Positions 1-41,910 of a stretch of DNA of 41,910 nt are shown in pieces. This DNA comes from Bacteroidales bacterium (lineage in GTDB: Bacteria; Bacteroidota; Bacteroidia; Bacteroidales; UBA932). Both the position numbers and the translations under genes were made by a program. The notes beneath the pieces were generated by a model that saw only the letters and a program-made list of their open reading frames with translations, did no database searches and was not told the DNA's origin. Each line of letters starts with the position of its first letter. Position 1 is the stretch's first letter. Location of the stretch: assembly GCA_024398105.1 (NCBI GenBank), contig JAKSJP010000022.1, forward strand, positions 1-41,910, given 5' to 3'.

Positions 1-843
1 GGAGCAGAGTCGAACGAGAACGCTGCGAAGCTCGCATCATTCCACACCGGAAAGGACCGCATCATCGCATTCCACAAGAGTTTCCATGGACGCACATCAG
101 GTGCTGTCGCACTTACCGACAACCCGTCGATCGTATCTCCTTTCAACGCACACCACAAGGTGACTTTCTGCGACCTCAACAACATCGAGCAGGTCGAGGA
201 TGCACTCAAGGGCGGTGACGTGGCAGGTGTGATCATCGAGGGCATCCAGGGCTGCGGCGGAATCAACGAGCCTACCACGGAGTTCATGCAGTCACTCGAG
301 ACTCTCTGTCAGAAATACGGCGCAGTCCTCATCCTCGACGAGGTACAGAGCGGCTACGGAAGGACAGGTAAGTTCTTCGCACACCAGTGGTACGGCATCA
401 AGCCAGGCATCATCACTCTCGGAAAGGGCATCGCCAACGGTTTCCCATGCGGCGGCATCATGATCTCTCCTGAGTTCCAGGCGAAGAAGGGAATGCTCGG
501 CACCACCTTCGGAGGCAACTACCTCGCAATGGCAGCGGCACTCTCAGTGCTCGACATCATGGAGAAGGAGAATCTCGTAGAGAACGCTCTCAAGGTCGGC
601 GAGTGGATCAAGGCCAACATCCCTGCATCGCCGAAGATCAAGGAAGTAAGGGGCAAGGGCCTCATGCTCGGCATTGAGTTCAACGAGGAAGTCGCTCCTA
701 TCCGCAAGGACCTCCTGTTCAACAAGCACATCTTCACCGGTGTCGCAGGAAAGAACATGGTACGTCTCCTCGCACCTCTGTGCCTCAGCATGGAGCAGGC
801 GGAAAGATTCATCTCAGCACTCAAGGAAACACTCGGAGAATAA
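1..843 (+). CDS. argD: Acyl-ornithine aminotransferase, class III PLP enzyme (5' truncated)
   Basis: The reading frame is open from base 1, so the N-terminus lies outside the window; the first residues seen, GAESNENAAKLASFHTG, are a class III aminotransferase core. The GTG at 160 is internal, not a start. The cofactor aspartate lies in ILDEVQSGYGRTGKF (near 334-378) and the PLP-binding lysine is codon 424-426 in TLGKGIANGFPCGG. The family exchanges the amino group between glutamate and N-acyl-glutamate semialdehyde, giving N-acyl-ornithine in arginine synthesis. It ends 3 bp before argF', so the two are surely co-transcribed. Because the next enzyme looks succinyl-specific, the substrate is probably N-succinylglutamate semialdehyde (inference). 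Other class III aminotransferases look alike; the operon decides the name. Confidence 0.93.
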   Translation, partial: GAESNENAAKLASFHTGKDRIIAFHKSFHGRTSGAVALTDNPSIVSPFNAHHKVTFCDLNNIEQVEDALKGGDVAGVIIEGIQGCGGINEPTTEFMQSLETLCQKYGAVLILDEVQSGYGRTGKFFAHQWYGIKPGIITLGKGIANGFPCGGIMISPEFQAKKGMLGTTFGGNYLAMAAALSVLDIMEKENLVENALKVGEWIKANIPASPKIKEVRGKGLMLGIEFNEEVAPIRKDLLFNKHIFTGVAGKNMVRLLAPLCLSMEQAERFISALKETLGE

Positions 844-846
844 GTT

Positions 847-1821
847 ATGAAATCATTTTTTCACGTTTCAGACATAGGCGACCTCAAGGCAGCACTCGAG
901 GAAGCAAAGCAGGTCAAGGCCAATCCGTTCGCATGGAAGCACCTCGGCGAGAACAAGACCATCATGCTGGTGTTCTTCAACAGCAGCCTCCGTACCCGTC
1001 TGAGCAGCCAGAAGGCAGCTCTCAACCTCGGCATGAGCCCTATCGTGCTCAACATCGGTTCTGACAGCTGGAAGCTCGAGACCGAGATGGGAGTAGTGAT
1101 GGACGGCGACAAGTCAGAGCACCTTCGCGAGGCAATCCCAGTGATGGCAAGCTACTGCGACATCATCGGCGTACGTTCGTTCGCAGGTCTCACCGACCGC
1201 GAGTTCGACTACAACGAGACTGTCCTCAAGCAGTTCATCGAGTACAGCGGCAAGCCTGTGATCAGCCTTGAGTCCGCTACCGTCCACCCTTGCCAGGCAT
1301 TCGCCGACCTCATCACCATCGAGGAGTACAAGAAGGTGGCAAGACCTAAGGTCGTCCTCACATGGGCACCTCATCCAAAGGCTCTCCCTCAGGCAGTGCC
1401 AAACTCTTTCGCGGAGTGGATGAACGCAGCCGACGTGGATTTCGTGATAACCCATCCTGAAGGATACGAGCTTGACCCTCAGTTCGCAGGCAACGCCAAG
1501 GTCGAGTACGACCAGATGAAGGCCTTCGAAGGCGCAGACTTCATCTATGCGAAGAACTGGAGCTGCCCAGGCGTCAAGGACCCTTCACAGTACGGACAGA
1601 TCCTCAGCAAGGACATGGACTGGACAGTAGGTGCAAGGCAGATGGCCGTCACCAACAACGCCCACTTCATGCACTGTCTCCCTGTACGAAGGAACATGAT
1701 CGTGACCGACGAGGTCATCGACGCTCCTACCAGCCTCGTGATTCCTGAGGCTGCGAACAGGGCTGTCTCAGCACAGGTCGTGATGAAAAGGATGCTTGAA
1801 GACCTTCAGGCAGGTAAATAG
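847..1821 (+). CDS. argF': N-succinylornithine carbamoyltransferase (ArgF' type)
   Basis: 324 aa. It transfers the carbamoyl group from carbamoyl phosphate to N-acylated ornithine. The carbamoyl-phosphate loop is FFNSSLRTRLSSQKAALNLGM (residues 43-63), and HCLPVRRN lies near residue 277. The protein follows the Bacteroides SOTCase pattern over its whole length (for example ITHPEGYELDP and the FEGADFIYAKNW region). The residue that separates acetyl- from succinyl-ornithine enzymes (Glu92 in Xanthomonas AOTCase, Pro90 in B. fragilis SOTCase) is Ser90 here, in DGDKSEH. Ser at this site gave succinylornithine activity in published mutants, so SOTCase is the better call. ATG at 847 is 3 bp after argD; argB follows within 6 bp. 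Confidence 0.95.
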   Translation: MKSFFHVSDIGDLKAALEEAKQVKANPFAWKHLGENKTIMLVFFNSSLRTRLSSQKAALNLGMSPIVLNIGSDSWKLETEMGVVMDGDKSEHLREAIPVMASYCDIIGVRSFAGLTDREFDYNETVLKQFIEYSGKPVISLESATVHPCQAFADLITIEEYKKVARPKVVLTWAPHPKALPQAVPNSFAEWMNAADVDFVITHPEGYELDPQFAGNAKVEYDQMKAFEGADFIYAKNWSCPGVKDPSQYGQILSKDMDWTVGARQMAVTNNAHFMHCLPVRRNMIVTDEVIDAPTSLVIPEAANRAVSAQVVMKRMLEDLQAGK

Positions 1822-1827
1822 TTGAGG

Positions 1828-2586
1828 ATGGAAAAGATAAATGTCATCAAAGTCGGTGGAAAGATCGTAGAGGATTCCCTTGAGGAATTCCTCTGCTCTT
1901 TTTCTACAGTAGAGGGCAAGAAGGCTCTCGTCCATGGTGGCGGACGTACCGCCACGGCCCTTGCGGCCAAGCTCGGAATCGAGACCAGGATGGTCGGCGG
2001 CCGAAGGATCACTGACAAGGAAATGCTGGATGTAGTCACCATGGTCTATGGCGGACTCGTCAACAAGAATATCGTAGCAGGCCTCCAGGCCCGTGGAATC
2101 AATGCCATCGGTCTGACCGGAGCTGACATGGACATCATCCGCAGCGACAAGAGACCAGTCAAGGATGTCGACTATGGATATGTAGGCGACGTGAAGGCTG
2201 TGCGTGGCGACATGCTCGCAGCCCTCATCGAGTCAGGTGCGACCCCAGTAGTCGCTCCGCTCACCCACGACGGAAAGGGCTCCATGCTCAACACCAACGC
2301 AGACACTATCGCAGCGACGGTCGCAAAGGGTCTCGTAGGAAGATATGAGGTCACCCTCACATACTGCTTCGAGATGCCGGGAGTGCTCTCAGACCCTGAG
2401 GACCCTTCTTCAGTGATTCCTGTGATCACACCGGAAAGCTTCGAGAAGCTGACCGCCGAAGGCATCGTTTCCGGCGGCATGATCCCTAAGATCGAGAACG
2501 CCCTCGACGCAGTACGCTGCGGAGTGGCGAAGGTCGTAATCACAAAGGCAGACAACCTGGGCGGAGGTACTGTCATCAGACTCTAA
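1828..2586 (+). CDS. argB: N-acyl-L-glutamate kinase (acetyl- or succinylglutamate kinase)
   Basis: Amino-acid kinase family, 252 aa from the ATG at 1828. It phosphorylates the gamma-carboxylate of N-acylglutamate. The N-terminal nucleotide motif is INVIKVGGKIVE, followed by the substrate loop ALVHGGGRTATALAAKLGIE and a C-terminal VVITKADNLGGGT. An in-frame TTG at 1822 directly abuts the argF' stop and would add two residues; I prefer ATG because MEKINVIKVGGK has the normal family N-terminus. Given the SOTCase upstream, the natural substrate is likely N-succinylglutamate (inference). The C-terminal stop is 6 bp before the next gene. Confidence 0.93.
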   Translation: MEKINVIKVGGKIVEDSLEEFLCSFSTVEGKKALVHGGGRTATALAAKLGIETRMVGGRRITDKEMLDVVTMVYGGLVNKNIVAGLQARGINAIGLTGADMDIIRSDKRPVKDVDYGYVGDVKAVRGDMLAALIESGATPVVAPLTHDGKGSMLNTNADTIAATVAKGLVGRYEVTLTYCFEMPGVLSDPEDPSSVIPVITPESFEKLTAEGIVSGGMIPKIENALDAVRCGVAKVVITKADNLGGGTVIRL

Positions 2587-2592
2587 GGTACC

Positions 2593-3633
2593 ATGGACCA
2601 GTATATCGAGCTTCTCAAGGATCTTATCCGCATACCATCGGTCAGCCGCGAGGAAAAGGCTGCAGCCGATGCGCTGGAGGCGTGGATGCTCGCGCATGGA
2701 CTCGAGCCTAGGAGAAAAGGCAACAATCTCTGGATCTGCGACAGCGAACCCGACGGAAGGCCTACCATACTGCTGAACGCCCATATCGACACCGTCAAGC
2801 CTGCATCGGGCTACGACAGGGACCCTTTCACCCCTGAGGTCATCGACGGCAAGCTCTACGGGCTGGGCAGCAACGACGACGGAGGCTCTCTCGTGGCTCT
2901 CCTCGCAGTCTATATGAACATGGCGGGCAAAGGACAGCCTTTCCGCCTGATCTACAGCGCCACCGCAGAGGAAGAGGTCAGCGGACGCGAAGGACTCGAC
3001 CTTATCCTCCCCGAGATCGGCGAGATCACCCTCGGAATCATGGGTGAACCGACAGGTATGCAGATGGCCGTGGCCGAGCGCGGGCTCATGGTACTCGACT
3101 GCACCGCCGTCGGCAAATCCGGCCACGCTGCCCGCAACGAGGGCATCAACGCGATATACGAGGCACTCGAGGACATCAACTGGTTCAGGAACCACCAGTT
3201 CGAAAAGGTTTCCGATTATCTGGGACCGGTCAAGATGAGCGTCACCCAGATCAACGCCGGCACGCAGCACAACGTCGTTCCGGACAAGTGCACCTTCGTA
3301 GTCGACGTACGCCCTAACGGAATGTACAGCAACATCGAGCTCCTGCAGAAGATCAAGAATTCGGTCCGCTGCCAGGTCAGGGAAAGGTCGACCAGGATCA
3401 ACAGTTCGCACATCGACATAGAGCATCCTGTCATCAGACGTGGACTCTCGCTGGGACTCAGCACCTTCGGTTCGCCTACGACAAGCAACCAGGCGCTGGT
3501 TTCGTTCCCTACCGTCAAGATCGGGCCTGGTGACTCTGCAAGGTCGCACTCGGCAAATGAATATATCATAATTGAGGAAATCGAGCAGGCTGTAGGCATC
3601 TACATGCAGCTGCTTGACTCACTCGCACTATAA
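2593..3633 (+). CDS. argE: M20-family N-acyl-citrulline/ornithine deacylase (ArgE-like)
   Basis: 346 aa, M20 zinc peptidase family. Visible catalytic pattern: H64 and D66 in NAHIDTV, D95 in GSNDDGG, the EEE triplet at 126-128, and a late histidine near 319 in ARSHSANEY. The lid domain runs roughly from residue 165 to 275. In an operon with a transcarbamylase that acts on acylated ornithine, this enzyme most likely removes the acyl group from N-succinylcitrulline, giving citrulline and succinate (inference); M20 enzymes also include DapE and other deacylases. The start ATG at 2593 is embedded in GGTACCATGG (2587-2596), a word repeated nine times in this window. It ends 8 bp before argH. Confidence 0.88.
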   Translation: MDQYIELLKDLIRIPSVSREEKAAADALEAWMLAHGLEPRRKGNNLWICDSEPDGRPTILLNAHIDTVKPASGYDRDPFTPEVIDGKLYGLGSNDDGGSLVALLAVYMNMAGKGQPFRLIYSATAEEEVSGREGLDLILPEIGEITLGIMGEPTGMQMAVAERGLMVLDCTAVGKSGHAARNEGINAIYEALEDINWFRNHQFEKVSDYLGPVKMSVTQINAGTQHNVVPDKCTFVVDVRPNGMYSNIELLQKIKNSVRCQVRERSTRINSSHIDIEHPVIRRGLSLGLSTFGSPTTSNQALVSFPTVKIGPGDSARSHSANEYIIIEEIEQAVGIYMQLLDSLAL

Positions 3634-3641
3634 CTAAGAAT

Positions 3642-4985
3642 ATGGCAGAAGCAGCAAAACTCTGGGACAAGGGTTTCAAGGTCGACGAGAAGATCGACAA
3701 ATTCACCGTCGGACACGACCGTGAGATGGACCTCTATCTCTCACAGTACGACATAATGGGCACCATGGCCCACATCACCATGCTTTCCGAGCAGGGACTC
3801 CTTCCGAAGGAGGACCTCGCAGTGCTCATCCCTGAGCTCAAGGCGCTCTACGCTGAGGCGAAGGCAGGCCGCTTCACTATCGAGGACGGCATCGAGGACG
3901 TGCACTCGCAGGTCGAGCTCATGCTCACCCGCAAGCTTGGAGACCTTGGAAAGAAAGTCCATACCGGAAGGTCACGCAACGACCAGGTCATGGTAGACCT
4001 CAAGCTCTTCGGTAGAGCCGAGATCGAGAAGACCGTCAGGAAGATGGAGTCCGTCTTCGAGGTGCTCCAGCGCAAGAGCGAGGAGTACAAGGATATCATC
4101 ATCCCGGGCTACACCCACCTCCAGGTAGCGATGCCATCGTCTTTCGGAATGTGGTTCGGAGCATATGCCGAGAGCCTTACCGACGACATGCAGATGATGC
4201 GTGCCGCATGGAACGTCACCAACCAGAACCCTCTCGGAGCCGCAGCCGGCTACGGTTCATCCGCCCCTATCAACAGGACAAGGACGACCGAGCTGCTCGG
4301 ATTCGACGATCTCAACTATAATTCAGTCTACGCGCAGATGGGACGTGGCAAGACCGAGCGTATCATCGCGTTCGCCTACGCATCTGTCGCCGAGACCATC
4401 GGAAGGCTTGCATTCGACGGCTGTCTCTACACCAGCCAGAACTTCGGATTCATCCACCTTCCTGACTCGCTCACCACAGGTTCGAGCATCATGCCTCACA
4501 AGAAGAACCCGGACGTGTTCGAGCTCATCCGTGCGCACTGCAACAAGATCCAGGGCGTATCGAACAGCATCCGCCTCATCACAGGCAACCTTCCTTCAGG
4601 CTATTTCCGCGACATGCAGATCATCAAGGAAGTCTGGATCCCTCTCTTCGAGGAGATGAACGACTGCCTCGACATCGTAGCATACGCTGTGGAGAACATG
4701 GAGGTAAGGGACAACATCATGGAAGACCCTAAGTACAAGCTCGCTTACACAGTAGAGGAGGTCAACCACCTCGTAGCGGAAGGCATGCCTTTCAGAGACG
4801 CCTACAAGAAGGTCGGCCTCGACGTACAGGCAGGTCAGTTCGAGTTCCATGGTACCCTGAACCACACTCATGAGGGTTCTATCGGCAACCTCTGCAACGA
4901 CAAGGTCAAGGCAAAGATGGACGCCATCCTCAGCGGATTCACCTTCGACAAGGTTCAGCAGGCAGTTGACAGACTTACAAAGTAG
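3642..4985 (+). CDS. argH: Argininosuccinate lyase
   Basis: 447 aa, close to the family's usual length. It splits argininosuccinate into arginine and fumarate, the last step of arginine synthesis. The fumarase/aspartase signature GSSIMPHKKNPD holds the mobile catalytic serine loop (around nucleotides 4480-4515), and HTGRSRNDQV near residue 106 is the N-terminal substrate motif. C-terminal NHTHEGSIGNLCN is typical of Bacteroidetes ArgH. The gene contains CCATGGTACC at 4847-4856, an antisense copy of the repeated word. The enzyme's substrate-forming partner argG is not in the window, nor are argA and argC. Confidence 0.95.
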   Translation: MAEAAKLWDKGFKVDEKIDKFTVGHDREMDLYLSQYDIMGTMAHITMLSEQGLLPKEDLAVLIPELKALYAEAKAGRFTIEDGIEDVHSQVELMLTRKLGDLGKKVHTGRSRNDQVMVDLKLFGRAEIEKTVRKMESVFEVLQRKSEEYKDIIIPGYTHLQVAMPSSFGMWFGAYAESLTDDMQMMRAAWNVTNQNPLGAAAGYGSSAPINRTRTTELLGFDDLNYNSVYAQMGRGKTERIIAFAYASVAETIGRLAFDGCLYTSQNFGFIHLPDSLTTGSSIMPHKKNPDVFELIRAHCNKIQGVSNSIRLITGNLPSGYFRDMQIIKEVWIPLFEEMNDCLDIVAYAVENMEVRDNIMEDPKYKLAYTVEEVNHLVAEGMPFRDAYKKVGLDVQAGQFEFHGTLNHTHEGSIGNLCNDKVKAKMDAILSGFTFDKVQQAVDRLTK

Positions 4986-4992
4986 GAAAGTA

Positions 4993-6294
4993 ATGAAAGA
5001 AACAAGATACGTTTCGGCAGACGAAGCCGTGAAGGCTGTCAGAAGCCACGACCACATCCATCTCGGAAGTATCGCGAGCGTTCCTATGGTTCTTGTCGAG
5101 GCCCTCACCCGCAGGGCTGAGGCCGGAGAACTCAAGGACCTCCATTTCCACCACTTCCACACAGAAGGTCCGGCACCTTACGCCGATCCGAAGTTCGAAG
5201 GAATCTTCTTCGAGCAGGGCTTCTTCGTAGCTGGCAACACAAGGGCAAGCGTGAACGCAGGCTATGCCGACTATCTCCCTGTCCACCTCTCAGAGTCAGG
5301 CAGGCTCTACCGCAGCGGAGCGATTCCGCTCGGTGTGGCGATGGTACAGGTGTCTGAGCCTGACGAGAACGGAATGGTCTCTCTCGGGACATCGGTCGAC
5401 TGCTCGGTAGCAGCCATCGAGACCGCAAGGGACGTCATCGCAGTGATGAATCCGAACGTACCTTTCGCCTACGGAGACCTCATCAGCCTCGACCAGATCG
5501 ACTACGTCGTAAAAGACGACAGGCCTCTCATCGAGAAAGCATACATGGAGCCAAGCGAGATCGAGCAGAAGATCGGCAAGATCTGCGCTGACCTCATTCC
5601 GGACGGAGCCTGCATCCAGATGGGCATAGGCTCTCTCCCTAACGCCGTGGCAAGCCAGCTTGTCGGCCATCAGAACCTCGGAGTACACTCTGAGATGTTC
5701 GCGGACGGAGTCCTCGACCTCATCCGCAAGGGCGTAGTCAACGGCTCGCAGAAGAAGATAGACACAGGAAAGACCATAGCTTCCTTCCTCATGGGCTCGA
5801 AGGACGTCTACGAGTTCATCGACCATAATCCTGACGTCCTGATGCGCAGCATCGAGTACGTCAACAACCCGTTCAACATCGCACTCAACGACAAGGTCAT
5901 GGCAATCAATTCTGCCACCGAGGTCGACTTCACAGGCCAGATCTGCGCAGACTCGATCGGAACCAGGATCTATTCCGGAACCGGCGGACAGCTTGACTTC
6001 GTCAGAGGTGCTACCATGTCAAAGGGAGGAAAGTCGATCACCGCCTTCGCCTCAAGGACCAACAAGGGCTTCTCGAAGATCACCCCTATCCTCAAGCCGG
6101 GTGCTGGTGTAGTCACCCCTCGCTCCGACGCTCATTATATCGTGACCGAGTTCGGATGGGTAGACCTTACAGGCAAGTCCCTCCAGGAAAGAGCGAAGCT
6201 GATGATTTCCATCGCGCATCCTGATGACCGTGAGGAACTTGACAGGGCAGCGTTCGAGAGGTTCGGCCCGCACTACCACAATTTCAGCATCTAG
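4993..6294 (+). CDS. Acetyl-CoA hydrolase/CoA-transferase family (Cat1/4-hydroxybutyrate CoA-transferase type)
   Basis: 433 aa. Family I CoA-transferases move CoA between carboxylic acids through a glutamyl-CoA thioester; the expected catalytic residue is E234 in GVHSEMFADGV. GTGGQLDF (around nucleotide 5980) is the conserved CoA-site loop. The length matches 4-hydroxybutyrate or butyryl-CoA:acetate CoA-transferases (about 430-450 aa) better than the longer succinyl-CoA:acetate group (about 500 aa). ATG at 4993 was chosen because it lies 7 bp past the argH stop and gives the family N-terminus KETRYVSADEAVKAV; the frame stays open upstream into argH. Co-transcription with arg genes suggests a link to succinyl-CoA recycling, but the acid substrates cannot be read from the sequence. 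Confidence 0.88.
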   Translation: MKETRYVSADEAVKAVRSHDHIHLGSIASVPMVLVEALTRRAEAGELKDLHFHHFHTEGPAPYADPKFEGIFFEQGFFVAGNTRASVNAGYADYLPVHLSESGRLYRSGAIPLGVAMVQVSEPDENGMVSLGTSVDCSVAAIETARDVIAVMNPNVPFAYGDLISLDQIDYVVKDDRPLIEKAYMEPSEIEQKIGKICADLIPDGACIQMGIGSLPNAVASQLVGHQNLGVHSEMFADGVLDLIRKGVVNGSQKKIDTGKTIASFLMGSKDVYEFIDHNPDVLMRSIEYVNNPFNIALNDKVMAINSATEVDFTGQICADSIGTRIYSGTGGQLDFVRGATMSKGGKSITAFASRTNKGFSKITPILKPGAGVVTPRSDAHYIVTEFGWVDLTGKSLQERAKLMISIAHPDDREELDRAAFERFGPHYHNFSI

Positions 6295-6316
6295 GCCCGT
6301 AGAGACAGGTATAAGT

Positions 6317-6342
6317 CCAGGGACATGGTACCATGGTCCTGG
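6317..6342. repeat. 26-bp imperfect palindrome centred on the GGTACC repeat word
   Basis: The two 13-base arms pair at 11 Watson-Crick positions plus one G-T, with a single mismatch (6323/6336). The centre holds GGTACCATGG (6327-6336), the word found nine times in this window. It lies between the end of the arginine operon and the -33 box of the next gene, so it could act as an operator, a weak terminator or an RNA-processing hairpin. No poly-U tract follows it, which argues against a standard terminator. Confidence 0.6.
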
Positions 6343-6344
6343 CG

Positions 6345-6374
6345 TTGGTTTCTTGAAAAGAATTGCTAATTTTG
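6345..6374 (+). promoter_or_regulatory. Bacteroidetes-type promoter for the G1P dehydrogenase-like gene
   Basis: -33 box TTG at 6345-6347, exactly 19 bp spacer, -7 box TAATTTTG at 6367-6374, matching the TAnnTTTG consensus. The start codon at 6385 lies only 10 bases past the -7 box, so the transcript would have a leader of just a few bases or none. The -33 box abuts the palindrome at 6317-6342. Confidence 0.75.
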
Positions 6375-6384
6375 CATTCTAGAC

Positions 6385-7377
6385 ATGTACTACAAGGAAT
6401 TGAAAGCTCCGGCGCTGATCAAGCTCGGCCGTGACATACTTAAAAATATTGACTGGATCCTGAAGGATGCCCACTTCTACTACTCCAACAAGATTCTCAT
6501 CACACAGGAGTGGCTTTTCGAGGAGTACAAGGAGCAGCTCAACGTAAGTGAGTTCTCCGAGATTCTCTTCGTCAAGGGAGGTGAAGCAGCCGAGGCGATC
6601 GAGCTTGCCGGCAAGATCAATGGTCTTGACGCGCTCCTTTTCGGCTTCGGTGGCGGCAGCGTGATCGACCAGGTCAAGTATATCGGAGAAAGGTGCGACA
6701 TTCCTTTCATCACTATCCCTACCACACTTTCAAACGACTCACTCTGCTCGGCAGTGGCGCGCCTCATCTCAGGAGGAAGGAAGAGAAGCTATGCGGTCCA
6801 GCCGCCTCTCGGAATCCTCGTGGACTTCGGTGTCGTCGCACGCTCGCCTAAGAAGCTCACACTCGCAGGTGTAGCAGATGTGATCTCGAACCATTCGGCT
6901 GTCAAGGACTGGCTCCTTGCCCACAAGAATACCGGTGAATCCATCGACGACCTCGCGCTCATGCTCGCCAAGAATGCACCGGAACCGCTCTACAAGTACA
7001 AGGCTGCGGACCTCGAGAGCGACGCCTTCTTCTACGACCTTGCCAGCGGACTCATCCTCTCCGGCATGTCGATGATCATGACAGGCAACTCCCGTGGAGC
7101 CAGCGGCTCAGAGCACCTCATCAGCCACGCTATCGACGAGTACTTCCCTGAGAAGTCGACCATCCATGGTCTTCAGGTCGGCTGGGCACATCTCATGATC
7201 GAGAAATATTGCCGCAAGGACCTCGACGAATACGAGAAGCTACGCCGCTTCTTCGACGCGATCGGTCTCACTGAGATAATCGACGAATGTGTGCCATGGA
7301 CTGAAGAGGAATTCCAGAGCCTCATCCCGTACGCAAAGACAATCAGAAAGAGATATACGATCTTCGATACGCTGTAA
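6385..7377 (+). CDS. sn-glycerol-1-phosphate dehydrogenase-like protein (Fe-ADH/EgsA-AraM family)
   Basis: 330 aa. The fold family includes 3-dehydroquinate synthase, glycerol dehydrogenase and G1P dehydrogenase. Nucleotide-binding glycine loop FGGGSVIDQVKY (88-99); PTTLSNDS (112-119) matches the G1PDH-type PTxxSND motif; SRGASGSEHLISHAID (236-251) resembles the archaeal EgsA motif SRPASGSEH. Likely metal ligands are D165, H244 and H261. G1PDH uses NAD(P)H to reduce dihydroxyacetone phosphate to glycerol-1-phosphate, the backbone of archaeal-type ether lipids. The family match is clear; the substrate is inferred. It has its own promoter and a strong terminator immediately after the stop, so it is a single-gene unit. 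Confidence 0.75.
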   Translation: MYYKELKAPALIKLGRDILKNIDWILKDAHFYYSNKILITQEWLFEEYKEQLNVSEFSEILFVKGGEAAEAIELAGKINGLDALLFGFGGGSVIDQVKYIGERCDIPFITIPTTLSNDSLCSAVARLISGGRKRSYAVQPPLGILVDFGVVARSPKKLTLAGVADVISNHSAVKDWLLAHKNTGESIDDLALMLAKNAPEPLYKYKAADLESDAFFYDLASGLILSGMSMIMTGNSRGASGSEHLISHAIDEYFPEKSTIHGLQVGWAHLMIEKYCRKDLDEYEKLRRFFDAIGLTEIIDECVPWTEEEFQSLIPYAKTIRKRYTIFDTL

Positions 7378-7378
7378 G

Positions 7379-7409
7379 AAAAAAGCTGACCTTCGCGGTC
7401 AGCTTTTTT
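7379..7409. terminator. Strong bidirectional rho-independent terminator
   Basis: Perfect stem AAAAAAGCTGACC / GGTCAGCTTTTTT with a 5-base loop (7392-7396), starting 2 bases after the stop codon at 7377. It has a T run on both strands, so it can end transcription from both sides of this convergent gap. Confidence 0.92.
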
Positions 7410-7420
7410 CTTATATCCTA

Positions 7421-7556
7421 TTGCCTCCATGCGTCGGCTGCTCTCCTCCGGAGACCTTCCGCGCTTCGCGCTCCATCCCGTCTCTCGCTCCGCTCGAGCC
7501 ACCCGCTCACGAGGCCGCGGGCGGCCACGGGTCCCGGAGGAGACAGCCGGCAGCAT
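7421..7556. repeat. Intergenic inverted-repeat element (REP/MITE-like), copy 1
   Basis: The left end GTCGGCTG-CTCTCCTCCGGAGACC (from 7433) and right end GGGTCCCGGAGGAGACAGCCGGC (7530-7552) are near-complementary terminal inverted repeats. The left 55-60 bases (7421-7480) are almost identical to the second copy at 26579-26636, including GACCTTCCGCGCTTCGCGCT; the middle differs and is GC-rich. No coding potential is convincing. It lies between the 3' ends of two convergent genes, directly after a terminator. The element resembles a non-autonomous MITE or REP-type hairpin; no transposase or target-site duplication was recognised. Confidence 0.8.
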
Positions 7557-7579
7557 CTGAGAGGCATGAGCTCCCGCAC

Positions 7580-8068
7580 CTAGATATATACGAAGATATA
7601 GTAGAGCATCAGTCCCGAAGCGATCAGCTTTATCCCAGTGCCGCACAGGAAGCCCAGGAAGGCTCCGAATGCGGACGTGACCGAAGATACAGGATCCTTG
7701 CCCGCGAACACTATCTCAGCCAGGAAGGCGCCTATGAGCGATCCGAGTATGATTCCTACCGGAGGTATGAACATGCCCGCGAAAAGCCCGATTATGGCTC
7801 CTCTTCCCGCATACTTGCTGCCTCCTGTCAGCTTGGTGAACATTCCCGGCACCACATAGTCCAAGACCGTCACGACAGCCGTCACAAGCAGCCAGACAAT
7901 CAGGAAAAACGTCGTCATCGCCTCGCCGTCGCCGTTCGTACCGCCGGCAAGATATGCCAGCAGCAGGCCCAGCCATCCCATAGGAGGGCCGGGAAGTCCC
8001 GGGACTACACTGCCGACAATGCCGACAACGCCCAGGACTATCGCAGCGACTATGAGTAACGTGTCCAT
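7580..8068 (-). CDS. DUF456 family membrane protein
   Basis: 162 aa, with four to five hydrophobic segments: 4-24 (LLIVAAIVLGVVGIVGSVVPG), 32-42, 52-74, 89-115 and 133-157. The pattern VVPGLPGPPMGWLGLLLAY near the N-terminus and the glycine-rich GxxxG-like helices (IIGLFAGMFIPPVGIILGSLIGAFLAE) are typical of DUF456. The function is unknown. The start ATG (complement of 8066-8068) lies in the repeated word GGTACCATGG on the minus strand (8065-8074). It is 24 bp downstream of the aminopeptidase P gene on the same strand, so it may be its operon partner. Its 3' end faces the inverted-repeat element. Confidence 0.85.
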   Translation of the reverse strand: MDTLLIVAAIVLGVVGIVGSVVPGLPGPPMGWLGLLLAYLAGGTNGDGEAMTTFFLIVWLLVTAVVTVLDYVVPGMFTKLTGGSKYAGRGAIIGLFAGMFIPPVGIILGSLIGAFLAEIVFAGKDPVSSVTSAFGAFLGFLCGTGIKLIASGLMLYYIFVYI

Positions 8069-8092
8069 GGTACCCTGTCCTTAAGTCCGGTC

Positions 8093-9499
8093 CTACGCTT
8101 CTGCGGCCTTGGCCATAGCGGCCTCGACATCGTCAGGAGTGATAGGCAGACGGTCCGCTCCGGTACGGCGGGCGCCTGTCTCTGTCACGAGCACGTCGTC
8201 CTCGAGACGGATTCCACCGAAGTCGTAATAGCTCTCGAGCTTCTCGAAATTGACGAAACCCTTGCCTGTACCTTCCTTCTTCCAGAGCTCGATGAGAGCA
8301 GGGATGAAATAGATGCCCGGCTCGTCAGTGATGACATGGCCAGGAACAAGCTTTCTAGCCATTCTGAGGCTTCCGAGACCAAGCTGCTTAGCTCGGGTCT
8401 GGTCAGGGTCGTAACCTACCAGATTCTCGCCCAGATCCTCCATGTCATGGACATCCATACCCATGTTGTGGCCAAGTCCGTGTGGCTGGAAGAGTCCGGC
8501 TACGCCCTCACTAACCATGGTATCGAGATCGCCGCTGACAAGTCCGAGGGCAGAAAGGCCTTCGAGCATCTTGCGGGCGGTCGCGAGATGGACCTCACGG
8601 TAGGTGATGCCCGGACGGACAAGCGAGAACGCAAGTTCGTTGCAGTCGCATACGATCTGGTAGATCTCGCGCTGCCTGGTAGTGAACTTGCCTGAAGTAG
8701 GATATGTCCTGGTGAAGTCTGATGCATAGTGCATGTTGTTCTCGGCACCCGCATCGATCACCATCAGCTTGCCCGGCTCGATGATCTTGTCATGGAGATG
8801 GTTGTGGAGGGTCTCGCCGTGCTGGGTAAGGATGGTAGGGAAAGAAGGTCCCCATCCCTTGCTCATCGTCAGGCCTTCCATCTTGCCGACGATCTCCTGC
8901 TCAACGATTCCGACCTTGATGCTGTCACGGGCGACTGAATGCATCTCATATCCGATTCCGCATGCATGGTCGATCTGCTCGATCTCGCACGCCTCCTTGA
9001 TAAGACGCATCGAGATCACTGCCTTCACGAGAGTCTCGGAAGGCTCCATGCCACCTGTAAGCTGCGCAAGCTTCATTGTATTGTAGTACCTCGAAGGCGG
9101 GAGGAAATGGACCTTACGGCCTGCGGCTACAGCGGCTGCGACGACCTGGTCCATGGTACCGTAAGGAGCTGAACTGCCCACTCCGACCGCCTCGGCCTTG
9201 CTCTGGACCGACGGCTGAGGGCCCATCCAGATGATGTCGCCGATCTCGACGTCGTCTGCGAAGATAGTCGTACTGTCCTCATCGAGATCGATCACTGCGC
9301 CGTAGCGAGGATCGTCGATTCCGAAATAATAGAGCCAGGAGCTGTCCTGACGCCACTTGTAGCAGTTGTCCTTATACTGTGCAGGAGCCTCGACGTTTCC
9401 TACGAAAAGTACGATTCCCCTCTGTCCCTCAGGAAGGGCCTGTGCCATCTTCCCTACGAGAGTCTCACGTCTTCTGATATATGTTTCCTTGCTGAACAT
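8093..9499 (-). CDS. pepP: Aminopeptidase P family (Xaa-Pro aminopeptidase, M24B)
   Basis: 468 aa, cytosolic dinuclear-metal peptidase that removes an N-terminal residue preceding proline. All five expected metal ligands can be read: D249 (VIDAGAE), D261 (SDFTRT), H344 (HGLGH), E393 (TDEPGIYF) and E433 (IRLEDD). An N-terminal creatinase-type domain occupies about residues 1-170. There is no signal peptide. A TATATTTG box (minus strand, 9522-9529) precedes the start. The gene carries a sense copy of the GGTACCATGG word at 9151-9160, encoding Gly-Thr-Met-Asp. Confidence 0.94.
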   Translation of the reverse strand: MFSKETYIRRRETLVGKMAQALPEGQRGIVLFVGNVEAPAQYKDNCYKWRQDSSWLYYFGIDDPRYGAVIDLDEDSTTIFADDVEIGDIIWMGPQPSVQSKAEAVGVGSSAPYGTMDQVVAAAVAAGRKVHFLPPSRYYNTMKLAQLTGGMEPSETLVKAVISMRLIKEACEIEQIDHACGIGYEMHSVARDSIKVGIVEQEIVGKMEGLTMSKGWGPSFPTILTQHGETLHNHLHDKIIEPGKLMVIDAGAENNMHYASDFTRTYPTSGKFTTRQREIYQIVCDCNELAFSLVRPGITYREVHLATARKMLEGLSALGLVSGDLDTMVSEGVAGLFQPHGLGHNMGMDVHDMEDLGENLVGYDPDQTRAKQLGLGSLRMARKLVPGHVITDEPGIYFIPALIELWKKEGTGKGFVNFEKLESYYDFGGIRLEDDVLVTETGARRTGADRLPITPDDVEAAMAKAAEA

Positions 9500-9521
9500 A
9501 GCTTTGAATTTTGGTTATTCC

Positions 9522-9529
9522 CAAATATA
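9522..9529 (-). promoter_or_regulatory. -7 box of the pepP promoter
   Basis: Minus-strand TATATTTG fits TAnnTTTG and lies 22 bases upstream of the pepP start codon. No clear TTG is found 19 bases further upstream, so only the -7 element is supported. It sits just past the terminator of the ribosomal cluster. Confidence 0.5.
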
Positions 9530-9540
9530 CGGAATTGTAT

Positions 9541-9574
9541 ATAAAAAAGAAACCGGCCGGATGTCCGGTCGGTT
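9541..9574 (-). terminator. Rho-independent terminator at the end of the spc-alpha ribosomal cluster
   Basis: On the minus strand, stem AACCGACCGG / CCGGCCGGTT (9551-9574, one G-T type mispair, loop ACAT) is followed by TCTTTTTTAT. It lies 23 bases after the rplQ stop and ends the 22-gene transcript. Confidence 0.9.
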
Positions 9575-9596
9575 ATCTTTTGCTGTGAGTGCTATA

Positions 9597-10064
9597 TTAC
9601 TCAGCTGCTGGAGCCTCTGCTGCTGGAGCAGCCTCCTCAGCCTTCTTTGCACGGCTACGACGGGTTGTAGACTTCTTAGCCTTAGGAGCTGAAGCAAGTG
9701 CTGCCTCGTTGAAATCTACGAACTCGATGAGTGCCATCTCAGCTGCGTCGCCCTGACGGAAACCGGTGTGGAGGATACGGAGGTATCCACCTGGACGGTC
9801 AGCGATCTTAGGAGCGATTGTACGGAAAAGCTCTGCAGTTGCGTTCTTGTCCTTGAGATAGCTGAAAACGACACGACGTGAGTGAGTTGTGTCCTCCTTA
9901 GACTTGGTGCAGAGTGGCTCAACAAAAGTCTTGAGGGCCTTAGCCTTTGCGACTGTTGTGTTGATTCTCTTATTGAGGATAAGAGATGAAGCCATGTTAG
10001 AGAGGAGAGCCTTGCGGTGACCGCTCTTGCGACCAAGGTGATTGATTGCTTTATTGTGCCTCAT
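9597..10064 (-). CDS. rplQ: 50S ribosomal protein L17
   Basis: 155 aa. Starts [24 protein letters not shown], the classic L17 N-terminus; the body to about residue 115 is the conserved domain ([19 protein letters not shown]). Beyond it is an alanine/lysine-rich tail ([23 protein letters not shown]) of about 30 residues not needed for the fold but usual in Bacteroidetes. It is the last gene of the cluster, 3 bp after rpoA, before the terminator. Confidence 0.97.
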
Positions 10065-10067
10065 GGT

Positions 10068-11078
10068 TTATACGTTGATCTTTTTCTTTGGTTCAATATT
10101 GTACTTCCTGACATCCATGCCGAATGAGAGCTTCATCTTCTCTACGAGGATATCGATTTCGTTGAGTGACTTCCTACCGAAGTTGCGGAACTTCATGAGC
10201 TCTGCCCTTGAGTAAGATACGAGGTCAGCGAATGTGTCGATGTCTGCAGCCTTGAGACAGTTGTATGCTCTCACTGAGAGACCCATGTCTGAAAGCTTTG
10301 TATTGAGAAGATGCCTCATGCGGAGTGCATCCTCGTCAAGTGGCTTGTCGCCTGATCCCTCAGTTGACTCGAGAGTGATCTTCTTGTCATCTGTGAAGAG
10401 GCGGAAGTGGTAGATAAGGATGTTAGCTGCCTCCTGGAGAGCCGCATTAGGAGAGATAGAGCCATCTGTCTCGATCTCAAGAATGAGCTTCTCGTAGTCG
10501 GTCTTCTGCTCAACTCGCCAGTTCTCCACTGTCCAGTTCACCTTGCGGATAGGAGTGTAGATAGCATCTACCGGAATGGTTCCGATAGGTGTGTTCTCAT
10601 CTCTCTCCTCCTCAGCCGGTACGAAGCCGCGGCCCTTGGTGATGACGATAGAGATCTCGAGCTTTACAGAAGGCTCAAGTGTGCAGATGTGCAGCTGTGG
10701 ATTCAACACCTTGAAAGAAGACAATCCCTTTGAGATATCCTCTGCGGTAAACTCCTGCTTACCGCTAATAGTGATGTTTGCTGTCTCGGTATCAACAGAA
10801 TCAACAGTTCTCTTAAGTCTTACCTGCTTGAGGTTGAGAATGATATCCTGCATACCCTCGATGACTCCAGGGATAGTTGCGAACTCCTGGTCCACACCTG
10901 AAATCTTGATCGAGCTGATAGCAAAACCTTCCAGAGAAGACAAGAGGATGCGACGAAGAGCATTGCCGATAGTCTGACCGTATCCAGGCTCAAGTGGCCT
11001 GAATTCGAAACGGCCGAGAGTCTCGGTGCTTTCGAGCATGATTACCTTATCTGGTTTCTGAAATGCTAAGATTGCCAT
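10068..11078 (-). CDS. rpoA: RNA polymerase alpha subunit
   Basis: 336 aa. The N-terminal dimerisation and assembly domain (about 1-230) carries [26 protein letters not shown]; the C-terminal domain (about 255-320) carries the helix-hairpin-helix region [12 protein letters not shown]-type, here [24 protein letters not shown] and [13 protein letters not shown]. It is placed between rpsD and rplQ, as in most bacteria. Bacteroidetes alpha partners with the unusual primary sigma that recognises the TAnnTTTG promoters seen here. Confidence 0.98.
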
Positions 11079-11103
11079 ATTAAAACTTTTTTGGTGTTAA
11101 TTA

Positions 11104-11709
11104 TTACTTAGAGTAGAGGTCGACGATGAGCTGCTCGTTGATGTTCTCAGGAATCTCAGTTCTAGCTGGGACGTTGAGGAACTTACCTGTGAGTGTCTTA
11201 GCGTCAAACTCGAGCCATGAATACTTCGCTGCTGCTGCAACGCTGCTCTGGATAACCTCGAGGCTCTTTGATCTCTCTCTTACAGCAACAACGTCACCCT
11301 GCTTTACATGACATGATGGGATGTTGCAAACCTCACCGTTGAGGGTGATGTGCTTGTGAAGAACGAGCTGACGTGCAGCTGCTCTTGTAGGAGCGATACC
11401 AAGACGATAAACTACGTTGTCAAGTCTAGACTCGAGGAGAACGAGGAGGTTCTCACCCTTCTGACCTGCCATACGAGAGGCCTTGTTGTAGGTGTTACGG
11501 AACTGACGCTCGAGTACACCATACATATATTTAACTTTCTGCTTCTCCTTGAGCTGAGTACCATACTCAGTTGACTTGCGGCCACGCTTGCGAGCTGCAC
11601 CATGCTGTCCTGGAGGATAATTTCTCTTCTCGAAGTCCTTGTCAGCACCGAAAATAGGCTCGCCGAACTTACGTGCGATCTTTGTACTTGGTCCAGTATA
11701 TCTTGCCAT
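11104..11709 (-). CDS. rpsD: 30S ribosomal protein S4
   Basis: 201 aa. N-terminus [21 protein letters not shown] and the S4 RNA-binding domain in the centre ([35 protein letters not shown]). S4 nucleates 16S 5'-domain assembly. The N-terminal zinc-type cysteines of some S4 proteins are absent, as is usual in this phylum. Spaced 25 bp from rpoA. Confidence 0.98.
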
Positions 11710-11735
11710 AGTAACTGTTCTTTAAAAACCCTTAA

Positions 11736-12125
11736 TTAAACTTTACGACGGCCTTTTGGTCTGCAACCGTTGTGTGGCATTGGAGTCACGTCGATGATCT
11801 CGGTGACCTCGATACCTGCATTGTTGATAGTTCTGATAGCTGACTCACGTCCAGCACCAGGACCCTTTACGTAAACCTTTACCTTGCGGAGGCCTGCGTC
11901 AAAAGCTGTCTTTGAAGCATCTTCTGCTGCCATCTGAGCTGCGTATGGAGTGTTCTTCTTAGAACCTCTGAAACCGCACTTACCTGCTGAAGACCAGCTG
12001 ATAACCTGGCCCACGTTGTTGGTGAGAGCAACGATGACATTGTTGAAGGTTGATGAAATATGAGCCTGACCTGCTGCTTCAACCTTAACGACTCTCTTTT
12101 TTGTTGTTGTAGTCTTCTTTGCCAT
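11736..12125 (-). CDS. rpsK: 30S ribosomal protein S11
   Basis: 129 aa. Small-subunit platform protein. The conserved stretch is [16 protein letters not shown], followed by [17 protein letters not shown] and the C-terminus [19 protein letters not shown] lysine/threonine-rich head ([15 protein letters not shown]) precedes it. 26 bp before rpsD. Confidence 0.98.
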
Positions 12126-12135
12126 AATTCATCGA

Positions 12136-12513
12136 TTATTTGGTTGCCTTCTTCTTGTTAGCAACAGTCTTCTTCTTTCCCTTTCTTGTACGGGCGTTGT
12201 TCTTTGTGCTCTGGCCACGTACTGGGAGACCGATACGGTGACGGATTCCTCTGTAGCAGCCGATGTCCATGAGACGCTTGATGTTCATCTGGACAGCTGA
12301 ACGAAGTTCACCCTCGATCTTGTACTCGTTAGCGATGACTGCACGGATCTTAGCGATCTGATCGTCATCCCACTCGTTTACTTTGATGGAATAGTCGATT
12401 CCGCAGTCGTCAAGGATCTTCTTTGCAGACTGGCGGCCGATTCCGAAGATATAGGTAAGACCTATAACTCCCTGCTTGTTGTTCGGTAAATCAACACCGG
12501 CGATTCTTGCCAT
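12136..12513 (-). CDS. rpsM: 30S ribosomal protein S13
   Basis: 125 aa. [26 protein letters not shown] is the standard head; the helix-two-turn-helix segment and basic tail [28 protein letters not shown] contact 16S rRNA and the subunit bridge. 10 bp before rpsK. Confidence 0.98.
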
Positions 12514-12569
12514 ATTCTATTTCTATTTTTTGTTTTTACCAGTTATTATCCCGGATTATCCGGAAGCTA

Positions 12570-12686
12570 TTATCCCTGACGCATCTTGAACTTAGGGTTC
12601 TTCTTGCAGATCACATAAAGCTTACCTTTACGTCTTACGATCTTGCAATCTTCGCTGCGCTTCTTGATGGATGTCTTTACTTTCAT
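12570..12686 (-). CDS. rpmJ: 50S ribosomal protein L36
   Basis: 38 aa, read directly from the minus strand: it begins [20 protein letters not shown] and ends NPKFKMRQG, the L36 pattern. Zinc-binding L36 uses C11, C14, C27 and H33; here C14 and C27 remain but positions 11 and 33 are Ser and Phe, so the zinc site is half lost. Lies between infA and rpsM as expected. Confidence 0.96.
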
Positions 12687-12699
12687 AAGGCTGAAAAAT

Positions 12700-12918
12700 T
12701 TATTTGTATCTGAAGGATATTCTTCCTTTGCTTAAATCATAAGGTGACATCTCAACTCTCACTTTGTCACCGAGGAGAATGTGGATGAAATTCTGTCTCA
12801 TCTTCCCGGATATATGGGCAAGAATTACGTGTCCGTTTTCCAACTCTACCTTGAACATTGCGTTAGGGAGAGTCTCGACGATCACTCCGTCCTGCTCAAT
12901 AGCTGTCTGTTTTGACAT
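12700..12918 (-). CDS. infA: Translation initiation factor IF-1
   Basis: 72 aa, full length for IF-1. S1-type OB fold: [36 protein letters not shown] and the C-terminal [15 protein letters not shown]. It binds the ribosomal A site during initiation. 12 bp after map and 13 bp before rpmJ. Confidence 0.98.
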
Positions 12919-12930
12919 TGAAATATCTCT

Positions 12931-13710
12931 TTAAAATTTAAAATTACATTCCTTCTCGATATAATCGAAGGTCGATAGCTGCTCAGCTTTACCGTGACGG
13001 ACAACAACCGTAAGCTCGAAATGTGCAGAGTTCCTGTGATCAGCTGTGTGTACCGCCCAACCATTTTTAGCTAGATACACACCGCGGGTTCCCGCATTGA
13101 TCATCGGCTCGATACATATTGTCATTCCGCTGACGAGCTTTGGCCCGTGACCCTGCTTTCCGTAGTTCGGAACGCCTGGGTTCTCGTGCATGTCACGTCC
13201 GATTCCATGTCCCTCGAGTTCTCTCACGACACTGAATCCGAATGACTCGGCATACGACTGCACCGCGTGTCCTATGTCTCCGATCCTGTTGCCTGCAACA
13301 GCCGCTGCGATGCCCTCATACAATGATGCCTTAGTTACCTGAAGGAGCTTCATGGTCTCAGCAGACACTTCCCCGACCGGGAAAGTGTAAGCTGAATCAC
13401 CATTATATCCTTTGTACTTCGTTCCAAGGTCGACAGAGATGATGTCTCCTTCCTTGAGGACGTAGTCTGACGGAAAACCGTGGACTACGGTATCATTGAC
13501 TGAAGCACAGATGGCTGCTGGGTAGCCCTCATAATTCAAGAAGTTAGGGATTGCTCCGTGGTCTCGGATAAAGGTCTCAGCCACTCTATTCAACTCATTC
13601 GTTGTCACACCTGGAGCGACTGCTTTGCCGACCTCTGCCAACGCTCTTGACGTCAGCTCACCGTTGATTCGCATCAACTCAATCTCTTCTTCTGTCTTTG
13701 GGCGGACCAT
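12931..13710 (-). CDS. map: Methionine aminopeptidase, type I
   Basis: 259 aa, M24A family; removes N-terminal Met from nascent proteins. Dinuclear-metal ligands occur in VDLGTKYKGYNGDSAYTF (two aspartates), the EGHGIGRDMHE histidine, CIEPMIN and HFELTVVV (two glutamates). N-terminus MVRPKTEEEIELMRINGELTSRAL is standard. It sits between secY and infA, the common Gram-negative and Bacteroidetes order. Confidence 0.97.
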   Translation of the reverse strand: MVRPKTEEEIELMRINGELTSRALAEVGKAVAPGVTTNELNRVAETFIRDHGAIPNFLNYEGYPAAICASVNDTVVHGFPSDYVLKEGDIISVDLGTKYKGYNGDSAYTFPVGEVSAETMKLLQVTKASLYEGIAAAVAGNRIGDIGHAVQSYAESFGFSVVRELEGHGIGRDMHENPGVPNYGKQGHGPKLVSGMTICIEPMINAGTRGVYLAKNGWAVHTADHRNSAHFELTVVVRHGKAEQLSTFDYIEKECNFKF

Positions 13711-13730
13711 CTTCCTTTAATTATCTATAA

Positions 13731-15068
13731 TTACATTCCAGAGCGGCCTGTCAGACGTCCGGTCTTCATGAGACCGTCATAGTGACGCATGAGCAGATAG
13801 CTCTCGATCTGCTGGAGTGTGTCAAGTACTACACCCACAAGGATCAACAGTGATGTACCACCGTAGAAGCTTGCAAACTGGTTGCTGACGCCGAATACCA
13901 TTGCGATAGCCGGAAGGATCGCGATGATTGCGAGGAAGAATGAACCAGGGAGGGTTACCTTTGACATGATTGAGTCAAGGTAGTTCACTGTCATCTTACC
14001 AGGCTTTACTCCAGGTATGAAACCGCCGTTCTTCTTCATATCCTCTGCCATCATAGTAGGGTTTACTGTAACAGCAGTATAGAAATATGTGAAGGCCATG
14101 ACGAAAAATCCGAAGATGAGGTTATACCAGAAACCGGTATAGTTGCCAAGAGTAGCAGCAAGTCCTCTGGTAGCATCCCACTTAGAGAAGATGAGCGGGA
14201 AGAGCATCAGCGCCTGAGCGAAGATGATAGGCATAACGCCTGCCGCATTTATCTTGAGAGGAATGTACTGACGGACTCCGCCGTACTGACGGTTACCTAC
14301 AATTCTCTTTGCGTACTGTACAGGAACTCTCCTGACACCCTGGACGAGTGCGATAGCAGCAACAAAGACGAAGAAGAGGACAACTAACTCGACAATCAGG
14401 AGAAGGAGACCACCGTTTGTGGTAGAAAGCTTCTCGCCGACCTCAGCGATAAGAGCGAATGGGAGACGTGCTACGATACCGATCATGATGATCAGGGAGA
14501 TACCGTTACCGATACCTCTGTCGGTAATACGCTCACCAAGCCACATTACGAACATTGAACCAGCCATAAGGATCATGGTTGAGACAAGGTTGTAAGCGAA
14601 GTTGCTCCAGCCGAGCTGGTTAACTGCGATGAATGCCTGTCCAGGGATCTGGTTGTGGATCTGTGCCATGTAAGCAGGGCACTGGATCGCGAGGATCGCG
14701 ATGGTCAGGTATCTGGTCAGCTGATTCATCTTCCTGCGGCCGCTCTCTCCTTCCATCTGGAGCTTCCTGAAGTAAGGAACGAACATGCCGAGAAGCTGAA
14801 TCACGATGGATGCCGAGATGTACGGCATCACACCCAGTGCAAAAATCGAAGCGTTACCGAACGCACCACCCGAGAACATGTTGAGGAGGCCTACGAGACC
14901 TTCCTGTGAAGTACTCTGGAGCTTAGCGAGGGAAGTTGCATCGATGCCCGGAAGCACGATGAAACATCCCAGACGGTAAACGAGTATCAGAAGGAAGGTA
15001 TACACCAACCTGGTCTTCAACTCTTCGATCTTGAAGATGTTTTTGATTGTCTCGATAAACTTCTTCAT
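13731..15068 (-). CDS. secY: Protein translocase subunit SecY
   Basis: 445 aa integral membrane channel of the Sec translocon, with ten hydrophobic helices. N-terminal FIETIKNIFKIEELKTRLVYTFLLILVYRLG and the plug/TM2 region GGAFGNASIFALGVMPYISASIVIQLL are diagnostic; FFYTAVTVNP-type loops follow (here TYFYTAVTVNPTMMAEDMKKNGGFIPGVKPGK). Lies 12 bp after rplO and 20 bp before map. Confidence 0.98.
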   Translation of the reverse strand: MKKFIETIKNIFKIEELKTRLVYTFLLILVYRLGCFIVLPGIDATSLAKLQSTSQEGLVGLLNMFSGGAFGNASIFALGVMPYISASIVIQLLGMFVPYFRKLQMEGESGRRKMNQLTRYLTIAILAIQCPAYMAQIHNQIPGQAFIAVNQLGWSNFAYNLVSTMILMAGSMFVMWLGERITDRGIGNGISLIIMIGIVARLPFALIAEVGEKLSTTNGGLLLLIVELVVLFFVFVAAIALVQGVRRVPVQYAKRIVGNRQYGGVRQYIPLKINAAGVMPIIFAQALMLFPLIFSKWDATRGLAATLGNYTGFWYNLIFGFFVMAFTYFYTAVTVNPTMMAEDMKKNGGFIPGVKPGKMTVNYLDSIMSKVTLPGSFFLAIIAILPAIAMVFGVSNQFASFYGGTSLLILVGVVLDTLQQIESYLLMRHYDGLMKTGRLTGRSGM

Positions 15069-15080
15069 TATCTAACAAAA

Positions 15081-15536
15081 TTACTCTTCAACGATTGTTG
15101 CAGAACCACCAGCAGCCTCGATCTTAGCGATAGCAGACTTTGAGAATGCATCAGCAGAAACCTCAAGCTTAGCGGTAAGCTCACCGTTACCAAGAACCTT
15201 TACGAGGTCCTTAGGAGATGCGAGACCTGCCTCTACGAGGAGATCGATAGTGATGGTTGTAATTCCTGTTGCATCAGCGAGTGCCTGGAGATCAGACACG
15301 TTTACTGGATGGAACTCTACACGTGTAGGGTTCTTGAAACCGAACTTAGGAAGACGACGCTGGATAGGCATCTGACCACCCTCGAAACCGATCTTGTGCT
15401 CGTAACCGGCGCGTGCCTGAGCACCCTTGGTACCACGGGTAGCGGTGCCACCTTTACCAGAACCCTGGCCACGGCCAAGTCTCTTCTTAGCATTTTTTAC
15501 AGAACCCTCTGCAGGGGTGAGATTATGCAAATTCAT
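15081..15536 (-). CDS. rplO: 50S ribosomal protein L15
   Basis: 151 aa from the ATG at 15536 (MNLHNLTPAEGSVKNAKKRLGRGQGSG), the standard L15 N-terminus. The frame remains open for ten more codons to 15566, but that longer form would overlap the end of rpmD and is rejected. Glycine-rich RNA-binding head, then the globular domain (ITIDLLVEAGLASPKDLVKVLGNGEL). 13 bp after rpmD. Confidence 0.97.
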   Translation of the reverse strand: MNLHNLTPAEGSVKNAKKRLGRGQGSGKGGTATRGTKGAQARAGYEHKIGFEGGQMPIQRRLPKFGFKNPTRVEFHPVNVSDLQALADATGITTITIDLLVEAGLASPKDLVKVLGNGELTAKLEVSADAFSKSAIAKIEAAGGSATIVEE

Positions 15537-15549
15537 CTTTAAATCCTCC

Positions 15550-15732
15550 TTAGTTAATTTCTTCAACTTCTACGAGGTGACGAACCTTCTCAAGCATACC
15601 TGTTGTTACAGGATTCTTTTCCACCTCTACGGTCTGATGCATACGGTGGATGCCAAGTGAAAGAAGGTTAGCCTTCTGACGCTTTGTCTCACCATTCTTG
15701 CTGATGACCTGTGTAATCTTATATTTTGCCAT
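15550..15732 (-). CDS. rpmD: 50S ribosomal protein L30
   Basis: 60 aa. MAKYKITQVISKNGETKRQKANLLSLGIHRMHQTVEVEKNP is the L30 pattern (KxxLxxLGLxxxxxxV). 17 bp after rpsE, 13 bp before rplO. Confidence 0.96.
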   Translation of the reverse strand: MAKYKITQVISKNGETKRQKANLLSLGIHRMHQTVEVEKNPVTTGMLEKVRHLVEVEEIN

Positions 15733-15749
15733 AATTGTGTCCTCCTCTG

Positions 15750-16268
15750 TTAGCCGTTAAATACCTTTGACATAGGAACACCACGTACGCCAGCTACAGT
15801 GTAGGCATCTCTCATCTCTGTGAGAGCCTCAACAGTTGCCTTTACGAGGTTGTGAGGGTTTGACGAGCCCTTTGACTTAGCGAGGACGTTCTGAACACCT
15901 ACTGACTCGAACACAGCACGCATCGCACCACCAGCCTTTACACCGGTACCAGGAGCAGCTGGCTTCATGAATACTTCAGCGCCACCGAACTTTGCAACCT
16001 GCTCGTGAGGGATAGTCTTGTTGATGACAGGAATCTTTACGAGATTCTTCTTTGCGTCCTCAACACCCTTCTGGATAGCAACGGTAACTTCGTTTGCCTT
16101 ACCGAGACCATAGCCTACTACGCCATTCTCGTCACCGACAACTACGATAGCTGCGAAACGGAAGTGACGACCACCCTTGGTAACCTTGGTTACTCTGTTG
16201 ATGGCTACAAGTCTGTCCTTGAGCTCAAGGTCAGATGTCTTTACTCTTTTAACATTTGTATTTGCCAT
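15750..16268 (-). CDS. rpsE: 30S ribosomal protein S5
   Basis: 172 aa. The N-terminal dsRNA-like domain carries [33 protein letters not shown] and [17 protein letters not shown]; the C-terminal domain carries [23 protein letters not shown]5 sits at the mRNA entry site. 11 bp after rplR. Confidence 0.98.
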
Positions 16269-16279
16269 AGTCCTTATTT

Positions 16280-16642
16280 TTAGAATTTAAGACCGCCTTC
16301 GCGTGCAGCGTCAGCCAAACTCTGTACTCTACCATGATAAAGGTAACCACCACGGTCGAAAGCGACCTCTGAGATACCCTTTGCAAGCGCACGCTCTGCG
16401 ATAGCCTTACCTACGATTGCAGCAGCCTCCTTGCCAGACTTGCCCTTGCACTCTGCAGCGAGGATCTTGTCATTGGATGCAGCAGCAACGAGGGTTGCAC
16501 CCTGCTTGTCGTCGATAACCTGAACGTAGATCTGCTTGTTGCTTCTGAAGACAACGAGACGTGGTCTCTCAGCGGTTCCGTTGACATGCTTGCGGATTCT
16601 GTAGTGAATCCTTCTTCTTCTTTCTATTTTTGTCAATGCCAT
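16280..16642 (-). CDS. rplR: 50S ribosomal protein L18
   Basis: 120 aa; binds 5S r[41 protein letters not shown] and the C-terminal [28 protein letters not shown] are diagnostic. 15 bp after rplF. Confidence 0.98.
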
Positions 16643-16657
16643 AATCTATTCCTCCTA

Positions 16658-17218
16658 TTACTTAGCAGAAGCTGTCTTACCAGCCTTACGACGAAGCTGT
16701 TCACCAACGAATCTGATACCCTTGCCCTTGTATGGCTCTGGCTTACGGAGTGAACGGATCTTAGCTGCAACCTGTCCGATGAGCTGCTTGTCTGAGCTCT
16801 TGAGGATAAGTACAGGGTTCTCACCCTTCTTAACCTGAGCAGCCTCAGCCTTTACCTCCTCAGGAAGGAGAAGCTGGATGTCATGTGAGTAACCGAGTGC
16901 GAATGTGAGGAGCTGGCCCTGGACATCTACGCGGTAACCTACACCGACGAGTTCCTGCTTTACTGTGTATCCTTCTGAGACACCCACAACCATGTTGTTT
17001 ACGAGTGCGCGGTAGAGACCGTGCATAGAACGATGTCTTGGGAGGTCTGATGGACGTGTGAACTTAATTGTGTTATCCTCGACGGTGACGGTGATGTCTG
17101 CATCTACCTTCTGTGAAAGCTCACCGAGAGGTCCTTTAACCTTAACGACGTTGCCAGGGAGAAGCTCTACGCTCACCTTGTCCGGAAGGTTTACGGGTAA
17201 TTTACCAATTCTTGACAT
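16658..17218 (-). CDS. rplF: 50S ribosomal protein L6
   Basis: 186 aa, two L6 repeats. MSRIGKLPVNLPDKVSVELLPGNVVKVKGPLGELSQ at the N-terminus and KPEPYKGKGIRFVGEQLRRKAGKTASAK at the C-terminus. Located at the base of the stalk near the GTPase centre. 21 bp after rpsH. Confidence 0.98.
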   Translation of the reverse strand: MSRIGKLPVNLPDKVSVELLPGNVVKVKGPLGELSQKVDADITVTVEDNTIKFTRPSDLPRHRSMHGLYRALVNNMVVGVSEGYTVKQELVGVGYRVDVQGQLLTFALGYSHDIQLLLPEEVKAEAAQVKKGENPVLILKSSDKQLIGQVAAKIRSLRKPEPYKGKGIRFVGEQLRRKAGKTASAK

Positions 17219-17239
17219 ACTTGTGTCTTGTGATTTAGA

Positions 17240-17635
17240 TTAATAAACGTAGCAAATAACCTCACCACCTACGTTGAGCTCCTTAGCTTCCTTGTCTGTG
17301 ATGACGCCCTTTGATGTTGTGAGAACTGCGATACCGAGTCCGTTGAGTACTCTTGGCATGTCCTTTACATCTACATACTTCCTGAGACCTGGCTTAGAGA
17401 TACGGTCGATACCCTTGATAGCAGGGGTCTTGGTCTGAGGATGGTACTTGAGAGCAATTTTGAGTGTGTTGCTTGGGGTTCCTTCAACTACCTTGTAGCT
17501 AAGGATGTAACCCTTCTCGCAAAGGATCTGTGAGATAGCGACCTTCATCTTTGAAGAAGGCATCTCAACGACCTTCTTACCTGCACGGTAAGCGTTGCGA
17601 ATCCTTGTCAGATAATCTGCAATTGGATCAGTCAT
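17240..17635 (-). CDS. rpsH: 30S ribosomal protein S8
   Basis: 131 aa. MTDPIADYLTRIRNAYRAGKKVVEMPSSKMK and the C-terminal GIAVLTTSKGVITDKEAKELNVGGEVICYVY define S8, which binds 16S helix 21 and in E. coli represses its own operon. It is separated from rpsN by 115 bp with two hairpins, much the longest gap in this cluster and a plausible control point. Confidence 0.98.
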   Translation of the reverse strand: MTDPIADYLTRIRNAYRAGKKVVEMPSSKMKVAISQILCEKGYILSYKVVEGTPSNTLKIALKYHPQTKTPAIKGIDRISKPGLRKYVDVKDMPRVLNGLGIAVLTTSKGVITDKEAKELNVGGEVICYVY

Positions 17636-17656
17636 TTTTTCTGTCTTTTTGGGACC

Positions 17657-17739
17657 GGCGTCATGGACGCCCGATATCCGATTGTTAATAAATAAATAAT
17701 ATGAAAACGAGATCCTTGGCCCTTTCGGGCTCAGGATCT
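17657..17739 (-). promoter_or_regulatory. Two intercistronic hairpins between rpsN and rpsH
   Basis: In RNA (minus-strand) order, a first stem-loop at 17739-17710 pairs AGATCCT with AGGATCT and GCCC with GGGC around a GAAA tetraloop, followed by CGTTTTC. A second at 17671-17657 pairs GGCGTC with GACGCC around a 3-base loop. The other gaps in this cluster are 2-56 bp, so this 115-bp spacer stands out. It could be an attenuator, a processing site or an S8-binding autoregulatory element; only the hairpins are seen. Confidence 0.6.
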
Positions 17740-17750
17740 GTGTTATTCGA

Positions 17751-18020
17751 CTACCAGCTAGCCTTCTTTACGCCTGGGAGAAGACCTGCAGCTGCCATCT
17801 CACGGAACTGGATACGGCTGAGGCCAAAGGCACGCATGTAACCCTTTGGACGGCCTGTGAGAGAGCAACGGTTGTGAAGACGGCAAGCAGCTGAGTTCTT
17901 AGGGAGCTTGTCGAGTGCTACCCAGTCGCCAGCCTCCTTGAGAGCCTGTCTCTTTGCTGCGTACTTTGCAACTAATTTCGCGCGCTTTACCTCGCGAGCC
18001 TTCATTGATTCTTTTGCCAT
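17751..18020 (-). CDS. rpsN: 30S ribosomal protein S14
   Basis: 89 aa, the long zinc-free form (no CxxC pairs). [33 protein letters not shown] and the C-terminal [40 protein letters not shown] are diagnostic. 15 bp after rplE. Confidence 0.98.
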
Positions 18021-18035
18021 TGTATACGCTTGCTT

Positions 18036-18635
18036 TTAGTTGTTATGCTTCTTGAATGGAAGACCGAATGCCTTGAGAAGTGCGTAGCACTCTTCGTCGG
18101 TCTTTGCTGTTGTCACGAATGTGAGCTCCATTCCGTGGATCTTAGGGTTCTTGTCCATATCGATCTCAGGGAAGATGATCTGCTCCTTGAGGCCGAGTGT
18201 GTAGTTGCCCTGACCGTCCATCTTCTCAGAGATACCGTTGAAGTCACGGATACGTGGGAGAGATACGCGGATGAGCTTCTCGAGGAACTCATACATCTTG
18301 ACGTCACGGAGAGTAACCTTTGTTCCGATAGGCATGCCCTTACGGAGCTTGAAGTTAGAGATATCCTTCTTAGAGCTTGTAACTACAGCCTTCTGTCCTG
18401 CGATGAGTGAGAGCTCCTCTGCAGCCTCCTCAACGAGCTTCTTGTCACCTGTAGCGTCGCCGACACCCTCATTGATGGTGATCTTGACAAGCTTAGGGCA
18501 CTGCATTACAGTAGTGTAAGAGAACTGCTTCACGAGAGCAGGTACAATCTCTTCCTTGTATGTCTTCTTGAGTGTTGGAACGTATCCTTCTGGAAGCGCC
18601 ATTACCTCAACTGGTGCGTTATTCTTCTTTGCCAT
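18036..18635 (-). CDS. rplE: 50S ribosomal protein L5
   Basis: 199 aa, about 15-20 longer than most L5 because of an N-terminal extension ([20 protein letters not shown]). The core begins [30 protein letters not shown] and [20 protein letters not shown] are conserved. Binds 5S rRNA and P-site tRNA. No in-frame ATG nearer the core except the internal Met12, so the shorter start (18602) cannot be excluded. 2 bp after rplX. Confidence 0.96.
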
Positions 18636-18637
18636 AA

Positions 18638-18955
18638 TTACTTGATCTCCTCTCCTGACTTCTTAGCGATACGAACCTTCTTGCCGTCTACGGTCTTGTA
18701 ACCAACCTTTGTAGGCTTGTTGGTTGAAGGGTCGATAAGCTGTACATTTGAAATGTGGATAGCAGCCTCCTGCTCAACGATACCACCCTGAGGGTGCTGT
18801 GCGTTTGGCTTGGTGTGCTTCTTAACCATATTGATTCCCTCAATGACAATGCGGTCCTTCTCGCGGACAACCTCGAGTACCTTTCCGGTCTTGCCCTTGT
18901 CATTTCCAGCGTTCACATACACGGTGTCGCCTTTCTTAATGTGAAATTTCTTCAT
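18638..18955 (-). CDS. rplX: 50S ribosomal protein L24
   Basis: 105 aa with a KOW motif: [37 protein letters not shown], then [34 protein letters not shown]. Initiates 23S assembly. 12 bp after rplN. Confidence 0.98.
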
Positions 18956-18967
18956 GATTCTTGAATT

Positions 18968-19333
18968 TTAGAGGACCTCCGGTGCCAGTGAAACAACTTT
19001 CATATAATTCTCACGCAGCTCTCTGGCAACTGGGCCAAAGATACGTGTTCCACGAAGCTCACCTGCGTTGTTGAGAAGAACGCATGCGTTATCGTCGAAA
19101 CGGATGTATGAACCATCTGGTCTGCGGATCTCTTTCTTTGTGCGGACTACTACAGCCTTTGAGACTGAGCCCTTCTTAGCGTCACCACCAGGGATAGCGC
19201 TCTTAACTGCAACGACGATCTTGTCACCTACAGTAGCATAACGGTGGTGGGTACCTCCCAGAACGCGGATGCAGAGTACTTCCTTTGCACCGCTGTTATC
19301 AGCCACCTGTAAACGTGTTTCCTGCTGTATCAT
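18968..19333 (-). CDS. rplN: 50S ribosomal protein L14
   Basis: 121 aa. [27 protein letters not shown] is the L14 N-terminus, with [28 protein letters not shown] near the C-terminus. Forms part of an intersubunit bridge. 3 bp after rpsQ. Confidence 0.98.
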
Positions 19334-19336
19334 CTC

Positions 19337-19591
19337 TTACTTGACTTTTTCTACGATTTCTACTAATCTCCACCTCTTGGTCTTGCTGAGCGGACGTGTC
19401 TCCATGATACGTACTGTATCGCCCTCGCTGCACTCGTTCTTTGCATCCTCTGCAACGAACTTGGTGGTCTTCTTCACGAACTTGCCGTAAATTGGGTGCT
19501 TCTCTCTAGCCTCAGTTGCAACGACAATAGTCTTATCCATCTTGTTGCTGACTACAACACCGATTCTTTCCTTACGAAGATTTCTTTCCAT
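19337..19591 (-). CDS. rpsQ: 30S ribosomal protein S17
   Basis: 84 aa OB-fold protein. [40 protein letters not shown] and [29 protein letters not shown] are diagnostic. 19 bp after rpmC. Confidence 0.98.
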
Positions 19592-19610
19592 AAAGCTATC
19601 TCTCTTCTAA

Positions 19611-19808
19611 TTAGTTCTGTTCATTCTGCTTCTGAGCGAGGACTGTCATCATGCGAGCGATGTCGCGACGAAGCTTCTTGATCTCAGATGTGTTTTCCAA
19701 TGGAGAGACAGCATGGTTGATCTTCATTGTATCAAGGTTTGCCTTTTCTACTCCGATGCGGTCCTGCAGATCTGCAATGGACATTTCGCGTACTTCAGAA
19801 ATTTTCAT
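19611..19808 (-). CDS. rpmC: 50S ribosomal protein L29
   Basis: 65 aa, two-helix coiled hairpin. MKISEVREMSIADLQDRIGVEKANLDTMKINHAVSPLENTSEIKKLRRDIARMMTVL matches L29. Located at the tunnel exit. 20 bp after rplP. Confidence 0.96.
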   Translation of the reverse strand: MKISEVREMSIADLQDRIGVEKANLDTMKINHAVSPLENTSEIKKLRRDIARMMTVLAQKQNEQN

Positions 19809-19828
19809 TTGTTCTCTTCCATTAAATT

Positions 19829-20248
19829 TTATTCAACATAGTCCCTGCGAACGATGAACTTCGTAGCTACAGGAAGCTTGTGAGATGCAAGACGCATTGC
19901 CTCTCTTGCGATCTCGAGGGATACGCCCTCAGCCTCAAAGAGGATACGGCCTGGAGTGATAGGGCAGACAAATCCCTGAGGATCACCCTTACCCTTACCC
20001 ATACGGGTTGAAAGAGGCTTCTTGGTGATTGGCTTAGCAGGGAAGACCCTGATCCAGATCTGACCTTCACGGTTCATACGACGTGAGATTGCCTGACGAG
20101 CTGCCTCGATCTGCTGTGCTGTAAGCCAGCAGTTCTCAAGGTTCTTGAGACCGAAAGAACCGAAGGCGAGCTGGTTTCCTCTCTGCGAGTTACCTTTCAT
20201 GCGGCCCTTCTGTTCTCTTCTGAACTTGGTTTTCTTTGGCTGTAACAT
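19829..20248 (-). CDS. rplP: 50S ribosomal protein L16 (first gene of the split cluster)
   Basis: 139 aa from the ATG at 20248 ([20 protein letters not shown]), the usual L16 N-terminus. The frame is open to 20326, but those 26 extra codons lie in the leader and partly match no L16, so they are rejected. Conserved: [38 protein letters not shown] and [21 protein letters not shown]. In nearly all bacteria L16 directly follows rpsC; here rpsC is 10.7 kb away and L16 has its own promoter (20339-20346) and a leader of about 85 bases. Confidence 0.97.
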
Positions 20249-20338
20249 TGCTGTATTACTTTTAAATATTTTGCAAATTCTACCTAAATAATTGAGTTTC
20301 AGCTGGTTGGGCGTACTTGTCCCCAATTTTTAGGAATG

Positions 20339-20346
20339 CAAAGTTA
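20339..20346 (-). promoter_or_regulatory. -7 box of the rplP (L16-L17 operon) promoter
   Basis: Minus-strand TAACTTTG fits TAnnTTTG. A TTTTG lies about 17 bases further upstream, a little closer than the usual 19. The transcript would start near 20332 and run through 22 ribosomal and associated genes to the terminator at 9541-9574. It is direct support that the cut ribosomal cluster is transcribed from a new start. Confidence 0.75.
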
Positions 20347-20536
20347 CGAAAAAATTCGGAAAACAAAACATTTTTTACAAAATTTTTAACACTTTTTGAC
20401 ACAGATTTCTGATAGTCATCTCACGCATTTTCAGCGAGTTACGCACATTGTGCAAAAAAAGTTCGACGAATTTTCGACATCGGCTCGACATAGCTAAATG
20501 AGGCAAGGAAATTGCTGTTGAATGACAGAAAATAGT

Positions 20537-20544
20537 TAGATTTG
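20537..20544 (+). promoter_or_regulatory. -7 box of the DUF4294 gene promoter
   Basis: TAGATTTG fits TAnnTTTG and ends 8 bases before the ATG at 20553, implying a very short leader. Candidate TTG boxes lie 16 and 22 bases upstream (20518-20520, 20512-20514); neither has ideal spacing. The 304-bp gap 20249-20552 holds this promoter, the divergent rplP promoter and an AT-rich stretch, nothing else recognised. Confidence 0.55.
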
Positions 20545-20552
20545 CAATCACC

Positions 20553-21341
20553 ATGAACAAGGTCCTCCATATCATCTATGCGTGCGCGCTCGTGCTTGCC
20601 TGCTGTCTTCCGGCATCTGCCCAGACGGTCAGGGAGGAATCCAAGTTCGTCTACAAGATGCCCAAGGACGGCAACAACTACATGCGCTACCTCGTCGAGA
20701 ACGGGGACACCGTCTATGTCGCCACGATCAAGGCTGCAGTCAAGTACGCCAACGGAAGGGGACGCGACTGGCGCAAGGAGAACAGGATGGTCCACAACTT
20801 CGGCAAGACCTACCCCTACGCCCTCGAGGCGAAGAGGCTGATGGCCGAGGTCGACGCGACGATCGAGGGACAGAACCTCCAGAAGCGCAAGAGGGACAGG
20901 TATATCAACACCATACAGTCCGACCTTCTTGACAAATACGAGCCTGTCCTCAGGAACATGACCGTCACCCAGGGCAAGGTCCTCATCAAGCTGATCGGCA
21001 GAGAGACCGGACTCACCCCGTACGAGATCATCCATGACTACAAGAACGGCATGGCCGCAGGCACCTGGCAGGGCATAGCGAAGCTTTTCGGCGGCGACCT
21101 GAAGAAAGAGTACGACCCGAAGGGCGAGGACAGGATCCTCGAGGAACTTGTCAAGAAATGGGAGGCGGGCGAATACCCTATGCTGTACATGTCGATCTTC
21201 GGCCGCTATCCGGAGATCCCGGACGTGAACGCTAGGCCTGAAAAGAAGAGACAGTCAGACTCTGCCCGTCAAACACAGCGTAAGGAGAAGAATCCATCCA
21301 ATCCTTCAAAATCAGGAAATCAGCGCCGGAAGGCAAAGTAA
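20553..21341 (+). CDS. DUF4294 family exported protein
   Basis: 262 aa with a cleavable signal peptide (residues 1-23, ending LPASA-QT). The body carries NGDTVYVATIKAAVKYANGRGRDWRKENRMVHNFGKTYPYALEAKRL and DRYINTIQSDLLDKYEPVLRNMTVTQGKVLIKLIGRETG, the DUF4294 pattern restricted to Bacteroidetes. Function unknown; periplasmic or exported. The final 35 residues are a polar, basic, low-complexity tail (KKRQSDSARQTQRKEKNPSNPSKSGNQRRKAK-like) encoded entirely where the gene overlaps the 3' end of lpxH on the other strand (21232-21341). Confidence 0.85.
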   Translation: MNKVLHIIYACALVLACCLPASAQTVREESKFVYKMPKDGNNYMRYLVENGDTVYVATIKAAVKYANGRGRDWRKENRMVHNFGKTYPYALEAKRLMAEVDATIEGQNLQKRKRDRYINTIQSDLLDKYEPVLRNMTVTQGKVLIKLIGRETGLTPYEIIHDYKNGMAAGTWQGIAKLFGGDLKKEYDPKGEDRILEELVKKWEAGEYPMLYMSIFGRYPEIPDVNARPEKKRQSDSARQTQRKEKNPSNPSKSGNQRRKAK

Positions 21342-21975
21342 GACGCACGGAAGCGTGGAAATGGCCATAGACGAAATGGTCCACCTTCTGCTGCCTTGAA
21401 ACTTCCTCGGAATACTTATAGAGCGGCTCGTCCGCATCTCGGAAGACGTACTCCACGTTCTTCGCCAGACGGCTGTTCTTCGACCACCCGGTCCCGAGAC
21501 GGTAGGCCAGCCATGGATGGAGGCACGAGAACGCCCTCTGTAGGAACCGGTTATGGAACATCCAGCGCATCGCCTTGTAAGAACGCATTCCCTCGCCGAG
21601 ACCGTCACCATGGCCAAGATAGAAGCACCGGCCGTTGATCATGGTACCCTGGGGCTGCTCCGTCACTTCGATTCCGAGGCTCTGGAGATAGCTGTAGCAC
21701 CAGATGTCGTGGTTGCCGGGGATGAGATGGACCTTGACGCCTGCGTCGACAAGGTCTGTCAGAGCCGCAAGGACGCGGACATAGCCGCGCGGGACGACGT
21801 CACGGTACTCATACCAGAAATCCCAGATGTCGCCGAGCATCCAGAGAGCCTCTGTCTGCTGGGCCGGGATGGAGCGGAGAAAGGCCACGAAACGGGCCTC
21901 GCGGTCCGCCGGGTCCTTCACGTCGAGGCCGAGATGTACGTCTGAGACGAAATATGCCAAGCTGCGTCCAGCCAT
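21232..21975 (-). CDS. lpxH: UDP-2,3-diacylglucosamine diphosphatase (LpxH-type)
   Basis: 247 aa calcineurin-like phosphoesterase that makes lipid X in lipid A synthesis. Metal motifs in order: D12/H14 (SDVHLG), D49 (LGDIWDFW), N88/H89 (PGNHDIW), H122 (LGHGDG), H205 and H207 (YGHFH). Its C-terminal SPYAVFDGQSL is conserved in the Bacteroidetes family, which supports the reading into the overlap with the convergent DUF4294 gene. It begins 1 base after the uppP stop, so it is the last gene of ftsX-DUF3098-uppP-lpxH. Confidence 0.93.
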   Translation of the reverse strand: MAGRSLAYFVSDVHLGLDVKDPADREARFVAFLRSIPAQQTEALWMLGDIWDFWYEYRDVVPRGYVRVLAALTDLVDAGVKVHLIPGNHDIWCYSYLQSLGIEVTEQPQGTMINGRCFYLGHGDGLGEGMRSYKAMRWMFHNRFLQRAFSCLHPWLAYRLGTGWSKNSRLAKNVEYVFRDADEPLYKYSEEVSRQQKVDHFVYGHFHASVRLTLPSGADFLILKDWMDSSPYAVFDGQSLTVSSFQA

Positions 21976-21976
21976 T

Positions 21977-22804
21977 CTATCTGAGGAAAAGAAGGATCAC
22001 CACCGCTACGGCTGCGCAGTAGAGCGCGAACCATGTAAGCTTCGCTTTCTTCACGATAGCGACCATCGCCTTGCAGGCGAAGAGTCCTGAGAAGAAGGCG
22101 GCGAGAGCGCCTATGACAAGAGCGGCGGCGCCTACGCCTGGACCGGCTGCGGCCTCGCCTGTGGCCATGTCAAGAAGGTCGAGCATCTGCTCACCCACGA
22201 TAGGGACGAGGACCATGAGGAACGAGAACTGGGCCATCACCTCGCGCTTGACGCCGCAGATAAGACCTGTGGCGATGGTGGTGCCGCTACGCGAGAGACC
22301 TGGAGCCACAGCGAACGACTGGCCGAAGCCGACCACGAGGGCCTGCCAGAACGAGATGCCGTTCCTGTGGTTACCTACGCTCTCCTTGACGTTCTTTGCG
22401 AAGAAAGAGAACTTGTCGGAAAGGAAGAGCAGACAGGCGGTCACGAGGAGGCAGATGGCTACCGTCGTCAGGTCTTCGCCGAACAGGGCTTCAACCTGGT
22501 CCTTGAGCAGGAGACCGACGATGGCGATAGGTACCATGGACACGACAAGTTTGCAGACGTAGTCCGTCTCGTCGTTGTACCTGAACTTCAGAAGGCCCTG
22601 GAGAAGCTTCCAGATCGCGCCCCAGAAGACGACGACCGTACTGAGGACGGTCGCGAAATGTACCGCAACGGTGAAGTCGAGGAAACCCTCGGGGTCCGCG
22701 CCGAGCAGCTCGCGGAAGATCATGAGATGTCCACTGCTGCTGACCGGAAGGAATTCAGTAAGTCCCTGGACGATTCCAAGGATAAGTGCCTGCCACCAAT
22801 CCAT
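21977..22804 (-). CDS. uppP: Undecaprenyl-diphosphatase
   Basis: 275 aa polytopic membrane protein of the BacA/UppP family, which dephosphorylates undecaprenyl pyrophosphate to recycle the lipid carrier for peptidoglycan and O-antigen. Both catalytic motifs are intact: GLTEFLPVSSSGHL (14-27, with E17) and PGLSRSGTTIATG (168-180). About seven or eight hydrophobic helices. It carries a copy of GGTACCATGG antisense to the coding strand (22530-22539). 3 bp after the DUF3098 gene. Confidence 0.96.
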   Translation of the reverse strand: MDWWQALILGIVQGLTEFLPVSSSGHLMIFRELLGADPEGFLDFTVAVHFATVLSTVVVFWGAIWKLLQGLLKFRYNDETDYVCKLVVSMVPIAIVGLLLKDQVEALFGEDLTTVAICLLVTACLLFLSDKFSFFAKNVKESVGNHRNGISFWQALVVGFGQSFAVAPGLSRSGTTIATGLICGVKREVMAQFSFLMVLVPIVGEQMLDLLDMATGEAAAGPGVGAAALVIGALAAFFSGLFACKAMVAIVKKAKLTWFALYCAAVAVVILLFLR

Positions 22805-22807
22805 ATC

Positions 22808-23050
22808 CTACCTGTTTTTCTTGAAGAGGCCCATGATGGCCACTATTTCGATAATGATTCCGCAGATGATCACGACCGGAGCAGCCACGAGCCTCCTGAA
22901 GTCGAACATCTTCTGGCTGAAGACAGCCGGATCGTCGCTGCCGCCGCCCATGAGGAGGATATATCCTGCGATCATGACCAGAAGGCCGATCACCAGGAAC
23001 CTCAGGCCCTTGCGGGTCACGGGCATGTTTCCATTCTCTTTCTTTTCCAT
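22808..23050 (-). CDS. DUF3098 family small membrane protein
   Basis: 80 aa with two helices (about 17-34 and 55-75) separated by MGGGSDDPAVFSQKMFDFRRLVAAPVV, the DUF3098 signature (GGGSxDP...F.FRR..VAP). Found in Bacteroidetes between ftsX and uppP, as here. Function unknown; the neighbourhood suggests an envelope or division role. 4 bp after ftsX. Confidence 0.88.
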   Translation of the reverse strand: MEKKENGNMPVTRKGLRFLVIGLLVMIAGYILLMGGGSDDPAVFSQKMFDFRRLVAAPVVIICGIIIEIVAIMGLFKKNR

Positions 23051-23054
23051 AGTC

Positions 23055-23936
23055 CTAATAATATAATTCGTCCTTTCCGAGGGAGACGAGCCTGTTTACG
23101 ACAAGATAGGTGCTGAGCACACAGATGACGACACCCGCCACGAGTACGATGCCCATCACGAGGAGCAGCATCTCAAGCCTGAAGATCTCGAACAGCTGCA
23201 CGAACTGGGTCTTCACGAAGAAGAGCACTCCAAGAAGCATCAGGATGGCGATGAAGCCCGAGAAGAGTCCCATCAGGGCCGCCCTTGCGAGGAACGGTCC
23301 ACGGATGAAGGCGCGGGTCGCACCGACGAGCTTCATTGTATGGACGGTGAAGCGCTTGTCATAGAATCCAAGACGCATCGTATTGCCTATCAGCACGTAG
23401 GAGATGAACATCAGCAACGCGATGAAGATCGCGATCACCAGTGAGATCTTGCTGAGGTTCGCGTTCAGGGTATCGATCAGCGACTGCTGGTAGACGACCT
23501 CGTCGACGACGTCGAATCCCTCCATCAGACGCTTCTCGACCGCCTTTACCGCCTCCGGAGAGACGAAGTCGGCATTGAGCGTCAGGTTGACGGAGACTGG
23601 GATAGGCGAGGTCTCGAACACCTTGAGGAAATCCTCTCCGAGCATCTTGACCATCTCGGCCTCACCCCTTTCCCGGGACACGAACTCGGTGCTGTGGACA
23701 AAGTCCATGGTATCCAGCTGCTCAGTGAAGGCCATGGCATCCGCCTCCGACACTTCCGGCTTCATCATGACGCTGACGGTCATGTTCTCCTTGAAATAGT
23801 CGGACACGCTCTTGGTATTCACCAGGAGCATGCTTCCCACTCCCACGAGGAGCAGGACAAGCGATATGCTGACTACCGACGAAAGATACGCATTCGCCAG
23901 TCGTTTTCTGATTATTCTGTTTTCAGTTCTGGACAT
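23055..23936 (-). CDS. ftsX: Cell division protein FtsX (ABC transporter permease-like)
   Basis: 293 aa from the ATG at 23936. One N-terminal helix (LSSVVSISLVLLLVGVGSMLLV), a periplasmic domain to about residue 160, then three more helices ending LVMGIVLVAGVVICVLSTYLVV: the four-TM FtsX plan. FtsX with the ATPase FtsE controls cell-wall hydrolases at division; ftsE is not adjacent. A TTG at 23957 would add seven residues, but it overlaps the -7 promoter box (23955-23962), so it cannot be on the mRNA. Confidence 0.92.
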   Translation of the reverse strand: MSRTENRIIRKRLANAYLSSVVSISLVLLLVGVGSMLLVNTKSVSDYFKENMTVSVMMKPEVSEADAMAFTEQLDTMDFVHSTEFVSRERGEAEMVKMLGEDFLKVFETSPIPVSVNLTLNADFVSPEAVKAVEKRLMEGFDVVDEVVYQQSLIDTLNANLSKISLVIAIFIALLMFISYVLIGNTMRLGFYDKRFTVHTMKLVGATRAFIRGPFLARAALMGLFSGFIAILMLLGVLFFVKTQFVQLFEIFRLEMLLLVMGIVLVAGVVICVLSTYLVVNRLVSLGKDELYY

Positions 23937-23954
23937 ACTCCACCAAATTGACTC

Positions 23955-23962
23955 CAAAGATA
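23955..23962 (-). promoter_or_regulatory. -7 box of the ftsX-DUF3098-uppP-lpxH promoter
   Basis: Minus-strand TATCTTTG fits TAnnTTTG; a TTG lies 17 bases upstream (23980-23982). It fixes the ftsX start at 23936 rather than 23957. Confidence 0.65.
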
Positions 23963-23992
23963 GTGAAATATAAAAATATCAAAAATTTTTCT

Positions 23993-24000
23993 TAATTTTG
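23993..24000 (+). promoter_or_regulatory. -7 box of the GT5-like/DUF4270 promoter
   Basis: TAATTTTG fits TAnnTTTG, 29 bases before the ATG at 24030. No clear -33 TTG at the expected distance; the region is strongly AT-rich. Divergent from the ftsX promoter, 30 bases apart. Confidence 0.55.
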
Positions 24001-24029
24001 CATGTTATAAATATAGATAGGTAAAAAAT

Positions 24030-24845
24030 ATGGGAGAGACACCTAAAAAAGTACTTTTCGTCAATTCTGAGATATTCCCTTACCTTCCGGAAAGCCACGA
24101 GGCCAACATAGGAAGATACCTTCCACAGGGTATCCAGGAAAGAAAGAAGGAGATCCGATCATTCATGCCGAGATATGGTTGCATCAATGAAAGGAAGAAC
24201 CAGCTTCACGAAGTAATACGCCTTTCTGGAATCAATATCATCATCAACGAAGTCGACAGACCGCTTGTAATCAAGGTCGCATCAATATCCGCTGCCAGGA
24301 TGCAGGTCTATTTCATTGACAACGAGGACTATTTCCGCCGCAAGACTACCTTCAGGGACGAGGACGGCAACTTCTATGCGGACAACGCCGAGAGGGCCGT
24401 ATTCTTCGCAAGAGGAGTTCTCGAGACCGTCAAGAAGCTGCGTTGGGCTCCGGATATCATCCACTGCCACGGATGGATCTCCCACATCCTCCCTGTCTAT
24501 CTCAAGAAAGCATACAAGGACGACCCTATCTTCGCGTCAAGCAAAGTCGTCCTCTCACTCTACAACGATACTCCGGCCCAGTTCGCAGCTGACTTCCAGA
24601 ACCTGGCACGCTACGCAGGCGTAGAGGACAAGGACCTCGAGCTTCTGGCAGACCCTACTGGCATAAATCTTGCGAAAACAGCAGCACTGCAGAGCGACGG
24701 TATCATCCTTGCCGACCAGGACGTGGACAAGGAGATCGTCTCTTTCTGCGAAGGTCTTTCCACACCGCTCCTCAAGTACGATGTAAAGGCAATGGAGGAC
24801 GGCACCTGGATTGACGGGTATAACGCATTTTACGATCAGATTTAA
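24030..24845 (+). CDS. Standalone glycogen/starch-synthase (GT5) N-domain-like protein
   Basis: 271 aa, the size of the N-terminal half of GlgA only. It shows the fold landmarks: KVLFVNSEIFPYLPES at the start, MPRYGCINERKN, VYFIDNEDYFRRKTTFRDEDGNFYADNAERAVFFARGVLE, and WAPDIIHCHGWISHILPVYLK. However, the ADP-glucose motif K-x-G-G-L near the N-terminus is absent (the segment reads YLPESHEANIGRYLP), the HxHDW aspartate is glycine, and the C-terminal GT1-type half is missing. It is therefore unlikely to be a working glycogen synthase; families of this size are usually annotated as such in Bacteroidetes. It forms a two-gene unit with the DUF4270 lipoprotein, 5 bp downstream. Confidence 0.82.
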   Translation: MGETPKKVLFVNSEIFPYLPESHEANIGRYLPQGIQERKKEIRSFMPRYGCINERKNQLHEVIRLSGINIIINEVDRPLVIKVASISAARMQVYFIDNEDYFRRKTTFRDEDGNFYADNAERAVFFARGVLETVKKLRWAPDIIHCHGWISHILPVYLKKAYKDDPIFASSKVVLSLYNDTPAQFAADFQNLARYAGVEDKDLELLADPTGINLAKTAALQSDGIILADQDVDKEIVSFCEGLSTPLLKYDVKAMEDGTWIDGYNAFYDQI

Positions 24846-24850
24846 CTAAG

Positions 24851-26521
24851 ATGAAATTCAGATATCTGTGCGCGGCATGCCTCGGGCTCTTCGGCCTGGC
24901 ATCATGCGTCGAGGTTGACCAGCGAGTAGGTCAGGGCTACCTGGCTACCAACCAGCAGTACGAGATATATACTGCGACATTCCCGATCGAAGACATCAGG
25001 ATGGACTATCCTGAGGAGCTTTCGTCATACAGCAGCTACAGGTTCACCGTAGGCGCCGTGAAGGACGACCTCTTCGGTGTATCTACCAGGTCCACCGCAT
25101 TCACCCTCGTGCCTATCGCGAAGGAACTCGATTTCGGAAAGCCTGGAACCCAGGTGTTCAAGCAGTTCCACTTCACCGCTCCTATCGACACTCTCTCATA
25201 TGCCGACGAGAGCCAGAGACGTATCTTCCAGAACATCAACGTCTATGAAGTCGATGAGTATGTAGACATCACAAAGAGCACCCCTGAGGTGAAATACAGC
25301 AAGAAGAGAATCACACGAGGAGTTCCTGTGTACGAAGGTGCAGACTCGCTTTCTTTCGACTTCACCGAGGAGTTCGCGCTCAAGTACATGAACATCAAGA
25401 AGGAAGACCTCGATTCGCTGAACCATTATTCAAAGAAGTACCCTGGCATCGTCCTTACAGCCGACGTACCTAAGGAGAACGGCGGACGTATCAACATGTT
25501 CAAGCTTCCTCTTGACGTTGCCCACGGATACATCTACGGCAGCTACGCAGTGCTCAGTTTCAGAGCCGAGTACGACAAGGGTCCTGTAGACACCGCTTTC
25601 TACTTCTCCCTCGGACCTCTCGACCTCTACGACTTTGCCAGCGTGACCAGCACCACCGTAGCCAAGTACCCACAGGCTGCATACAACATGTCCACAAGCG
25701 AAAGCTCTTCACTCAAGGGACAGGCAGGAGAGGAATACTGGTTCGAAGGTGGAAAGGGCCTCAAGCCGGTGATCTCGGCGGCAGGTATCAGAGAGCAGAT
25801 GATCTCCGAGATCTCCAAGCATGGAGACCCAAGCGAGATCGTGATAAGCAAGGCAAGCATCAAGCTTCCTTTCGTGTTCCCGGACAACTACAAGGACATG
25901 ATCTACTATCCTACCAAGATCAGCCCTACATGCCGTATCGCGAACGACGATGACAACATCGCATACGCCAACATCACAGACTCCAGCGTATCTACAGAGA
26001 ACCAGGGAGAGGTCAACCGTTCTACCTGCGTCTACGCTCCGGACATCTCACACCATGCCCAGCAGATCATATCGCTCAAGGACATGGACAAGATCAGCAA
26101 CTACGACATCTGGTTCCTCCCAATAGCAGTCGAGAACACCACCTCTGCCGCATCTGAGGCCGAGGCTGCGGACAACTACAACTCTGCGATGAACCAGCTC
26201 TCATATCAGCAGTATATGAGCAACATGTACGGCTATGGTGGCTATGGCGGCTACGGCGGATATGGAATGGGCGGTTACGGCTATGGCATGGGAGGCTACG
26301 GTTATGGCGGATACGGCGGTTACGGTGGCTATGGCTACGGATACGGCAGCAACTACTATTACTATGCGATGATGCAGAGCATGGCTGGCCAGTATACCGG
26401 TGCGGAAAGCGAGTCACTTCTCGACCTAAACCGCTTCTACAAGGCTAAGTTCGTCGGACCTGCTGCAAGCAAGAACGTTCCGACAATGTCTATCACATAC
26501 GCAGTGCCTGTAAAGGACTAA
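24851..26521 (+). CDS. DUF4270 family lipoprotein with a Gly-Tyr-rich repeat
   Basis: 556 aa. Lipoprotein signal MKFRYLCAACLGLFGLASC with the lipidated cysteine at 19. The body has the DUF4270 layout: VDQRVGQGYLATNQQYEIYTATFPIEDIRMDYP, then VGAVKDDLFGVSTRSTAFTLVP. From about residue 459 to 506 (26225-26370) it holds a run of GYG/GGY/GMGGY units followed by SNYYYYAMM, a low-complexity insert not expected of the family; after it the normal C-terminus resumes (LLDLNRFYKAKFVGPAASKNVPTMSITYAVPVKD). Probably anchored in the outer membrane; function unknown. Confidence 0.85.
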   Translation: MKFRYLCAACLGLFGLASCVEVDQRVGQGYLATNQQYEIYTATFPIEDIRMDYPEELSSYSSYRFTVGAVKDDLFGVSTRSTAFTLVPIAKELDFGKPGTQVFKQFHFTAPIDTLSYADESQRRIFQNINVYEVDEYVDITKSTPEVKYSKKRITRGVPVYEGADSLSFDFTEEFALKYMNIKKEDLDSLNHYSKKYPGIVLTADVPKENGGRINMFKLPLDVAHGYIYGSYAVLSFRAEYDKGPVDTAFYFSLGPLDLYDFASVTSTTVAKYPQAAYNMSTSESSSLKGQAGEEYWFEGGKGLKPVISAAGIREQMISEISKHGDPSEIVISKASIKLPFVFPDNYKDMIYYPTKISPTCRIANDDDNIAYANITDSSVSTENQGEVNRSTCVYAPDISHHAQQIISLKDMDKISNYDIWFLPIAVENTTSAASEAEAADNYNSAMNQLSYQQYMSNMYGYGGYGGYGGYGMGGYGYGMGGYGYGGYGGYGGYGYGYGSNYYYYAMMQSMAGQYTGAESESLLDLNRFYKAKFVGPAASKNVPTMSITYAVPVKD

Positions 26522-26541
26522 GCTCCGCAGCTGAAAATCAC

Positions 26542-26570
26542 AAGAGGATGACCCGAGTCATCCTCTTTTT
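26542..26570 (+). terminator. Rho-independent terminator after the DUF4270 gene
   Basis: Stem AAGAGGATGAC / GTCATCCTCTT with a CCGA-type loop and a following T run, 20 bases after the stop codon. Confidence 0.9.
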
Positions 26571-26578
26571 GCGTCATC

Positions 26579-26720
26579 TTGCCTCCGGACGTCGGCTGTT
26601 CTCCTCCGGAGACCTTCCGCGCTTCGCGCTGCATCCCTCCCACTGCGCTGCGCTTGCGGGCCCCTCCCTCTGACACGGCCGAGGGTGGCCATGGGTCTCC
26701 CGGAGGAGACAGCCCACGTC
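26579..26720. repeat. Intergenic inverted-repeat element (REP/MITE-like), copy 2
   Basis: Left end GACGTCGGCTGTTCTCCTCC (from 26589), right end complement GACGTGGGCTGTCTCCTCCG (to 26720): terminal inverted repeats of about 28 bases with few mismatches. The left 58 bases match copy 1 (7421-7480) at nearly every position; the right end also matches (CGGAGGAGACAGCC). The interior is diverged. Like copy 1 it lies between convergent gene ends and is flanked by terminator hairpins. Short open frames across it are translation noise. Confidence 0.82.
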
Positions 26721-26730
26721 CATATACGAA

Positions 26731-26759
26731 GAAAGCGACTGATAAAATCAGTCGCTTTC
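26731..26759 (-). terminator. Rho-independent terminator after acpP
   Basis: Perfect stem GAAAGCGACTGAT / ATCAGTCGCTTTC with a 3-base loop (26744-26746), about 27 bases downstream of the acpP stop on the minus strand. The stem itself supplies the T-rich 3' side. Confidence 0.75.
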
Positions 26760-26785
26760 GTTATTTCCTTTCTAGGTAAGGAGAA

Positions 26786-27025
26786 TTACTGCTTGTCAGC
26801 GATGTACTTGATAGCGTCGCCTACAGTTGCGATACCTGTTGCATCCTCATCTGGAATCTTAACGCCGAATACGCGCTCAAGCTCCATGATAAGCTCAACT
26901 GTGTCAAGAGAATCTGCGCCGAGATCGTTAGTGAAGTTAGCTGACTCAGTAACCTCTGACTCCTCTACACCAAGCTTGTCAACGATGATTTCCTTTACCT
27001 GCTTTACAATTTCTTCCTGTGTCAT
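26786..27025 (-). CDS. acpP: Acyl carrier protein
   Basis: 79 aa acidic four-helix protein. The phosphopantetheine serine is S39 in [16 protein letters not shown]. Carries growing acyl chains in fatty acid and lipid A synthesis. It stands alone between its own promoter and a terminator; the usual Bacteroidetes partner fabF is not adjacent. Confidence 0.97.
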
Positions 27026-27093
27026 GATAAAAGTAATGTTTATGTTAATAATACACTTAATTTCAATGTTCGCCCTTTTGGGGAATAACGATG

Positions 27094-27124
27094 CAAAGTA
27101 AACAAAATTCTCCGTTAAATCAAA
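27094..27124 (-). promoter_or_regulatory. acpP promoter
   Basis: Minus-strand -33 TTTG at 27121-27124, 19-base spacer counted from the TTG, -7 TTACTTTG at 27094-27101 (one mismatch to TAnnTTTG). The leader would be about 60 bases. The rest of the 132-bp gap 27026-27157 shows nothing else. Confidence 0.6.
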
Positions 27125-27157
27125 GAATTCGGGCCAAAAACAACCACTTATGGAGAA

Positions 27158-27949
27158 TTAGCAGCAACTTCCATGCTGCGGCATATCTGCTTCATCGTGC
27201 TTGCTCAGATGGAGCCATATGCGCAGACCGTTGATCGAATTGAGCAGATAGAATACATACTTGATGACCATCACCACCGTATAGCTGCTCGCCTCCGCGC
27301 TGAGAAGCCTGTTGGTCCAGAGCAGGATCGAGAAGACATTCACGAGATTCCAGATATACCACTGGTCCGCGAATGCGAGGGACATAAGGATCTGGCCGAT
27401 GATGTTGAGGACCACCACAGCGGCGTCAAGTACAAGCTTGGCATTGTCTATTCCGGCGATCTTTCCGGCTGCCATCTGGGCCTTGTCGATCCAGAAGAGT
27501 ATGCCATAGGCCACGAGCGTTCCCACAAATAGAGCCGCTCCGACATAGCCCCACTGCTTCCTGTCAAGCCTTCTTGCCCTTACCTTCCTGACCTCTCCGC
27601 CCTCTGCCGAGAACGATGCACCTCTCTTCTTCCACTGCCAGAAGCCTACGAACTGCATAGGGAGGAAGTAGAGCACATGCTGGAGGAACTGTCCCATGTT
27701 GCCGCTGTCGAGGTTGGCATATGAACAGATGAGCACGTCGAGGACGCCGAAGAAGAACGTCCAGATGTTTCCGTTTGCGCTGAGCACGGTGTTCACCACG
27801 CCCATGATAGCGCCAAGCGAGATCACGATCTGCTTTACGATCTGCACGTCGCCGTCCTGGATCTCAAGGATGTCCACGAAAAGCACGGCGGCCGCCATTC
27901 CGATAAGAATGAAAAGGTTGAACCAGAAATTGAATCCCTTATTCTTCAT
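27158..27949 (-). CDS. pnuC: PnuC-family nicotinamide riboside transporter
   Basis: 263 aa, with seven or so hydrophobic helices. Family marks are YFLPMQFVGFWQWKKRG and the motif AFADQWYIWNLVNVFSILLW near the C-terminus, including the W..W..N substrate-site pattern. PnuC proteins pass vitamin precursors (nicotinamide riboside, or thiamin for PnuT). No thiamin riboswitch was seen and the gene overlaps uvrC by 11 bp, so the substrate is open; nicotinamide riboside is the default. Ends with a cysteine-rich tip (HGSCC). Confidence 0.87.
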   Translation of the reverse strand: MKNKGFNFWFNLFILIGMAAAVLFVDILEIQDGDVQIVKQIVISLGAIMGVVNTVLSANGNIWTFFFGVLDVLICSYANLDSGNMGQFLQHVLYFLPMQFVGFWQWKKRGASFSAEGGEVRKVRARRLDRKQWGYVGAALFVGTLVAYGILFWIDKAQMAAGKIAGIDNAKLVLDAAVVVLNIIGQILMSLAFADQWYIWNLVNVFSILLWTNRLLSAEASSYTVVMVIKYVFYLLNSINGLRIWLHLSKHDEADMPQHGSCC

Positions 27950-29777
27950 GTTGCAAATTTAACTCATTCTGCTGATTATCCGAAATCATGTTCAGATGTT
28001 CATGGATCCTGCGGGCCAGGCCTTGGTTGCCAAGGAACCGGGTCAGGTCTTCCAACGGGGCGGCGGCCACACGGGCCACGCTGCCATAATGCATGATCAG
28101 GCGCTGCTCGATCTTGTCTCCAACGCCCTTGACCTCCTTGAGAGCAGAGGCTATCTGTGCCTTGCTGCGGAGGTTGCGGTGGAAGGTGATACCGAAGCGG
28201 TGGGCTTCGTCACGTATCTGCTGGAGAAGCTTGAGCGCCTGCGAATTCCTGTCGATGAAAAGAGGGTATGGGTCTCCGACCCTGATGACCTCCTCGAGCC
28301 TCTTGGCGAGGCCTATCACCGTAAGTTTCTCTGTAAGTCCGAGCTCGGCCAACGCCTGGTAGGCGAAGTCAAGCTGGCCTTTTCCACCGTCGATCACTAT
28401 CAGCTGAGGGAGATCCTCCGGATTCTCCTCAAGCATACGTGAGTAGCGGCGGTTGACGACTTCCTTCATGGAAGCATAGTCATTCGCTCCGATGACCGTC
28501 TTGATCTTGAAACGGCGGTAGTCGCTCTTTGACGGCTGGCCGTTACGGAAGACGACACACGAAGCGACAGGGTTTGTACCCTGGATGTTGGAGTTGTCGA
28601 AGCACTCCATATGGACCGGAAGAACTGGCATTCCTATGGCCTTCTGGAGCTCCTCAAGCACTTTCTGATGGAATTCCTCAGGGTTGGTGTGTTCCCTCTG
28701 GCGGAGCGAATGGAAACGCATTTCCTTGGCGTTGCGCATGCTCAGTTCGAGAAGCGCGAGCTTGTCTCCCGCCTTAGGGATGCGGAACTCCACTCCGTCC
28801 AGCTCGACGTCCGGAAGAAAAGGCACGATGACCTCCTTCGAAAGGTCGCCGAACTTGCTCTCTATCTCGGCGACGAAAGTGCTCATCAATGACGCAGGTT
28901 CCTCCTCGATATGCATCTTGAAGCCAAGGTTCAGAGACTGGATGATCGCACCTCCGCGTATCCTGAGGAAGTTTCCGAAAGCCTCTCCCTCGTCCGATAC
29001 GATAGAGAAGACATCCACGTCTCCTACGCTCGCGTTCATGATTATGGACTTGCTGTAGTGCTTCTCCAGGGACTGCATCTTGTACTTGTAGACCGCGGCC
29101 TGCTCGAAGTCGAGCTCGGCGGCAGCCTTCTCCATAAGGGAGCGGTAGTGCTGGATCATAGCCTTGCCGCCACCCTTGAGCATCGATACGATCTCCTCGA
29201 TGTTGGCATTGTACTCCTCCTTGGAGATGGCTCCGGCACAGCAGCCCTTGCAGCGTCCTATATGGAACTTCAGACATGGGCGGAACTTGCCTCGGAGTAT
29301 GGCCTCGGAAGTGATCTTCAGGTTGCAGGTCCTCAGCGGATAGAGGTCCTGGAACATCTCCAGCAGGCTGTGGGCATGGATGACGCTGCTGTATGGACCG
29401 AAGTAGCGCGAGCCGTTCTTGACGACGCGGCGGGTCATGAACACCTTCGGGAAGTCATCTCCCGTGACACATATCCATGGATATGTCTTGGAGTCCTTGA
29501 GCAGGATGTTGTACTTCGGCTTGTACTGCTTGATCAGGTTGTTCTCCAGGAGAAGGGCGTCAGCCTCGCTGTCGACGACGCTGTACTGGGCGTCGGCGAT
29601 CTTCGAGACGAGCACGCGGGTCTTGACATTGAGCCTCTCGGGCGGCACGAAATACTGCGCCACCCTCTTGTGGAGGTCCTTTGCCTTGCCCACATAAATC
29701 ACATTCCCCTCAGAGTCATAGTATCTATAGACTCCCGGGGAATGAGGAAACAACGATATCTTCTCCTTGACTGTCAA
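27939..29777 (-). CDS. uvrC: UvrABC nuclease subunit C
   Basis: 612 aa. The GIY-YIG nuclease domain (about 10-90) reads FPHSPGVYRYYDSEGNVIYVGKAKDLHKRVAQYF; a UVR domain (about 200-235) reads LMEKAAAELDFEQAAVYKYKMQ; the RNase-H-like second nuclease contains ECFDNSNIQG; HhH motifs close the protein (LKEVKGVGDKIEQRLI). It makes both incisions in nucleotide excision repair. The only possible start is TTG at 29777, since a stop (29793-29795) lies just upstream with no ATG between. It overlaps pnuC by 11 bp and follows the lipoprotein gene by 10 bp. Confidence 0.95.
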   Translation of the reverse strand: MTVKEKISLFPHSPGVYRYYDSEGNVIYVGKAKDLHKRVAQYFVPPERLNVKTRVLVSKIADAQYSVVDSEADALLLENNLIKQYKPKYNILLKDSKTYPWICVTGDDFPKVFMTRRVVKNGSRYFGPYSSVIHAHSLLEMFQDLYPLRTCNLKITSEAILRGKFRPCLKFHIGRCKGCCAGAISKEEYNANIEEIVSMLKGGGKAMIQHYRSLMEKAAAELDFEQAAVYKYKMQSLEKHYSKSIIMNASVGDVDVFSIVSDEGEAFGNFLRIRGGAIIQSLNLGFKMHIEEEPASLMSTFVAEIESKFGDLSKEVIVPFLPDVELDGVEFRIPKAGDKLALLELSMRNAKEMRFHSLRQREHTNPEEFHQKVLEELQKAIGMPVLPVHMECFDNSNIQGTNPVASCVVFRNGQPSKSDYRRFKIKTVIGANDYASMKEVVNRRYSRMLEENPEDLPQLIVIDGGKGQLDFAYQALAELGLTEKLTVIGLAKRLEEVIRVGDPYPLFIDRNSQALKLLQQIRDEAHRFGITFHRNLRSKAQIASALKEVKGVGDKIEQRLIMHYGSVARVAAAPLEDLTRFLGNQGLARRIHEHLNMISDNQQNELNLQHEE

Positions 29778-29787
29778 GGTATGATGC

Positions 29788-30849
29788 TTATTTTACGTAC
29801 TTGGCAACTGTCTCACCGATCTGGGCGCCACGGAGGTCCCTCTTGAGGATGGTTCCGTCAGGGCCGAAGAGGATTATGTGAGGAATTCCGTCGATGCCGT
29901 AGATCGAAGTAGGGATTTCCTGGGCATTGATGATCTGGTTCCAAGGAATTCCAAGTTCCTCGGCCGACTTGAGAGTTGCCTCTGCATCATCCCAGACTGC
30001 TACGCTGAGAATATCGAACTGGTCACCATGGTACTTCTCATAGACCTGCTTCAGATTAGGAACTTCAGCCTTGCATGGAGCGCACCAGCTCGCCCAGAAA
30101 TCTACAAGGACATACTTGCCCTTGCCGACATAATCTGAGAACTTCTGGATATTCCCATGGTAATTCACCTCGAAATCGGTGAACATCTTTCCTTCTGCCG
30201 TCGCAGAGGATGCGTTGAGGCTGGAAAGGAGTGCTGACACGAACTCGGTTTCCTGAAGGTCAGGACTGAGGGTCTCGATGATCTCAAGCAGTTCTGAAGA
30301 CTCAAGACCATTATATATGTTGCTCAGAGCGACAAGTCCCACAGCATTGTCCCTGTTGGACTTAATGGCCTTCTTGGAGATGTCCAGCAGCTTGATGCTC
30401 ACTTTTTCATAAAGATCTCCCATCTTGGCAGACTTTTCAACATCGCTCTCAGTCTCCACGTCGATCTTGTGGGCAGCGTCAACATATTCCTTCTGGAGCG
30501 CATTCACTGCCTTGTTGAACTTTGAATACGCAGCAGCGATACCCTTCGCAGAAGACTCGGCGACCGGCTGCTCCTCACGGAGATCGATGGAAATCTCAGA
30601 CCCGTCGGAAACGAAGCTGACTGAACTGGTATAGTAAACCACACTTGAGACATCCAGCGTCTCCACCGGAAGCTCCAGGACAGCGACTCCGCCCTGAGGA
30701 TAGACGACAGTGTCAACATCGGCACAGATGACACGGATGTGGTCTGAATCACCTTCTGTATAGCATGTCAGGCGTGTCCTGTCAGAAGTCTGGGAACATG
30801 CTGCCAAAGCAAACGCTGCAGCAAGTATTGAGATAACTCTGAATTTCAT
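29788..30849 (-). CDS. TlpA-like thioredoxin-domain lipoprotein
   Basis: 353 aa. Lipoprotein signal with lipobox LAAC, cysteine at 18. Residues 20-100 form a beta-rich segment resembling DUF4369; 100-215 is helical and charged; 225-353 is a thioredoxin/TlpA domain with the active site WCAPC (C256, C259) and the cis-proline in GIDGIPHIILFGPDG. Such proteins are periplasmic thiol-disulfide reductases (cytochrome c maturation or general). First gene of tlpA-uvrC-pnuC. The start is 15 bases after the ribosomal terminator, and no good promoter box was found. Confidence 0.9.
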   Translation of the reverse strand: MKFRVISILAAAFALAACSQTSDRTRLTCYTEGDSDHIRVICADVDTVVYPQGGVAVLELPVETLDVSSVVYYTSSVSFVSDGSEISIDLREEQPVAESSAKGIAAAYSKFNKAVNALQKEYVDAAHKIDVETESDVEKSAKMGDLYEKVSIKLLDISKKAIKSNRDNAVGLVALSNIYNGLESSELLEIIETLSPDLQETEFVSALLSSLNASSATAEGKMFTDFEVNYHGNIQKFSDYVGKGKYVLVDFWASWCAPCKAEVPNLKQVYEKYHGDQFDILSVAVWDDAEATLKSAEELGIPWNQIINAQEIPTSIYGIDGIPHIILFGPDGTILKRDLRGAQIGETVAKYVK

Positions 30850-30863
30850 TTATTCCAGTTTTG

Positions 30864-30897
30864 AAAAAAGGCCTGCTGCGGTTACCCGAAGCAGGCC
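30864..30897 (-). terminator. Rho-independent terminator after rpsC
   Basis: Minus-strand stem GGCCTGCTTCGG / CCGCAGCAGGCC-type (30870-30897; near-perfect with a small loop) followed by TTTTTTC at 30864-30869. It lies 23 bases after the rpsC stop and shows that the rplC-rpsC transcript ends here. Confidence 0.92.
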
Positions 30898-30920
30898 GTA
30901 TTATTGTTTGTCGCGAAGTA

Positions 30921-31682
30921 TTACTCAGCCTTCTCGCCTGCATTTCTGCGGCCACGGCCACCACGACGACCGTTACGGTCACCGCCACGTCCGTTGTGGC
31001 CACCCTGCTGTGGCTGTGCTGCTGAAGCAGCGATGCCAGCGTTAGGTGAAAGATCCTTCTTTCCGTAAACTTCACCGTTGCAGATCCATACCTTGATACC
31101 GAGGCAACCTACCTTGGTGTTAGCTACTGCGAGAGCGTAGTCGATATCAGCACGGAATGTGTGGAGAGGTGTACGACCTTCCTTGAACATTTCTGAGCGA
31201 GCCATTTCAGCACCGCCTACACGGCCGCTGATCTGAACCTTGATACCTTCTGCACCAACTCTCATAGCTGTAGCGACAGCCATCTTGATTGCTCTTCTGT
31301 AAGATACACGACCCTCGATCTGACGAGCGATAGAGTCAGCTACGATGCGAGCGTCAACCTCAGGCTTTCTTACCTCGTAGATGTTGATCTGAACATCCTT
31401 CTTGGTAACCTTCTTGAGCTCGTCCTTGAGCTTGTCTACTTCCTGTCCACCCTTACCGATGATGACACCTGGTCTTGCAGCCTGGATTGTCACGGTGATG
31501 AGCTTAAGGGTTCTCTCGATCACAATCTTAGAGATGCTTGCCTTTGAAAGGCGAGCCTCGAGATACTGACGGATCTTGTAGTCCTCAGCGATCTTCTCTG
31601 CGTAGTTACCACCACACCAGTTAGAGTCCCAACCACGGGTGATACCGATTCTGTTGCTGATTGGATTTGTTTTCTGTCCCAT
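30921..31682 (-). CDS. rpsC: 30S ribosomal protein S3
   Basis: 253 aa. N-terminus [24 protein letters not shown] domain with [20 protein letters not shown]-terminal domain [31 protein letters not shown]. Beyond residue 220 is an Arg/Gly-rich tail with [18 protein letters not shown]3 helps form the mRNA entry pore. Here it is the last gene of the transcript, instead of preceding rplP. Confidence 0.98.
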
Positions 31683-31684
31683 AA

Positions 31685-32101
31685 TTATGCCTCCACTGTT
31701 GGTTTCTTAACGTCAAGAATAACGGTTACATGGTTTGAACGCTTGCGGATACGGCCGGCTCTACCCTGAGGGCAAGGACGGATTCTCTTAAGTGTACGAC
31801 CCTCATCAACCATGATGGTCTTTACATATACGTTACCGTTATCAAGCTCTTTGCTGCTGTCAGGATTCTTTGCCTCCCAGTTAGCGATTGCGCTGCGGAG
31901 AAGCTTCTCAAGACGGATTGAAGGTGCCTTCTTTGAGAATTTAAGAAGATCGAGTGCGCGGTTAACTTCCACACCTCTTACTGTATCTGCAACAAGACGC
32001 ATCTTGCGTGGAGATGTAGGAACGTCATTCAGCTTAGCAATAGCTGTGGCCTTCTTAGCCTCCTTGAGGCTCTCTGCCATAAGTTTCTTACGCTTTCCCA
32101 T
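31685..32101 (-). CDS. rplV: 50S ribosomal protein L22
   Basis: 138 aa. Core [34 protein letters not shown] and the C-terminal hairpin [37 protein letters not shown], which lines the exit tunnel. 2 bp after rpsS, 2 bp before rpsC. Confidence 0.98.
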
Positions 32102-32103
32102 AA

Positions 32104-32376
32104 TTATCTCTTATTGTTACCTGAATGACCTCTAAATGTACGTGTAGGGGCGAATTCGCCGAGTTTGTGACCTACCATGTTCTCAGTTACGTATACCGGA
32201 ATGAACTTGTTTCCGTTATGAACTGCGATCGTGTGGCCTACGAAGTCAGGAGAGATCATGCTTGCGCGTGACCATGTCTTGACTACTTCCTTCTTCTTGC
32301 TACCATCATTCATAGCAAGAATTCTTTTCTCCAGAGCTTCCTGGATATATGGACCTTTTCTTAATGAACGACTCAT
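32104..32376 (-). CDS. rpsS: 30S ribosomal protein S19
   Basis: 90 aa. [19 protein letters not shown] and [44 protein letters not shown] are diagnostic. Small-subunit head protein. 21 bp after rplB. Confidence 0.98.
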
Positions 32377-32397
32377 AATCTCTAAAGTTTTATTCCG

Positions 32398-33222
32398 TTA
32401 TTTCTTTCTTCTTTCAATGATGAACTTATTTGAAGTTGCCTTAGGATTACGTGTCTTGTATCCCTTTGCAGGAAGTCCCTTACGTGAACGTGGGTGACCA
32501 CCGGAAGCACGACCTTCACCACCACCCATAGGGTGATCTACCGGGTTCATTACAACACCACGGTTGTGAGGGCGACGACCGAGCCAGCGGCTACGACCTG
32601 CCTTACCTGACGACTCAAGATTGTGTTCAGGATTTGAAACTGTACCAACTGTAGCGCGGCAAGCAACGAGTACCATTCTTGTCTCACCTGAAGGGAGACG
32701 AAGGATAGCGTAGTTGCCCTCACGTGCTGCGAGCTGTGCGAATGTACCTGCTGAACGTGCCATTGCAGCACCCTGACCAGGACGGAGCTCGATGTTGTGT
32801 ACGAGAGTACCTACTGGAATATCACTGAGAGGAAGAGCGTTACCGAGCTCAGGAGCAACACCTGCGCCTGAAGCGATCACCTGGCCGACCTTGAGGCCGT
32901 TAGGTGCGATGATATATCTCTTCTCGCCGTCTTCATATTCTACGAGTGCGATACGTGCGCTACGGTTTGGATCGTACTCGATTGTCAATACCTTTGCAGA
33001 GCAAGTATCCTTATCACGAAGGAAGTCGATGATACGGTACATTCTCTTGTGGCCACCACCGATGTAACGTACGGTCATCTGACCGGTGTTGTTACGACCG
33101 CCGGAGCTCTTAAGAGGCTCAAGCAATGCCTTATGAGGCTTCTTGCAGGTGATTTCGTCGAAAGAGCTGATCACCTTATTTCTCTGACCAGGGGTAACTG
33201 GTTTGAACTTTCTTACTGCCAT
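32398..33222 (-). CDS. rplB: 50S ribosomal protein L2
   Basis: 274 aa. [25 protein letters not shown] at the N-terminus; conserved catalytic-region loop [40 protein letters not shown]. Needed for subunit association and peptidyl transfer. 14 bp after rplW. Confidence 0.98.
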
Positions 33223-33236
33223 TGCCTAATTCCTCC

Positions 33237-33527
33237 TTAAATGTTACTGTAGAAATCGATCTTGTCCTCGCCTGCGAGGGTAACGTATGCCTTCTTGAAG
33301 TGGTTCATACGACCCTTGAGCATGCCAGCCTTGGTATAGCGTGCCTTTCTCTTTCCGTGATAGTTGAGTGTGTTGACATCAGCAACTGTCACATTGTACA
33401 TCTGCTCTACCGCAGCCTTGATCTGAAGCTTGTTTGCATCGCGATCAACGATGAAACCGTAACGGTTCAACTTTTCGCCCTGATCCGTCAGCTTCTCTGT
33501 TACTATTGGCTTAATTAAAATTCCCAT
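33237..33527 (-). CDS. rplW: 50S ribosomal protein L23
   Basis: 96 aa. MGILIKPIVTEKLTDQGEKLNRYGFIVDRDANKLQIKAAVEQMYNVTVADVNTLNYHGKRK matches L23. Tunnel-exit docking site for trigger factor and SRP. 12 bp after rplD. Confidence 0.97.
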   Translation of the reverse strand: MGILIKPIVTEKLTDQGEKLNRYGFIVDRDANKLQIKAAVEQMYNVTVADVNTLNYHGKRKARYTKAGMLKGRMNHFKKAYVTLAGEDKIDFYSNI

Positions 33528-33539
33528 CTCTCAAACTGA

Positions 33540-34169
33540 TTAGCGGTTAACTCTTGAGGCAAGGATGTCCTGTACACCGTCAACGAGAACCATTGAGTAT
33601 GAGTTCATGATAGCATATGTGCTGATCTCGTCAACTGTGATGACCTTTACCTCTGGGAGGTTACGTGATGAAAGGTAAATGTTTGTAGAGTTCTCAGGAA
33701 GGACGAAGAGTACCTTTCTGTCACCAGCCTTGAGAGCGCTGAGAATATTCATGAACTCCTTAGTCTTAGGAGCCTCCATTGAGAATGGCTCTACGACTGT
33801 GATAGCGTTTGCCTGTGCCTTGTAAGAAAGTGCAGAAACGCGTGCAAGTGATTTAACCTTCTTGTTAAGCTTTGTCCTGTAGTCACGTGGCTTTGGACCG
33901 TGGATGTTACCACCACCTACGAAGATACCTGACTTGAGTGAACCATGACGTGCGCCGCCGCCACCTTTCTGACGACCGAGCTTCTTGGTGCTGTAAGCAA
34001 CTTCGCTTCTGTCCTTAGTCTTTGCTGTGCCCTGACGCTGGTTTGCGAGGTACTGGACTACGTCGAGATAGATTGCATGGTCATTTGGCTGTACGCCGAA
34101 TACCTGCTCGTCGAGAACAACGGTCTTTCCAGACTCTGTTCCGTCAATTTTCAATACTTTCAATTCCAT
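33540..34169 (-). CDS. rplD: 50S ribosomal protein L4
   Basis: 209 aa. The tunnel loop RSEVAYSTKKLGRQKGGGGARHGSLKSGIFVGGGNIHGPKPRDYRTKLNKKVKSLA is intact. In E. coli L4 represses the S10 operon; whether it still can with the operon split is unknown. 5 bp after rplC. Confidence 0.98.
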   Translation of the reverse strand: MELKVLKIDGTESGKTVVLDEQVFGVQPNDHAIYLDVVQYLANQRQGTAKTKDRSEVAYSTKKLGRQKGGGGARHGSLKSGIFVGGGNIHGPKPRDYRTKLNKKVKSLARVSALSYKAQANAITVVEPFSMEAPKTKEFMNILSALKAGDRKVLFVLPENSTNIYLSSRNLPEVKVITVDEISTYAIMNSYSMVLVDGVQDILASRVNR

Positions 34170-34174
34170 AATCC

Positions 34175-34798
34175 TTATGCCTCCAAAATAACGTAAGAAC
34201 CCTTAGCTCCTGGTACAGAGCCCTTTACTACTACGAGATTGTTCTCAGGGATAACCTTGATGACAGCGAGGTTAGCAACCTTCACTCTCTCATTACCCAT
34301 GTGACCTGCCATGCGCATTCCTGGGAATACACGTGAAGGCCATGATGATGCACCCATTGAACCAGGGTGACGGAGACGGTTGTGCTGACCATGGGTCTGA
34401 CCACCTACTCCCTGGAAGTGGTGACGGTGCACAACTCCCTGGAATCCCTTACCCTTAGAGGTACCGACAACATTCACGAATGCGCCCTCTGAAATCACAT
34501 CAGCGAGTGCAACGGTGTCGCCTAACTTAAGCTCTCCTGCGAAGTCTGCTGGGAATTCAACGAGCTTGCGCTTAGGAGTGGTTCCTGCCTTTTCAAAATG
34601 CCCCATGAGCGGAGCGCTGGCATGTTTCTCTGTCATTTCGTCATAGGCAAGCTGTACAGCGGCATAACCATCTTTCTCTACTGTACGAACCTGCGTAACA
34701 ACACATGGACCAGCCTCAATAACGGTGCATGGAATGTTCTTTCCATCAGCACCGAAAACGGATGTCATTCCGATTTTCTTTCCAATTAATCCAGGCAT
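34175..34798 (-). CDS. rplC: 50S ribosomal protein L3
   Basis: 207 aa. [37 protein letters not shown] and the loop [57 protein letters not shown] are diagnostic. It is the first gene of the transcript here: rpsJ (S10), normally just upstream, is absent, and a consensus promoter precedes it. Confidence 0.98.
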
Positions 34799-34860
34799 TG
34801 GTTTGGTTAATTAATTGTTAATTAATAAATTAAATAGTTCCGCCTATAATTTGCGGACTG

Positions 34861-34890
34861 CAAAGGTACTAATAATCTGTCAATTAACAA
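34861..34890 (-). promoter_or_regulatory. Promoter of the rplC-rpsC ribosomal transcript
   Basis: Minus strand: -33 TTG at 34888-34890, 19-base spacer, -7 TACCTTTG at 34861-34868, an exact match to the Bacteroidetes consensus. Transcription would begin near 34855, giving a leader of about 57 bases that holds AT-rich palindromic sequence (TTAATTAA copies). The gap 34799-34984 is a divergent promoter region shared with cdaA. Confidence 0.88.
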
Positions 34891-34953
34891 GCAGTTTTCA
34901 ACAATTTTTTCCACAAGAAGTGCTTCTGACCGCGCTGATATACATATTTTTAT

Positions 34954-34961
34954 TAAATTTG
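34954..34961 (+). promoter_or_regulatory. -7 box of the cdaA-mutS2 promoter
   Basis: TAAATTTG fits TAnnTTTG and lies 23 bases before the cdaA ATG. No clear -33 TTG at 19 bases. A GGAGG at 34976-34980 precedes the start by 4 bases, one of the few Shine-Dalgarno-like sequences in the window, but it overlaps the GGTACCATGG word. Confidence 0.55.
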
Positions 34962-34984
34962 TAGACTGTTAAAACGGAGGTACC

Positions 34985-35785
34985 ATGGTCCTGGCTCTTT
35001 TCGGCTTCCTAAGCCTGTCCTCGATGGACGTTCTGGACATATTGCTCGTAGGTGCGATAATCTTTCTGATGTTCAGATGGATCCGCGCCACCCCGGCAAT
35101 GAACATCTTCCTGGCGGTGTTCGCGATCTACCTGCTCATGCTCGTGGTGGACGCCCTGCACATGAAGATGATGAGCCGCCTGGTCAGCATTCTCGTGGAT
35201 GTCGGAGTCATCGCGATGATCGTCATATTCCAGCCTGAGATCCGCCACTTCCTGATGAAGATGGGATCGAACACCAGAGGACTGAGGATCATCAGCAAGC
35301 TTTTCGGCAACAAGGAAGGCGATATGAACAACAGCTCCGTCAACGAGATCTGCGAGGCCTGCAGAAGGATGTCGGCCGACAAGACCGGTGCGCTGATCGT
35401 GATTCCTCACAGCATCAACATACAGAGCATCATCGAGACCGGAGACATGATCGACGCGAAGATCAGCCGACGCCTCATCATGAACCTGTTCTTCAAGAAC
35501 TCGCCTCTTCACGACGGAGCGGTGATAATGAGCGGGGACAGGATAGTCGCGGCGAGATGTACCCTCCCTATAACCGAAAGGCAGGACATCCCGGCCAACT
35601 ACGGAATGAGGCACAGGGCTGCGATCGGGATGACCGAGAACTCGGACGCCGACGTGATAGTGGTATCTGAAGAGACCGGACACGTCTCGTTCGTCAAGTC
35701 AGGAGAGATCTCGACGATACATAACATAAATGAACTCAAGCTGCTCCTCGGACAGTCGATGACCGGGCTCGGAAGCACTATCTAG
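34985..35785 (+). CDS. cdaA: Diadenylate cyclase (c-di-AMP synthase), CdaA type
   Basis: 266 aa. Three N-terminal membrane helices (about residues 1-20, 20-35, 37-58), then the DAC domain. Catalytic motifs: D177-G-A in SPLHDGAVIMSGDRIVAARCTLPIT and R209-H-R in MRHRAAIGMTENSDADVIVVSEETG. It joins two ATP into c-di-AMP, the second messenger for osmolyte and wall balance. The ATG lies in GGTACCATGG (34979-34988). Downstream mutS2 begins 27 bp after the stop. Confidence 0.95.
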   Translation: MVLALFGFLSLSSMDVLDILLVGAIIFLMFRWIRATPAMNIFLAVFAIYLLMLVVDALHMKMMSRLVSILVDVGVIAMIVIFQPEIRHFLMKMGSNTRGLRIISKLFGNKEGDMNNSSVNEICEACRRMSADKTGALIVIPHSINIQSIIETGDMIDAKISRRLIMNLFFKNSPLHDGAVIMSGDRIVAARCTLPITERQDIPANYGMRHRAAIGMTENSDADVIVVSEETGHVSFVKSGEISTIHNINELKLLLGQSMTGLGSTI

Positions 35786-35812
35786 AAGGGCAGCACAGCA
35801 TAGAATCAGGAT

Positions 35813-38368
35813 TTGGAAGTGACAAGCGAAGGAAGGGACATAAGACTTGAGGCCAAGCTCGGCTTCGACAGGGTCAGGAAATCAGTTTCTGACCGCTGCA
35901 GCACCGAGTATGCGGTGGCCAAGGTAGAGCAGGAAGAGTTTTCAAGGGACGCCAGGGAGATCAGACGCAGGCTGCAGCTCACAGACGAGATGAGGCTGAT
36001 CGTCATGTTCGAGGACGGCTTCCCTACAAACGGCTACATCGACTGCGTCCAGTTCCTCAAGGTACTCCAGAACGACGGAGCCAACATCGACCTGCTTTCG
36101 CTCGGAAAGCTCAGGACGATGCTCCAGACCCTCACCAAGATCACCAATTTCTTCGGAGGCATCAGGGACGGAGTCTATCCCAACCTCAAGAGAATGACTT
36201 CCAGGATCGCCGTCTTCCCTGAGGTGAGCCGCAGGATAGACAGCATACTCGACAGGCACGGAAACGTCAAGGACACAGCGTCCGACGCCCTCTATGATAT
36301 AAGGAAAAGCCTCAAGGACAAGGAAAGCTCAGTCTCAAAGGTCGCCAACTCGATACTCAGGAAGGCTCAGCAGGAAGGCCTCGTGGACAGCGACGCCAGC
36401 ATATCGATGCGCGACGGCAAGCTCCTCATCCCGGTCAATTCCTCAAAGAAGAGAAGCTTCAGCGGCTTCGTCTATGACGAGTCGGCCAGCGGAAAGACGA
36501 CCTTCATCCAGCCGATGGAGGTGATCGCCCTCGAGAACGAGATCAGCGAGCTCCACTTCGCGGAGCAGCGCGAGATATTCAGGATACTCTCCGAGTTCAG
36601 CGACTTCCTCAGGCCATACGTACCGGAGCTTCTGGACGGCGCGGTCTGCATAGGCGAGCTGGACTTCTTCATGGCAAAGGCGAACGTCGCCCTCGACTAC
36701 ATCGCCGGAATGCCTGTCATCTCGGAAAGCGGAGAGATGGACCTGCGCAAGGCCCGCCACCCGCTGCTCGAGAAAGCCCTCCGCAGCGAAGGCAAGCAGA
36801 TCGTCCCTCAGACCGTCACCCTCACACCTGCGAAGCACATCCTCCTCATCTCAGGCCCTAACGCCGGAGGAAAGTCAGTCTGCCTCAAGACGGTCGGACT
36901 GCTCCAGTACATGTTCCAGTGGGGAATGCTCATCCCGACTTCCGAAAGCTCGGAGATGGTCGTCTTCGACAGGATCATGGTAGATATCGGCGACGGACAG
37001 AGCATTGACAACGACCTCAGTACCTACAGCTCCTTCCTCGAGCAGATGAAGGACATGCTCGGCAAGGCGGACGAGAAGACACTCGTGCTGATCGACGAGT
37101 TCGGTTCCGGAACCGAGCCTGCCGCAGGCGGAGCGATCGCCGAGTCGATCCTCGCCGAACTTGACAAGAGAGGAACATACGGTGTCATCACCACCCATTA
37201 TACCAACCTCAAGCTCTACGCGACCTCGAACGACTGCGGAGTGATCAACGGCGCCATGCAGTTCGACGCAGTCAACATCGCGCCGCTCTTCAAGCTCGAG
37301 ATCGGCATGCCGGGCAACTCGTTCGCATTCGAGCTCGCCAGGAAGATGGGACTTCCTGAGTCGATCGTCAAGGACGCCGAGAGCCGTGCAGGCGAGGAAT
37401 ACGTCGGAATCGAGAGGAACCTCCGCAAGATCGCCCGCAACCGCAGGGCCCTCGACGAGAAGCTCCAGAAGATACGCAAGACCGACCAGACCCTCGAGAA
37501 CATCACCGACAAGTACCAGAAGGAGCTCCAGAACATCAAGCAGATGAAGAAGGACATCCTCGACGAGGCCCACAAGGAAGCCGAGGAGATCGTCAAGGGA
37601 GCCAACAAGCAGGTCGAGAACACCATCCGCACCATCAAGGAATCCCAGGCCGAGAAGGAAAAGACCATGGAAGCCCGCAAGGAGCTCCAGAACTTCGTCA
37701 GCGTCCTGGCACTCCGCAAGACGCAGGACAAGAAGGACAAGGACGCCCACCTCGAAGAGCGTCTCCGCAGGCTCGAGGAGCGCAAGGCCCGTCAGCAGGC
37801 CCGCAAACAGCAGAGGATGGACGAGAAGCAGAAGGCCGAGGCCGAGCGACTGGCCGAGGAGGCACGACGCGAGAGCGAGTTCCGCAACGGAAAGCTCGAG
37901 GTCGGCGAGAAAGTGCGCATAAAGGACAACGGAATGGTCGGCGAGGTCTCCAAGGTATCGAACAAGGCCGTCACAGTCATCATCGGCTCGATCACCAGCA
38001 AGATGCCGCTCGACAGGGTTGAGAGGATCACCTCGAACGAGTTCAAGAGCGCAGTCAGGACCGTCAGGAACAACGCCCCGACAACGACCGTCCAGGACAG
38101 CTCGATGATGGAGCGCAAGCTCAACTTCAAGACCGAGCTCGACATCAGAGGCGCGAGAGTGAGCGAGGCCCTCGAGACAGTCATGAAGTACGTCGACGAC
38201 GCGATCATGCTCAACGTCCCTTCGGTACGCATCATCCATGGCAAGGGCACAGGCGCCCTGCGCGAGGAGATCCAGAAGTTCGTGAGGACGACCCCTGGCG
38301 TCGCATCGGTGAAGGACGAGCACATCCAGTTCGGCGGAACCGGCGTCACCATCGTGACATTCGAATAA
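35813..38368 (+). CDS. mutS2: Endonuclease MutS2
   Basis: 851 aa, full length. MutS core and clamp (1-330), ATPase with Walker A GPNAGGKS (348-355) and Walker B LVLIDEFGSG (424-433), a long charged coiled coil (about 520-690), then the Smr nuclease domain from 776 (LDIRGARVSEA) with HGKGTGALR at 809. MutS2 suppresses recombination and rescues collided ribosomes in other bacteria. The start is not ATG: an in-frame stop at 35801-35803 leaves only TTG 35813 or GTG 35819; I give the first. Same transcript as cdaA. Confidence 0.94.
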   Translation: MEVTSEGRDIRLEAKLGFDRVRKSVSDRCSTEYAVAKVEQEEFSRDAREIRRRLQLTDEMRLIVMFEDGFPTNGYIDCVQFLKVLQNDGANIDLLSLGKLRTMLQTLTKITNFFGGIRDGVYPNLKRMTSRIAVFPEVSRRIDSILDRHGNVKDTASDALYDIRKSLKDKESSVSKVANSILRKAQQEGLVDSDASISMRDGKLLIPVNSSKKRSFSGFVYDESASGKTTFIQPMEVIALENEISELHFAEQREIFRILSEFSDFLRPYVPELLDGAVCIGELDFFMAKANVALDYIAGMPVISESGEMDLRKARHPLLEKALRSEGKQIVPQTVTLTPAKHILLISGPNAGGKSVCLKTVGLLQYMFQWGMLIPTSESSEMVVFDRIMVDIGDGQSIDNDLSTYSSFLEQMKDMLGKADEKTLVLIDEFGSGTEPAAGGAIAESILAELDKRGTYGVITTHYTNLKLYATSNDCGVINGAMQFDAVNIAPLFKLEIGMPGNSFAFELARKMGLPESIVKDAESRAGEEYVGIERNLRKIARNRRALDEKLQKIRKTDQTLENITDKYQKELQNIKQMKKDILDEAHKEAEEIVKGANKQVENTIRTIKESQAEKEKTMEARKELQNFVSVLALRKTQDKKDKDAHLEERLRRLEERKARQQARKQQRMDEKQKAEAERLAEEARRESEFRNGKLEVGEKVRIKDNGMVGEVSKVSNKAVTVIIGSITSKMPLDRVERITSNEFKSAVRTVRNNAPTTTVQDSSMMERKLNFKTELDIRGARVSEALETVMKYVDDAIMLNVPSVRIIHGKGTGALREEIQKFVRTTPGVASVKDEHIQFGGTGVTIVTFE

Positions 38369-38414
38369 CAGGGCACCGGCGTCGGAGCCGGTACCATGGA
38401 CATGATACAACAAT

Positions 38415-38801
38415 ATGAACAGGCAGATCGGAAGGATAGGAGAGGAGGCAGTGTGTGCATATCTGCAGGAGCGCGGCCATTCAATTCTGGAGAGGAACTG
38501 GAGGACAGGGCATCTCGAGGTCGACATCATTTCACTTTACAAGGACGGAATCCATTTCACGGAGGTCAAGACCCGTGTGGCCCCGCTGTCGGCGGACCCG
38601 ATGGAGAACATCAGCCCTGCCAAGCAGCGCAACATCTCCAGGGCGGCGGTCAGGTATATGTCGCAGCTGAGGAAGACGCCGGGGCAGGGTACCATGGTCC
38701 AGGACGCAGAGATCTCTCTGGACGTCGCAAGCGTAGTCCTGGACGGAGGAAAGACCACGATCGAGTATATGGCAGGGGCCTACGTGCCCATGCACGTGTA
38801 G
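38415..38801 (+). CDS. yraN: YraN family protein (UPF0102), nuclease-like fold
   Basis: 128 aa. UPF0102 pattern: GRIGEEAVCAYLQERGHSILERNWRTGHLEVDIISLYKDGIHFTEVKTR, with the E-x-D...E-x-K residues of a PD-(D/E)XK-type nuclease fold. Function not established. A GGTACCATGG word lies just upstream (38390-38399) and another inside (38688-38697). The start at 38415 gives the family N-terminus; an ATG at 38396 opens a different, non-matching frame. 46 bp after mutS2. Confidence 0.9.
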   Translation: MNRQIGRIGEEAVCAYLQERGHSILERNWRTGHLEVDIISLYKDGIHFTEVKTRVAPLSADPMENISPAKQRNISRAAVRYMSQLRKTPGQGTMVQDAEISLDVASVVLDGGKTTIEYMAGAYVPMHV

Positions 38802-38802
38802 A

Positions 38803-38832
38803 TTTGCATATTAATAATAATTAGTATCTTTG
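38803..38832 (+). promoter_or_regulatory. Promoter of the YeiH-type transporter gene
   Basis: -33 TTTG at 38803-38806, 18-base spacer, -7 TATCTTTG at 38825-38832. The leader would be about 40 bases. The -33 box begins 2 bases after the yraN stop. Confidence 0.8.
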
Positions 38833-38876
38833 CTATCCAATACAGAACGTACTAATACCTAAAATAATAAAGTATC

Positions 38877-40211
38877 ATGAAATCGTTTTCTGATTTTTGG
38901 AAGAAGGAAGACTGGCAGGCAGTATGGCTCGGAGGTATCGTGATCCTCATCGCATGCATCGCTGTCCTCACAAAGGCTTTCGACTTCTCTGCCCTCAAGT
39001 TCAGCACATGGGGATTCGGTGAGTCTGATACCGCTACCCTTGCCGCTCTTGGCAAGCAGTTCGCTGCAGGTGCCTTCTGGGTAAAGACCCTCGTCACAGT
39101 AGCTGTGACAGGTGTTCTCTTCACACTCGGTGTGAAACTTCAGGGAGGCAGCGTGAAGGAATATGTCCCAGCATTCCTCGGCCTCTTCGCCCTTGCATTC
39201 ATCGTCCGCCTCGTCAGCGCCGAGTTCACACTCAACCGCTACCTCGAGTGGGCATTCTGGGCACTCATCATCGGTCTCCTCATCTCTAATACAGTAGGAG
39301 TTCCGAAGTGGCTCAAGCCAGCGATCAAGACTGAGTTCTACATCAAGACCGGTCTCGTGATCATGGGTTTCTCAGTCCTCTTCTCCAACATCGCCAAGTT
39401 CGGTCTCTACGGTCTCGGTATCGCATGGATCGTGACTCCAGTGGTCATCATCTTCATGTGGTGGCTCGGAACAAAGGTGTTCAAGATGGACAACAAGCCG
39501 CTGGTCATCACTCTTGCCGCTGCTACCAGCGTCTGCGGTACATCTGCAGCCATCGCTACCGGCGCAGCTTCAAACTGCAAGAAGACTGACCTCACGATGG
39601 CAGTTTCAATCTCTATCATCTTCACAGTCCTCATGATGGTCTTCGAGCCAATGATCGTGAAGGCTACAGGCATGAGCCCTATCATGGGCGGTTCGCTCAT
39701 CGGTGGTACGGTCGACTCTACAGGTGCTGTCGCAGTCGCTGGTTCAACCCTCGGCGGCGAGGCTGAAAAGGCTGCAGTGCTCGTAAAGATGATCCAGAAC
39801 ATCCTCATCGGCTTCATCGCATTCTTCGTAGCTGTATTCTTCGCTACACGCGTCGACAAGACAGGTGAGAAGAAGGTAGGCGCAAGCGAGATCTGGACAA
39901 GATTCCCTAAGTTCATCATCGGTTTCTTCGTGGCATCCCTCATCGCTTCATTCATCATCCAGCCTCTCGCTGGTGCTGACCAGGTAAGCGCTATCAACAA
40001 GGTGCTCGACCAGTACAAGAACTGGGCATTCGTACTTGCATTCACCAGCATCGGTCTCGACACCAACTTCAAGGAGATCGCAAAGCAGATGCAGGGTGGC
40101 AAGGTGCTCTGGCTCTACCTCATCGGCCAGATCTTCAACATTGCACTCACATTCTTCGCAGTATGGTTCCTCCTTTCAGGAGCAATCTTCCCAATCCCTA
40201 CACTCAACTAA
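38877..40211 (+). CDS. YeiH/UPF0324 family putative sulfate exporter
   Basis: 444 aa, integral membrane, about ten or eleven helices. Family marks: GLVIMGFSVLFSNIAKFGLYGLGIAW, LAAATSVCGTSAAIATGAAS and GGTVDSTGAVAVAGSTLGGEAEKAAVLVKMIQN, then FALAFTSIGLDTNFKEIAKQM-like text near the end. Proteins of this family are annotated as sulfate exporters, but the substrate is rarely shown. Longer than E. coli YeiH (about 350), with extra N-terminal helices. It has its own promoter. Confidence 0.87.
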   Translation: MKSFSDFWKKEDWQAVWLGGIVILIACIAVLTKAFDFSALKFSTWGFGESDTATLAALGKQFAAGAFWVKTLVTVAVTGVLFTLGVKLQGGSVKEYVPAFLGLFALAFIVRLVSAEFTLNRYLEWAFWALIIGLLISNTVGVPKWLKPAIKTEFYIKTGLVIMGFSVLFSNIAKFGLYGLGIAWIVTPVVIIFMWWLGTKVFKMDNKPLVITLAAATSVCGTSAAIATGAASNCKKTDLTMAVSISIIFTVLMMVFEPMIVKATGMSPIMGGSLIGGTVDSTGAVAVAGSTLGGEAEKAAVLVKMIQNILIGFIAFFVAVFFATRVDKTGEKKVGASEIWTRFPKFIIGFFVASLIASFIIQPLAGADQVSAINKVLDQYKNWAFVLAFTSIGLDTNFKEIAKQMQGGKVLWLYLIGQIFNIALTFFAVWFLLSGAIFPIPTLN

Positions 40212-40249
40212 GTATAGGAACTGCGGAAGCCTGAATTCAATATTGGACC

Positions 40250-40537
40250 ATGGCTAAAAGCAAGAAAGAGATAATCTTCAGAGTGGTGACGATCCTTACG
40301 GTCGTCGCCATTTTGATTTGTGCCGGCTATATCATGGCCCACCGCATGGGCCTCAACCCCGACTACGACTTCGGTGCCGGTGCCTACTACTACGCCGACA
40401 TCCCCCAGTTCGAACGCTTCACCCCGACCGAGGCCTACAAGAGCTCGATACCATATTGGGTCCATGTCGTCCTGTTCCTGGCCTGGGGCTGGCTGATGTA
40501 CCGCCTCTGGTGCTGGATTGACAAGTCAGGTAAATAA
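40250..40537 (+). CDS. Small membrane protein, unknown function
   Basis: 95 aa. Lysine-rich start (MAKSKKEIIFR), helix 1 about residues 11-30 (VVTILTVVAILICAGYIMAH), a tyrosine-rich loop (DYDFGAGAYYYADIPQFERFTP) and helix 2 about 67-88 (YWVHVVLFLAWGWLMYRLWCWI). No family recognised. It lies 38 bp after the transporter with no promoter of its own seen, so it may be a partner subunit (inference). The stop codon is inside the first stem of a long hairpin. Confidence 0.75.
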   Translation: MAKSKKEIIFRVVTILTVVAILICAGYIMAHRMGLNPDYDFGAGAYYYADIPQFERFTPTEAYKSSIPYWVHVVLFLAWGWLMYRLWCWIDKSGK

Positions 40538-40573
40538 TTAAAGCAGAGCTAAATCGCTCTGCTTTAATTATTT
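40532..40573. terminator. 18-bp perfect hairpin, probable bidirectional terminator
   Basis: Arms 40532-40549 and 40556-40573 are exact complements with a 6-base loop (TAAATC). The stem begins inside the last codons of the small membrane protein gene. The T-rich right arm (TTTAATTATTT) can terminate plus-strand transcripts. Confidence 0.75.
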
Positions 40574-40616
40574 ACAAATTAACTTTCGGCTAAATTACCG
40601 AAAGTTAATTTGTAAA
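40571..40616. terminator. 19-bp perfect hairpin next to the first, possible purT terminator
   Basis: Arms 40571-40589 and 40598-40616 are exact complements with an 8-base loop (CTAAATTA). It shares bases 40571-40573 with the previous stem, so the two cannot be fully formed at once. It lies 41 bases beyond the purT stop on the minus strand, but no U-tract follows there. Confidence 0.5.
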
Positions 40617-40657
40617 ACACTGTATATCAATCAGTTGTCTTAAACCAACCAATCAAT

Positions 40658-41848
40658 CTATCGCGGAAGTACGTGGATATTGAGCTTCGAATAGGCCTGC
40701 TCAGCCTTCTGAAGGGCGTCCTCGATCGAGATGCCGGTGGCGAGGATGACACCGAAGCGGCGATGGCCGACAACCTCCGGCTTTGCGAAGAGACGGATCT
40801 GTACGCCTTCCTCTGAAAGAGCCTCCTCGAGACCTGAGAATTCAACCTTGTCAGAATCGCCGTCGATGACGATTGCCTTTGAAGCGCTAGGACCGTAGAA
40901 CTTGACGCCTGGGATAGGGAGACCAAGGATTGCGCGTGCATGGAGCGCGAACTCAGAGAGATCCTGAGAAATCATGGTGACCATACCTGTATCATGAGGA
41001 CGTGGAGAGACCTCGCTGAAGATGACTTCGTCACCCTTGACGAACATCTCGACACCGAAGATTCCGTAGCCACCGAGAGCACCTGTGACCTTACGCGCGA
41101 TTTCCTCTGCCTGGGCGAGAGCGGCTGGGCTCATAGGCTGAGGCTGCCATGATTCGCGGTAGTCACCGTCGACCTGGCGATGTCCTACAGGAGCGAGGCA
41201 GGTTGTGCCGGCACTGTGACGGACGGTAAGGAGTGTGATCTCATAGTCAAACTTCACGAAGCCCTCGACAATGACGCGGCCTGCACCGGCGCGGCCACCT
41301 TCCTGGGCGATATGCCATGAGTTCATGATGTCGTCCTCTGACTTCACGACGCTCTGGCCGTGGCCAGACGAGCTCATGATAGGCTTCACGACGCATGGTA
41401 TGCCTACTTCAGCGATCGCAGCCTTGAAATCCTCAAGGGTGTCTGCGAACTTATATGTCGCAGTCGGAAGGCCGAGCTCCTCTGCAGCCAGACGGCGGAT
41501 GCCTTCTCTGTTCATGGTAAGAAGTGCGGCGTTCGCAGTAGGGATTACATTGTAGCCTTCCTTCTCAAGCTCTACGAGAGTAGGAGTAGCGATAGCCTCG
41601 ACCTCGGGGATGATGAAGTCCGGCTGTTCCTTTTCGATGATCTCGCGGAGGGCTGCTCCGTCAAGCATGTTCACCACATAGCTGCGGTGAGCCACCTGCA
41701 TCGCAGGGGCGTTAGGGTAACGGTCGAGAGCGATTGTCTCGACACCATAGCGCTGAAGCTCGAGTACTACTTCCTTGCCAAGTTCACCTGAACCGCAGAG
41801 AAGAGCCTTCTTCGCAGTTGCAGTAAGAGCTGATCCAATTGTAAGCAT
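40658..41848 (-). CDS. purT: Formate-dependent phosphoribosylglycinamide formyltransferase (GAR transformylase 2)
   Basis: 396 aa, ATP-grasp enzyme that makes formyl-GAR from GAR, formate and ATP in purine synthesis. Motifs: [44 protein letters not shown] at the N-terminus, [16 protein letters not shown] (ATP loop), [27 protein letters not shown] (metal-binding glutamates), and C-terminal [12 protein letters not shown]. Full length for PurT (about 390). Preceded by a TAGATTTG box. Confidence 0.97.
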
Positions 41849-41891
41849 ATAAATATCGTTGTTGAAGTAAAAATTCTCTTTTGACAGAGTA

Positions 41892-41899
41892 CAAATCTA
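41892..41899 (-). promoter_or_regulatory. -7 box of the purT promoter
   Basis: Minus-strand TAGATTTG fits TAnnTTTG, 43 bases before the purT start. The -33 box would fall outside the window. Confidence 0.55.
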
Positions 41900-41910
41900 C
41901 TCAAAAAAAA

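Follow-up and report, generated by a model that had tools for sequence, protein, structure and literature searches.

In the window, by which we mean the whole stretch of 41,910 nucleotides analysed here (contig C15 of a 48-contig draft genome, 2.43 Mb, 91.8% complete), the S10 operon of ribosomal protein genes is broken at two places. A block of seven genes is parted from rpsJ on its upstream side and from rplP on its downstream side. The same double break is found in 19 of the 25 genera sampled from this family of gut and rumen Bacteroidales, which form a single clade in a tree of the block proteins, and the new operon ends have gained promoter and terminator sequences.

The history that we consider likely is the following. 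In the common ancestor of the 19 genera the str-S10-spc-alpha array would have been cut at two sites inside the S10 operon, such that the block rplC-rplD-rplW-rplB-rpsS-rplV-rpsC departed from the array. The rpsJ gene would have remained with rpsL-rpsG-fusA, and rplP-rpmC-rpsQ with spc-alpha. The cut ends would then have turned into ordinary operon ends, with a sigma-A type promoter and a short leader in front of both rplC and rplP and an intrinsic terminator behind rpsC. Judged from their sequences, the pieces would probably be co-regulated in trans, with promoter class and growth rate taking the place of one long cis transcript. The block would have kept moving after the cut; in the window's genus it sits on the same strand as rplP, 10.7 kb further upstream, a position that we take as secondary.

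Two breaks within the S10 operon

Where an intact operon continues from rpsC directly into rplP, the window carries 10,672 bases of other genes (Table 1). The first-pass annotation had described both genes as lying on one strand about 10.7 kb apart, which we confirmed. Each of the two genes was found once in the window's genome, and a second intact junction elsewhere, which would have spoken against the break, was not found there. The seven-gene content of the block, from rplC to rpsC, was identical at all 20 representative split rpsC loci that were fetched.

Table 1. Positions of the features of the split array in the window.
Feature	Position	Strand	Remark
rplC	34175-34798	-	first gene of the detached S10 block (block 30921..34798)
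rplD	33540-34169	-	detached S10 block
rplW	33237-33527	-	detached S10 block
rplB	32398-33222	-	detached S10 block
rpsS	32104-32376	-	detached S10 block
rplV	31685-32101	-	detached S10 block
rpsC	30921-31682	-	last gene of the detached S10 block
rplP	19829-20248	-	first gene of the spc-alpha half
spc-alpha half	9597..20248	-	complete including small genes; genes named by eye from proteins
spc-alpha half, first part		-	rplP, rpmC (19611-19808), rpsQ, rplN, rplX, rplE, rpsN, rpsH, rplF, rplR, rpsE, rpmD (15550-15732)
spc-alpha half, second part		-	rplO, secY, map, infA (12700-12918), rpmJ (12570-12686), rpsM, rpsK, rpsD, rpoA, rplQ
interval genes, from the rplP side	20249..30920	+ and -	DUF4294 (+); lpxH-like, uppP, DUF3098, ftsX (-); GT5, 'DUF4270' (+)
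interval genes, continued to rpsC		-	acpP (26786-27025), pnuC, uvrC, TlpA-like
rplP promoter (predicted)	20339-20346	-	-7 box TAACTTTG, 98 bases before the start codon
rplC promoter (predicted)	34861..34890	-	-7 box TACCTTTG (34861-34868), TTG about 20 bases upstream
intrinsic terminator behind rpsC (predicted)	30864..30897	-	GGCCTGCTTCGGGTAACCGCAGCAGGCC TTTTTT
5'-terminal stem-loop of the rplC leader (predicted)	34839..34857	-	stem TCCGC/GCGGA; score 9, threshold 10

The names initially given to the eleven interval genes agreed with Pfam / NCBIfam for DUF4294, uppP (BacA), DUF3098, ftsX, GT5, acpP, pnuC, uvrC and the TlpA-like gene (a thioredoxin-like protein); lpxH and DUF4270 stood only in part or not at all. 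The protein labelled lpxH is a metallophosphatase whose similarity to lpxH stays below the cut-off, and the 'DUF4270' protein matched nothing in Pfam or NCBIfam at E 0.001. Over much of the split clade rplP has DUF4294, and usually also the genes from lpxH to 'DUF4270', as neighbours; pnuC-uvrC-TlpA take their interval position in the window's genus and close relatives. The full order rpsC-TlpA-uvrC-pnuC-'DUF4270'-GT5-ftsX-DUF3098-uppP-lpxH-DUF4294 was present at 9 of the 46 named split loci (see below).

The second break, absent from the first-pass annotation, separates rpsJ from rplC. The genes rpsL-rpsG-fusA-rpsJ, expected just 5' of rplC, are located on another contig (C35) of the window's genome, so that here too the direct succession of an intact operon, rpsJ and then rplC, is lost. 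Their place upstream of rplC is occupied by a divergent cdaA-mutS2 pair. A cdaA gene precedes rplC at 13 of 49 split-type named loci, in the window's orientation at 9 of them and flipped at 4. Contig C35 and the window have an exact 55-base end in common, and the same argD-like reading frame continues from one to the other. The str unit thus probably follows rplQ on the same strand, at a distance of about 17.5 kb. Since rpsJ is parted from rplC as well as rpsC from rplP, the unit that moved is the block rplC-rpsC.

Throughout the 19 split genera rpsJ stood beside the block in none of 94 scoreable genomes (on different contigs in 77, on the same contig but apart in 17); 19 further genomes of these genera lacked a match and could not be scored for rpsJ. 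In the six intact genera of the family rpsJ adjoined the block in 25 of 36 genomes, and 5 lacked a match. Six intact-genus genomes with rpsJ on another contig were checked for partial states. Contigs end inside the intact block in G047 and G076, and contig ends are also involved in G038, which was counted neither as open nor as joined. The proposition that no partial state exists was ruled out by three genomes of the otherwise intact sister genus g20 (G081, G093 and G136), in which rpsJ|rplC alone is open and rpsC-rplP is joined. A small gene pair precedes rplC on the same strand in G081 and G136, and such pairs come after rpsJ in G093; in none of the three does a -7 box occur 260 bases or less from rplC. 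The rpsJ|rplC joint is therefore able to open by itself, and repeatedly.

Distribution and phylogeny of the split

Our sample of the family consists of 149 genomes from 25 genera, mostly drafts or MAGs, all of which were searched for rplP, rpsC and rpsJ. In the 19 split genera rpsC and rplP were adjacent in none of 100 scoreable genomes, with 79 proven apart and at least one proven case in every genus. The 113 genomes of these genera divide into 16 with the two genes apart on one contig, 63 with different contigs and an interior flank shown, 21 with different contigs and no such flank proof, and 13 lacking a match for one or both genes. In the six intact genera adjacency was found in all 32 scoreable genomes out of 36 (4 lacked a match). 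A search of 138 genomes of the phylum gave the same result outside the family: leaving aside 5 that lacked a match and the window's own, all 132 scoreable ones had the pair joined. At the level of the order, a joined query gave one match across both genes in at least 103 of 295 genomes, five of them family members. Named genomes with separate assemblies provided 80 rpsC loci, of which 46 were split (at least 1.5 kb behind rpsC without rplP), 30 were joined and 4 lay at a contig end.

Two named relatives place the family. 'Candidatus Coprenecus merdigallinarum' (L128) groups inside the split clade of our tree, and 'Candidatus Minthomonas equi' (L125) has an rpsC without rplP behind it. Both genera are listed under the GTDB family UBA932 (PMC8035907, PMC8957277), from which we infer that the family of the 25 sampled genera is UBA932.

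The distance between rpsC and rplP varies strongly. In the window's genus (g1) all 11 genomes are proven apart, 5 of them with 10.7-18.2 kb between the genes on one strand and 6 with the genes on different contigs. One genome of genus g2 has a same-strand distance of 21.4 kb with a gene content that differs from g1. The other ten genomes with both genes on one contig show distances of 47-454 kb, five with opposite strands; for the one-contig genomes G077, G010 and G003 we obtained approximately 155, 274 and 442 kb, with opposite strands in G003. A translocation that kept orientation, as had been suggested from the window alone, thus fits the window's genus and the g2 genome but not these ten. 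The spacing pattern across the window's genus indicates that the 10.7-kb same-strand layout is a genus trait, and probably a secondary one.

These counts bear on two simple readings of the window. As one contig of a 48-contig draft it could owe its break to misassembly or a binning error. The 46 split loci come from separate assemblies and the three one-contig genomes show the split likewise, which refutes such an error and leaves it virtually no probability. The break is, as the first-pass annotation had supposed, settled rather than accidental, and it is a feature of 19 genera, not of this genome alone. The other reading, a local event in this species that inserted eleven genes or translocated one half between rpsC and rplP, draws on the halves in the window keeping order and strand with only 10.7 kb between them. 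It is very unlikely and, as the origin of the split, refuted: the genes are apart in all genomes of the genus, no adjacency occurs in the scoreable genomes of 18 further genera, and other genera carry part of the interval genes upstream of rplP with rpsC elsewhere. A local event may still describe how the genus-specific spacing arose.

In a tree built from six proteins of the moved block only (54 sequences, 1131 columns) the split genera were monophyletic with an ultrafast bootstrap of 100. The intact genera g24, g9 and g8, g21, g7, g20 fell outside the split clade and inside the family. In representatives of 13 of the 19 split genera DUF4294 lies within about 6 kb of rplP, accompanied by lpxH-uppP-ftsX-GT5 in 11 of these 13. 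On the other side, a serine hydrolase family (F25) occurs within three genes of rpsC in 7 of the 19 genera, 4 of which have aroC- and aroA-like genes (named by eye) nearby. For the earliest split branch (g14, g23, g25) neither the DUF4294 nor the F25 flank was found in the contigs read. Genes upstream of rplP are widely conserved; those around the moved block differ from genus to genus, and several relatives show small inversions at the block edges. Given the early branches without the common flanks and the opening of a single joint in g20, we infer, rather than observe, a single event.

Alternatively, the joints may have come apart on several separate occasions, in a family with an easily rearranged chromosome, such that the clade pattern would reflect recurrent loss. 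The independent openings of rpsJ|rplC in g20 agree with this, as do the block surroundings that differ between most genera and the inversions at the block edges. We nevertheless regard recurrent opening as unlikely, because the same two cut points recur in all 19 genera within one fully supported clade, because flanks are common to 13 genera on the rplP side and 7 on the rpsC side, and because a genome with only rpsC|rplP open was not seen among the sampled family genomes. Inversions symmetric about the replication origin could also have parted the pieces, keeping them near the origin and on the leading strand. In all 9 genomes of g11 that have both on one contig, the rpsJ unit is indeed divergent from the rpsC block, approximately 30-63 kb away. 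In the one-contig genome G077, however, the sampled GC skew (one genome) has a positive sign to either side of the rpsJ-rpsC interval without a switch there, and dnaA is about 1 Mb away. This mechanism is thus not supported, and we regard it as very unlikely. A reconstruction of reciprocal junctions down to one inversion was attempted as well. The search covered six intact genomes of the family and eight one-contig genomes of the outgroup. Where DUF4294 was found (G121 gave none), it lies no closer than 26 kb to ftsX-uppP or is on a different contig. The rplP neighbourhood itself was thus assembled by several moves, and no single inversion could be named.

Promoters, terminators and leaders at the new ends

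An upstream -33 TTG is part of the Bacteroidota sigma-A promoter. Its -7 box, expected at -12 to -5 relative to the transcription start, is given as TAnnTTTG (PMC9723704). The sequences in front of rplP and rplC carry both elements and are predicted sigma-A promoters. At rplP, -7 and -33 elements were present within 200 bases at all 22 split loci (0.9 expected from dinucleotide shuffles) and at none of 38 intact loci (8 in the family, 30 outside, 2 of the latter having a -7 box alone). At rplC they were present at 48 of 49 split loci (1.2 expected from shuffles), in most of them with the box 59-72 bases 5' of the start codon; the exception (L082) has a -7 box and no scored -33 TTG. None of 32 intact rplC loci had both elements (8 in the family, one with a -7 box alone; 24 outside). 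A strict terminator followed rpsC at 66 of 70 split loci (1.2 expected) and at none of 38 intact ones (8 in the family, 30 outside). Behind rpsJ such terminators were rare, with 3 of 20 split loci (0.6 expected) and none of 8 intact family or 25 outside loci. The strict test replaced a lenient one, which had scored 68 of 70 split loci with 34 expected from shuffles and 13 of 39 intact loci with 2.8 expected. For the promoter and terminator tests, each set of identical sequences counted as one, and L140 (contig end, unassigned) was left out.

The Bacteroidota-type box before rplP and the terminator behind rpsC are as the first-pass annotation had described them, the latter being common across split loci. 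Its conclusions that both halves have their own ends and that they must be coordinated through separate promoters are upheld.

The motif TAYMTTTGCARYCC had 27 matches in the window's genome vs 0 for a reversed control. Sixteen of them precede a tRNA (ARAGORN), 5 a ribosomal protein gene (rpsL, rplC, rpsF, rplS and rplU, the last three named by eye), and 6 are unassigned or precede other genes. The match at rplC is C15:34855-34868; the rplP promoter of this genome (TAACTTTGCATTCC) departs from the motif. Because the motif in the rplC promoter marks mostly tRNA and ribosomal protein genes in this genome, co-regulation of the pieces in trans probably persists. Counting against the proposed history are the deviating rplP promoter, the rarity of the stem-loop in rplP leaders (below) and the scarcity of terminators behind rpsJ.

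Leaders were scored for a perfect stem close to their 5' end. The threshold was reached by 32 of 48 leaders at split rplC loci (0.7 expected), by 8 of 15 at split rpsL loci (0.1 expected) and by 3 of 22 at rplP (0.5 expected). Its sequence varies (CCCGC/GCGGG, CCCAC/GTGGG, CCTGCG/CGCAGG). When 34 of the 49 split rplC leaders were aligned with MAFFT, loop lengths varied and the 3' arms failed to align, and the stem evidence is that of a per-sequence stem test, not of covariation. No known ribosomal protein leader in Rfam matched the window at the gathering score. A tentative reading, which we put at somewhat below even chances, is that the operon has become a regulon: one ancestral double cut would have produced three units with own promoters, of which the rpsL and rplC units would share a stable-RNA-type motif and a 5'-terminal hairpin with varying sequence and conserved pairing. 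Ribosomal protein dosage would then be balanced in trans, through the class of promoter, through sensing of ppGpp or nucleotides or through leader RNA, instead of by co-transcription, in at least 19 genera.

Comparison with known systems

The split is clade-wide and probably ancestral, a double cut within an operon with rebuilt transcription signals. A published description of the UBA932 case was not found in the open-access literature searched. The S10-spc-alpha array has been called the longest conserved array of genes in bacterial genomes (PMC2837039). With two cut points inside an operon, joined sister genera and the gain of two promoters and a terminator visible on the tree, the clade provides a natural experiment that makes the target of selection on the array (co-transcription, dosage or co-assembly) testable in rumen and gut bacteria. 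As a rare genomic change, the split can furthermore mark a clade whose members are known mainly from metagenomes.

Brandis 2021 (PMC8046335) describes a dismantling of the cluster in two steps, in which few genes are inserted at a junction before full disconnection. Here, an insertion-like state is seen at rpsJ|rplC in the three g20 genomes, which resembles the gene insertion at the str-S10 joint of that study; g1 and g2 show a same-strand spacing of 10.7-21.4 kb with differing gene content. Either would at most be a candidate for the ancestral step. As in that study, a rare disconnection is followed by further dispersal in the descendants, and new neighbourhoods date the event on the tree. 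In the parts of the study considered here, most rearrangements (75 of 115, 65%) fall between operons, which stay whole, and the groups are Gammaproteobacteria and Bacilli; in contrast, both cuts in the present clade of Bacteroidota fall within the S10 operon, one following its first gene and the other preceding its last three. In Aquifex aeolicus, too, the pieces of str, S10, spc and alpha are scattered over the genome, with compact relatives (PMC3879981). That account, as far as drawn on here, concerns operon-scale shuffling in one species, whereas we find two fixed intra-operon cuts and a traceable promoter gain in a clade of 19 genera. The relocation of S10-spc-alpha in Vibrio cholerae (PMC4395360) similarly concerns the effect of moving this locus; in the work as consulted it was relocated as a unit by design, whereas in the present clade it was cut in the course of evolution.

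Borders of the detached block

Several loci show small local inversions where the moved block (rplC to rpsC) meets its neighbours. The divergent pair cdaA-mutS2, upstream of rplC, is inverted in four of them (L096, L102, L111 and L113), and TlpA-uvrC-pnuC is partly inverted in three (L104, L108 and L114). The stretch from DUF4294 to 'DUF4270' is inverted in G084 (L231), where it adjoins rplP. The 'DUF4270' protein itself had no match in Pfam or NCBIfam at E 0.001; near its C-terminus it carries a Gly-Tyr-rich repeat tract.

On the rpsJ side, the window's genome carries a tyrosine-recombinase-like gene (recognised by eye) that is oriented toward rpsJ and ends approximately 290 bases from its 3' end. 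This gene may represent a mobile element beside the other cut end. Two rpsJ matches were found in G051 (genus g15), a candidate duplication or contamination.

Coordinates of the features
Feature	Locus or contig	Position
Small gene pair, g20 rpsJ-rplC joint	L283	3912-5010
Small gene pair, g20 rpsJ-rplC joint	L285	6811-7891
Small gene pair, g20 rpsJ-rplC joint	L290	274-2947
'DUF4270' gene	window	24851-26521
rpsJ match, G051	C18	954-1238
rpsJ match, G051	C2	166654-166938
F59 gene, intact genus	L226	12804-13307
F59 gene, intact genus	L222	5635-6183
Tyrosine-recombinase-like gene	L228 (contig C35)	3962-5362

Small genes in otherwise intact arrays

In three genomes of the sister genus g20, which is otherwise intact, the opened rpsJ-rplC joint carries similar-looking small gene pairs, whose products of about 140-150 and 220-227 aa appear membrane-like by eye; in G093 the pairs are repeated. 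A small F59-family gene is inserted between rpsN and rpsH in two intact genera, such that here, too, the array is loosening.

Promoter signature

The motif TAYMTTTGCARYCC has 27 occurrences in the genome of the window (L256-L282). For this lineage it looks like a usable sequence signature of the promoters of tRNA and ribosomal-protein genes.
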